NCBI GenBank assembly: GCA_003282155.1
Contig: QBZY01000013.1
Coordinates: forward strand, 1 to 44,624
DNA from: Pelagibacteraceae bacterium AG-337-I02
Lineage (GTDB): Bacteria > Pseudomonadota > Alphaproteobacteria > HIMB59 > GCA-002718135
Direction: 5' to 3'
Length of the DNA stretch: 44,624 bases
Shown: one piece after another, positions 1 through 44,624 of the stretch
Position numbering within the stretch: position 1 is the stretch's first letter
Layout: each line of letters starts with the position of its first letter
Notes under the pieces: generated by a model
Told to the model about the DNA's origin: nothing
What the model saw: the letters and a program-made list of their open reading frames with translations, nothing else
Database searches by the model: none
Made by a program: the position numbers and the translations under genes

Positions 1-972
1 CATAACTTGAACGTGCTCTGAAGCTATTTCATTTGCTTTAGATAACATCTCTTCATAGGTGTCACATAAAATAATTTCTCCATAATCTCTCCAGCTAATA
101 CTTGCCGTTTCTTTAGTAGGTAAAATTTCTAAAATTCTATCAATTTCTTTAAATGTTTCTTCTGCAAGTTTTCTTGAGTTTGTTATCATGACAGCTGGCG
201 AATTATATCCATGCTCTGCTTGTCCTAATAGGTCAGTTGCACATATTTCACCATCAACTGTTTCATCTGCAATAACCATTGTTTCAGTTGGACCAGCAAA
301 TAAATCAATACCAACTTTGCCATACAATTGTCTTTTCGCTTCAGCAACAAAAGCATTTCCAGGTCCAACAAGCATATCAACAGATTTAATATTTTCTGTA
401 CCAATAGCCATTGCGCCTACTCCTTGCATTCCTCCTAAAACATAAATTTCATGAGCACCCCCCATTTTCATTGCTGTAACAACTGCTGGATTTGGTTTAC
501 CTTTAAAAGGTGGAGTAGTGGCTACAATCCTTGGCACCCCAGCAACAGAGGCAGTAACAACAGACATATGTGCAGAAGCTACCATTGGAAATTTACCAGC
601 TGGAACATAGCAACCGACTGCTTGTACAGGTATATTCTTATGACCAAGAATAACACCTGGGTGCGTTTCTACTTCTAATTCATTTAAAGTTTTTAGTTGT
701 GCTTCAGCAAATGACCGTATTTGTTTTTGAGCAAATTTAATATCTTCTTTATCATTATCAGAGACTGCACTCATTAATTGATTAATTTGATCTTCACTTA
801 GTCTAAAACTATCTGGTGAATAGTTATCAAACTTTTTTGATAACTCTCTAATATGTTTATCACCTTCTATCTCAATTTTACTTAATGTTTCTTCAACAAT
901 TTTTTTAACTTTATCATTATCTTCAATTCTTTGTTTTTCTTCTAAACCTCTTTTTAAATATTCAATTGCCAT
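1..972 (-). CDS. Histidinol-dehydrogenase-family dehydrogenase (HpsN-like), C-terminus cut by window edge
   Basis: The reading frame opens with ATG at 972 and stays open for 324 codons to base 1, so the C-terminus is missing. HisD-family marks are clear: GQAEHG at about 250-255 supplies the zinc ligands equivalent to Gln259/His262 of E. coli HisD, and SEH at 318-320 supplies the catalytic Glu-His pair (326/327). The last zinc ligands would lie beyond the edge. The family oxidises an alcohol to an acid in two NAD-dependent steps. There is no other his gene nearby; it sits 2 bases after a SnoaL-like gene, so a catabolic paralogue is likelier than histidine biosynthesis. HpsN (2,3-dihydroxypropanesulfonate to sulfolactate) is the best-known such paralogue and fits the ComDE genes in the window, but the substrate is inferred. 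Confidence 0.85.
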   Translation of the reverse strand, partial: MAIEYLKRGLEEKQRIEDNDKVKKIVEETLSKIEIEGDKHIRELSKKFDNYSPDSFRLSEDQINQLMSAVSDNDKEDIKFAQKQIRSFAEAQLKTLNELEVETHPGVILGHKNIPVQAVGCYVPAGKFPMVASAHMSVVTASVAGVPRIVATTPPFKGKPNPAVVTAMKMGGAHEIYVLGGMQGVGAMAIGTENIKSVDMLVGPGNAFVAEAKRQLYGKVGIDLFAGPTETMVIADETVDGEICATDLLGQAEHGYNSPAVMITNSRKLAEETFKEIDRILEILPTKETASISWRDYGEIILCDTYEEMLSKANEIASEHVQVM

Positions 973-974
973 AA

Positions 975-2006
975 TTATTTTTTATGAATTAATTCAAATA
1001 TATCAACACCTATTTGTTTTAAAATATAGGCTATATCAATTGGTACCCAATTTTCACGAATTAAACCTTCGTGATGTAAATAAAAATCCATCACTCTCAT
1101 TTCTACCATAACATCATTTGGCTCAAAACCTAACCAATGATTAGAGCCGTACTTACTCTTAATACTATGCCATCCTCCAGTCATTGAATAATTACCATCT
1201 CCAATTTCAACATAATGACCGACTGTATTATAGTCTCTTTCTTTAAAAGTTAATCTAAATGGTAGTTGATGATGATCAACAAAACCTTTCAGACCTCTCG
1301 CTGTCCCAACTCCTGAAGGACCAAACCACATCATTTTAGGATGCCAATATTTTTTTTGTTCATGATCATTAATCAAATTATATCTTATACTCTCTGTAGA
1401 AAAAGTTGGTTCCATTTCAGGTTTAGTTCCTAAACTTATTTGCATTGTAAGTGATTGATGCAAAGACTTTATAGACAATTTTTTGTCTAAATTTATATTA
1501 TTTTCACCATCACCAGTTATTGGTGCAGGCCACATGCCCTCTGCTCCAAGTGATTTGTGTAATGGCCAATAACCAGCTTGACGAATAAAATCCACAGTAT
1601 CAATTAAAAAATATGATTTAATAATTTTATTATTTGTTATTTGATGACAATGACATGTTCCAGTAAGGTGACTTATATAGGAAACAAAAATTTTATCTTG
1701 ATAAGCGCCACCAATTACAATATTATTTCTAATTTCAAGATCATTAAATGCATTTTTAAGAGGTTTCCAAAGTTTATTCTTAATTTCACCAATACCCTTA
1801 ATTTCATTAATTGGATAAAAAGCATTTAGCTCTCCATCTTTGTGATAAAAGTTTTCTAATTCTTTCTCTAAATTTTCATTTGAAGACTCTACAATTTTTT
1901 TTAATAAATCTTTAAAATATATTTTATTTTTTATATTTTGTTGAAGATCAAGATCAATATGGAAAATAGTTTCTCTTTTTTTAACATCCTTTTCAAATGA
2001 TTTCAT
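975..2006 (-). CDS. Tandem SnoaL-like (NTF2-fold) protein, family A
   Basis: A 343-residue cytoplasmic protein with no signal peptide. It reads as two SnoaL-like alpha+beta domains, roughly residues 35-150 and 210-340, joined by a linker with a WPAPITGDG segment. The second domain starts with HPKMMWFGPSGVG (222-234) and ends with REN-W-x-PID, features shared with the products at 5208-6212 and 13685-14758; these three form one paralogue family. SnoaL-type folds act as cyclases, hydrolases, isomerases or binding proteins, so the reaction cannot be named. It is transcribed just ahead of the HpsN-like dehydrogenase (2-base gap), and its promoter faces that of the cupin gene across a shared palindrome. 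The fold is fairly sure; the function is unknown. Confidence 0.8.
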   Translation of the reverse strand: MKSFEKDVKKRETIFHIDLDLQQNIKNKIYFKDLLKKIVESSNENLEKELENFYHKDGELNAFYPINEIKGIGEIKNKLWKPLKNAFNDLEIRNNIVIGGAYQDKIFVSYISHLTGTCHCHQITNNKIIKSYFLIDTVDFIRQAGYWPLHKSLGAEGMWPAPITGDGENNINLDKKLSIKSLHQSLTMQISLGTKPEMEPTFSTESIRYNLINDHEQKKYWHPKMMWFGPSGVGTARGLKGFVDHHQLPFRLTFKERDYNTVGHYVEIGDGNYSMTGGWHSIKSKYGSNHWLGFEPNDVMVEMRVMDFYLHHEGLIRENWVPIDIAYILKQIGVDIFELIHKK

Positions 2007-2041
2007 ACCTACTGATTAATACCTTTAAATAATAATTGATT

Positions 2042-2059
2042 TATTCAATATATTGAATA
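2042..2059. promoter_or_regulatory. Palindromic operator TATTCA-N6-TGAATA (site 1)
   Basis: A perfect 18-base palindrome with N6 = ATATAT lies between the divergent starts at 2006 and 2095. Two matching half-sites follow immediately at 2061-2079 (TATTCA, 7 bases, TGAATA). The same arms and spacing recur at 6249-6266 and 8896-8913. It is probably the binding site of the LacI-type regulator encoded at 7877-8875. Confidence 0.6.
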
Positions 2060-2094
2060 TTATTCAACAAAAATGAATAAAATAATCTAATAAT

Positions 2095-3066
2095 ATGTCA
2101 ATTAATATTACATCAAGACTAGCTAAATTCGATGACTTAGTTCCAAGTAAGATTCCCTTTGTTGAGGGTAAGTTAAAAGGTCATCAAGATAGAAAAAATT
2201 ACTCTGTTATTGGACCAGGGGTAAGTGAAGATGCAAAACAAAATGTAAAAATTGCAGAAGCTCATGGATTTAACATTGGCGCTGTAAGTGCTGCTCCAAT
2301 GAATGGTTCTGGTTTGCACAGCCACACAACAGCCGAAGTATTTATTATTCACTCAGGAGCCTGGCGCTTCTACTGGGGCGTGGATGGTACAGAAGGAGAA
2401 GTAATATTATATAAAGGCGATGTCGCATCTTTTCCAACAAATATGTTTAGAGGATTTCAAAATGTGAGTGATGAGGAAGCGTTAATGTTTGTTGTTTTAG
2501 GTGAAAATGACCCAGGTGTGATTACATGGACCCCAAAATTATTAAAAGAGGCTAAAAAATCTGGAATGGTTCTGCTTGATGATAATTCTTTAATTGATAT
2601 TGAAAAAAATAAAATTGTAGATGAAAATAAAATCATTCAACCATTACATGATAAAGAACTTGAAACATTTGATCATTACACATCTTCAGAAATTGAAAAA
2701 TTCGTCATACGTTTAAGTGATATGGATAAGTACTTAGTTGATGATGAACATTTTAATTCGAATAAAATCATTAATTATCTTGATCATTTTAATATTCATA
2801 ATAAGTTATTTGATCCTTATATTCCGCATAAAACCGGATTTAGTCTTTCTCTGCTGAATGGAAAAAATGCTCATGTACATGAATATACACTTGAGAAATC
2901 AGAAGTATTACATTGCTTGTCTGGCAGTTGGGAAATTAATTGTGGTGGACAAAAAGTTGTCATCAATGCAAGAGATACCTTTTCAGTACCAAAAGATGCA
3001 ATGAGATCTATAAAACAAATAAGCGAAATTGATGGAAGCTTATTTATAATAAGACAAACTAACTAA
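2095..3066 (+). CDS. Double-cupin protein
   Basis: A 323-residue protein with two cupin barrels. The first (about 55-140) has HSHTTAE with His75, His77 and Glu81; the second (about 245-315) has HVHEY with His260, His262 and a following Glu. In both barrels the place of the third metal His in cupin motif 2 appears to be Arg (Arg119 and Arg304), so the metal site would be incomplete or altered. The bicupin layout recalls gentisate-dioxygenase-like or sugar-binding cupins; I cannot assign a reaction. It starts a plus-strand run with the SnoaL-like gene (11-base gap) and the MetE-like gene. No good Shine-Dalgarno is visible before the ATG. Confidence 0.8.
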   Translation: MSINITSRLAKFDDLVPSKIPFVEGKLKGHQDRKNYSVIGPGVSEDAKQNVKIAEAHGFNIGAVSAAPMNGSGLHSHTTAEVFIIHSGAWRFYWGVDGTEGEVILYKGDVASFPTNMFRGFQNVSDEEALMFVVLGENDPGVITWTPKLLKEAKKSGMVLLDDNSLIDIEKNKIVDENKIIQPLHDKELETFDHYTSSEIEKFVIRLSDMDKYLVDDEHFNSNKIINYLDHFNIHNKLFDPYIPHKTGFSLSLLNGKNAHVHEYTLEKSEVLHCLSGSWEINCGGQKVVINARDTFSVPKDAMRSIKQISEIDGSLFIIRQTN

Positions 3067-3077
3067 ATATTTTATAT

Positions 3078-4070
3078 ATGAAGGGTTTTGATGATAAGTT
3101 CAAAGATTTACCTGATTATATTTTAAAAATTACATATCAAATTTGGGAAAATAATGATGTTGAAGCTATAAGAGATTATTATGCTGATACCCCTAATGTT
3201 AGCCTACCTACCCCAACTAGATCTCCTTCAGGTGTAATTTATGGTGCTGAACCAGTAATCGAAAGCACTTATGCTAGTAAAATACTTTTTCCAGACAGAA
3301 CTCTTTTAGGAGAAGATGTAATTTGGACTGGTAATGATGAAGAAGGATATTTTTCATCTCATCGAATTTTATCAACTTCTACCCACTCTGTTGACGGTAT
3401 GTACGGTGAAGCAACTGGAAAAAAATTATATTACAGAACTATTGCCGATTGTGCATGTATGAATAATCAGGTTTATGATGAATGGCTTGTTAGAGACCAA
3501 GGAGCCATTGTTAGACAAATTGGAATAGATCCTAAAGAGTTTGCAAATAATTTAATCAAAAATGAAGGTGGCCCAGACAAAGCGAGTAAACCTTTTGATG
3601 AAAACACTCCTCTTCAATCAATTTACACATCACCCATATTACCTTCTGGTAATTGTGGTGAAACTTATGCAAAAATTCTAACATCAATTATGAATATTAA
3701 TTTAGAGAAAACTATTAATGATAATTATGATAGGGCAGTACAACAATTTCAACCTGGTGGTAATACTCACTATGGAAAAGATGAGGTTATTAAATTTTGG
3801 AAACAACTAAGAAATGCTTTTCCAGACTCTTTATTCTCCATTGATCATATGGCTTTTACCGAAGAAATTGATCAACCTAAAAAAGCTTCAGTTAGATGGT
3901 CTTTAGTTGGAAAACATGAAGGTAATGGTATGTTTGGTAAAGCATCTAATGCAAATATATATGTAATGGGTATTAACCATGTTGAATTTGGACCAAGAGG
4001 TATTAAAAATGAATGGGTTTTGTATGATGAAACTATGATTTGGAAACAAATTTTATTAAAAACTGGTTAG
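3078..4070 (+). CDS. Tandem SnoaL-like protein, family B
   Basis: A 330-residue protein with two NTF2/SnoaL-like halves, roughly 8-150 and 190-325. Marks are ITYQIWE near residue 18, AFPDSLFSIDH-type strands in the second half and a KNEW-x-LYDE end. It is a clear paralogue of the product at 6320-7459: both have MKGF followed by IxYQIWE, and both end with an NEW-like strand plus a WKQIL/LMQIL helix. Family B differs from family A, which has WxGPxGxG. The gene lies between the cupin and MetE-like genes with gaps of about 10 bases, so it is probably cotranscribed. Function unknown. Confidence 0.8.
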   Translation: MKGFDDKFKDLPDYILKITYQIWENNDVEAIRDYYADTPNVSLPTPTRSPSGVIYGAEPVIESTYASKILFPDRTLLGEDVIWTGNDEEGYFSSHRILSTSTHSVDGMYGEATGKKLYYRTIADCACMNNQVYDEWLVRDQGAIVRQIGIDPKEFANNLIKNEGGPDKASKPFDENTPLQSIYTSPILPSGNCGETYAKILTSIMNINLEKTINDNYDRAVQQFQPGGNTHYGKDEVIKFWKQLRNAFPDSLFSIDHMAFTEEIDQPKKASVRWSLVGKHEGNGMFGKASNANIYVMGINHVEFGPRGIKNEWVLYDETMIWKQILLKTG

Positions 4071-4079
4071 TATAACTAT

Positions 4080-5207
4080 ATGTCATCAATTCAAACAACG
4101 CACGTAGGAAGCCTTCCTCGATCAAAAGAATTATCTGAATTTTTATTTGCAAAAGATAGAGGTGAAAATTTTGATCAAAGTAATTTTAATAATATTTTAA
4201 AAGACAATGTTGAAAAAGTTGTCAAACAACAAATTGATGTTGGAATTGACTTTGTCAATGATGGTGAAATGAGTAAAATTAGTTATGCTACTTATATTAA
4301 AGATAGAATTGATGGATTTTCGGGCGAAAGTGAGAGAAGAGCACCCGCGGACCTTGATGACTTTCCTGAATATAAAGAAAAGATAGATAAGAGTGGAGGT
4401 ACTCCCACCTATACGAGGCCCTGCTGTACAAATGAACTTAAGCTAAAAGACGAGAACGCACTAATTAACGACTTAAATAACTTCAAAAATTCACTCGATA
4501 AAAATAATCATCACAAAGCTTTTATGAATGCTGCATCTCCAGGTGTAATAAATGTCTTTATGCCCAACAAATTCTATAATTCTGAAGAAGAATATTTAGA
4601 TAAGCTATCTAATATAATGGCTAAAGAATACGAAACTATTACAAAATCAGAAATCCAAGTTCAATTAGATTGCCCTGATCTTGCACTTGCTAGGCACATG
4701 AATTTTAAAGATTTATCTGAAGATGAATTTATTAAACGAGCAGAAATACAAATTGAATGTTTGAATGCAGCTTTGGTAAATGTTGATGTTGAAAAAACGA
4801 GAATGCATATATGCTGGGGTAACTATGAAGGACCTCACACTCATGACATTGCATTAGAGAGAATTTTACCTATAATTTTAAAATCTAAAATAAAATTTTT
4901 CTTAATTGAATCTTCCAATCCTAGACACTCACATGAATGGAAAGTTTTTCAAGATATCAAATTACCAAAAGATAAAATTTTAGTTCCAGGTGTTATTGAT
5001 TCTACCTCTAATTTTGTAGAACATCCTGAAGTAGTGGCTGATAGATTAATTCAATATTCAACAGTGATTCCTAAAGATCAATTAATGGCTGGAACAGATT
5101 GTGGTTTTAGTTCATTTGCTGGCTTTGGAAAAATTGATGAAAAAATTTGTTATGAAAAACTTCATGCATTAGTTGAGGGTACTAAACTTGCTTCAAAAGT
5201 CATCTAA
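4080..5207 (+). CDS. MetE-core (cobalamin-independent methionine synthase C-terminal type) zinc enzyme
   Basis: A 375-residue TIM-barrel protein with HVGSLPR (8-14), DGEMSK (61-66) and the full MetE-type zinc set: His243 and Cys245 in HICWG, Glu277 in IESSNP, and Cys341 in TDCGF. It lacks the MetE N-terminal half; MetE is about 750 residues, and this is the length of the stand-alone catalytic module. Relatives transfer alkyl groups to or from thiols: methionine synthase core enzymes, epoxyalkane:coenzyme M transferase. The context of SnoaL and cupin genes, not methionine genes, argues for catabolic thiol chemistry. It ends at 5207, directly abutting the stop of the convergent SnoaL gene. The acceptor and donor are unknown. 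Confidence 0.82.
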   Translation: MSSIQTTHVGSLPRSKELSEFLFAKDRGENFDQSNFNNILKDNVEKVVKQQIDVGIDFVNDGEMSKISYATYIKDRIDGFSGESERRAPADLDDFPEYKEKIDKSGGTPTYTRPCCTNELKLKDENALINDLNNFKNSLDKNNHHKAFMNAASPGVINVFMPNKFYNSEEEYLDKLSNIMAKEYETITKSEIQVQLDCPDLALARHMNFKDLSEDEFIKRAEIQIECLNAALVNVDVEKTRMHICWGNYEGPHTHDIALERILPIILKSKIKFFLIESSNPRHSHEWKVFQDIKLPKDKILVPGVIDSTSNFVEHPEVVADRLIQYSTVIPKDQLMAGTDCGFSSFAGFGKIDEKICYEKLHALVEGTKLASKVI

Positions 5208-6212
5208 TTACTGATTTAAAAATTTTGCTCTTTCTAAAAGATCAACTCCTAGTATTTTTAAAAAATGTAAATGATCTATAAAAATCCAATTTTCAGCTAG
5301 TTTATCACCATCTCTTCGATATAAATCTACAACTCTCATTTCAGACTCAATTTCACTAGCATTTGTTAAGCCTAAGTATTCTCCCTTAGGTTTCATTATT
5401 AAATTTGGCCAACCAAACCAACCACCTAAATCATCTTCAGCACTACTTAGTATATGTCCATTAAATCTTACAAATTCTAAGCCATCTTGAAACGGTTTAG
5501 TATGTCCTTTTTGATAACCATCGATTGTATATGATGCTCCAATACCTCCTGGCCCCCACCAAATCATATCATTATGCCAATCAAGCTCTAATTCCTCTTT
5601 ATAAGATTGCATTTTAGAACCTTTGACAAGGCGGTCTCGCATTCTATGGATTAGATCTAATGTTTTTTGACTTTCATTTTGATTAGAAGTGGTAAATTTT
5701 AAACCTTTATGATTCATTGGTCCTGGTGTAACACAAACGAGACCTGAAGATGCAGGAATTACAGAAAGACCTAGTTGTTGCATAAAATTCATTACATCTA
5801 AAAAAATAGCTCCTTCAGTAATTTTATTATTTTCAACTTTATAAAATTCTGCAAATCGTAACAAAATAGATTTATAATTAGGTTTAAGGCCTAAAAAAGA
5901 TTTATTAAATACACCCATGAAATGGCCCATACTTGAGATCCATTTACTTTCATTCTTATCATTCGAGTTTATACCTGCATAAAATATATCTAATCGACGT
6001 TGTATAGGTGAAAATGAATCCTTAATTGGTTTCCAAAGATTTTTTGCAATAAGATCTGTACTTCCTATTTCGTTGAAAGGATGGGTACATTTCATATTAA
6101 AATCTTCTGATACATATTTAGAGATAATTTCTGTTAAAGACTCAATGTCGCAACTATCTATTTCACTAAAATAATCTAATACTAATTTTTTTTCTGCTTG
6201 AAGATCAGTCAT
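5208..6212 (-). CDS. Tandem SnoaL-like protein, family A
   Basis: A 334-residue two-domain SnoaL-like protein, the paralogue of the products at 975-2006 and 13685-14758. Domain 1 covers about 10-150 (KNLWKPIKDSF near 57-67, MGHFMG near 95-100). A linker with CVTPGPMNHKG (160-170) follows, then domain 2 from about 210 with HNDMIWWGPGGIG (213-225) and ENWIFIDH near the end. No signal peptide. The gene faces away from 6320-7459 across a 107-base region holding two palindromes. It meets the MetE-like gene tail to tail with no spacer. Function unknown, presumably the same pathway as its paralogues. Confidence 0.8.
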   Translation of the reverse strand: MTDLQAEKKLVLDYFSEIDSCDIESLTEIISKYVSEDFNMKCTHPFNEIGSTDLIAKNLWKPIKDSFSPIQRRLDIFYAGINSNDKNESKWISSMGHFMGVFNKSFLGLKPNYKSILLRFAEFYKVENNKITEGAIFLDVMNFMQQLGLSVIPASSGLVCVTPGPMNHKGLKFTTSNQNESQKTLDLIHRMRDRLVKGSKMQSYKEELELDWHNDMIWWGPGGIGASYTIDGYQKGHTKPFQDGLEFVRFNGHILSSAEDDLGGWFGWPNLIMKPKGEYLGLTNASEIESEMRVVDLYRRDGDKLAENWIFIDHLHFLKILGVDLLERAKFLNQ

Positions 6213-6248
6213 TAAATTTGAATTATATTAATAAAGTAAAAAAGACAA

Positions 6249-6266
6249 TATTCATTTTTTTGAATA
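6249..6266. promoter_or_regulatory. Palindromic operator TATTCA-N6-TGAATA (site 2)
   Basis: TATTCA, six T, TGAATA: the same arms and spacing as at 2042 and 8896. It is centred in the divergent promoter region between starts 6212 and 6320. Confidence 0.55.
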
Positions 6267-6268
6267 AA

Positions 6269-6286
6269 ATTTCATTGCTTTGAAAT
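6269..6286. promoter_or_regulatory. Second palindrome ATTTCA-N6-TGAAAT in the same promoter region
   Basis: ATTTCA, TTGCTT, TGAAAT lies 20 bases (about two helical turns) from the site at 6249 and has the same 6-base spacer. It may be a degenerate second copy of the same operator. Confidence 0.4.
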
Positions 6287-6319
6287 ATTTTTAAATGTAT
6301 CTCAAGTTAAATACAAAAT

Positions 6320-7459
6320 ATGAAAATAAAAAAAATTAAAGATAAAAGACCACAAGCTCTCCAAGATTATCACATGCCCACGAGTTATGATATTTCATTA
6401 AAAGCATATGGAGGTGGAGGAACTGCAAAATCTTTAAATCCAGAACCTAAAAAACTTAAACATCAATCAATGAAGGGATTTGAAGAACATTATAAAAATA
6501 TCATAGATTATATAGTAAGAATTACTTATCAAATTTGGGAAGAAAAAAATATTGGGTATATTTATGATACATACAGTAAAGATTGCAGAGTTTGGGATGA
6601 ATTTGGTTTGCAATCTGGATCAGAAAAAATAGTAGCTGATACAGTACACACTAATAATGCTTTTCCAGACATAAGACTTTTTGCTGATGAAGTTATTTGG
6701 GCAGGAGATGAAAAAGCAAGTTTTCATACATCACACAGAACAATTATTACTGGAACAAATACTGGTTTTAGTAAATTCACCAAACCAACAGGAAAAAAAG
6801 TTAGGCTATTTTGTATTGCAAATTGTGTAGCAAAAAATAATGAAATTTATTACGAAAATGTTGTGTATGATACTGCAGGTTTAATCAAACAGCTTGGATT
6901 AGACCTAAATCAAGTTGCTAAACAACTTGTAGATGAGGGAATAACAGGGCCATTTGCACCTAATTTTAAAAACTCTAAGCCAAAAAGAAATATTACTAAA
7001 TTAAAACCAATCAGTTTTGAAATCCCAGATAAAATTAATAATGTACGACAATTTGTTCACGCGGTTTATGACACAATTTGGAACAGAAGAAATTTTTCTG
7101 CAATAAATAAAGCATACTCCAGTACTGTCGAATTTGAAGGTTCGACAGGACGTAAATTTAAAGGAGTTTTGCAATTGAGAAAGTATATAATATCAATTTT
7201 GGCTTCATTTCCTGACCTTGTAATAAGCATCGAAGATTTATACTGGATGGGAAACACCAAAGACGGTTATTTAGTTTCAGTGCGTTGGGCTGCAGTAGGA
7301 ACACATAAAGGTAATGGCTCATATGGCCAACCAACTAACAGAGAAGTTTTTCTTTGGGGAATCACTCAATGGGAAATTAAAAACAACAAAATAATGAAAG
7401 AATGGACTGGCTTTAATGAGCTTGCAATTTTAATGCAAATTTTAGGAGATAAAAAATGA
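6320..7459 (+). CDS. Tandem SnoaL-like protein, family B, with N-terminal extension
   Basis: A 379-residue paralogue of the product at 3078-4070. It has ITYQIWEE near residue 68, two NTF2-like halves (about 55-205 and 240-375) and a KEWTGFNE end. The first 50 residues have no match in the paralogue, and a second in-frame ATG at 6470 begins MKGFEEHY, aligning with the MKGFDDKF start of 3078-4070. The true start could therefore be 6470 (329 residues). I keep 6320 because the frame is open and the extension looks like normal protein, with a Gly-rich turn. It overlaps the next gene by ATGA. Function unknown. Confidence 0.75.
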   Translation: MKIKKIKDKRPQALQDYHMPTSYDISLKAYGGGGTAKSLNPEPKKLKHQSMKGFEEHYKNIIDYIVRITYQIWEEKNIGYIYDTYSKDCRVWDEFGLQSGSEKIVADTVHTNNAFPDIRLFADEVIWAGDEKASFHTSHRTIITGTNTGFSKFTKPTGKKVRLFCIANCVAKNNEIYYENVVYDTAGLIKQLGLDLNQVAKQLVDEGITGPFAPNFKNSKPKRNITKLKPISFEIPDKINNVRQFVHAVYDTIWNRRNFSAINKAYSSTVEFEGSTGRKFKGVLQLRKYIISILASFPDLVISIEDLYWMGNTKDGYLVSVRWAAVGTHKGNGSYGQPTNREVFLWGITQWEIKNNKIMKEWTGFNELAILMQILGDKK

Positions 7460-7875
7460 ATTTAGATGAAAGTAGAAAACTATTAGAGAATATGTATGAT
7501 GCACTTAATGCACAGGATCTAGAAGCTCAACATAAATACTGGCATGATAATATGGTTTGGCACGGCCCTCCAGGATTTGGTGATATTCATGGTATTGAAA
7601 ATTTTAAATATAAAGTCCTAAAACCTTTTTACGAGGCATTTCCTGATTACCATGTAAAAAATGACATTGTTGTTGCAGAAGGTGAATGGATAAGTGCAAC
7701 TGGATTTTTAACAGGAACACATAGTGGTATATATCTTGGTGTTGAACCAACAGGTAAGTCTATAAAAATGCAATTCTCAGATTTTTGGACAATTAAAGAT
7801 GGAAAGTTTTTAGACAATTACGTTATGGTAGATAATCATGGTGTTTTTGAGCAAATGGGATTAAAATTTAAATAA
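7456..7875 (+). CDS. Single-domain SnoaL-like protein
   Basis: A 139-residue protein of usual SnoaL length. HDNMVWHGPPGFG (30-42) matches the WxGPxGxG motif in the second domain of family A, followed by PFYEAFPDYHV, the GTHSG strand and DNYVMVDNHGVFEQMG. It looks like the single-domain relative of the family A C-terminal half. The start overlaps the previous stop (ATGA), so it is translationally coupled to the family B gene; the two products might work as partners. It meets the LacI-type gene tail to tail with one base between. Function unknown. Confidence 0.8.
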   Translation: MNLDESRKLLENMYDALNAQDLEAQHKYWHDNMVWHGPPGFGDIHGIENFKYKVLKPFYEAFPDYHVKNDIVVAEGEWISATGFLTGTHSGIYLGVEPTGKSIKMQFSDFWTIKDGKFLDNYVMVDNHGVFEQMGLKFK

Positions 7876-7876
7876 A

Positions 7877-8875
7877 TTACTTTGTCGTTTTTCTTTTAAT
7901 AAGCCTTCCTTGAACAATATGGTTTATTGGTTCAAAATCTGGATCTCTAATAAATTCATTAATTAACTGAGTTGCTAGATTTGACATTTGTCTAATTGGC
8001 TGCCGCACTGTTGTGAGATTATATGATTCCCATGATGACATTGATATATCATCGTAACCAATAACTTCTAATTGGGAGGAGATTTTTAAGAGCGTATTTT
8101 TTTTAATATAATCTAAGCATCCAAATGCCATTGTATCATCAGCACAAAATATTGCACTTAAATTTTTATTAAAGATTTTTTCTGTTGCTTGATAACCACC
8201 TTCATATGTAAAAAATCCTCTCTCAACAGTTAATTTTATTTTTTTATTTTTTTTAAGAATATTTTTAAAACCTTTACATCGTTCATCACTAACAAATGAA
8301 CCTTTAGGACCTTCAATAAGACCAATATATTTATGATTTTTGTTAATAAAATATTCTGCAACTATTTGTCCTCCATTTCGATGATCACATGCTACAGAAC
8401 TTATGGTTGGTATATTCCAACTTCTATTGTAAGCAATAAATTGTATTCTTTTTTGATTGCAATCTTCAACAAATTTATCTGTAGGTTTTGTTGCAGATAT
8501 TATTGCAATAAGTTTTTCTTTTAAATAAGGCTCAATTAATTTTTCATCTAATTCTTCTCCATCATCAGTTGTTATTAATAAAATTCTAAAACCTCCATTT
8601 CTTAGTGCTTCATGTAATTCAATCAAAACTTCTGGGTAATATCTACTCGTAACATAGGGTAAAATAACAGCTACTAACCCACTATCATCGTTTGACGCTG
8701 AACCAGAAGATATGTTAGGCGCTTTATATTTTAATTTTCTTGCTGCTTCCAAAACTCTTAACTTTGTTCTACTAGAAATACTGGCACCTTTTGTAAAACA
8801 TCTCGAAACCGCCGATTGCGACACCCCTGCTAACTTTGCTACGTCCTGAGATGTCGCAGTCTTTTTAAAATTCAT
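7877..8875 (-). CDS. LacI-family transcriptional regulator
   Basis: 332 residues, standard LacI/GalR length. The N-terminal helix-turn-helix is TSQDVAKLAGVSQSAVSR (about 8-25), with a hinge LEAARKLKYKAPN (about 42-54). A periplasmic-binding-protein-like effector domain follows (about 67-330) with typical VAVILPY, SVACDHRNGG, AIFCADDTMAFG and VIGYDDI stretches. It is divergent from the sugar-binding-protein gene at 9005, with a TATTCA-N6-TGAATA palindrome just upstream of its own start. It therefore probably controls itself, the ABC transporter and, through identical palindromes, the SnoaL/cupin genes. The effector is presumably the transported sugar or a catabolite. Confidence 0.93.
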   Translation of the reverse strand: MNFKKTATSQDVAKLAGVSQSAVSRCFTKGASISSRTKLRVLEAARKLKYKAPNISSGSASNDDSGLVAVILPYVTSRYYPEVLIELHEALRNGGFRILLITTDDGEELDEKLIEPYLKEKLIAIISATKPTDKFVEDCNQKRIQFIAYNRSWNIPTISSVACDHRNGGQIVAEYFINKNHKYIGLIEGPKGSFVSDERCKGFKNILKKNKKIKLTVERGFFTYEGGYQATEKIFNKNLSAIFCADDTMAFGCLDYIKKNTLLKISSQLEVIGYDDISMSSWESYNLTTVRQPIRQMSNLATQLINEFIRDPDFEPINHIVQGRLIKRKTTK

Positions 8876-8895
8876 GAATTATCCCCTCATTTCAA

Positions 8896-8913
8896 TATTC
8901 AAAACCTTGAATA
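8896..8913. promoter_or_regulatory. Palindromic operator TATTCA-N6-TGAATA (site 3)
   Basis: TATTCA, AAACCT, TGAATA; the palindrome extends one more pair on each side (8895-8914). It lies 20 bases upstream of the LacI-type start (8875) and about 90 bases before the binding-protein start (9005), where a shared operator would be expected. Confidence 0.65.
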
Positions 8914-8969
8914 TCAATTCATATTATTGCATTATTTTCTAATACTAATATAAAGGATTTATACTTAAA

Positions 8970-8982
8970 TGTGAATTTCACA
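8970..8982. promoter_or_regulatory. Small palindrome TGTGAA-T-TTCACA before the binding-protein gene
   Basis: A 13-base palindrome lies 22 bases upstream of the ATG at 9005, probably near the transcription start. Its spacing (TGTGA-N3-TCACA) is wrong for CRP, which needs N6. It may be a second regulator site or chance. The ribosome-binding AAGGGGA follows at about 8993-8999. Confidence 0.3.
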
Positions 8983-9004
8983 CTTTATTAATAAGGGGAA
9001 ATAT

Positions 9005-10240
9005 ATGAAAAAACTATTAATAGCTCTATTGTTTACATTCGTGAGCACAGGTGTGCACGCCGGCGGGCACTCACCTTGTGGAGTAACAGATGGATCAATA
9101 AAGATTCTAGCTAACGAATTTACAACATACAGAATTTTCATGGATGAGGTAAAAAGTTGTGCGGGACCTAGTGCAGATTTTTCTGTAACTCACTCCGTTG
9201 ACCATAATAAATTACAAGTTGCGGCTCTATCAGCTAACCCTGCAGAGTTTTCTGCAAAACTTGTAACAAATGGTTCAATTACAACTTTAATGAATGATAA
9301 TTTAATTCGTCCACTTGACGATTTAGTTGCTAAATATGGAAGTGCATTACAAGACAATCAAAAAATCGTGATTGATGGTAAGATCTACGCAATAGCTTTC
9401 ATGGCTAATGCTCAACATCTTTGGTACAGAGAAAGCATTCTTAATGACTTAGGTATCGCAGTTCCTTCAACATATGAAGAAGTAATTGCAGCTGCAGAAA
9501 AAATTAAGGCATCTGGCAAAATGGCTAACCCATATGCTGGGGCTTTCAAATCTGGATGGAATTTAGGTCAAGAGTTCGTAAACATGTATCTTGGTCACGG
9601 AGGTGACTTCTTTAAAGCTGGAACAGCTGAAGTCAGTGTTAATAATGCTAATGGAGTAGCTGCTCTGAACATGCTTAAAAGATTAACAGAAGTGAGTAAT
9701 CCTGATTTCTTAACTCAAGATACTAATGCAGTTAAAGAAGAATGGGAGTCTGGTAATGTAGCATTAATGCATATCTGGAACTCAGGAGCAGCATCTTTAT
9801 TAGATGACGAAGGTGATCAGATGATTAAAGCTGATACTAGATTAGCTCCATCTCCATCAGTTGGTGGTGGAATGAAACCTGCAACAACTCTATGGTGGGA
9901 TGGTTTTGGAATAGCTACAAATACTTCTGATGAAAATGCAGAGGCATCTTTTAGAGCTCTTTTAGGTGCAGCAACTTCAACAGAAATGGCAAATGCTAAT
10001 CCAAATGCAACTATTTGGTTGATTGATGGCTATTCGCCTGGAGACACAGCAGGACCTGTTGTTGACGCTGCTAACAGAGGTGCAACACCTTACCCAAGCT
10101 TACCATACATGAGTCTATTACATGGTGCTTTGAGTACAGAACTTGTAGAATTCCTTCAAGGAAATGAGTCTGCTGAAAAGGCATTAGCTGATGTAGAAGC
10201 TGCTTATGTAGCAAAAGCTACTGAGCAAGGTTTTCTATAA
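9005..10240 (+). CDS. Sugar ABC transporter, periplasmic substrate-binding protein (family 1)
   Basis: 411 residues. A Lys-Lys start, a hydrophobic stretch and VHA make a signal peptide of about 19 residues. The mature protein has the MalE-like family-1 plan: early IKILANEF strand, YAIAFMANAQHLWYRESIL (ligand-cleft region), AYAGAFKSGWNLG-like segment and a TTLWWDGFGIATNT C-lobe strand. It captures a sugar or related polar solute in the periplasm. A strong AAGGGG ribosome site precedes the ATG, and a hairpin terminator lies between this gene and its permeases, consistent with high expression. Divergent from the LacI-type regulator, which likely represses it. The substrate is not readable from sequence. 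Confidence 0.92.
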   Translation: MKKLLIALLFTFVSTGVHAGGHSPCGVTDGSIKILANEFTTYRIFMDEVKSCAGPSADFSVTHSVDHNKLQVAALSANPAEFSAKLVTNGSITTLMNDNLIRPLDDLVAKYGSALQDNQKIVIDGKIYAIAFMANAQHLWYRESILNDLGIAVPSTYEEVIAAAEKIKASGKMANPYAGAFKSGWNLGQEFVNMYLGHGGDFFKAGTAEVSVNNANGVAALNMLKRLTEVSNPDFLTQDTNAVKEEWESGNVALMHIWNSGAASLLDDEGDQMIKADTRLAPSPSVGGGMKPATTLWWDGFGIATNTSDENAEASFRALLGAATSTEMANANPNATIWLIDGYSPGDTAGPVVDAANRGATPYPSLPYMSLLHGALSTELVEFLQGNESAEKALADVEAAYVAKATEQGFL

Positions 10241-10260
10241 ACCACATAATTATTTATGTT

Positions 10261-10294
10261 AAAGTGGAACATTATTATGTTCCACTTTTTTTTT
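10261..10294 (+). terminator. Intra-operon hairpin terminator/attenuator after the binding-protein gene
   Basis: Arms AAAGTGGAACAT (10261-10272) and ATGTTCCACTTT (10277-10288) form a perfect 12-pair stem with a TATT loop, followed by T to 10294. It lies between the binding-protein stop and the permease ATG at 10307, so it should limit readthrough or protect the upstream mRNA 3' end. Confidence 0.85.
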
Positions 10295-10306
10295 AAAAAG
10301 AAATAG

Positions 10307-11335
10307 ATGCCTCACAAAACATTCTTTTGGTTTTTCTTTCCAAGCGGATTGGCAATGCTGATGTTTATTGGCCTTCCAATTATCTCTAGTTTTTTTCAAT
10401 CTCTTCATATTGAGCCTGAACAAATTTTAATGGAAGTAGAAAAATGTGATCCGTTTGGATGTAAAACTGAAACAAAAGTAGATATTGAAGCTACAAATAA
10501 ATTACAAGAGGAACAGCCTCTCGGAAGGTTTAACGGTTTGGGAACTTATGGAGATAGAAACCATTTAGCTTTTGATGAAATTAAAGAGGCTTGGACTAAT
10601 TCTTCATCAATAGCTGAGTTCACAGATATTTTACTTAATCTTCCATTTTATAAAGCATTACTTTTTACACTAACATTTTGTTTTGCAGTTACACCACCAG
10701 TAGTAGTCTTAGGCTTCATAGTAGCTTTAAGTGTAAATACGATTACGAAAAGCTTAAAAGGTCCAACCATTTTTGGTGTTATTTTACCGATGATTGTAAC
10801 ACCATTGATTGGATCTCTCGTTTTATTTTGGATGATAGATGCAAAGGGAATATTGGGTTCATTTATTCAATTCTTATTTGATGATCCAAATTTATCACTA
10901 AAGTCTTCAAGTCAATTGACATGGATAACTCTGATTATTTATGGTATCTGGCATAATACACCTTTTGCTTTTGTTGTTTTTTATGCTGCATTGCAGACTG
11001 TACCTCAAGATCCAATTGAAGCTGCAATTATCGATGGAGCTTCAAGATATGAAAGAGTAAGACACATTGTTATCCCACATCTTTATCCAGTTGCAACGTT
11101 TATAATATTGATATGTCTTATGGATAATTTCAGAGTTCTTGAACCTATAATTGGTTTTGCTGCTGAAGGAGTTGCTCAATCACTTTCTTGGATGATTTAC
11201 AACGACTTAAGAAGTGAAAACAAAATGTTATTCGGGTCTGCAGGAGCAACATCTATGTTAACTATTATTGGTGTAGCAATCTTATTAACACCAGTACTTA
11301 TAAGAACCTGGAGAGAATTTAGAACAGAGAGATAA
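10307..11335 (+). CDS. Sugar ABC transporter permease (MalF/UgpA type)
   Basis: 342 residues with about six membrane spans. The first is at 8-28, then there is a large periplasmic stretch (about 30-110) with a CDPFGC pair of cysteines, and the remaining spans follow from about 118. The ATPase-coupling EAA loop is EAAIIDGASRYERVRHIVIP (about 242-261). It pairs with the next permease, 1 base away. The start is 12 bases past the upstream T-run with no strong Shine-Dalgarno, so expression should be lower than that of the binding protein. No ATPase gene lies in this operon. Confidence 0.9.
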   Translation: MPHKTFFWFFFPSGLAMLMFIGLPIISSFFQSLHIEPEQILMEVEKCDPFGCKTETKVDIEATNKLQEEQPLGRFNGLGTYGDRNHLAFDEIKEAWTNSSSIAEFTDILLNLPFYKALLFTLTFCFAVTPPVVVLGFIVALSVNTITKSLKGPTIFGVILPMIVTPLIGSLVLFWMIDAKGILGSFIQFLFDDPNLSLKSSSQLTWITLIIYGIWHNTPFAFVVFYAALQTVPQDPIEAAIIDGASRYERVRHIVIPHLYPVATFIILICLMDNFRVLEPIIGFAAEGVAQSLSWMIYNDLRSENKMLFGSAGATSMLTIIGVAILLTPVLIRTWREFRTER

Positions 11336-11336
11336 T

Positions 11337-12218
11337 ATGGAATCAAAAATTAACAGATACTCAAAACAACTAATTTTAATAAATAGTTTTTTTATTCTCG
11401 CTTGGTTAGTTGTTTCTGTTTTTCCTTTTATATGGACCTTTTGGGGATCATTTAAAGTTAAAGCTGACTTTTTCTCAAGAGCTGATTGGATGTTTGCTGT
11501 ATCAGGGGTTAATACTTTGATTGAAACAGGAGATACCTCTACAGTTAAGGCATATGTGGAGTCTTGGACTGAAGGTGAATTTTGGAAAGCAACAATGAAT
11601 ACAATTATTATAACTGTTTCTGTTGTCACAATCTCTTTATTTTTAGGAACATTAGGTGCTTATGCATTGTCTAGATCAACATATAAATATACTTTTTGGA
11701 TTTTAATTGCTGCTTTGATTTTTAGAGCGATGCCTCACATCACACTTGTTTCAGGTTATCTATTCCCTTTCTTTCAATTGAATGTTTGGGGCATACTGCC
11801 GACTACCATAATAGTTTTAGTAGCAATAAATCAACCTTTCACATTATGGCTTCTTTATTCTTTCTTTAAAACAGTTCCTAAAGAATTAGATGAAAGTGCA
11901 CTAATTGATGGCTGCTCTTATTTTCAAGCATTTCGCTTTGTTATAATGCCTGTAATGTGGCCGGGAGTTGTTACAGCAGGTTTATTTAGTATGATGTTAG
12001 CCTATAATGATTTTACAGTTACTTCACTTCTTTTAAATCAGCAAAATTATACAATGGTTCCTAAAATTAATGCCTATTTAGGTACAATTGAACATAGTGG
12101 AAATTATATGTGGGCAGTATCCAGTGTTGTTTCTGCAACTGCACCTTTATTTATGATTATAATGTTTTTTCAACGACAACTAATAAGTGGTTTAACTGCT
12201 GGGGCAGTGAAAGGTTGA
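11337..12218 (+). CDS. Sugar ABC transporter permease (MalG/UgpE type)
   Basis: 293 residues, usual MalG length. The first span is near 13-33, then a periplasmic segment and further spans; the EAA-like loop reads ESALIDGCSYFQAFRFVIMP (about 189-208). It forms the permease heterodimer with the product just upstream. After it the operon continues with HAD-like, SDR and SnoaL-like genes rather than the usual ATPase, so the ATPase must come from elsewhere; the MalK-type protein at 42169-43251 is one candidate. Possible substrates are sugars or polyols. Confidence 0.9.
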   Translation: MESKINRYSKQLILINSFFILAWLVVSVFPFIWTFWGSFKVKADFFSRADWMFAVSGVNTLIETGDTSTVKAYVESWTEGEFWKATMNTIIITVSVVTISLFLGTLGAYALSRSTYKYTFWILIAALIFRAMPHITLVSGYLFPFFQLNVWGILPTTIIVLVAINQPFTLWLLYSFFKTVPKELDESALIDGCSYFQAFRFVIMPVMWPGVVTAGLFSMMLAYNDFTVTSLLLNQQNYTMVPKINAYLGTIEHSGNYMWAVSSVVSATAPLFMIIMFFQRQLISGLTAGAVKG

Positions 12219-12242
12219 TATAAAAATTAAATTTCTAATAAT

Positions 12243-12902
12243 ATGAAATATAAGGCTTTAATATTTGGATCAATTGGAACACTAATAGAGTCATCAGATA
12301 TACAACGTAACTCTTTCAATGAAGCTTTTAAAGAAGCTGGTCTAGATTGGTACTGGGATGAGCAAGATTATAAAATTTTATTAAAAAGATCTGGTGGTAC
12401 AAAAAGGGTAGAAGATTTTGCAGAAAAAAATAATGTTAATGTTAATGCATCACAATTAAGAAATAGAAAGACTGAAATTTTTAGTTCTTTTATAATTAAG
12501 AACAAACAAAAATTAAGAAAAAGTGTAAATGAAATAATTAATTACTCAAAAAAAAATAATATTAAACTATCTTTATCAACGTCAACAACAATTAATAATG
12601 TTGAGGCAGTATTCAAAAGTTTATCCAATGAAATTTCAAAAGAGGATTTTCATTTTATTGGAAATAGATCATTAGTTAAAAATGAAAAACCTAATCCTGA
12701 AATATACAAACTAACATTGGAAAAATTAAATTTAGAACCTGATAATTGTTTAGCTATTGAGGATACTGAAGAAAGTAGCAAGTCTGCGGTAAGTGCTGGA
12801 ATAAAGTGTATTGGTTTCCCTGGCGATTATCATTCAGATGATAGTTTTGAAATGTGTATTAAAAAAGTAAAAATATTAGATCAATCATTATTTTCACTGT
12901 AA
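12243..12902 (+). CDS. HAD-superfamily (CbbY/PGMB-like) protein lacking the nucleophile motif
   Basis: 219 residues, normal for a subclass-IA HAD phosphatase with a helical cap (about 17-95). Motif II (LSTST, 111-115), motif III Lys149 (NEKPNPEIY) and motif IV Glu173/Asp174 (AIEDTEES) are present. Motif I, normally FDxDGT, reads FGSIGT (8-13): both aspartates, including the one that becomes phosphorylated, are replaced by Gly9 and Ile11. The reading frame around it is clean, so this is not a sequencing slip. It cannot use the usual HAD mechanism and may bind a phosphosugar or have another activity. It sits 24 bases after the permease, inside the operon. Confidence 0.85.
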   Translation: MKYKALIFGSIGTLIESSDIQRNSFNEAFKEAGLDWYWDEQDYKILLKRSGGTKRVEDFAEKNNVNVNASQLRNRKTEIFSSFIIKNKQKLRKSVNEIINYSKKNNIKLSLSTSTTINNVEAVFKSLSNEISKEDFHFIGNRSLVKNEKPNPEIYKLTLEKLNLEPDNCLAIEDTEESSKSAVSAGIKCIGFPGDYHSDDSFEMCIKKVKILDQSLFSL

Positions 12903-12917
12903 AGATTAAAAAGGTTC

Positions 12918-13685
12918 ATGTTTTTAAAAGATATAAACGTAAAAAATAAAACAGCGTTAATAACTGGGGCTGGTAAAGGCATTGGTAAAGCCTGCTCTAT
13001 AGCACTAGCAGAAGCTGGTGCTCATATAATTATAATAAGCCGTACAGAAAAAGATCTTATGGAAGTTCAAAGCATCATCACAAGACTAAAAAGAAGGTGT
13101 AGCTATTTTGTTTGCGATGTTACTAACCTTGATGAGATAAAAAAAATTTTTTCTAAAATTTCCAGATTAGATATTTTAGTTAATAATGCTGGTACAAATA
13201 GACCTGAATTTTTTACAAAAATAAAAAGAAAAGATATGAGTGAAGTGGTAGATTTAAATATCAAAGCCTCTTTTGATATCGCCCAGCTTTCTACTAAAAT
13301 AATGCTTAAATCCAAAAAAAGAAAAAAAATGGGTGGATCAATTATTAACTTATCTTCACAATTAGGTAAAGTAGGTGCTCCATTGAGAAGTGTTTATAAT
13401 ATGACTAAATTTGGTATTGAGGGTCTGACCAAAGGCATGGCCATAGACTTAGCAAAACATAATATACGTGTTAACTCAATTTGCCCTACATTTGTAGAAA
13501 CACCTATGGTAAAAAATTTTTTTAAAAATAAAGATTTTAAAAAATCTGTTATTAAAAATATTCCTTTAGGTAAGGTTGCAACTGAAAGTGATATCGCAAC
13601 AGCAGTTGTGTATTTAGCTTCTGATGCTTCTTCAATGATGACAGGATCTTCTTTAGTTATTGATGGAGGGTGGACAGCAAAATAA
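12918..13685 (+). CDS. SDR-family NAD(P)-dependent oxidoreductase
   Basis: 255 residues, classical short-chain dehydrogenase. TGAGKGIG (16-23) binds the nucleotide, NNAG is at 89-92, and the catalytic set is Ser147, Tyr160 and Lys164 (YNMTK). It ends VIDGGWTAK, the usual C-terminal motif. It interconverts an alcohol and a ketone, here probably of a sugar-like or hydroxy-acid substrate imported by the upstream transporter. The stop overlaps the next start (TAATG). An AAGG-like ribosome site precedes the ATG. Confidence 0.92.
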   Translation: MFLKDINVKNKTALITGAGKGIGKACSIALAEAGAHIIIISRTEKDLMEVQSIITRLKRRCSYFVCDVTNLDEIKKIFSKISRLDILVNNAGTNRPEFFTKIKRKDMSEVVDLNIKASFDIAQLSTKIMLKSKKRKKMGGSIINLSSQLGKVGAPLRSVYNMTKFGIEGLTKGMAIDLAKHNIRVNSICPTFVETPMVKNFFKNKDFKKSVIKNIPLGKVATESDIATAVVYLASDASSMMTGSSLVIDGGWTAK

Positions 13686-14758
13686 TGACATCTGAAGAAT
13701 TAAAAAAATATTTTATTGACTATCAAATTTCAACTCAAACTTTTGATACAGACATCATTGAAAAATCATTAAATAAATATTTTTCAAATGATACTTTAAT
13801 ACATTTTTGTCATCCGTTTGGAACTTTTAAAGGTTTAGATTATTTATTAACCAAATGTTTAATTCCTCTATTTGATAGTATTCCAGATCTTGAAAGAAGA
13901 GATATGATTGTCATGGCTGGAACAACTCCAGAAGGCAGAAATTGGATTGGAACAATGGGTAATTATATGGGAACATTTCTAAAGCCATATTTAAATATTC
14001 CACCGACTGGAAATTTAATACATATGCGTTATCATGAATTTTTTCAGGTAGAAGATAATAAAATTGTCCAATTACAAGCAATTTGGGATTTACCTGAATT
14101 GATGATGCAAGCAAATGCATGGCCGATGGCACCTCAGTTAGGTGCTTTTTTGTGTACACCATCGCCGATGACATCTGATGGTCTTGCCATAAAAGGAGAT
14201 GGTAAAAAGAATTTTGACCACGTCATTAATATGCTTAATGATTTATCTATTCATCCAACAGATCCTAATCCCAGAGTAATGCAATTAGAAAAATATTGGC
14301 ACCCTAATCTAAATTGGTACGGGCCAGCAGGAATTGGGACAGGAAGGGGGATAGCTGGATTTAGACATTGGCACCAAATACCCTTTTTGAGAGCAATGCC
14401 AGATCGCAAAGGTGGATCTTCTAATGAAAAATTAGCAATAGAAGGTATGGAAGATTTAAAAACACATTGGTTACACGAAGGTAATTATGTTTGTGAAACA
14501 GGTTGGCCTAATATGAGGTTAACTATAACTAATGATGGTTGGATGGGTATAGCACCATCAAATCAGCAATTAGAAATGCGCAGTTTAGATTTTTGGAGAC
14601 TTGAAAATGGTTTGATCAGAGAAAACTGGGTCTTAATTGATTTACTGGATATTTATAGGCAAATTGGTATCGATGTCTTTGATCGAATTAAAGAATTTAA
14701 TAAAGCTCGCCAAACAGGAGATATAAAAATTTCTAATGGATTGGATGTTTTAAAATAA
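13685..14758 (+). CDS. Tandem SnoaL-like protein, family A
   Basis: 357 residues from the ATG that shares one base with the SDR stop; an in-frame GTG at 13670 would add five residues but is less likely. Two domains: about 15-150 (MGNYMGTF near 91-98, YHEFFQVEDNKI near 116-127) and about 200-340 (HPNLNWYGPAGIG, 206-218; ENWVLID near the end), linked by CTPSPMTSDGL (157-167). It is the closest plus-strand relative of the products at 975-2006 and 5208-6212. Its place at the end of the ABC/HAD/SDR operon ties the SnoaL family to the transported substrate. Reaction unknown. Confidence 0.82.
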   Translation: MTSEELKKYFIDYQISTQTFDTDIIEKSLNKYFSNDTLIHFCHPFGTFKGLDYLLTKCLIPLFDSIPDLERRDMIVMAGTTPEGRNWIGTMGNYMGTFLKPYLNIPPTGNLIHMRYHEFFQVEDNKIVQLQAIWDLPELMMQANAWPMAPQLGAFLCTPSPMTSDGLAIKGDGKKNFDHVINMLNDLSIHPTDPNPRVMQLEKYWHPNLNWYGPAGIGTGRGIAGFRHWHQIPFLRAMPDRKGGSSNEKLAIEGMEDLKTHWLHEGNYVCETGWPNMRLTITNDGWMGIAPSNQQLEMRSLDFWRLENGLIRENWVLIDLLDIYRQIGIDVFDRIKEFNKARQTGDIKISNGLDVLK

Positions 14759-15616
14759 TTAATTTTCCTTATTAATAAAATAAGTTGCCACGATTACAAT
14801 TATACCACCTATAAAAGTAATTAAAGTTGGTATTTCATAAAAAATTATAAATGTTAACAATACACCAAATACAGGAAACAAAGCATAAAATGGAAATACT
14901 CTATTAACAGGATACATTCTGTATAAATAGAACATCGACATGTGTGCAGCAATTGAAACAAAGATCCCTGAGTGAAATATTAATAACCATGACTGAAAAC
15001 TAATATTTTTTATTTCTTTTAATGTTTGTCCTTCAAATATTGATGATGAGACAATTAATAATGTAAATCCAACTAATCCCATTACCGCATTCGTGAGTGT
15101 GACTTCTAAATCCTTTAGGTATCTGGAAAATACTTGTGCACTGGCATAGAAGAATGCCATTAAAGTAATTAAGATTAACGCAAAAATTTCATTTCTTATC
15201 AATGGATCAAAGCCCAATAAAATAATACCAAAAAAAGAAATAAATATAAGCACCCATTTTTTAATACTTACTTTCTCTTTTAGAAAAAATGAGCTTAATA
15301 GTATTGCGAATGGTACAGCTAGCTGAGAACCAATAATAATTGGAGAAACTATATTAGCTTTGTGTAAAGATAATGTCATAAAGACATTTGCCAAAAAACC
15401 CATAGAGATTGAAAAAAAGAGAAGTGGTAGCCAGTATTTTTTTTCAGGTATTCTAAATCTCCAAAATGGTAAAAGGCATACGAAAACTACTAACATTCTT
15501 AAGCTTCCCATTAATAATGGAGGTACATTTTCATTAAAAATAACTTTCTGAACTGGGTAGGCACTTCCAAATAAAAAAGTGATTATCAAAATTAAAAAGT
15601 AGTGTCTCAATAACAT
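14759..15616 (-). CDS. EamA/DMT-family transporter
   Basis: 285 residues and about ten hydrophobic spans in two five-helix repeats, the EamA plan. The first half begins FGSAYPVQKVIF, and the second repeats from about residue 140 (ALILITLMAFFYASAQVFSRY). These are inner-membrane exporters or metabolite exchangers of broad type; the substrate cannot be told. It meets the SnoaL gene tail to tail with no spacer and lies 23 bases downstream of the Pta-like gene, so it is probably cotranscribed with it. Confidence 0.88.
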   Translation of the reverse strand: MLLRHYFLILIITFLFGSAYPVQKVIFNENVPPLLMGSLRMLVVFVCLLPFWRFRIPEKKYWLPLLFFSISMGFLANVFMTLSLHKANIVSPIIIGSQLAVPFAILLSSFFLKEKVSIKKWVLIFISFFGIILLGFDPLIRNEIFALILITLMAFFYASAQVFSRYLKDLEVTLTNAVMGLVGFTLLIVSSSIFEGQTLKEIKNISFQSWLLIFHSGIFVSIAAHMSMFYLYRMYPVNRVFPFYALFPVFGVLLTFIIFYEIPTLITFIGGIIVIVATYFINKEN

Positions 15617-15639
15617 TCGAGTTAAAATTTATTTATTAA

Positions 15640-16539
15640 TTAGTTATTTGCTGCAACGACAGCTGCCATAATTGATGCAAGTTTAGAATTTTTACTATCA
15701 GCTCTACTAGGAACCACAACTGGTACTTTACCGCCAATTACTATTCCTGCAGCACAAGCGTTCATAAAATAAACCATTATTTTAGATAAAGAATTTCCAG
15801 TTTCTAAATTAGGTACTAATAATATATCAGTATCGCCAGCAACATCATTTTTGATTCCTTTTATTTTGGCTGCTTCTTCAGAAACAGCATTATCTAAAGC
15901 AAGCGGCCCATGAACAAAAGCATTAATTTTTTCTTCTAACGCAAGTTCCATAACTTTTTTGGCATCAACTGAACTTGGCATGCTTTCTATTGGATCTTCT
16001 GTACCTGATAAAATTGCAACTTTTGGTTTATTAATTTTTAATTTATTACAAAACTGAACAGCATTTTTTAAAATCTGTAATTTAATATCAACTCTTGGTA
16101 ATACATTGAGGGCACCATCAGTGATAAAAAGAGGTTTTTTAAGATGTGGTGTAGTCATATGCCAAATATGACTTAATCTTCTGCCATCAAGTAAATTAAA
16201 TTCTTTTTTTAAATAAGAGCGCATTAAAATATCAGTATGAAGGTTGCCTTTAATTACAATTTTAGTTTTATTTTCATTAGTCATTTGACATGCAACTAAA
16301 GCACTAGCTTCTTCATCTTTTGCATCTACAATTTTAAAATTCGAAATATCAAAACTTAAATTTTTCGCCGTCTCAGCAATTAAACTTTTATTACCAATTA
16401 AAGTTGGATCTATGAGGTTCATATTCTTACCTTCAATTACAGCTGATAATATGCTTTCTTGATTGGGGCACACAACAGCTGCGGGTATGTTAGGAGTCTC
16501 TAAAGATTTACTTTTAAGATCTTCTGGTAATGTGCTCAT
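15640..16539 (-). CDS. Phosphate acetyl/butyryltransferase family (Pta/Ptb) enzyme
   Basis: 299 residues, the length of the stand-alone PTA_PTB domain. It has SSVDAKKVMELAL, HGPLALDNAVSEEAA and VAGDTDILLVPNLETGNSLSK, the hallmark acyl-phosphate/CoA site stretch, then the GIVIGGKVPVVVPSRADS end. It moves an acyl group between phosphate and CoA. It diverges from the aminotransferase-alanine dehydrogenase pair. In taurine and sulfoacetaldehyde pathways a Pta converts the acetyl phosphate made by Xsc to acetyl-CoA, which would fit here, but no xsc gene is in the window. Acetyl versus butyryl specificity is not decided. Confidence 0.87.
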   Translation of the reverse strand: MSTLPEDLKSKSLETPNIPAAVVCPNQESILSAVIEGKNMNLIDPTLIGNKSLIAETAKNLSFDISNFKIVDAKDEEASALVACQMTNENKTKIVIKGNLHTDILMRSYLKKEFNLLDGRRLSHIWHMTTPHLKKPLFITDGALNVLPRVDIKLQILKNAVQFCNKLKINKPKVAILSGTEDPIESMPSSVDAKKVMELALEEKINAFVHGPLALDNAVSEEAAKIKGIKNDVAGDTDILLVPNLETGNSLSKIMVYFMNACAAGIVIGGKVPVVVPSRADSKNSKLASIMAAVVAANN

Positions 16540-16581
16540 ATTTGGTATTCTCTCTATACCACTGCTACAATTTTTCCTATG

Positions 16582-16607
16582 ATATTTCTTTATTGTGTAA
16601 GAAATAT
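16582..16607. promoter_or_regulatory. Inverted repeat ATATTTCTT-N8-AAGAAATAT in divergent promoter
   Basis: Perfect 9-base arms separated by TATTGTGT lie between the divergent starts 16539 and 16657. This is a likely regulator site for both the Pta-like and the aminotransferase genes. It differs from the TATTCA-type palindrome, so a different regulator is expected, none of which is encoded next to it. Confidence 0.45.
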
Positions 16608-16656
16608 TCTTTGATTTATTGATAATTTCATATACTCAATCTCTATTAAGGAAAAA

Positions 16657-17997
16657 ATGGACTTAGAAAAAAGAACTGAAATACCTAATTCATTAGAAGA
16701 ACATTGGATGCCATTCACATCTAATAGAGACTATAAAAATAGTCCAAGATTAATGGTTAAGGCAGAAGGTGTTTATTATACTGATCATTATGGAAATAAA
16801 TTAATTGATGCTAGCTCAGGATTATTTTGTAGTCCAGCGGGTCATTCAAGACCAGAAATAAGAGAAGCAGTATCAAAGCAATTAGAGCAATTAGATTACG
16901 TTCAGCCATTCCAACAAGGTTTTGGGGGTTCATTTGATTTAGCTAGAAAAGTTTCAAAACATACACCCGAAGATTTAAATAAAATATTTTTTACTATTTG
17001 TGGCTCATCAGCTGTTGAAACAGCAATTAAAACAGCCATAGCATATTTTAAAGCAAAAGGAGAAGGTCACAGATCTCACATAGTAGGTAGAGAAAGAGGT
17101 TATCATGGAATGAATATTGGAGGAATTTCTGTTGGAGGAATGATTGCTAATAGAAAAACTTTCTCAAATATTCTTATGCCGAATGTACATCATTTAAGAC
17201 ATACTCATTTACCTGAAAATTTATTTGTAAAAGGCGAACCTGAAACAGGTGCTGATCTAGCAGATGATCTTGAAAGAATTGCCGGTAACATAGGTGCAGA
17301 AAATATTGCTGCATGTATTGTTGAGCCTGTAGCAGGATCAACAGGAACTTTAGTTCCACCAAAAGGATATTTAAAAAGATTAAGAGAAATTTGTGACAAA
17401 CACGGAATTCTTTTAATTTTTGATGAAGTTATTACTGGCTGGGGAAGAATGGGCGCACCATTTGCAGCCCAAGCTTTTGATGTTTGCCCTGATATCATGA
17501 CAATGGCTAAAGCAATTACTAATGGCGTTGTGCCATTAGGAGCAGTAGCTTCTCGTGATCTTATCTATGATACTATTATTGATGCTTCACCTACAGGAGC
17601 TATAGAATTTTTTCATGGCTATACTTATTCCGCTATACCTGTTTCAATGGCAGCAGGTTTAGCAATGCAAGATATAATTGAGAAAGAAGATTTATTTAAT
17701 AGAGCAAAAGATATGTCTCCATATTTTTTAGATGGTTTATTTACTTTGAAAGATTTAGATATCATTACTGATATAAGAGGATATGGAATGATGGGAGGAA
17801 TTGATATTAAAATGGATGAACGTTTAGGCAAAGCTGGATATGCTTGTTTTAAAAAATTATTTGAAGCAGGTTTAAGTTTGAAAGCAACAGGTGATTGTTT
17901 AATCGTTGCACCTCCATTTACTTGTGAAAAAAAACATATTGATGAGATAATTGAAAAATTACGAACAGGTATCTCGAACTACATGTATGACAGATAA
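16657..17997 (+). CDS. Omega-amino acid:pyruvate aminotransferase (class III; beta-alanine/taurine type)
   Basis: 446 residues. The start EEHWMPFTSNR is the signature of the beta-alanine:pyruvate/omega-amino acid transaminases. PLP-site marks: GSSAVET (116-122), GYHG (148-151), IFDEVITGWGRMG with Asp256, and Schiff-base Lys285 in MAKAITNG. It transfers the amino group of an omega-amino compound to pyruvate, giving alanine. The overlapping alanine dehydrogenase regenerates pyruvate, the arrangement known for taurine or hypotaurine use (Tpa/Hpa with Ald). With the neighbouring Pta, taurine, hypotaurine or beta-alanine are the best substrate guesses. AAGGAAA precedes the ATG as ribosome site. 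Confidence 0.9.
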   Translation: MDLEKRTEIPNSLEEHWMPFTSNRDYKNSPRLMVKAEGVYYTDHYGNKLIDASSGLFCSPAGHSRPEIREAVSKQLEQLDYVQPFQQGFGGSFDLARKVSKHTPEDLNKIFFTICGSSAVETAIKTAIAYFKAKGEGHRSHIVGRERGYHGMNIGGISVGGMIANRKTFSNILMPNVHHLRHTHLPENLFVKGEPETGADLADDLERIAGNIGAENIAACIVEPVAGSTGTLVPPKGYLKRLREICDKHGILLIFDEVITGWGRMGAPFAAQAFDVCPDIMTMAKAITNGVVPLGAVASRDLIYDTIIDASPTGAIEFFHGYTYSAIPVSMAAGLAMQDIIEKEDLFNRAKDMSPYFLDGLFTLKDLDIITDIRGYGMMGGIDIKMDERLGKAGYACFKKLFEAGLSLKATGDCLIVAPPFTCEKKHIDEIIEKLRTGISNYMYDR

Positions 17998-19112
17998 TGA
18001 GAATAGGTGTTCCTTCTGAGATTAAAGCTCAGGAGTCTAGGGTTGGGCTTACTCCGCAAAGTGTTAAAGAATTAGTAAAGAATAAACATACAGTTTTTAT
18101 TCAAAAAGATGCCGGTATTGGTGCTGGATTTTTAAATAATGATTATGAATTATCAGGTGCAAAAATTGTAAATTCAGCTGAGGAAATTTTTAATGAATCT
18201 GAAATGATTGTAAAAGTAAAAGAGCCTCTAATGAATGAAATTCCAATGATAAGAGAAAACCAAATTTTATTTACTTATTTACATCTTTCAGCTGCTCCAG
18301 AATTGACAAAGGGTTTGATTGATTCAAATTCAATTTGTATAGCTTATGAAACAGTAAGTGATCATAATAATAAATTGCCACTTCTTGCACCTATGAGTGC
18401 TGTAGCCGGCAGAATGTCGATACAAGCTGGTGCGTATTCACTTGAAAAACATAAAGGTGGTAGTGGTTTACTATTAGGGGGTGCGCCAGGGGTTCAACCT
18501 GGAAATGTATTAATTTTAGGCGGAGGTGTTGTGGGTGAAAATGCAGCAATAATTGCTACCGGTATGCAAGCAAAAGTCTTCATCGTGGATAAGTCAGAAA
18601 AAAGATTAGAGGAATTACAAGAAAAATTTGGTGATAAAATAGAACCACTCCACAGTGATAAAATAAATCTAAATGATTATATTTCTAAATGTGACTTACT
18701 AATTGGTGGTGTTCTAGTTCCAGGCTCTAACGCTCCTAAAATTATAACTAAGAAAATGATCAAAGAGATGAAAAGTGGATCTGTAATAGTTGATGTTGCA
18801 ATTGATCAAGGTGGTTGTGTTGAAACTAGTAAACCAACAACTCATGCAAATCCTACATATGTTGTTGATGATGTTGTTCATTATTGTGTTGCAAATATGC
18901 CTGGGGGAGTTCCAAGAACTTCTACACTTGCTTTAAATGCAGTTACTTTGCCATTTATTCAAAAATTAGCTTCTAACGGTTATAAAGATGCTCTAAAAAA
19001 TGATAAAAATTTCATGAATGGTTTAAATATTTTTAAAGGAGCCGTTACATATAAAGCTATTGCTGATGATTTAAATTATGAGTATGCTAATCCAGTTACT
19101 TTACTACACTAG
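17997..19112 (+). CDS. ald: Alanine dehydrogenase
   Basis: 371 residues, the exact family length. All catalytic and substrate residues sit at the standard numbers: Arg15, Lys75 (VKVKEP), His96 (YLHLSAA) and Asp270. The NAD loop LILGGGVVGENAA covers 172-184. It oxidises alanine to pyruvate and ammonia with NAD. The ATG shares a base with the upstream stop (TAATG), so it is coupled to the aminotransferase and recycles its pyruvate. The last four bases overlap the convergent MetE-like gene. Confidence 0.96.
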   Translation: MRIGVPSEIKAQESRVGLTPQSVKELVKNKHTVFIQKDAGIGAGFLNNDYELSGAKIVNSAEEIFNESEMIVKVKEPLMNEIPMIRENQILFTYLHLSAAPELTKGLIDSNSICIAYETVSDHNNKLPLLAPMSAVAGRMSIQAGAYSLEKHKGGSGLLLGGAPGVQPGNVLILGGGVVGENAAIIATGMQAKVFIVDKSEKRLEELQEKFGDKIEPLHSDKINLNDYISKCDLLIGGVLVPGSNAPKIITKKMIKEMKSGSVIVDVAIDQGGCVETSKPTTHANPTYVVDDVVHYCVANMPGGVPRTSTLALNAVTLPFIQKLASNGYKDALKNDKNFMNGLNIFKGAVTYKAIADDLNYEYANPVTLLH

Positions 19113-20158
19113 AAACTATTAGAAGCTTCTACCATCATCATTAATTTTATTTTTGCTAAATCTCGAGGTAAATGACCAAGTCCGCAATCAGGGGCAACAA
19201 TTAATTGTTCCTTATCAATAAACTTTAATGCATCATTTATTCTTGAGACAATTTCTTCTTTAGTCTCAACTTGAGAGCTTGCAATTTTTATTAAACCAAA
19301 AATAACTTTCGTTTGATTAAAATCTTTTAAAAAATTTAAATCATTATACCGATGAGCATCTTCAATAGAAACTGTATCTATAATTGAGTCATCTAAAGCT
19401 TTACTAATTTTACTGTAAGAGTCTAGGGGTGCTTTTGGATAATCCACTGCATCTAATTTATCAGGATAACCACAACAAATATGAGTGATTTTTTCAATAC
19501 TTTGATTATTTATATTTTTAAAGCATCTCTCTAAATTTTTGATTCCAAATTTTAGAGCATTCTCAGGTTTTCTAGCAAACAACGGTTCATCGACTTGAAT
19601 ATATTTACATCCTGCATGTACTAGTCTTTTAATTTCTACATTTATGGCATCAGCTAAGTCTTCACCCATATGTTCATCTGAATCATAAAATGTATTTGCT
19701 ATGGTATCTGTTATAGTCATTGGTCCAGGAATAGTAATTTTCAAATCCTTATTAGTTAAGCTCTGATTTTTTTTCCACTCTTCAACTAAAAAAGATTCTT
19801 TTGCTCTAACCTTTGAAGTTATTGTTGGTAACCAGCATTTATAATTCCCAGTCCTAGCAACTTTTTCAGTGAGATTTGTAAAATCAATTCCTTCTAAATA
19901 TCTACAATGATAGTGAATATAATTTTCTCTTCTAACTTCACCATCGGTAACGATATCAATACCACATTCCTCCTGATCACTAATTATTTCTTTGGTAGCT
20001 TTATTAAATAACTCTTCAACTTTATCACCCATCTTTATTATTTCATCTTCGTAAAATTTAGTTGGATATTCTGTATCTGTACCACCAGAAGCACTAAACC
20101 AATCAGTTATTTTTAAATAGTTTGGTTTTGGATAGGCGCCTATAACCGTCGTTAACAT
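19109..20158 (-). CDS. MetE-core zinc enzyme (second copy, different subfamily)
   Basis: 349 residues. GAYPKPNYL (7-15), TDGEVRRENY (71-80), GPMTITDT (145-152) and QVDEPLFAR (188-196) fit the MetE C-terminal barrel. Zinc ligands are visible as His226 and Cys228 (HICCG), Glu266 (SIEDAHR) and Cys325 (PDCGLGHL). It is only distantly like the product at 4080-5207. The N-terminal MetE half is absent. Likely roles are methyl or alkyl transfer to a thiol; some such short proteins in streamlined marine bacteria serve methionine synthesis. It follows the phosphonate-hydrolase gene by 7 bases on the same strand, so it is probably cotranscribed. Confidence 0.82.
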   Translation of the reverse strand: MLTTVIGAYPKPNYLKITDWFSASGGTDTEYPTKFYEDEIIKMGDKVEELFNKATKEIISDQEECGIDIVTDGEVRRENYIHYHCRYLEGIDFTNLTEKVARTGNYKCWLPTITSKVRAKESFLVEEWKKNQSLTNKDLKITIPGPMTITDTIANTFYDSDEHMGEDLADAINVEIKRLVHAGCKYIQVDEPLFARKPENALKFGIKNLERCFKNINNQSIEKITHICCGYPDKLDAVDYPKAPLDSYSKISKALDDSIIDTVSIEDAHRYNDLNFLKDFNQTKVIFGLIKIASSQVETKEEIVSRINDALKFIDKEQLIVAPDCGLGHLPRDLAKIKLMMMVEASNSF

Positions 20159-20165
20159 ATATTTA

Positions 20166-21701
20166 TTATTCCATTTTTCTGCTAAATGGTCCAGAATTTG
20201 AACTAACGCCTGATCCAGATAGTTTAGTATTTGATAATAGTCTCTCCTGATGAACCATACGATGACTTAATAATGTTGATACTAGCTCATTTTTTATGTC
20301 TTGAAATTCTCTTAGGTTCGATAGATCATTTATTTCCTGAGGATCATTTTCTAAATCAAATAATAAACATGGCAATGAAGGGAAATGAACATATTTCCAT
20401 TTATAATTTCTAATGACTGATAGATTACATTGTTCGGGTGCTAATTTTTTATCTTTAACAAACGAAGTACTTTCTCTAAAATCATAATCAAAAACAACAT
20501 ATTCTTTATTAGATGATTTTTCGTATTTATTATTGATATTGTGCATCAGTGATTGACCATTCCAATCAATAGGGATTTCACCGCCAAGCCATTCTAGAAT
20601 TGTAGGAGCAACATCTACAGATTCTGATAAATGGTTAATTTCTTTTGGATTGTTTTGAGGCACATAAATAAATAATGGAATTCTATAAGAAGAGTCCCAC
20701 CAACCTAATTTCCCCCATAAATTATTTTCATTTAACATCTCTCCATGATCACTAGTAAATATTATCATTGTATTCTCTTCTTGCCCTGATTCTTTAAGAG
20801 CATTCAAAATTTTACCAATATTAAAATCAACTTCAGCGCACATAGCAAAATAAACACTCATAATATTTTTGATATCTTGATCTTTTAAAAGATCATAATT
20901 AATTTCAGAGAAATTTTCTTTTAATAAAAATTTTTTACATAACTCTTCAAGTAGTGGATGTTTTTTTGATAATTCTTTTAGTGAAATATAATTTTTAGAT
21001 AAGTTAATACTATCTGGATTAAATTTACTAAACCATGGATCTGCAACATGAAATGGTGGGTGTGGTTTTAAAAAAGATACATGCATAAAAAATGAATCTT
21101 TAACTTTTTTTAAATCGTTAACAACTTTGTCTGCTAAAAATGCGGTGTCTGAAAATTCAGTTGGGATATAATACGGTTCATAAATATAAGCTTCATCATC
21201 TTTGGGTTTTCTTCCTTTGTATAAATCTTCAGCTTTAATAATTTCAAAACCATTTTGATTAAGATGGTTAGCCCAAGGCTCTGGTTTTCCTCCTGGTAAA
21301 ACACAACCATCATCAAATCCTTCCATTGGTGATTCGTAAGTAAAATTTTTTTCATCTTTTGGATCTAAGTATCTTGGATCCCAAGAAGTATCGGTGTATC
21401 CATAAAGACTTGGATTGTAATTTAATTTCCGAGCTTCTTTAGCGATATTTGTAAATCTTTTATCAAGAGGAGCACCATTATATACTGAACGATGTATAAA
21501 TGGATATAAACCAGTTAGCATTGTAGTTCTCGAAGGACCACACGGAACAATACCTGCAAAGTGTGATTTAAAAATAACACTTTTTTTTGCTAATTTATCC
21601 AAATTAGGAGTAAGAGCATATTGATGATTTAAAAAACTAAAGCAATCGAAGCGCCACTGATCAGCACATATAAAAAGTACAGATTTTTTGATTTTCTTCA
21701 T
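20166..21701 (-). CDS. Sulfatase-superfamily enzyme, phosphonate monoester hydrolase type
   Basis: 511 residues. Metal ligand Asp14 is in ICADQWR. The modified-cysteine motif CGPSR (54-58) sits in PCGPSRTTMLTGLY, where Cys54 would become formylglycine. HPPF (214-217) and the SDHGE metal site (317-321) follow. PCGPSR, GYTDT, IPTEFSDTAF, EYDF-like VVFDYDF and KYVHFPSLP match the phosphonate monoester hydrolase/phosphodiesterase branch rather than classical arylsulfatases. Such enzymes are promiscuous for phosphonate, phosphate and sulfate esters. No signal peptide, so it acts in the cytoplasm on an imported ester. It needs a formylglycine-generating enzyme, not seen in the window. Confidence 0.85.
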   Translation of the reverse strand: MKKIKKSVLFICADQWRFDCFSFLNHQYALTPNLDKLAKKSVIFKSHFAGIVPCGPSRTTMLTGLYPFIHRSVYNGAPLDKRFTNIAKEARKLNYNPSLYGYTDTSWDPRYLDPKDEKNFTYESPMEGFDDGCVLPGGKPEPWANHLNQNGFEIIKAEDLYKGRKPKDDEAYIYEPYYIPTEFSDTAFLADKVVNDLKKVKDSFFMHVSFLKPHPPFHVADPWFSKFNPDSINLSKNYISLKELSKKHPLLEELCKKFLLKENFSEINYDLLKDQDIKNIMSVYFAMCAEVDFNIGKILNALKESGQEENTMIIFTSDHGEMLNENNLWGKLGWWDSSYRIPLFIYVPQNNPKEINHLSESVDVAPTILEWLGGEIPIDWNGQSLMHNINNKYEKSSNKEYVVFDYDFRESTSFVKDKKLAPEQCNLSVIRNYKWKYVHFPSLPCLLFDLENDPQEINDLSNLREFQDIKNELVSTLLSHRMVHQERLLSNTKLSGSGVSSNSGPFSRKME

Positions 21702-21795
21702 ATTCTATTAAATACTAAAGTAATTAAAAAGAAATACACAATTTTTTAAAAAAAAACGTAATAAATTTGTCAATTATTTTTGCTAAAAGTTCAAA

Positions 21796-21807
21796 TTTGT
21801 ATACAAA
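21796..21807. promoter_or_regulatory. GntR/FadR-like palindrome TTTGTATACAAA
   Basis: A perfect 12-base palindrome lies 38 bases upstream of the binding-protein ATG at 21846, in the divergent region after 21701. It matches the GT-N(0-3)-AC style core of GntR/FadR-type operators. No GntR gene is present in the window. TAGGAGAA at 21833-21840 is the ribosome site that fixes the start at 21846. Confidence 0.4.
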
Positions 21808-21845
21808 AAATATACACGATAAATTTATCTTATAGGAGAAAATAT

Positions 21846-23900
21846 ATGTTAAAAAAAATATTCGTAGCACTGGTATTTTCTTCCGCAATGTTTGTATGGA
21901 GTGGAAGCTCTTTTGCAGGCGGTCATTGCGTAGGCTCAACCATGAGCGATGCATATACTGGCGGAAAATATCCACAGCAATATGAGTTATCAGAATACGA
22001 AAGTGCAGCTAGTTGTACGATGAAGTTTTCAGACAACCCAAGTATTGCTAGTATTAATGCAACAATTCAAGGGAACCCAGGAAGCTTACCTCCGGTTGAG
22101 GATAGACTACCTGATGAACCACTTGTTGTAGTGCCATATGAATCAATTGGTAAATATGGAAACACTATTAACTTCTTATCTAATGCAACTGAAGCTGGTA
22201 CTTCAGACATGCTATCTACTCGACATGTTAACTTAGTTCGTTTTGCTGATGACTTGTCAACTGTAGTTCCAAATGTTGCAAAAGATTATGAATGGAATGA
22301 TGAGTTTACAACTTTAACTTTCATGTTACGAAAAGGTCATAAATGGTCAAACGGTGAACCTTTTGTAGCTAGAGATGTTGAGTTTTGGTACGAAGACTTG
22401 ATGATGAATCCAAAGATTCGTGAAAAACCATATCCATATCTATTAGTTGGAGGTGAGCCAATGACTGTTGATGTAATTGATGATCAAACAGTAAGATTTA
22501 ACTTACCATCTCCATTTCCTGGTTTACTTGCTACTTTAGCTACATCTTATAACCAAGCTTTTATGCCTTCACATTTCCTAGAACAATTCCATCCGGAAAT
22601 TGATTCAAATGCTGATGCGAATGCACAAGCTTTAGGTTTTGCAGATGGCTGGGATGCTTTAGCGGCTTATTATGGCAACTCAGGTTGGACTGATACTCCA
22701 ACTCCATTATTAAGAAATCCAGAGTTAGTAGATGGTTTACCATATGCTGCTTATCCTTCTTTAGAAGCTTATATGACTATTGAAGATACTACTGAAGGTA
22801 GAGTATATGCTGCAAACCCATACTTTTTCCAAGTTGATACAGCTGGAAATCAATTACCATATATTGATTATCAAAATGAGAGATATATCAATGAAAATGA
22901 AATAAGATTATTAAAACTTGTTAATGGTGAAGTTGATTATAAATCTCAATCTGTACAACTAGAGTCTGCTCCTCAATTATTAGATGGATCAGAGTCTGGA
23001 GGTTATAATATTCAAATCAATCCAGGTTGCGGAGCCGCACTATTTAGCTTCAACGTTACTCACCCAGACTTAGAAAAACGTAAAGTTTACGGTGATATTC
23101 GTTTCCGTCAAGCAATGTCTATAGCTCTAGATAGAAATGAAATTAACGATGTTGCTTACTATGGTATGGGTGTTGTAGAGCAGTTCACAGGTATGTCACC
23201 AGCTCCTGATTTCGTACGTGAAGATATGAAAATGTATATGACTCAATATGATCCAGATGCTTCTAAAGCACTTCTAGATGAAGTTGGTCTTAAGGACGTT
23301 GACGGTGATGGCTTTAGAGAACTCCCTAACGGAGAGCCTTTTGCTATGAACATAGACTATGCTACTCAAGGTATAGGTGGTGTAGAAGTTGAGTTAGTTG
23401 CTCGTATGTGGAACGATGTAGGAGTTAAAACTTCTTTTAAAGAGGTAACCCCTGATGAATATCGTGGTTCACAATCTTCAAATGCATTAGATGTTCATGC
23501 TTGGGATAAAGGTCAACCATTAGCAATTATTGCAGGTGATCCTGAAACATTCAAAGCGCCTTTTGGAAACTACTTTAACCATACGCAAGGAATGTTATGG
23601 GCAGCTTATATTGATAGTAATGGTGATGAAGGTGTAGAACCTCCTCAATGGGTTTACGATTTAAGTGATGGTATTGATAAATTTCAATCATATGCTTTAG
23701 GTACATCTGAATCAAATGAGTGGGGTGAAAAAATTACAACAATGTTAACAGAGCAAACTTTGTTAATTGGAACTGTAAAAGCACCTTTTCCAACATATCA
23801 TAGAAATGCTTTGAAAAACTTTACACAATTCAAAACAACTTCTTATGAATATTATAGAACTTATCCATATTTAGCCACTCAGTGGTGGTTAGACGAATAA
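21846..23900 (+). CDS. ABC transporter substrate-binding protein, family 5 (oligopeptide/oligosaccharide type)
   Basis: 684 residues from the ATG behind GGAGAA. A 24-residue signal peptide (Lys-Lys, hydrophobic core, SSFA) fixes this start; the frame is open further upstream, but that would bury the signal. SBP_bac_5 marks: FMLRKGHKWSNGEPFVARDVEFWYEDLM near 155-185, a domain II with GDIRFRQAMSIALDRNEINDVAYYGMG, and a late VDGDGFRELPNGEPF. It is longer than typical peptide-binding proteins (about 530) and closer to the 650-700-residue proteins of alpha-galactoside (Agp) or Yej systems. Sugar-metabolism genes follow, so an oligosaccharide-like ligand is plausible. Confidence 0.9.
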   Translation: MLKKIFVALVFSSAMFVWSGSSFAGGHCVGSTMSDAYTGGKYPQQYELSEYESAASCTMKFSDNPSIASINATIQGNPGSLPPVEDRLPDEPLVVVPYESIGKYGNTINFLSNATEAGTSDMLSTRHVNLVRFADDLSTVVPNVAKDYEWNDEFTTLTFMLRKGHKWSNGEPFVARDVEFWYEDLMMNPKIREKPYPYLLVGGEPMTVDVIDDQTVRFNLPSPFPGLLATLATSYNQAFMPSHFLEQFHPEIDSNADANAQALGFADGWDALAAYYGNSGWTDTPTPLLRNPELVDGLPYAAYPSLEAYMTIEDTTEGRVYAANPYFFQVDTAGNQLPYIDYQNERYINENEIRLLKLVNGEVDYKSQSVQLESAPQLLDGSESGGYNIQINPGCGAALFSFNVTHPDLEKRKVYGDIRFRQAMSIALDRNEINDVAYYGMGVVEQFTGMSPAPDFVREDMKMYMTQYDPDASKALLDEVGLKDVDGDGFRELPNGEPFAMNIDYATQGIGGVEVELVARMWNDVGVKTSFKEVTPDEYRGSQSSNALDVHAWDKGQPLAIIAGDPETFKAPFGNYFNHTQGMLWAAYIDSNGDEGVEPPQWVYDLSDGIDKFQSYALGTSESNEWGEKITTMLTEQTLLIGTVKAPFPTYHRNALKNFTQFKTTSYEYYRTYPYLATQWWLDE

Positions 23901-23919
23901 GTCAACTATAAATATACTT

Positions 23920-23956
23920 AAAAGCGGCAATTTTATATTGCCGCTTTTCTTTTTTC
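23920..23956 (+). terminator. Intra-operon hairpin terminator/attenuator after the family-5 binding-protein gene
   Basis: Arms AAAAGCGGCAAT (23920-23931) and ATTGCCGCTTTT (23937-23948) pair over 12 bases around TTTAT, followed by a C and a T-run to 23956. It sits between the binding-protein stop (23900) and the permease ATG (23993). Confidence 0.87.
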
Positions 23957-23992
23957 TACTATTCTTAAAAATCAATTAAGAGAAATCATGCG

Positions 23993-25006
23993 ATGATTAA
24001 TTTTGTTCAATTTACATTTACGAGAGCATTTTTAGCTGTTGTGACTTTACTAATTGTTTGTTTCATAGTTTTTTCTTTAATGGAATTAGTGCCCGGAACA
24101 TGTGCTGAAAGATACTTAGCATTTAAAAATACTCAGGGCTCTCAAATTACCTATGAAGATATTGAAGCAGAAAAAATTCGTTTAGGATTAGATAAACCAT
24201 TCCTTTATAGATATGGAAAGTGGATTTCCGACATTGTTATTAATCAAGATTTTGGTGATAGTTGTATTTTGAGAATGAATATTAATGAACTTCTTAGTGG
24301 AAGATTTACACTTTCTCTAACCATATGTTTAGTAGCATTAATATTCTCATATCTAATTGCTATTCCTGTAGGAATTATTTCAGCCACGACAAAATACGCA
24401 TCATTAGACAATACTCTAAAGTTTGTTAGTTACCTTGGCATAGCATTACCAAATTTTTTAGTGGCACTTTGTATAATGCTTTTTATGACAATCTATTATG
24501 GAGATACGATGACAGGATTATTTTCTCAGCAATATGAAAATGAACCATGGTCATCAGCAAAATTAATGGATTTTTTGGGTAGGGCGTGGTTGCCAATCTT
24601 TGTTTTGGGATGGAATGCAACTGCCTTTGCATTACAAACTGTAAGAGCTTTAATGTTAGATGAAAATGATAAGTTATATGTAATGGCAGCAAGAGCAAGA
24701 GGTGTATCAGGTATGAGTTTGCTTTGGCGTTATCCAGCTAAGCATTCTTTAGGGCCTGTGATAAATTCAATTGGTTTTGACCTTAATAGAATTTTTAGTG
24801 CACTTCCAATAGTCGCTTTAATACTAATTTTAACTGAAGCAGGAGCATTATTAATAGAAGCTCTAGCTAGATCGAATGATCAACAATTAGCAGGTGCAAT
24901 TATTTTCTTACTTACAGCGACAATAGTTTTTGTTAATTTTGTAACTGATATAATTTTAGCAATTATGGATCCAAGAATAAGAAAAGGGGTTATGGGTGGA
25001 GGTTAA
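23993..25006 (+). CDS. ABC transporter permease, DppB type
   Basis: 337 residues with an N-terminal span (about 10-30), a periplasmic loop with GLDKPFLYRYGKW (about 64-76), and five further spans from about 105. The EAA-type coupling loop is MAARARGVSGMSLLWRYPAKHSLGP-like (about 231-255). It forms the channel with the DppC-type product. It contains the expected LVPGT motif near 33-37. It overlaps the next gene by 11 bases. Substrate follows the binding protein: peptide or oligosaccharide. Confidence 0.9.
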   Translation: MINFVQFTFTRAFLAVVTLLIVCFIVFSLMELVPGTCAERYLAFKNTQGSQITYEDIEAEKIRLGLDKPFLYRYGKWISDIVINQDFGDSCILRMNINELLSGRFTLSLTICLVALIFSYLIAIPVGIISATTKYASLDNTLKFVSYLGIALPNFLVALCIMLFMTIYYGDTMTGLFSQQYENEPWSSAKLMDFLGRAWLPIFVLGWNATAFALQTVRALMLDENDKLYVMAARARGVSGMSLLWRYPAKHSLGPVINSIGFDLNRIFSALPIVALILILTEAGALLIEALARSNDQQLAGAIIFLLTATIVFVNFVTDIILAIMDPRIRKGVMGGG

Positions 25007-26159
25007 TTCAAGTAAAAAAGAAGCATACTATACTGCTACACAAATGCAGTTAGTTAGAACACGTTTTTTTGGGAATAGATCTGCAATGATTGCAGGTTCA
25101 ATTTTACTTTTCATGATAGTATGTAGTCTATTTTCAGACTTTTTATCACCTTATGATCCGACTATTAATGGGCGTGATAAAGACTATGAAAATGGTGCTC
25201 CTCAAATACCTATGTTCTGGGATGAAAATGGATTTTCTCCAAGACCGTTTCTTCACACATTAACAAAATATAGGGGTGCAGACACAAATTTTAGATGGGT
25301 CTACAAAACTGATACTGAAAAAAGAAGATATGTTTATTTTTTTGTTAAAGGTTGGGAATACAAAGTATTTGATTTTAAAATTAATCTTCCAGGAAAGATA
25401 TTAGATTTTAAAATTCCAGGATTTACATTTCATACTCATTTATTTGGAGTAGACGAAGGCGGTATTCATCTTTTTGGTACTGATAAGGCAGGTAAAGATT
25501 TATTTAGTAGAACACTTAGTGCAATCTATGTTTCACTTGCAGTAGGAACCCTCGGCGTATTTATATCATTTGTTTTGTCATTAATTATTGGAGGTATTTC
25601 AGGATATTATGGCGGTTGGATAGACAGTTTACTCCAAATGTTTACAGACGCAATTAGAACAGTACCTCCAATACCTCTATTTATGTGTCTCGCTGCATTT
25701 GCTCCATTAGAATGGAGTTCTGAACTTCGATTTTTCTTTATATCTTGTTTGCTAGGATTGATTTCCTGGCCAACATTGGCAAGAAGAGTAAGAACTCATT
25801 TACTTAGTGAAAGAAGTCAGGAGTATATACTAGCTGCAAAATTATGTGGAGCATCTTCAACACATATAATTGGGAGACATTTATTACCAAGCTTCACGAG
25901 TTATATAATTGTAGATTTAGTAATTAGTTTTCCATACATGTTACTATCTGAAACTGCTCTTAGTTTTATTGGATTAGGCCTAAGAGAACCTGTGAATTCT
26001 TTAGGGGTACTTTTACAAAATGCAACAAAAGCAGATGTACTTCTCAATTATCAATGGTACTTCATTCCTGTTTTTTTTCTAGTAGTTTTAATACTTACTT
26101 TTGTCTATGTTGGTGATGGATTAAGGGATGCAGCTGATCCACATAAGATAAACAAATGA
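24996..26159 (+). CDS. ABC transporter permease, DppC type with large periplasmic insert
   Basis: 387 residues from a GTG inside the end of the previous gene; an ATG 16 codons later is a less likely start. The first span (30-50) is followed by a long loop, about 58-155, holding FWDENGFSPRPF and an aromatic-rich YVYFFVKGW stretch, ahead of HLFGTDKAGKDLFSR (158-172). Ordinary DppC proteins are about 300 residues; this insert is typical of YejE and Agp-like permeases. The coupling loop is around AAKLCGASSTHIIGRHLLP (280-300). It overlaps the ATPase gene by ATGA. Confidence 0.9.
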   Translation: MEVNSSKKEAYYTATQMQLVRTRFFGNRSAMIAGSILLFMIVCSLFSDFLSPYDPTINGRDKDYENGAPQIPMFWDENGFSPRPFLHTLTKYRGADTNFRWVYKTDTEKRRYVYFFVKGWEYKVFDFKINLPGKILDFKIPGFTFHTHLFGVDEGGIHLFGTDKAGKDLFSRTLSAIYVSLAVGTLGVFISFVLSLIIGGISGYYGGWIDSLLQMFTDAIRTVPPIPLFMCLAAFAPLEWSSELRFFFISCLLGLISWPTLARRVRTHLLSERSQEYILAAKLCGASSTHIIGRHLLPSFTSYIIVDLVISFPYMLLSETALSFIGLGLREPVNSLGVLLQNATKADVLLNYQWYFIPVFFLVVLILTFVYVGDGLRDAADPHKINK

Positions 26160-27148
26160 GTCATTTATTAGAGGTTAAAAATTTAGATGTTAAATTTGAT
26201 ACTGATGAAGGTCGAATAACTGCAGTAGAAAATATATCCCTTTCCGTTGATCAAGGTGAAGTCCTTGGAATTGTTGGTGAATCTGGGTCAGGAAAATCTG
26301 TTACTGCAAAATCAATAATGCAACTAAATCCAGGAAATACTTCATATAACGAAGATGCACAAATAATATTGGATAATGAAAATGTTCTTAAATTTACTTC
26401 TAAACAAGATTTGAAAAAAATTAGAGGTGGTAAAGTATCAATGATTTTTCAAGAACCTATGGCAAGTTTTGCACCAGCTATAAAAATTGGAGCTCAAATG
26501 GTTGAGCAATTATTAATTCATAAAAATATTAATAAAGATGAGGCAAAATCTATATCTATAAATATGCTTAAAAGAGTAGGGATAGCTGATGCAGAAAAAA
26601 GGTTTAATCAATATGCATTTGAATTATCTGGAGGAATGAGACAGAGAGCTATGATTGCAATGGCATTATCAACAATGCCTAAACTTTTATTAGCAGATGA
26701 ACCAACAACAGCTTTAGATGTTACAATTCAAGCTCAAGTAATCAATTTGATTAAAGACATTATAAAAGAATACCAAATGGGAGTAATTTTTATAACTCAC
26801 GATTTAGGTGTTATTGCTCAAGTAGCTGATCAAGTAGCAGTAATGTATTTAGGAAGTGTAGTTGAAAAAGGTCCAGTAAATGAGATTCTTAAAAATCCTA
26901 AACATCCTTATACAAAAGGTTTATTACAAGCCTTGCCTGATATTAATAACTTAGATGCACCATTATCTCCGATACCTGGAAATATTCCAAGTCCATTAGA
27001 TAGACCTACAGGCTGCGTATTCAGAACTCGATGCCCTCATCATAATCCTGAGGGTAAAGATGGTAAAATAGAAATGAAATTAATTGAAGTTGAACCAGGT
27101 CACTGGGTTGATCAGTGTGGAATTCAGTGTGGTCAAAATGGGCGATAA
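26156..27148 (+). CDS. ABC transporter ATP-binding protein, DppD type
   Basis: 330 residues. Walker A GESGSGKS (41-48), Q-loop FQEPM, signature LSGGMRQR (157-164), Walker B with DEP (181-183) and switch His215. The C-terminal oligopeptide-transporter domain has CVFRTRCPHHNPEG and a final VDQCGIQCG, Cys-rich as in the family. It hydrolyses ATP on the cytoplasmic side of the importer as partner of the next product. It starts on the ATGA of the permease stop and ends 11 bases inside the next gene. Confidence 0.95.
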   Translation: MSHLLEVKNLDVKFDTDEGRITAVENISLSVDQGEVLGIVGESGSGKSVTAKSIMQLNPGNTSYNEDAQIILDNENVLKFTSKQDLKKIRGGKVSMIFQEPMASFAPAIKIGAQMVEQLLIHKNINKDEAKSISINMLKRVGIADAEKRFNQYAFELSGGMRQRAMIAMALSTMPKLLLADEPTTALDVTIQAQVINLIKDIIKEYQMGVIFITHDLGVIAQVADQVAVMYLGSVVEKGPVNEILKNPKHPYTKGLLQALPDINNLDAPLSPIPGNIPSPLDRPTGCVFRTRCPHHNPEGKDGKIEMKLIEVEPGHWVDQCGIQCGQNGR

Positions 27149-28124
27149 TTTAATTTCAGTTAATAATGTTTCAGTAAATTTTGATTATCAAGAAAATTTT
27201 ATTTCAAAAAAACAAAAAATACATGCAGTTAACAATATTAATATAAAAATTAAAAAAGGATCTTTTTTTGGTTTAGTTGGCGAGTCAGGTTCAGGAAAAA
27301 CTACTCTTGGTAGAGCAATACTTGGCGCTAATAAAATTAGTTCAGGAAATGTTATTTTTCATGATGATGAAAGAGATTATGATTTAACTAATATGAACAA
27401 ACAAGATTTAAAAGAATATAGAAAAAAAGCTCAACTAATTTTTCAAGATCCTTATGCTGCTTTAAGCCCAAGAATGACTGTTAGGGATATTATTGCAGAG
27501 CCTTTAGAAGTAATGAAAATAACAAACTCAAGACAAGAGACTGATGAAAGAGTGAGAGATATCGCAGCTAAATGTAGACTAAATATTGAGCATTTACGAC
27601 GATTCCCTCATGCATTTTCTGGAGGACAAAGACAAAGAATATCAATTGCAAGAGCCTTAGTAAGTAATCCAAAATTTATAGTGGCAGACGAAAGTGTTGC
27701 TGCTTTAGATGTATCAATACAAGCAGATATATTAAATCTTTTAAAACAACTTCAAGCCGAGCTTAACCTAACTTACTTATTCATAAGTCATGATTTAAGT
27801 GTAGTCGCTCATGTATGTGATGTTGTTGCAGTTATGTATTTGGGACACATAGTTGAAATGGGACCATCAAGAGAATTATTTAAGAACCCAAAACATTCTT
27901 ATACAAAGGCATTATTATCTTCTATTCCATCAATTGATCCAGAGAAAAGATCTGAAGCTATTGAGCTCAAAGGAGAAATTCCTAGTGCATTAAATCCACC
28001 TCCAGGTTGTGTGTTTAGAACTAGATGTCCTAATCCTGGAATAGATTGCAAAGGTGGAGAAATAAAAATGGGCCTTACTGAAGTTGAACCAGGTCATTGG
28101 GTTGATCAGTGTTGTGCTCTATAA
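27138..28124 (+). CDS. ABC transporter ATP-binding protein, DppF type
   Basis: 328 residues from the ATG at 27138, which gives the usual MGDNLISVNNVSV start; an ATG at 27084 in the same frame would put 18 odd residues in front. Walker A GESGSGKT (48-55), signature SGGQRQRISIARAL, an altered Walker B/D-loop ADESVAALD (the usual P is V, as often in DppF), and switch ISHDLSVV. The C-terminal CVFRTRCPNPG domain matches that of the DppD-type partner. Completes a five-gene importer with the genes from 21846. The next gene starts 18 bases on. Confidence 0.94.
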   Translation: MGDNLISVNNVSVNFDYQENFISKKQKIHAVNNINIKIKKGSFFGLVGESGSGKTTLGRAILGANKISSGNVIFHDDERDYDLTNMNKQDLKEYRKKAQLIFQDPYAALSPRMTVRDIIAEPLEVMKITNSRQETDERVRDIAAKCRLNIEHLRRFPHAFSGGQRQRISIARALVSNPKFIVADESVAALDVSIQADILNLLKQLQAELNLTYLFISHDLSVVAHVCDVVAVMYLGHIVEMGPSRELFKNPKHSYTKALLSSIPSIDPEKRSEAIELKGEIPSALNPPPGCVFRTRCPNPGIDCKGGEIKMGLTEVEPGHWVDQCCAL

Positions 28125-28142
28125 GTAGTTTTTATAATTGTA

Positions 28143-29132
28143 ATGAAAAATATAGCATTTATTGGAACCTCTCATATTCATACACCAAATTTTATTTCAA
28201 AGGTAATTTCAAACAAACAAGTCAATTGTATAGGTGTTTGGGATAAAGATAAGAACAGTTCAAAAAGTGACTCTGAAAAACTGCAATGTAAGAATTATGA
28301 TAACTATATTGATTTATTGAAAGAACCTAATTTAGATGGTGTTATTGTATGTTCAGAAACTAATTTGCACTATGAATTAGTTAAAAAGATTACCGAGAAT
28401 AAAAAACACTGTTTTATAGAAAAACCTTTGGGGATAGGGAAAAAAGACTCCTTTGAAATGGCAAATTTAATTGAGTCATCAAAAATTATTTTTCAAACTG
28501 GATATTTCATGAGAAGCAATCCTGTTTACATAAAACTTAAAGAATTAATTACTGCTAATTATTTTGGTGAAATTTCAAGAATTCGGCTCGTTAATTGTCA
28601 CGATGGTATTATGAGGGATATTTTCAAAAACTATCAATGGATGACAGATCCCAAAATTGCTGGAGTTGGAGCTTTTGGCGATTTAGGAACACATGTTTTA
28701 GATCTTCTTTTGTGGTTTTTTTCTGATGTTGAGTCAGTAAGTGCAACCTTTACAAAAGTATATAATCAATACCCAGGTTGTGAAGAGAGTGGAGAAGCAT
28801 TAATAAAATTTAAAAGTGGATTGATAGCTAGTATTGCAGCGGGATGGATAGATATAGCGCAGCCATATACTATTTTTGTAAGTGGAACAAAAGCTCACGC
28901 AAGAACAACGAATGAGAAATTAATTATAAACGAAAATAAAGATGGTAAAAAAATAGAAAGAATAGAAGAAAATTTACCAGAAACATTACCTCATGCATTT
29001 GATTTGTTTCTTAAATCATTAATTGATACCAATACCAAAAACTTAGTAACTCCTTCAGAAGCAGCATTGAGAAGTAGTATAATGGAATCAATTTACCAAT
29101 CAGAAAAAGAAAAAAAATGGATAAATATTTAA
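28143..29132 (+). CDS. Gfo/Idh/MocA-family oxidoreductase
   Basis: 329 residues: N-terminal Rossmann domain (1-120) with the EKP motif at 93-95, then the C-terminal Gfo/Idh/MocA domain with GDLGTHVLD (180-188; Asp181, His185). The dinucleotide loop reads FIGTSHIHTPN rather than GxGxxG, with histidines where glycines are expected, so cofactor binding may be unusual. Such enzymes oxidise or epimerise sugar or inositol rings with NAD(P). It follows the importer within the same run and likely acts on its cargo together with the next oxidoreductase. Confidence 0.88.
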   Translation: MKNIAFIGTSHIHTPNFISKVISNKQVNCIGVWDKDKNSSKSDSEKLQCKNYDNYIDLLKEPNLDGVIVCSETNLHYELVKKITENKKHCFIEKPLGIGKKDSFEMANLIESSKIIFQTGYFMRSNPVYIKLKELITANYFGEISRIRLVNCHDGIMRDIFKNYQWMTDPKIAGVGAFGDLGTHVLDLLLWFFSDVESVSATFTKVYNQYPGCEESGEALIKFKSGLIASIAAGWIDIAQPYTIFVSGTKAHARTTNEKLIINENKDGKKIERIEENLPETLPHAFDLFLKSLIDTNTKNLVTPSEAALRSSIMESIYQSEKEKKWINI

Positions 29133-29147
29133 ATAAAAAACATAAAT

Positions 29148-30206
29148 ATGAGTAAAATAAAAGTTGGCATTATTGGCGTAGGGGGTATTGCAAAGCTACA
29201 TGTACCTGGTTGGCACTATTCAGAACATGCAGAATTAATAGCAGGCTCTGACATAAACAAATCAATACTTGAAGATTGGGGTAATAAAAATCAAATAAAA
29301 AAATTATATCTTAATCCCTTAGACATGATTAACGATCCAGATATAGATGTAATAGATATTTGTGCACCTAATAACTATCATTGTGATTTAGCAATTAAAG
29401 CAATGCAAGCTGGCAAAGATGTTTTATGTGAAAAACCCTTAGCTCCAAATGCTTCACAAATAAAAAAAATGATAGAAGTAAGAGATCAAACGAAAAAAAA
29501 ATTAATGTGTGCTCAACACTTTAGATTCAGAAAAGATTCTCAATTAATAAAAGATCATTCCACATCAATTGGTTCGATATATCATGCACGTTCTTGGATG
29601 CTTAGAAGAAATTATTTACCAGTCTCACTTGGTTTTTTAAAAAAAGAAAATTCAGGAGGAGGACCGTGTATTGATATAGGTGTGCACGTATTAGATTTAA
29701 CTCTTTGGTTTATGAACAATCCTGAACCACTTTCCGTGACGGGTGTGTCAAAAACAGAATTAGCAAAGCAGCCAACTTCTTTTAGTTATAATGGCGAATA
29801 TGATAAGGAAGCAATGAACGTTGAAGATTTTGCAGCTGCGTTTGTAAGGTTTAAAAATGGTGCAACCTTAATGCTTGAAGTATCATGGATGCTTCATCAT
29901 AAACTATCAGAAGATAAAATAGAAGATATGCAGGTATGGTTATATGGAAGAGAAGCTGGTTTACATTGGCCCAATTGTGAGATTATAAAAAATGATATCA
30001 ATTCTCAAACTCACATAACTAAAAAAATTGAAGGCAATTTAAAAGACACTATTGAACCTCATGCTAAAGAATGTATCAAGTTTGCAGAGTTTGTTGCAAA
30101 CGATCAACCGGTTACTATTCCTGCTGAACACTCTCTACAAGTAATGAAAATCTTAGATGGAATTTATAAAAGTCAAGAATTAGGAAAAGAAATTATTTTA
30201 GAATAA
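29148..30206 (+). CDS. Gfo/Idh/MocA-family oxidoreductase
   Basis: 352 residues with a regular GIIGVGGIAKLH dinucleotide loop (7-18), CEKP (94-97) and DIGVHVLDLTLW (176-187; Asp176, His180). C-terminal sheet domain from about 130. The predicted reaction is NAD(P)-dependent oxidation of a sugar hydroxyl, often at C1 or C3. It sits 15 bases behind the first oxidoreductase; such pairs occur in stepwise oxidation and reduction of sugar rings. The substrate is inferred to come from the upstream importer. Confidence 0.92.
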   Translation: MSKIKVGIIGVGGIAKLHVPGWHYSEHAELIAGSDINKSILEDWGNKNQIKKLYLNPLDMINDPDIDVIDICAPNNYHCDLAIKAMQAGKDVLCEKPLAPNASQIKKMIEVRDQTKKKLMCAQHFRFRKDSQLIKDHSTSIGSIYHARSWMLRRNYLPVSLGFLKKENSGGGPCIDIGVHVLDLTLWFMNNPEPLSVTGVSKTELAKQPTSFSYNGEYDKEAMNVEDFAAAFVRFKNGATLMLEVSWMLHHKLSEDKIEDMQVWLYGREAGLHWPNCEIIKNDINSQTHITKKIEGNLKDTIEPHAKECIKFAEFVANDQPVTIPAEHSLQVMKILDGIYKSQELGKEIILE

Positions 30207-30219
30207 TAGATTATAATTA

Positions 30220-31119
30220 ATGAAAAATAATTTATTTTTAGCTGTTATTCTATCACTTTCAGGTTTGTTCTTATTGGATTGTATGGGGATTGCGATAAAG
30301 TTTTTACGAAACGAATATCCAGCAGCTCAACTTTCTGTTTTTAGAAATTTATTTGGAATGATCCCATGCGTTATTGCTTTATATTTTTCATATGATTGGC
30401 ATCGTAATGGCAGACAAATAAAAATAAAGCAATGGAAGTTAGGATTATTCCGTGGAGTATTTGTAGCATTGGCTCAATTGTGCCTCTATACTTCTTATGC
30501 TTATCTCCCTTTTGCTTTAGTGGCGACTATGGAATACACAGGACCAATGATGGTTACTCTTCTTGCTATTCCAATATTAGGAGAAAAATTTGGCTGGTAT
30601 AAAATGAGTGCAGTTATTTCTGGATTTGCAGGTATTGTTTTAATTATGCAACCTTGGTCATCTGATTTTAATTATATGTTATTACTTCCCATACTTGCTG
30701 CACTTGGTTATTCTTTAGCTAGAACAACATCTTTAAGCTTTGAAGACAGTGTTCCATCACCACTTATTAATTTATATGGTCAGACTGGAACAATAGTAGT
30801 TGCTTGCTTGCTAGTATTAATTTTTGGTATGTGGGAAAATTTTAAAAATTTAAATGATTTTTTAATTGTTTGTGTCATGGGATTAGCGGGAGGATCAGGA
30901 ACTTTGTTATTAATTTATGGTGCAAGAAGAGCGGAACTGAGTAAAATTATGCCATTTGATTATATAGAAATATTTTTTGCCCTTATTTTAGGCTGGGTAT
31001 TTTTTACAGAATGGCCAGTAGACCAGCTTTTTCCAGGAGCTTTTTTCATAGTTTTAGGTGGATTAATCATTTATCTTCAGCAAAGAAAAAATAATTTTCA
31101 ACGATTAAGGAAAGTATAG
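30220..31119 (+). CDS. EamA/DMT-family transporter
   Basis: 299 residues with ten predicted spans in two repeats. It begins LFLAVILSLSGLFLLDCMGIAIKFLR; the conserved EYTGPMMVTLLA lies near 106-117, and a Lys/Arg-rich C-terminus faces the cytoplasm. It is a different subfamily from the product at 14759-15616. It may export an organic product of the pathway, but the family is too broad to name a substrate. It lies 13 bases behind the oxidoreductase and touches the epimerase start. Confidence 0.88.
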   Translation: MKNNLFLAVILSLSGLFLLDCMGIAIKFLRNEYPAAQLSVFRNLFGMIPCVIALYFSYDWHRNGRQIKIKQWKLGLFRGVFVALAQLCLYTSYAYLPFALVATMEYTGPMMVTLLAIPILGEKFGWYKMSAVISGFAGIVLIMQPWSSDFNYMLLLPILAALGYSLARTTSLSFEDSVPSPLINLYGQTGTIVVACLLVLIFGMWENFKNLNDFLIVCVMGLAGGSGTLLLIYGARRAELSKIMPFDYIEIFFALILGWVFFTEWPVDQLFPGAFFIVLGGLIIYLQQRKNNFQRLRKV

Positions 31120-32171
31120 TGGAATATAATATTACTAAACTTCAAAACGAAAAAGGTTTGGATATTGATATAATCAAAATTACTAACTCAAATAATTATA
31201 GTTTTAGCTTTTATACATTTGGTGGCTATATGTCAGAGGCTTGTATACCGTCTTCTTTAAATTCTTCTGAAGTAGAAGATGTTTTATTAGGTTATGGAAA
31301 TTTAGATGATTGTCTAGAAGCAGATGGATATTTCAATTCAATAATTGGAAGAGTCTGTAATCGAATAGGAAAAAGTAAATTTATACTTAACGGTGAAGAA
31401 TACAAATTATATTCTAATACCTCTCCTGATCACCTACATGGAGGTAAAGAAGGGTTTAATAAAAAAATATGGAAAATAGAAGACATTAAAAAATCTGAAA
31501 AAAGTATAAAAGTAACACTGAGCTATCATTCTAAGCATTTAGAAGAGAACTATCCTGGTAACTTAGATTGCACAACGACTTATGAACTTAATAATAATAA
31601 TGAAATAATTATTTCTTTTAATGCAATCACTGATCAAGATACTATTGTTAACATGACAAATCATAATTATTGGAATTTTCATGGTCATAAAAATAATTAT
31701 AAAGATATTACCAATCATATTGTCAAAATATTATCAGATCAGATTTGTGAAACTGATGAAGGATCAATTCCTACTGGAAAATTATTAGATGTAGCAAATA
31801 CTAAATTTGATCTAAATAATGATTTTGAAATTAATCAATCATTTTTAATAAATGGAGGTATAGATCATAATTATGTACTTAAAGGTCATTCAATTGATAA
31901 GGTTGTAGCTTATATTTATAGTAAAATTACAGGCATGGGTGTTGAATATTCTACTGATCAACCTGGAATACAATTCTATACAGGAAATATGATGAAAGAG
32001 TCTTATAATGGAAAGCATAATAGAAATTATGGATTGCAATATGGAATGTGTTTAGAAACACAAATATTTCCTGATGCTATTAATCAACCAGATTTTCCTT
32101 CAACTATTTTGAAAAAAGATGAAACATATTCTTCAAATACTAAAATAAAATTAAGAAATGACTTTATTTAA
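31119..32171 (+). CDS. galM: Aldose 1-epimerase (GalM family)
   Basis: 350 residues, the full GalM length. Active-site residues are in place: His107 (HLHGG), His182 (NHNYWNF), Asp249 (GGIDHNY) and catalytic base Glu313 (CLETQ). It interconverts alpha and beta anomers of a sugar entering catabolism. The start is a GTG sharing a base with the upstream TAG. In this setting it may serve a modified sugar rather than galactose; sulfoquinovose pathways, for example, use a GalM-type mutarotase. The specific sugar is not readable. Confidence 0.93.
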   Translation: MEYNITKLQNEKGLDIDIIKITNSNNYSFSFYTFGGYMSEACIPSSLNSSEVEDVLLGYGNLDDCLEADGYFNSIIGRVCNRIGKSKFILNGEEYKLYSNTSPDHLHGGKEGFNKKIWKIEDIKKSEKSIKVTLSYHSKHLEENYPGNLDCTTTYELNNNNEIIISFNAITDQDTIVNMTNHNYWNFHGHKNNYKDITNHIVKILSDQICETDEGSIPTGKLLDVANTKFDLNNDFEINQSFLINGGIDHNYVLKGHSIDKVVAYIYSKITGMGVEYSTDQPGIQFYTGNMMKESYNGKHNRNYGLQYGMCLETQIFPDAINQPDFPSTILKKDETYSSNTKIKLRNDFI

Positions 32172-32217
32172 ATAAATTTATTGTTTTGTCTTTTTTATAC
32201 ATATAGACGTCAAAAAA

Positions 32218-32715
32218 ATGAAAATTAGTAAAAAAATAATAGCAAATTTAAAAGAAGGTGGCGTAGATTTTTATTTAAGTGTTCCGTGTAAATTACTAGC
32301 TAACATGATTGATATTCTAGAAAAAGATAAAGATGTATATTATTCTTCAGTCCCACGTGAGGAAGAAGGCATGGGAATTTGTGCTGGTGCTTATTTAGGA
32401 AATAAATTCCCTTGTATAATGATGCAGAATACTGGAATTGGAAATTCAGTTAATGCAATAGTTTCATTATTACAATTATATCAGATGCCAGTTGTTTTTC
32501 TTGTTAGTTACAGAGGCACTCCAGGAGAACCCGTGGGAGCACAAGGTGGAATGGCTAAAATAACTGAAGATATTTTGCAAACATTAAGGATACCAATGCT
32601 GCATTGCTCATCAGAAAATGATTTAGAGAAAATTTCAACATTTAGTAAGCATGCTAAAGTAATTGAATCACCTGTTGCTATTTTATGTGATTTCAATCTA
32701 ATGAAGGAAGATTAA
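32218..32715 (+). CDS. comD: Sulfopyruvate decarboxylase alpha subunit (ComD-like; ThDP PYR domain)
   Basis: 165 residues, just the pyrimidine-binding half of a thiamine-diphosphate enzyme. The ThDP-activating glutamate lies in VPREEEGMGICAGAYLG (46-62), and SYRGTPGEPVGAQGGM (near 99-114) is typical of ComD. With the beta subunit it decarboxylates 3-sulfopyruvate to sulfoacetaldehyde. The split 165+189 layout matches ComD/ComE; phosphonopyruvate decarboxylase is normally one chain of about 380. It overlaps the beta gene (TAATG) and lies 46 bases after galM. Confidence 0.88.
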   Translation: MKISKKIIANLKEGGVDFYLSVPCKLLANMIDILEKDKDVYYSSVPREEEGMGICAGAYLGNKFPCIMMQNTGIGNSVNAIVSLLQLYQMPVVFLVSYRGTPGEPVGAQGGMAKITEDILQTLRIPMLHCSSENDLEKISTFSKHAKVIESPVAILCDFNLMKED

Positions 32716-33284
32716 TGAATCGATTTGATCTACTAAATAAGTTACAAAATATCTTTAAAGATAATTTAGTTATTTGTAATATTGGTCTACCATCTCAAGA
32801 ATTATATAAAATTAATGATCAACCAAATTTTTTTTACATGTTAGGAAGTATGGGTTTATCTTCATCAATAGGCTTAGGCCTTTCATTATCTCAGAATAAA
32901 CATGTAATTAGTATAGATGGCGATGGATCAGTTTTAATGAATATGAATACTTTAGCAACAATAGGTAATAGAGCACCATCAAACTATACTTTATTAATAA
33001 TTGATAATGGCTCTTATGGATCAACAGGAGACCAAAGAACATTTACTGATGAAGATACTTCTTTAAAAGCAGTGGCTATCGGTGCTGGTTGCAAAAATGT
33101 AGTTGAGTGTTCTGGTGAGGAAACAGTAAATGAATTATCAAAGGCCATTGATGATCAAGATCATTCTTATGTAATAATTTCAAAGATCAATTCTGGGAAT
33201 GTTAAAATTGATCCAATTCCACTCAATCCCATAACCATAAGAGATAGATTTAGAAAGTTTATTGGTATTGTTAAATACCTTTAG
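32715..33284 (+). CDS. comE: Sulfopyruvate decarboxylase beta subunit (ComE-like; ThDP PP domain)
   Basis: 189 residues. GSMGLSSSIGLGLSL (44-58) and the ThDP/Mg motif from GDGS (69-72) to DNGSYGSTG (97-105) define the diphosphate-binding half. GSMGL is the ComE-like form; phosphonopyruvate decarboxylases usually have GSMGH. It joins the alpha subunit to make sulfoacetaldehyde, the substrate of Xsc, which is not seen in this window. The following gene, a PfkB kinase, starts 8 bases later. Confidence 0.88.
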   Translation: MNRFDLLNKLQNIFKDNLVICNIGLPSQELYKINDQPNFFYMLGSMGLSSSIGLGLSLSQNKHVISIDGDGSVLMNMNTLATIGNRAPSNYTLLIIDNGSYGSTGDQRTFTDEDTSLKAVAIGAGCKNVVECSGEETVNELSKAIDDQDHSYVIISKINSGNVKIDPIPLNPITIRDRFRKFIGIVKYL

Positions 33285-33292
33285 AAAAATTT

Positions 33293-34201
33293 ATGATCAT
33301 TTGTGCTGGATCAATATTTACAGATTACATAAGCAGAATAGATAAATTTCCAAAAAAACCAATTAAAGTTTTATCAAGAGGAATTGATAAAAGATTAGGT
33401 GGTTCAGCAGCAGTATCAGCATTTACTGCTAAAATATTGGGTTGCAATTCAAAATTTATTGGAAAATTTGGAGATGATGACTCTTCAGTTTTTTTAAAAA
33501 ATGAATTTAAAAAATTTTCTATTAATATCACTAAATCGGTTTTTATAAAAAAATGTCAGTCTTCACAAAGTTTTGTGATTGAAGATACAAAAGGTGAAAG
33601 ATTACTTGCAGCTTTCAATGATCCAAGGCTACTTGAATATAAGTCAATACCAAAACTAATTTTTAGAAAACAAGATATTTATTCAATAGATATGAGATGG
33701 ATGGATATAGCATCTAATATTGCAATAAATACTAGTATAAAAAATATTAAATGTGTTGCTGATCTAGATAATTTTAAAAATTCTAAAAAAATTTCTGAAA
33801 TCATTAACAAAGCTTCTCATCCTATATTTTCTGAAGAAGGTCTGAAAACTTATAAAAAAAACATAGATATGAAAATTGCTCTTTTTCAAATATTTAATGA
33901 AACAAAAAAATTTGTTGCCGTAACTATGGGATCAAAGGGAGTTTATTGGGTAGAAAATAACTCATTATATCATTGTAAGGTTCCTAAAGTAAAAACAGTT
34001 GAAACAAACTGTGCAGGAGATGTTTTTCATGGTGCTTTTGCAACAGCTCTCTCTCTAAATAAATCAAATTCTGAAAGTATTCAATTTGCAACTGCAACTG
34101 CTACATTAAAATGCATGAAAGCTGGAGGTATATATTCGATACCAAATTTAAGTATGGTAAACAAATTTTTAAAAAATTTAAAAATTAGAAAAATTAAATG
34201 A
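33293..34201 (+). CDS. PfkB-family sugar kinase with altered anion-hole motif
   Basis: 302 residues of ribokinase fold. The N-terminal substrate-site LGGSAAVSA (35-43) and GKFGDDD (57-63) are present, as is TMGSKGVYW (211-219). The C-terminal motif, usually DTxGAGDxF, reads ETNCAGDVFHGAF (237-249): catalytic Asp243 is kept but the first Gly of GAGD is Cys240. AGDVFHGA resembles the sulfofructose-kinase/ketohexokinase-like branch, so a ketose or sulfo-ketose is a possible substrate. Next to ComDE and a hydroxyacid dehydrogenase it likely serves the same route. Overlaps the next gene by ATGA. Confidence 0.88.
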   Translation: MIICAGSIFTDYISRIDKFPKKPIKVLSRGIDKRLGGSAAVSAFTAKILGCNSKFIGKFGDDDSSVFLKNEFKKFSINITKSVFIKKCQSSQSFVIEDTKGERLLAAFNDPRLLEYKSIPKLIFRKQDIYSIDMRWMDIASNIAINTSIKNIKCVADLDNFKNSKKISEIINKASHPIFSEEGLKTYKKNIDMKIALFQIFNETKKFVAVTMGSKGVYWVENNSLYHCKVPKVKTVETNCAGDVFHGAFATALSLNKSNSESIQFATATATLKCMKAGGIYSIPNLSMVNKFLKNLKIRKIK

Positions 34202-35133
34202 TAAAAATTTTGATAACAGAGTTTATAGATGTACAAGCATTACAAAACATAAATAAAGAGTTTGAAGTGATTTATAAAAAAGATGCTTGGCAAAATAAAG
34301 ATTATTTGGAGAAAGAAATTGAACAATTTGATGGCGTAATTGTAAGAAATAAAACAAGTTTAGATAAAAATATTTTAATAAATGCATCAAATTTAAAGTT
34401 TATAGGAAGACTTGGTGTGGGTCTTGACAATATAGACACAGAATACTGCAAAAATAATGATATAATTGTTCAGCCAGCAACAGGTATGAATGCAGATTCT
34501 GTTGCTGAATACGTAGTTAATACCTCACTTACATTATTAAAAAAAACAATCATCATTAATGAAGAAACTGAAAAAGGCAAATGGCCAAGAACATCAATTG
34601 TTACTAAAGAACTTAAAGGAAAGGTTTTAGGCTTAATTGGTTTTGGTGATATTTCAAAAAAAGTTTTAAAGCTCGTAAATGTTTTCGATGCTACCTCTAT
34701 CGCATATGATCCTTTTGTATCTTCTACAGAAATGAGGGCAGTCAATGTTAATAAAGCATCATTTGATGAAATTCTTAAGTTGGCAGATATTATTTCTATT
34801 CATGTTCCATTAAATAATGAAACAAAATATTTATTTGATAGAAATGCTTTTATTAAAATGGAAAAAAAACCAATCATAATTAATTCTTCTAGGGGTGGAA
34901 TTATTAATGAGAAAGACTTAATTGATGCATATATTAATAATTATATTTCTGGTTTTGCATTAGATGTTTTTGAAAATGAACCAGTAAATGAATCATTCTA
35001 TAACAATATTACAAATGATATGAATTGCATCTTAACACCTCATATCGCAGGTGTAACTGAGGAATCAAATGTGAGAGTGAGTAATTTCATAATTGATAAA
35101 ATAAATAAATTTTTTGAAAATTTTAAATATTAA
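34198..35133 (+). CDS. D-isomer 2-hydroxyacid dehydrogenase, SlcC-like ((S)-sulfolactate dehydrogenase candidate)
   Basis: 311 residues. Catalytic triad Arg232 (SSRGG), Glu261 (FENEP) and His282 (TPHIAGVT), with NAD loop GLIGFGDISKK (145-155). VIVRNKT, GRLGVGLDNID (70-80), PATGMNADSVAEY (93-105) and HIAGVTEESN resemble the SlcC/SerA-like branch, where SlcC oxidises (S)-sulfolactate to sulfopyruvate. Its place behind ComDE, which consumes sulfopyruvate, strongly supports that job, though phosphoglycerate or other hydroxyacids cannot be excluded. Its 3' end overlaps the convergent oxidoreductase gene by 11 bases. Confidence 0.88.
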   Translation: MIKILITEFIDVQALQNINKEFEVIYKKDAWQNKDYLEKEIEQFDGVIVRNKTSLDKNILINASNLKFIGRLGVGLDNIDTEYCKNNDIIVQPATGMNADSVAEYVVNTSLTLLKKTIIINEETEKGKWPRTSIVTKELKGKVLGLIGFGDISKKVLKLVNVFDATSIAYDPFVSSTEMRAVNVNKASFDEILKLADIISIHVPLNNETKYLFDRNAFIKMEKKPIIINSSRGGIINEKDLIDAYINNYISGFALDVFENEPVNESFYNNITNDMNCILTPHIAGVTEESNVRVSNFIIDKINKFFENFKY

Positions 35134-36211
35134 ACTCACTCATCTTAACCACACGATTTTCTTTTATTGATTTCTCTGCTGCTTCCCCAATAGCGACTGC
35201 ATGAAGACCATCGTCTATAGAAACTTGTGGCTTTAAATTATTATTAATTGATTTAATAAATTCTAAATGTTGATAATAAGTCGATCCATGATGTTGCCCA
35301 GCTGATAAGATTTTTTTGTCTACCTCAACTATTTTTTTAATTGAATTTTTAGAGTCTCTTAAACCAATTCTAACTTCTGAGGAATTTTTTCCAGATATAT
35401 CAGCTGGAACACCTGTTTCTATTTTACCCTTATCTCCAACAACACATAGCTCTTCTTGCATTTCTGAATTCTCTGCAAACATACAAAGTTCTAAAGAACT
35501 TCTTATTCCATTTTTAAAATTTAAAATTACAAATGCATTGTCTAATATATCAGGAACTTTTCCATTATAATTTTCATTAAGATGATTTACACTTTGGTCA
35601 CCACTTGCATATACTTGTGTAACTTCACTATTTGTAATTAAGCGCATTAAATCAAAAAAATGACAGCATTTTTCTACTAATGTTCCACCGGTGTTTATTT
35701 GGAATCTATTCCAATCATCTACTTTTTTGAGAAATGGAAATCTATGTTCACGAATTGAAAGCATTTTAAGCTTACCAATTATATTACTATCTATTTCTTG
35801 GATCAGTTTTTGAACAGGTGGCATGTACCTATACTCCATAGCAACCCATATTACTGATGGATATGAAGTTGATAATTTTTTAATTTCAAGACAATCTTCT
35901 AATTTAATACATAAGGGTTTTTCAATTAATAAATGTTTTTTTGTTTTTAATGCTTCTTTAATAATATCATGATGTGTAAAATTTGGAGTTGAAATAATAA
36001 AAGCATCTATTTCATTATTTTTAAAAATTTCAGTATTATTTGAATAGATTTTAAAATCATTTGAAATAAGATTTTTAGCTTTATTTATTGAATTTTCATT
36101 ACTGTCAGAGATAGCAACTACTTCAGCTGAATCAATAAGATTAATATTTGAAATATGTTCACAGCCCATTAGTCCACTTCCAATAATTCCATATTTAATT
36201 TTTGTTTTCAT
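35123..36211 (-). CDS. Gfo/Idh/MocA-family oxidoreductase
   Basis: 362 residues. Dinucleotide loop GIIGSGLMGCEH (8-19), IEKPL (96-100), and EKCCHFFDLMR (180-190) where Glu180 stands in the usual Asp place and His184 is kept. The MEYRYMPPVQKL stretch after the Rossmann domain is typical of inositol/sugar dehydrogenases of this family. It is translated after the fucose-isomerase-like gene with an ATGA overlap (36208-36211), so the two probably work on one sugar: oxidation and aldose-ketose isomerisation. Confidence 0.9.
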   Translation of the reverse strand: MKTKIKYGIIGSGLMGCEHISNINLIDSAEVVAISDSNENSINKAKNLISNDFKIYSNNTEIFKNNEIDAFIISTPNFTHHDIIKEALKTKKHLLIEKPLCIKLEDCLEIKKLSTSYPSVIWVAMEYRYMPPVQKLIQEIDSNIIGKLKMLSIREHRFPFLKKVDDWNRFQINTGGTLVEKCCHFFDLMRLITNSEVTQVYASGDQSVNHLNENYNGKVPDILDNAFVILNFKNGIRSSLELCMFAENSEMQEELCVVGDKGKIETGVPADISGKNSSEVRIGLRDSKNSIKKIVEVDKKILSAGQHHGSTYYQHLEFIKSINNNLKPQVSIDDGLHAVAIGEAAEKSIKENRVVKMSEFNI

Positions 36212-37581
36212 GCTGTGTAAATTGGAATATTTAATTGCGCACTTAATTTTTTTATTTCTGAATATACATCTCCATATGTGAATGCTAAATGATGTTCGAT
36301 ACCAGACGTCAATAATCTAACTAATTTTTGATAGGTATTTTTTTGAAATTTAACAACACCCGAAGTACCCGAAAATGAATTTTTTTTATCTAAAACTTCA
36401 CCTTTTATAACAATAAATTTTAATTTATTTTCTGATTTTGACACTCTAAATATTGTTATTTTGCCAGGTCTAAATGCAAAATCATGTAGCAATGCTTTCC
36501 TTCTATTAGAATGCACAGTTGCACTTGCAGTATTTTTTTTTGCCATACTAATTGGAGCTAATCCACAATGCCAAAAAACTAAAGTATCGGTTTTGGGATC
36601 ACAATCAACAACATCTACTAAAAGTGAAGGTTTATTATTTATCTTATTTAAAATATCACAACTTATACTTCCTAAGACATCAGCTTCACACGCACTACTA
36701 ACACCTTTTTCATTCATCATAGCCATTGGACCACATGATGCACAGCCAAATTGAGTAAACATTTCAGGCCAGCACTTAATTGCAAAAGTATCAATTTTAT
36801 TGTCATTTTTTATTTTTTCTAGTCCATGAAATATTGAAATACTTTTATTTAACTCATTTGCATTTAACTTTGAGACTGATTTCAAATCTTTTTTTATTTG
36901 ATTTTTAGTTTTTGTAATATCTTTAGTGCTAATATTTTTAGAAATATTAAATAAATTTTCTAATTTAATTTTCTTGAGATTGTAATTTAATTTTTTTTTT
37001 ATTTCTTTATTATCATAATCGCAGGTAAAAAAACCATCTGGTCTTTTGCCAACAAGTCCTAAATTCTTTGTCTTAGAAAAAATTTTGTTATTTTCTTTTT
37101 TAGGACTTTTTATTTTTTTTAATCTATTATTCTTTAAAATTTTTTTATTCTTTATAAAATTATTAATTCTTTCCATTTCGAATAATTTATTATTAATAAA
37201 TATTGAAAATTCTGGCTTATATTTTAATTTGATTAAAGAATGCATAGCAAGATTTACACCACATAAAGAGTTCAATCTTAATCGTTTACCTGTTCTTGGC
37301 TCTTTAAAACTTATTAAATGTATTGGTTTATTAAATGTTTTAGCAAAACTTGTTATAAATTTTGCATCTGTAAAAGTTGTTTGAGCAATTATATATTTGG
37401 TACAATTCAGTTTTCTAAAATAACTAATAGCTTTTTTTCCTGTTACATCATTGGTTATTAATTCATTAAACGGTGAATATTTAATGTCTAAAATATCTAT
37501 AAACTTTTCAAACCACTTTTTATTATCTAAAGCATAATTTATATCAAAAGTATCTCTCGCTAATGCTAAATAACCAATCAT
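36208..37581 (-). CDS. L-fucose/L-arabinose-isomerase-family protein
   Basis: 457 residues. The C-terminal half has the family metal-site stretches CEADVLGSIS (Glu299), VDVVDCDP (323-329), FWHCGLAP (337-343) and GIEHHLAFTYGD (427-438). The N-terminal half has IAQTTFTDA and CGVNLAM. The middle (about 130-260) is a Lys/Asn-rich, poorly conserved stretch. The family converts aldoses to ketoses with Mn2+. Besides fucose, a member acts as sulfoquinovose isomerase in transaldolase-type sulfoglycolysis, which would fit the ComDE/SlcC-like genes nearby, but this is inference. It diverges from the ABC operon at 37716. Confidence 0.85.
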   Translation of the reverse strand: MIGYLALARDTFDINYALDNKKWFEKFIDILDIKYSPFNELITNDVTGKKAISYFRKLNCTKYIIAQTTFTDAKFITSFAKTFNKPIHLISFKEPRTGKRLRLNSLCGVNLAMHSLIKLKYKPEFSIFINNKLFEMERINNFIKNKKILKNNRLKKIKSPKKENNKIFSKTKNLGLVGKRPDGFFTCDYDNKEIKKKLNYNLKKIKLENLFNISKNISTKDITKTKNQIKKDLKSVSKLNANELNKSISIFHGLEKIKNDNKIDTFAIKCWPEMFTQFGCASCGPMAMMNEKGVSSACEADVLGSISCDILNKINNKPSLLVDVVDCDPKTDTLVFWHCGLAPISMAKKNTASATVHSNRRKALLHDFAFRPGKITIFRVSKSENKLKFIVIKGEVLDKKNSFSGTSGVVKFQKNTYQKLVRLLTSGIEHHLAFTYGDVYSEIKKLSAQLNIPIYTA

Positions 37582-37598
37582 TGAATTTTGATATGTTT

Positions 37599-37623
37599 AT
37601 AATATTTTTTTATAAAATATTAT
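37599..37623. promoter_or_regulatory. AT-only inverted repeat in divergent promoter
   Basis: Arms ATAATATTTT (37599-37608) and AAAATATTAT (37614-37623) with spacer TTTAT lie 18 bases upstream of the isomerase start. A TATAAT box at 37671-37676 may be the -10 of the plus-strand operon. The low sequence complexity means the repeat could be chance. Confidence 0.3.
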
Positions 37624-37715
37624 TATTTAATTTAAAAATTACCATTATTTCTAGGTTTTTAGTCCTTGTATATAATAATTTAATATGTTTTAGTCTGAAA
37701 AAAATTGGAGGATAA

Positions 37716-38996
37716 ATGATGAACTTTAAGTTTATTTTTAAAGCAATATCTGTAGCTTTAGTTTCATTCTCATTAACTTTAATTTCTGCAGTTTCTTTTG
37801 CTGCCACAGATGTACGTATTATGTGGTATGGTGATGGAGATAAAGAAAATGTGCCAATTGCAGCACAAATTGATGAGTTTAATGCAGCTAATCCAGATAT
37901 AAATGTAATTTTAGATATTGTACCATACGATGCAATAATGAACACTTTACCTATTCAGCTTGCTGCCGGAGAAGGTCCTGATATTGCTCGAGTTACTGAT
38001 CTTGGTGGATTAAACAAATATTATGCTGATATTACACCTTATGTAGCTGATCCAAGTTACTATGAAAAAAGCTTCGGTCCTTTTTTAAATTGGTATCGTA
38101 AGCCTGGAGATTCAACTTCAATTCACGGTTTTCATTCTACTATGACTGTTACTGGTCCATATGTAAATAAAACTCTATTTGAACAAGCTGGTGTAGATCT
38201 ATTGGGCCCTGGTGCAACTTGGGAAGAATGGGCAGCAGTTTCAATTGAAGTAGCTGAAAAAACAGGAACTCCTATTCCAATGGCTTGGGATAGATCAGGT
38301 CACCGTGTTTCAGGCCCAGCAATCTCTATGGGCGCGAAATATTTTGACTCAAGCGGCGATCCAAAATTAGTTGATGATGGATTAAAGGCTATGACTCAAA
38401 TGCTTTATGATTGGCATCAAGCAGGCACTATGTCTAAAGATCTTTGGGGATCAGTTTCAGGATCAAAATATCATGCTCCAAATGACTGGTGGAATGCTGC
38501 TGAAGTAGTTTTCATGATGAGTGGTTCATGGCAAATTGGAAGATTCGCAAATGAAGTTGGGGATGATTTTGATTGGTGGGCTGTACCAGCTCCATGTGGT
38601 CCTGCTGCATGTACTGGAATGCCAGGTGGAAATGCACTATTAGCATTCAATGCTAATCCTGCTGTTGGAAAGGTAATGGATTATCTTTCTAGTAAAGAAC
38701 AACTAAGTAGTTTTATTGGTCAAGTTCTTGCTATTCCTGGACACTTAGATCTACAAGTTGACTATCAAACTGATGATCCAAATGCTAAACATGCTTTAAA
38801 CACTTTTGCTGGTGCAGTGCCAACTATTGACCAAGTTGCTTTTGATCTTCAGGCACATGTTGACAACCGTATAATGTTTAATGCAATTATCTCAAGACTT
38901 GGACAAGCTATTGTTGGTGAAATGACAATGGATGAAGCTTGGGAGCGTATGGATGAAGATGTTGAAAAACAACTTAAAGAAAAATACGGCGGATAA
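37716..38996 (+). CDS. Sugar ABC transporter, periplasmic substrate-binding protein (family 1)
   Basis: 426 residues with a signal peptide of about 29 residues ending VSFA. Two adjacent ATGs (37716, 37719) follow GGAGGA at 37707-37712; the second has the better spacing, a one-residue difference. Family-1 marks: DVRIMWYGDGDKENVP, IPAQ-like QLAAGEGPDIARVTDLGG (near 85-102), and the late PGGNALLAFNANPAVGK. It differs clearly from the product at 9005. It delivers a sugar to the permeases at 39062 and 40095. A hairpin terminator follows the stop. Confidence 0.93.
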   Translation: MMNFKFIFKAISVALVSFSLTLISAVSFAATDVRIMWYGDGDKENVPIAAQIDEFNAANPDINVILDIVPYDAIMNTLPIQLAAGEGPDIARVTDLGGLNKYYADITPYVADPSYYEKSFGPFLNWYRKPGDSTSIHGFHSTMTVTGPYVNKTLFEQAGVDLLGPGATWEEWAAVSIEVAEKTGTPIPMAWDRSGHRVSGPAISMGAKYFDSSGDPKLVDDGLKAMTQMLYDWHQAGTMSKDLWGSVSGSKYHAPNDWWNAAEVVFMMSGSWQIGRFANEVGDDFDWWAVPAPCGPAACTGMPGGNALLAFNANPAVGKVMDYLSSKEQLSSFIGQVLAIPGHLDLQVDYQTDDPNAKHALNTFAGAVPTIDQVAFDLQAHVDNRIMFNAIISRLGQAIVGEMTMDEAWERMDEDVEKQLKEKYGG

Positions 38997-39022
38997 TTAC
39001 ATCCAAAATAATAAAAATATAG

Positions 39023-39049
39023 AGCTGCTCTTTTTGAGCAGCTTTTTTT
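39023..39049 (+). terminator. Intra-operon hairpin terminator/attenuator after the binding-protein gene
   Basis: Arms AGCTGCTC (39023-39030) and GAGCAGCT (39036-39043) around TTTTT are followed by T to 39049. The ATG of the first permease follows at 39062. Same position in its operon as the hairpins at 10261 and 23920. Confidence 0.85.
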
Positions 39050-39061
39050 CGAAATCATTTA

Positions 39062-40093
39062 ATGGAAAATATTAGAAATCAAACAAAAAATTTTTTCCTA
39101 AGAATTTTAAACATTCCTTTTGCATTTTTAATGCATGCCATTGATTTAATTATGTGGCCAATTCAAAAAATTATTGGTGTAAGAAATATGCCATATATTT
39201 TTCTGCTTCCAAATTTAATTTTTTTTGGATTATTTGTAATAATCCCTCTTGTTGCAAACTTTTTCTTTTCACTATCATCTGGTGATGAACTATTATTTGC
39301 TGAGAGAGAACTTCCCACAACAAAACAATATGATCAGTTATTTGATTGTGAGAGTTACTTAAACCCAAATACATGTACAGAAGATTTTTTTTGGAGAGGA
39401 GTTTATAACACTATATTTTTTGTTGTTTTTCAAGTTGGCTTAATGATTTTCTTTTCGGTCTTGACTGCCGTGATATTAAATAAGAAAATTATTGGCAGAG
39501 GTTTTTTTAGATCAGTATTTTTTTTTCCTGTTTTATTGTCACCAGTTGTTGTTGGTTTGATTTGGCAATGGATATTGTTAAAAAATGGAGCTTTCAATGC
39601 TATTATCGAGTCTTATGGTGGAGACAAAGTATCTTTTTTAACTGATCCATCTTGGGCCATGGCATCTGTAATCTTTGTATCAATATGGGCACATATGGGC
39701 TTTTACACTCTGATTGTTCTAGCAGGTCTTCAAGCAATACCTCCAAATTTATATGAGGCAGCCGAAATGGACGGAACTAGTCGAGAGAGAATTTTCTTTA
39801 GGATAACTTTACCTCTTCTAATGCCAAATTTATTAGTTGTATTTATCCTTGCTTCAATAAAAGGTGTTCAAACATTCGATGAAATATATGTCTTAACTGG
39901 TGGAGGACCTGGAACATCTACATCATTGATTGTTCAATATATTTTTACCACAGGATTTGCTTCATCTGGATCTGTTCAAAATTTTGGTCTTGCTGCAGCT
40001 GCATCTATGGTTCTTGGTGTGGTACTTTTATTTTTAACACTTATGCAATTATATTTTAGTCGAAACAAAGAAAGTAAACATCAAGAAATTTAA
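39062..40093 (+). CDS. Sugar ABC transporter permease (MalF/UgpA type)
   Basis: 343 residues with about 35 extra N-terminal residues before the first main span (45-68). The periplasmic loop has CESYLNPNTC (two Cys, 97-106), and five more spans start from about 119. EAA loop: EAAEMDGTSRERIFFRITLP (about 231-250), then the usual FDEIYVLTGGGPGTST segment. It pairs with the next permease, 1 base away. The substrate is set by the upstream binding protein. Confidence 0.93.
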   Translation: MENIRNQTKNFFLRILNIPFAFLMHAIDLIMWPIQKIIGVRNMPYIFLLPNLIFFGLFVIIPLVANFFFSLSSGDELLFAERELPTTKQYDQLFDCESYLNPNTCTEDFFWRGVYNTIFFVVFQVGLMIFFSVLTAVILNKKIIGRGFFRSVFFFPVLLSPVVVGLIWQWILLKNGAFNAIIESYGGDKVSFLTDPSWAMASVIFVSIWAHMGFYTLIVLAGLQAIPPNLYEAAEMDGTSRERIFFRITLPLLMPNLLVVFILASIKGVQTFDEIYVLTGGGPGTSTSLIVQYIFTTGFASSGSVQNFGLAAAASMVLGVVLLFLTLMQLYFSRNKESKHQEI

Positions 40094-40094
40094 T

Positions 40095-41159
40095 ATGTCT
40101 GAAACAGCTTCAAGAATAATAAAAATTGCTACAAAAAAAAGATATAAAAATAAATATCATTGGACAGATTATTTTTCTTATTTTTATTTATTTTTAGGTG
40201 TTCTTCTGATGTTTGGTCCTGTTGTGTGGTTAGGATTATCTTCACTAAAGACATTAGCGGGTATTCAAGAATATCCCCCAACAATTTTACCACTTTCACA
40301 AATTCAAGTTGATGTTGAAGGATACGATAAACCTTTACCAATTTTTAATGTGACACAAGAAGATGGGTCAGTAAAGCAGTTAGCACAAATTAAAAGAATT
40401 GGAATTAATGCTAAAATGGTTGATCCTTTAAACCCAGGAGAAACAGTAAAAGTGCCAATTGATAAAAGAGAAAAAATTAGAGAATTTAAAATTCAGTGGG
40501 AGAATTATGTTGATCCTTTAAGGAAATATGATTTTTTACTTTATTTCAAAAACTCAACCTTCATCACAGTTGTTGCAACAATAATAACGTTGATAATAAA
40601 TTCAATGGCAGCATACGCACTTTCTATTTATGAATTTAGAGGTAAAAATTTTGCCCTTGTTTTCGTAATAGGCACATTGCTAATTCCATTAACTATAATC
40701 TTAGTTCCTGTATTTTATGTTGTTGCTAATTTTGGAATGATTAATTCATTATGGGGTGTAATTCTTCCAGGTGCAGCAACACCAACAGGAGTTTTTTTAC
40801 TTCGTCAATATATGCTTACATTACCTAGAGAACTCATAGAAGCAGCAAGAATGGATCACGCAAGTGAATGGGCAATTTATTGGCGAGTTGTGCTACCATT
40901 ATCTATACCGGCTATTGCCGTTTTAGCAATTTTTTCCATAATGTGGCGATGGAATGATTTTTTGTGGCCTTTAATAGTTTTATCAAAGAGTGAGGTTTAT
41001 ACATTACAAATTGGACTAAATGCATTTCATGGAGAACTTACGAGTCAGTGGAACTATGTATTATCAATGACTATGGTAACTTTATTACCTATAGCAATAA
41101 TATTTGCCTACTTACAAAAATTTATAACAACAGGAATAGCAAGTACAGGTATGAAGTAA
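40095..41159 (+). CDS. Sugar ABC transporter permease (MalG/UgpE type) with periplasmic insert
   Basis: 354 residues, longer than the usual 280-300. After the first span (about 29-49) comes a soluble loop, roughly 65-150, with TQEDGSVKQLAQIKRIGINA and NPGETVKVPIDKR stretches resembling a small beta domain. The remaining spans start at about 157. The EAA loop is EAARMDHASEWAIYWRVVLP (about 250-269). The stop shares a base with the next start (TAATG). Confidence 0.92.
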   Translation: MSETASRIIKIATKKRYKNKYHWTDYFSYFYLFLGVLLMFGPVVWLGLSSLKTLAGIQEYPPTILPLSQIQVDVEGYDKPLPIFNVTQEDGSVKQLAQIKRIGINAKMVDPLNPGETVKVPIDKREKIREFKIQWENYVDPLRKYDFLLYFKNSTFITVVATIITLIINSMAAYALSIYEFRGKNFALVFVIGTLLIPLTIILVPVFYVVANFGMINSLWGVILPGAATPTGVFLLRQYMLTLPRELIEAARMDHASEWAIYWRVVLPLSIPAIAVLAIFSIMWRWNDFLWPLIVLSKSEVYTLQIGLNAFHGELTSQWNYVLSMTMVTLLPIAIIFAYLQKFITTGIASTGMK

Positions 41160-42172
41160 TGAAAAATAAACCTTTAATATTTTTTGATCCTTATCCAAGA
41201 AATGAAGAAATGGTTTTTACTGATGATGTTAAGTCTGAATTAAATAAAATATCCAATTTAGTGTATCACTTTGGTAGTCGAGCTCCAGATGAACTTGTAG
41301 AAAAAAATATCGAAGAAATAGAAATATTAGTTGGACAGACTGCCATGCCAAAAGAACGCTTAGATAAATCAAAAAAAATAAAAGCCATTATAAATGTTAA
41401 AGCAAATTGGGAACCTAATATTGATTATCACGAAGCCCATAGAAGAGGTATTTATGTTTTATCAGCTGCACCTGCAATGGCCCCTGCTGTTGCTGAAGCT
41501 TGTTTAGGTTACGCAATTTCACTATCTAGAAATATTTTGGGAGTCTATAAAAAATTTATAAATTCTGAAGAACAATATGGAATTAAAGAAAATAAATTTG
41601 CTTACACACTTTTTAATTCAAATGTAGGATTAGTTGGTTTTGGAAATTTAGCAAAAAGTTTACTTCCTTTGTTAAAGCCATTTAATTGTAATATTTCAGT
41701 ATTCGATCCATGGTTATCTAATGAATATTTAGAAAGCCAGGGTGTAAAACCTGTTTCAATTGATGATTTATTATCAAAAAATAAATTTATATTTATACTT
41801 GCTGGAGTTACTACTGAAAACGAAGGTTTTATTAGCAAAGACAAATTAAAATTAATAAAAAAAAATAGCTCAGTAATTCTAGTTAGTAGGGCGGAGGTAG
41901 TTGATTTTGAAGCATTTATTGAACTTGCTGAAAATGAATTTTTCAGAGCAGCGATAGATGTATATCCAGTTGAGCCTGTGCCAAAAGATTCAACTTTTAG
42001 AAAAAAATCCAATATTTTATTTACATCGCACGTTGCTGGTGCATTAGATTATTCATATAAAAATATAAGAAATATGATGATGAATGATATAAAAAAAATC
42101 TTGAATGGAATGCCGCCTTTACATTTGCAACATGCTGACCCTGATAAAGCAATAATGAGAAGAGATAGATGA
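41159..42172 (+). CDS. D-isomer-specific 2-hydroxyacid dehydrogenase
   Basis: 337 residues from the ATG overlapping the permease stop; in-frame codons upstream lie inside the permease gene and are not used. NAD loop VGLVGFGNLAKS (156-167); triad Arg244 (SRAEVVD), Glu272 (PVEPVP) and His291 (SHVAGA). The substrate-loop side INVKANWEPNIDY replaces the common GxGxDxID. It is a different subfamily from 34198-35133. It probably oxidises a 2-hydroxy acid, or reduces a 2-keto acid, arising from the sugar imported by this operon. It overlaps the ATPase gene by ATGA. Confidence 0.9.
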   Translation: MKNKPLIFFDPYPRNEEMVFTDDVKSELNKISNLVYHFGSRAPDELVEKNIEEIEILVGQTAMPKERLDKSKKIKAIINVKANWEPNIDYHEAHRRGIYVLSAAPAMAPAVAEACLGYAISLSRNILGVYKKFINSEEQYGIKENKFAYTLFNSNVGLVGFGNLAKSLLPLLKPFNCNISVFDPWLSNEYLESQGVKPVSIDDLLSKNKFIFILAGVTTENEGFISKDKLKLIKKNSSVILVSRAEVVDFEAFIELAENEFFRAAIDVYPVEPVPKDSTFRKKSNILFTSHVAGALDYSYKNIRNMMMNDIKKILNGMPPLHLQHADPDKAIMRRDR

Positions 42173-43251
42173 CTGAAATTATTCTAAAAGATATTTTTAA
42201 AAGCTATGATCAAACTGAGGTCATTCATGGAGTTGATTTAAAAGTTGAAAGTGGTAAATTTCTAGTTTTAGTTGGCCCATCTGGATGTGGTAAGTCAACA
42301 TTATTAAGAATCATTGCTGGACTAGAAAGAATTACATCTGGAGAAATTTTAATTGATGGAAATGAAGTAAGTAATATACCTGCTTCAGAAAGAGGTTTAG
42401 CTATGGTTTTCCAGTCATATGCCTTGTATCCCCATATGTCTGTTTTTAAAAACATGGCCTTTGCTTTGGAAAATCTAAAAATTGATAAAAAAACAATTGA
42501 AGAAAAAGTTAATAGTGCAGCTAAACTCCTACAAATTGAAGAATATCTTCAAAGAAAACCAAAAGCGCTTTCTGGTGGTCAACGACAAAGAGTAGCAATT
42601 GGGAGAGCAATAGTTAGAGATCCAAAAGCTTTTTTGTTTGACGAACCCTTATCTAATCTTGATGCTGAATTAAGAGTGACAATGAGAAAAGAATTATCAG
42701 CACTTCATGAAAAAATAGGTGGTACCATGATTTATGTTACACATGATCAAGTTGAAGCTATGACATTAGCTGATCAAATTGTAGTTTTAAATAATGGTTA
42801 TGTTGCACAAGCAGGAGCACCTCTTGATTTATATAATAATCCTAGTGATATTTTTGTAGGTGGTTTTATTGGATCTCCAAAAATGAATTTTATAAAAGTT
42901 AATGCAATTGATAATGCTGGTTCATTTAATATGGTTTCAGATGCATTGAATTTAGAGACAAATTACAAAAATTTACAAAATAATGCACCTTATTCTCTTG
43001 GGATAAGGCCAGAACATATAGAAGTTTGTGAACAACAAAATTCAGATTTAAAAGTACTTGTTGATTTTACTGAACAACTAGGAAGTGAAACTTATTTTTA
43101 TTGCCAAGGCGAAAGTATAAAACAACTAATTGTTCACCATACCGGGCAATATAAAATTAATAAGGGTGAAGAATTACATCTTCGTTTTAAAAGAGATTCT
43201 ATTCATCTTTTCGAAGAGAACGGAATGTCTGTATCAAAAAAAAATAATTAA
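42169..43251 (+). CDS. Sugar ABC transporter ATP-binding protein (MalK/UgpC type)
   Basis: 360 residues. Walker A GPSGCGKS (36-43), Q-loop FQSYALYPHM, signature LSGGQRQR (134-141), Walker B with DEP (158-160), D-loop SNLD and switch His192, then a regulatory TOBE/OB domain (about 235-355) with GIRPEHIE. It powers the permeases at 39062 and 40095. It is the only MalK-type ATPase in the window, and such ATPases can serve several permease pairs, so it might also energise the transporter at 9005-12218. It shares its stop with the next start (TAATG). Confidence 0.95.
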   Translation: MTEIILKDIFKSYDQTEVIHGVDLKVESGKFLVLVGPSGCGKSTLLRIIAGLERITSGEILIDGNEVSNIPASERGLAMVFQSYALYPHMSVFKNMAFALENLKIDKKTIEEKVNSAAKLLQIEEYLQRKPKALSGGQRQRVAIGRAIVRDPKAFLFDEPLSNLDAELRVTMRKELSALHEKIGGTMIYVTHDQVEAMTLADQIVVLNNGYVAQAGAPLDLYNNPSDIFVGGFIGSPKMNFIKVNAIDNAGSFNMVSDALNLETNYKNLQNNAPYSLGIRPEHIEVCEQQNSDLKVLVDFTEQLGSETYFYCQGESIKQLIVHHTGQYKINKGEELHLRFKRDSIHLFEENGMSVSKKNN

Positions 43252-44279
43252 TGAGTTCTAAAAAAATTGGACTTGCCATTATTGGTACTGGTATGGCTGC
43301 TAAACCTCATGCCTTAGCTTTGAATGAATTAAGAGACGATATAAAGGTAGTTGGAGTTTTTTCCAGAAATAAAGAAAAAAGAGAAAGTTTTTCAAAAAAT
43401 TATAATTTTAATACATTTCAAGATGTTGATAGTATTTATAACAATCCTGAAATTGAAATGGTTGATATTATTACCCCTCCAAATCAACGCTTAGAACTAG
43501 TCGAACAATTTAGTAAAAATGGGAAACACATCTTAATGGAAAAACCAATTGAAAGAACTTTAGACAACGCAAAAAATATAGTTTCAATTTGTAAAAATAA
43601 TAAAGTTAATCTTGGTATTGTCTTTCAACATAGATTTAGAAAATCTTCAATTAAATTAAAATCATTGATTAATGAGAATAAATTTGGTCAAATCTTTTCA
43701 GCTCAAATAAATGTTCCATGGTGGAGAGAACAATCTTATTATAATGATCCGGGAAGAGGAACCTATGAAAGAGATGGTGGTGGAGTTCTTATTAGTCAAG
43801 CAATTCATACACTTGATCTTGCAATCAGTCTTTTAGGGGATGTCAAAGAGGTGATGGTAATGGCAGAAACTACAAAGTTTCATAAAATGGAGTCAGAAAA
43901 TTTTGTAACTGGAGGTATTAAATTCAAAAATAGCATAATTGCATCATTATTCGCTTCAACGAGTGTTTTTCCAGGCTCATCAGAGTCAATTGTTCTGCAT
44001 TGTGAAAATGCAACAGTCAAACTTGAAGCGGGAATACTAATTATTAATTGGAGGAATGGTGAAAAAGAAGAGTTTGGAGAAGAATCTGGAACTGGTGGTA
44101 GCGCTGATCCTATGGCTTTTCCATTTGATTGGCATAAAGATCTTATACTTCATTTTGTAAAATCAATTAGAACAAATGAAAGATTTGAAATTACTGGAAA
44201 AGAAGCATTGAAAGTTCATTATCTAATTGATGCAATGATAGAATCATCTAAAAAAAATAAACTAATTACAATGGAGTAA
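43251..44279 (+). CDS. Gfo/Idh/MocA-family oxidoreductase
   Basis: 342 residues. Loop AIIGTGMAAKPHALAL (9-24), MEKP (96-99), the FQHRFRKSS substrate-side stretch (125-133) and ISQAIHTLDLAI (181-192; His186 kept, the usual Asp/Glu at 183 is Gln). Classical two-domain sugar dehydrogenase. Together with the hydroxyacid dehydrogenase and the next oxidoreductase it is placed to degrade the sugar taken up by this operon. Specificity unknown. Confidence 0.92.
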   Translation: MSSKKIGLAIIGTGMAAKPHALALNELRDDIKVVGVFSRNKEKRESFSKNYNFNTFQDVDSIYNNPEIEMVDIITPPNQRLELVEQFSKNGKHILMEKPIERTLDNAKNIVSICKNNKVNLGIVFQHRFRKSSIKLKSLINENKFGQIFSAQINVPWWREQSYYNDPGRGTYERDGGGVLISQAIHTLDLAISLLGDVKEVMVMAETTKFHKMESENFVTGGIKFKNSIIASLFASTSVFPGSSESIVLHCENATVKLEAGILIINWRNGEKEEFGEESGTGGSADPMAFPFDWHKDLILHFVKSIRTNERFEITGKEALKVHYLIDAMIESSKKNKLITME

Positions 44280-44290
44280 AATATTTTATT

Positions 44291-44624
44291 ATGAGAAAAT
44301 TTAAAGTAGCTGCTATGGGTGTTGAGCATAGACATATTTTTGGACAATTAAATGGTATGTTAAATTTAGGATGCGAATGTGTTGGTTGGTGGAATGAAAA
44401 TGATAATAATATTACAAAAGATTTTAATGAAAAACATCCTGATGTACCCCGTTTTAAAAATAAAGAGGATTTAATAGATAATAAAGAAATTGAGTTAGTA
44501 TTGATAGCAGACATTCCAGTTAAAAGAGCGGCTTTAGCTATTGAGTGTATGAATGCTGGAAAAGATGTAATGTTAGACAAACCTGGTTGTACAACTATAG
44601 AACAACTTAAAGAAATTGAAAATA
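44291..44624 (+). CDS. Gfo/Idh/MocA-family oxidoreductase, C-terminus cut by window end
   Basis: The ATG at 44291 opens 111 codons to the window end, covering the Rossmann domain only. The loop AAMGVEHRHIFGQL departs from GxGxxG, with GVEHRH similar in style to the IGTSHIHT of the product at 28143. The EKP motif reads LDKPG (95-99): Asp96 replaces Glu, a change known in some subgroups. It lies 11 bases after the previous oxidoreductase, so it is probably in the same operon. The second domain and catalytic residues are not visible. Confidence 0.8.
   Translation, partial: MRKFKVAAMGVEHRHIFGQLNGMLNLGCECVGWWNENDNNITKDFNEKHPDVPRFKNKEDLIDNKEIELVLIADIPVKRAALAIECMNAGKDVMLDKPGCTTIEQLKEIEN

Follow-up and report, generated by a model that had tools for sequence, protein, structure and literature searches.

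A conserved SnoaL-rich catabolic locus with a common operator in a marine alphaproteobacterium

The SnoaL name comes from polyketide cyclases. These enzymes (SnoaL, AknH, IdmH, AclR and SnoaL2) resemble the proteins examined here in the fold of each half and by weak sequence similarity, whereas five genes of the present locus encode two domains per chain and lie in a catabolic setting. Other parts of the locus also have described counterparts. One protein is similar in sequence to HpsN and histidinol dehydrogenases, yet its gene adjoins SnoaL genes and not an identified sulfonate pathway. Another belongs to the family of MetE-core or YxjG-type methionine synthase-like proteins and retains the presumed zinc and homocysteine residues, but it is encoded in a degradation operon and scores far below the equivalog cut-offs. 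Non-phosphorylative pathways of the L-fucose/galactarate type share an SDR, a lactonase-like hydrolase and an HpcH aldolase with relatives of the cluster, whereas the cluster adds SnoaL, cupin and MetE genes, has no classical dehydratase and gives scores below the equivalog cut-offs. Two SnoaL-like proteins, a methyltransferase and an Lrp/AsnC regulator have been reported for the Sinorhizobium meliloti C2 cluster (PMC12337268), for which the accessible part of that paper, compared by description only, mentions no cupin, histidinol, LacI or amidase; the accessible part of a paper on AEGEAN-169 (PMC10308909) contained no match for SnoaL or LacI. No description of the present gene set was found in the searched, largely open-access literature, in agreement with a preliminary description of this DNA in which no nameable pathway could account for so SnoaL-rich a locus.

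The window (the whole 44,624-nucleotide stretch analysed, from Pelagibacteraceae bacterium AG-337-I02) carries the genes listed in Table 1, and the view that they form a real catabolic locus was supported. On balance, and by a narrow preference, this region is read as a LacI-controlled regulon of three divergent operon pairs, representing a conserved pathway in streamlined form.

Table 1. Features of the SnoaL-rich region (positions within the window)
Feature	Position	Strand	Remark
HpsN/HisD-type alcohol dehydrogenase	1..972	-	Truncated at the window edge; 324 aa present
A1, two-domain SnoaL, family A	975..2006	-	N half 19 residues shorter
Operator TATTCAATATATTGAATA	2042..2059		Between A1 and cupin gene
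Bicupin	2095..3066	+	
B1, two-domain SnoaL, family B	3078..4070	+	
MetE-core protein	4080..5207	+	
A2, two-domain SnoaL, family A	5208..6212	-	
Operator TATTCATTTTTTTGAATA	6249..6266		Between A2 and B2
B2, two-domain SnoaL, family B	6320..7459	+	N-terminal extension
S1, lone SnoaL domain	7456..7875	+	Like C half of family A
LacI-family regulator	7877..8875	-	LacI-family model matches; adjoins its operator
Operator TATTCAAAACCTTGAATA	8896..8913		Between LacI and importer
ABC substrate-binding protein, sugar-type	9005..10240	+	Trehalose/maltose-binding protein, E 4e-11
UgpA-like ABC permease	10307..11335	+	
MalG-like ABC permease	11337..12218	+	No ATPase gene follows
Pseudo-HAD protein	12243..12902	+	Usual motif replaced by FGSIGT
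SDR oxidoreductase	12918..13685	+	
A3, two-domain SnoaL, family A	13670..14758	+	

All six genes previously taken to be SnoaL/NTF2-like were confirmed as such. Five are two-domain fusions, belonging to families A (975, 5208 and 13670) and B (3078 and 6320), and the gene at 7456 encodes a single domain that aligns to positions 181-319 of the family A profile, giving the 11 SnoaL domains anticipated for the locus. A search with the Pfam SnoaL profile, which had been proposed as a check, placed five of the six above the curated cut-off; A1 (975-2006) scored 22.4 against a cut-off of 28.4 and was assigned through the family-A profile. Seven of the eight Pfam SnoaL matches in the genome fall within this cluster. 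The NTF2 fold was found in both halves, family A being without a good model, and the best PDB sequence match of A3 reached an E-value of only 0.002. Among the named loci described below, A3 is conserved more widely than the other five. Sequence searches returned 5123 family-A relatives, which are 'ester cyclase' entries; the identity of the substrate would provide a function for thousands of such entries and reveal new NTF2-fold chemistry. The repeated duplication suggested earlier was not supported: a tree (no support values shown) places A1, A2, A3, B1 and B2 in five old lineages, all of which have relatives in other genera, and recent tandem duplication was rejected.

In the bicupin, H75, H77, E81 and R119 of the first cupin are conserved in nine of nine aligned sequences. 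The MetE-core protein has four invariant residues (H243, C245, E277 and C341; 9/9 aligned), which we take to be zinc-ligand/homocysteine residues, and its best NCBIfam score was 109.9 bits against an equivalog cut-off of 406, below the level of a cobalamin-independent methionine synthase. The pseudo-HAD protein and all 30 of its homologues carry FGSIGT, and the motif I nucleophile Asp of a catalytic HAD phosphatase is absent from it.

Each of the three divergent promoters carries a single copy of the motif TATTCA-N6-TGAATA, and this common operator supports the earlier proposal that the SnoaL cluster is co-regulated with a sugar-type importer; the LacI protein is its presumed reader. The chance expectation is 0.02 per window for a pattern written post hoc, after inspection of the three promoters, and a fairer figure is the genome-wide count of four matches in the whole 1.45 Mb, one of them outside the cluster promoters. 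Among 151 loci, the operator was present in 23 (four being pieces of the window itself and 19 from its lineage) and absent from all non-relatives.

Synteny was observed across lineages. The recurring set comprises LacI, an importer or symporter, a HisD-type dehydrogenase, an SDR, a cupin, a lactonase-like hydrolase, a pyruvate-type aldolase and 1-6 SnoaL proteins, often together with a MetE-core methyltransferase, and was detected among Alphaproteobacteria from sea and soil and also in Pantoea, Deinococcus and Priestia. Gene content was determined by tblastn around named loci (the 80 top-ranking among at least 544 relatives), of which the 39 with both 10-kb flanks were used for counts: LacI was present in 36, family B in 36, SDR in 34, cupin in 31, HisD in 26 and hydrolase in 24. 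MetE was found in 33 when recounted at 40% identity or more, the initial counts having included a further, distantly related MetE (21-25% identity) that relatives carry. Moreover, the neighbours of family B in 25 loci from a phylum draw (denominators keeping L128 and L129, both unlike the cluster) were compared with 20 control windows at hand-picked positions from 14 of 23 genomes. HisD and cupin were each found in 20 loci versus 0 controls, family A in 18 versus 0, hydrolase and aldolase each in 16 versus 0, MetE in 14 versus 0, LacI in 22 versus 3, SDR in 20 versus 3, and an importer or other transporter in 19 versus 1. Certain parts are interchangeable across loci, including the transporter (ABC, SSF, MFS or TRAP), the aldolase (RraA or HpcH) and the hydrolase (PcaD-like or fuconolactonase-like).

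The gene-neighbourhood survey also bore out the expectation that families A and B occur together beyond the window, in 18 of 397 sampled genomes versus 1.27 expected, with related genomes dominating these counts (15 of the 18 come from one family). Family A was present in 93 of 110 sampled, mostly incomplete, genomes of the window's own genome family, so that the locus seems to be an established trait of a streamlined marine group and not an oddity. Bacteria of leaves, soil, roots and seawater all harbour this gene set, which implies a natural compound that is itself widespread, and the searchable literature contains no description of its breakdown.

The gene content suggests that the substrate is a small polyhydroxylated, often O-methylated molecule, sugar- or cyclitol-like, which the ABC importer would take up. 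The HisD-type enzyme may oxidize a CH2OH adjoining a hydroxyl to the carboxylate, and the SDR another hydroxyl. The two-domain SnoaL proteins would carry out hydrolysis, hydration, dehydration or tautomerisation by acid-base chemistry at activated ring carbons, each paralogue perhaps serving different substrate variants. A methyl group could be passed by the MetE-core enzyme to a thiol, probably homocysteine, and the cupin might oxidize or isomerise the ring, after which a lactonase-like hydrolase would open the product, with pyruvate finally released by an aldolase of the RraA or HpcH type. The cluster in the window has neither an aldolase nor a hydrolase gene, and these two steps would need genes elsewhere in the genome, where the only specific candidates are weak and distant (an RraA-like protein with 31% identity over 98 residues and a hydrolase with 27%) and HpcH is represented by three generic proteins.

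Several readings of the substrate were weighed. A polyketide-type biosynthetic cluster would agree with the solved SnoaL relatives, which are polyketide enzymes, but no PKS-like gene was found among the searched window ORFs, and S1 reached 30 bits with the methyl ester cyclase model, whose cut-off is 200, short of a polyketide cyclase. The importer, LacI, dehydrogenases and aldolases indicate breakdown, and polyketide biosynthesis, scarcely credible here, was rejected. A sulfonate (dihydroxypropanesulfonate) pathway is very unlikely. It would draw on the HpsN-like protein, whose best PDB match, at E 5e-84, is sulfopropanediol 3-dehydrogenase, with histidinol dehydrogenases following from E 9e-60, and on the sulfopyruvate decarboxylase genes at 32218-33284; however, the latter lie about 17 kb away, beyond the operator set, the conserved neighbours include no sulfonate gene, and the HisD relative is annotated as hisD in other clusters. 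It was rejected as the main function. Non-phosphorylative oxidation of an unusual sugar, possibly O-methylated or aminated, is a possible though tentative reading and the main rival to mycosporines. Its route, equally tentative, would involve an SDR sugar dehydrogenase, a lactonase, HisD acting on a terminal CH2OH, SnoaL as dehydratase and a 2-keto-3-deoxy-acid aldolase. LacI and the sugar-type ABC genes, an SDR closest to glucose dehydrogenase-like models, the fuconolactonase-like hydrolase and GarL/HpaI-like aldolases of relatives, and a 3-oxo-tetronate kinase and decarboxylase in the Ensifer NER9 locus (one locus) are consistent with it. On the other hand, the textbook scheme has no role for the cupin and MetE-core genes, and no sugar-acid dehydratase of the IlvD or enolase type was found beside the core genes of annotated loci (L098 has an IlvD gene at its outermost edge); a SnoaL protein could take its place, but that these proteins act like scytalone dehydratase is conjecture.

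Mycosporines and gadusol are the likeliest single nameable substrate class, albeit a doubtful one. The locus might, with similar doubt, break down mycosporines, mycosporine-like amino acids or gadusol, the sunscreens of algae, cyanobacteria and fungi. In the speculative route, SnoaL would hydrolyse the amino-substituted enone, MetE take the 2-methoxy group, HisD oxidize the C5 hydroxymethyl and the cupin open the reductone ring, and the aldolase would cleave a branched 4-hydroxy-2-oxo-acid to pyruvate and oxaloacetate or a 3-oxo-acid. A MetE-core gene is common to many loci, in keeping with this reading, and a LigM/DesA-like O-demethylase adjoins the Halobellus array (one locus), but it lies together with a gene for an extradiol-type dioxygenase, perhaps in a separate aromatic operon. 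An amidase or CN-hydrolase occurs in 10 of 18 plasmid loci, whereas the phylum draw gave no enrichment (2/25 versus 0/20 controls; p 0.3, Fisher, relatedness ignored). On paper, retro-aldol cleavage of ring-opened gadusol would yield 3-oxo-tetronate, the named OtnK/OtnC substrate (Ensifer NER9), but OtnK was found in 0 of 25 loci versus 1 of 20 controls in the same draw. Many hosts, moreover, are soil or root bacteria. The locus would then represent, though we rather doubt it, an undescribed bacterial pathway that consumes algal, cyanobacterial and fungal sunscreens, in which two-domain SnoaL proteins strip amino substituents off the cyclohexenone ring; if true, a gap in carbon and nitrogen cycling would be filled.

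In the loci of Priestia, Novosphingobium EMRT-2 and Sinorhizobium medicae, the surrounding enzymes are accompanied by just one SnoaL gene, of family B, so the SnoaL array is not obligatory and the chain of several successive SnoaL steps proposed earlier is not required. MetE is missing from several loci (such as L059, L073 and L104), and methyl transfer is therefore not a fixed step. Other loci likewise weigh against the main reading: Vibrio pelagius combines importer and SnoaL genes but has none of HisD, SDR, cupin and MetE, the Halobellus locus has no HisD, SDR or cupin, and family A is also found apart from the remaining genes (as in L048 and L067).

The six genes called SnoaL-like in the preliminary description are real open reading frames. 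Five exceed the Pfam SnoaL cut-off, and A1, which scores under it, is placed by the family-A profile. Five are indeed two-domain fusions of two families (A1, A2 and A3; B1 and B2), and S1 is a lone SnoaL domain like the C half of family A in the same profile. Seven of the eight PF07366 matches found by a Pfam search of the own genome are located in this cluster. The proposed NTF2 fold was recovered by structure prediction in each half of family B (model pLDDT 91.5), and the family-A model is of good quality in its N half only. The N-terminal SnoaL domain of A1 is short by 19 residues present in 17 other aligned family-A rows.

Coordinates of the cluster and of other features discussed
Feature	Position	Remark
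HpsN/HisD-type alcohol dehydrogenase (HisD)	1-972
A1	975-2006	family A
Bicupin	2095-3066
B1	3078-4070	family B
MetE-core gene	4080-5207
A2	5208-6212	family A
B2	6320-7459	family B
S1	7456-7875	lone SnoaL domain
LacI regulator	7877-8875
Importer	9005-12218	binding protein, two permeases
HAD-like gene	12243-12902
SDR	12918-13685
A3	13670-14758	family A
Operator TATTCA-N6-TGAATA	2042, 6249, 8896	one per divergent intergenic region
Operator, fourth match	contig 30, 892-909	exact
Phosphotransacylase, AptA, alanine dehydrogenase	15640-19112
Second MetE-core gene	19109-20158
PehA-like sulfatase/phosphatase	20166-21701
Sulfopyruvate decarboxylase	32218-33284
SftI relative	36208-37581
ATPase	42169-43251	nearest to the importer, but goes with a different one
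Sarcosine oxidase subunits, purU	468-5710	Vibrio pelagius locus
LigM/DesA-like O-demethylase	2602-3954	Halobellus limi locus

The cluster is laid out as three divergent pairs (A1-HisD/cupin-B1-MetE; A2/B2-S1; LacI/importer-HAD-SDR-A3). Since the operator pattern was built from the three cluster sites, counting matches across the whole genome is the fairer check, and this gave four, three of them in the cluster; the operator is also present in 19 fetched loci from the same lineage. No ATPase gene lies beside the window importer.

Of 398 Pseudomonadota genomes, including the own genome, 24 carry family B and 23 carry family A. With the own genome left out, both families co-occur elsewhere, in 18 of 397 genomes against 1.27 expected (Fisher 3.7e-23, a value too small because 15 of the 18 come from one family), and five genomes carry B only and four A only. 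Around B, 25 loci compared with 20 control windows were enriched in HisD (20 v 0), cupin (20 v 0), LacI (22 v 3), SDR (20 v 3), A (18 v 0), hydrolase (16 v 0), aldolase (16 v 0) and MetE (14 v 0), and not in amidase/CN-hydrolase (2 v 0), OtnK (0 v 1) or LigM-like genes (0 v 0). In the family to which the window's genome belongs, 93 of 110 genomes carry family A, which is thus a lineage trait; this is a reason to solve its role.

A3 has 5123 relatives at E<=0.001. Among the best 80 of at least 544 relatives, surveyed as named loci, 39 had both flanks, with LacI in 36, B in 36, SDR in 34, MetE in 33, cupin in 31, HisD in 26, hydrolase in 24 and A2 in 23. A recurrent order in Rhodobacterales, seen in the annotation of Ruegeria conchae and Octadecabacter, is A2 divergent from ATPase, binding protein, permeases, HisD, A3, SDR, LacI, B, cupin, MetE, alpha/beta hydrolase and RraA. 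Sphingomonads and Henriciella have a sodium symporter as transporter and an extra amidohydrolase or HpcH aldolase. The set is plasmid-borne in Deinococcus (three strains), Priestia filamentosa, Pantoea dispersa, Novosphingobium, Roseibium and Sinorhizobium medicae; an amidase or CN-hydrolase is a frequent addition there, and HisD is sometimes present in two copies. The Vibrio pelagius locus consists of the importer and four SnoaL genes only, next to sarcosine oxidase subunit genes and purU. The locus of the archaeon Halobellus limi combines five SnoaL genes with a MetE-core gene and gave no match for HisD, SDR or cupin; near its array lie HpcH, an extradiol-type dioxygenase and the O-demethylase (470 bits, below the cut-off of 800). 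Both exceptions count against one fixed pathway.

The repeated duplication suggested earlier is not supported by a tree of about 45 two-domain proteins (without support values), in which A and B split apart and A1, A2, A3, B1 and B2 each group with proteins of other genera, implying that the array was put together from old lineages rather than by local duplication.

Known members of the NTF2/SnoaL fold perform acid-base chemistry on ketones and enols, and the function of the SnoaL proteins is read from that fold. In the route suggested by the gene set, the substrate would be imported, oxidized by HisD and SDR, optionally subjected to methyl transfer by the MetE core, and passed through cupin chemistry, hydrolysis and retro-aldol cleavage. 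The MetE-core protein keeps residues which we take to be zinc ligands and homocysteine contacts, and the first cupin domain keeps two His, a Glu and one Arg. The HAD-like protein lacks the catalytic motif, and FGSIGT is retained in 30 of 30 homologues, so by sequence a conserved non-phosphatase role is likely. Hydrolase and aldolase genes are absent from the window cluster, with weak candidates elsewhere in the own genome, which makes the route's end in this genome uncertain.

Two substrate readings remain. An unusual sugar would account for the regulator LacI, the importer, the SDR, the lactonase and the aldolase. Mycosporines/gadusol, which we consider rather unlikely, would additionally account for methyl transfer and HisD and, in a paper scheme, for a branched 4-hydroxy-2-oxo-acid, with ring-opened gadusol yielding pyruvate and 3-oxo-tetronate, the OtnK/OtnC substrate. 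According to a review (PMC3083659), bacteria hydrolyse such compounds to mycosporine-glycine and 4-deoxygadusol. The gene evidence for mycosporines/gadusol is weak and comes from single loci. The Ensifer NER9 locus places B, HpcH, hydrolase and cupin beside genes for 3-oxo-tetronate kinase (456 bits against a cut-off of 350) and the associated decarboxylase (240.8 bits, narrowly under 250). No account of the cluster was found in the literature searched; each enzyme belongs to a known superfamily, but their combination seems not to have been described before, nor does the sharing of two-domain SnoaL proteins as components of a catabolic regulon.

Several other genes were observed in the window. 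The block with the omega-aminotransferase AptA (583 bits, cut-off 500) adjoins A3 in many relatives too, and the second MetE-core gene, distinct from the first, adjoins the PehA-like gene. Sulfopyruvate decarboxylase alpha passed its cut-off (160.5 bits, 147.95) and beta just missed it (220.7 bits, 221.5). The distant relative of the sulfoquinovose isomerase SftI (280 bits, cut-off 700) neighbours Gfo/Idh, PfkB-type and hydroxyacid dehydrogenase genes.
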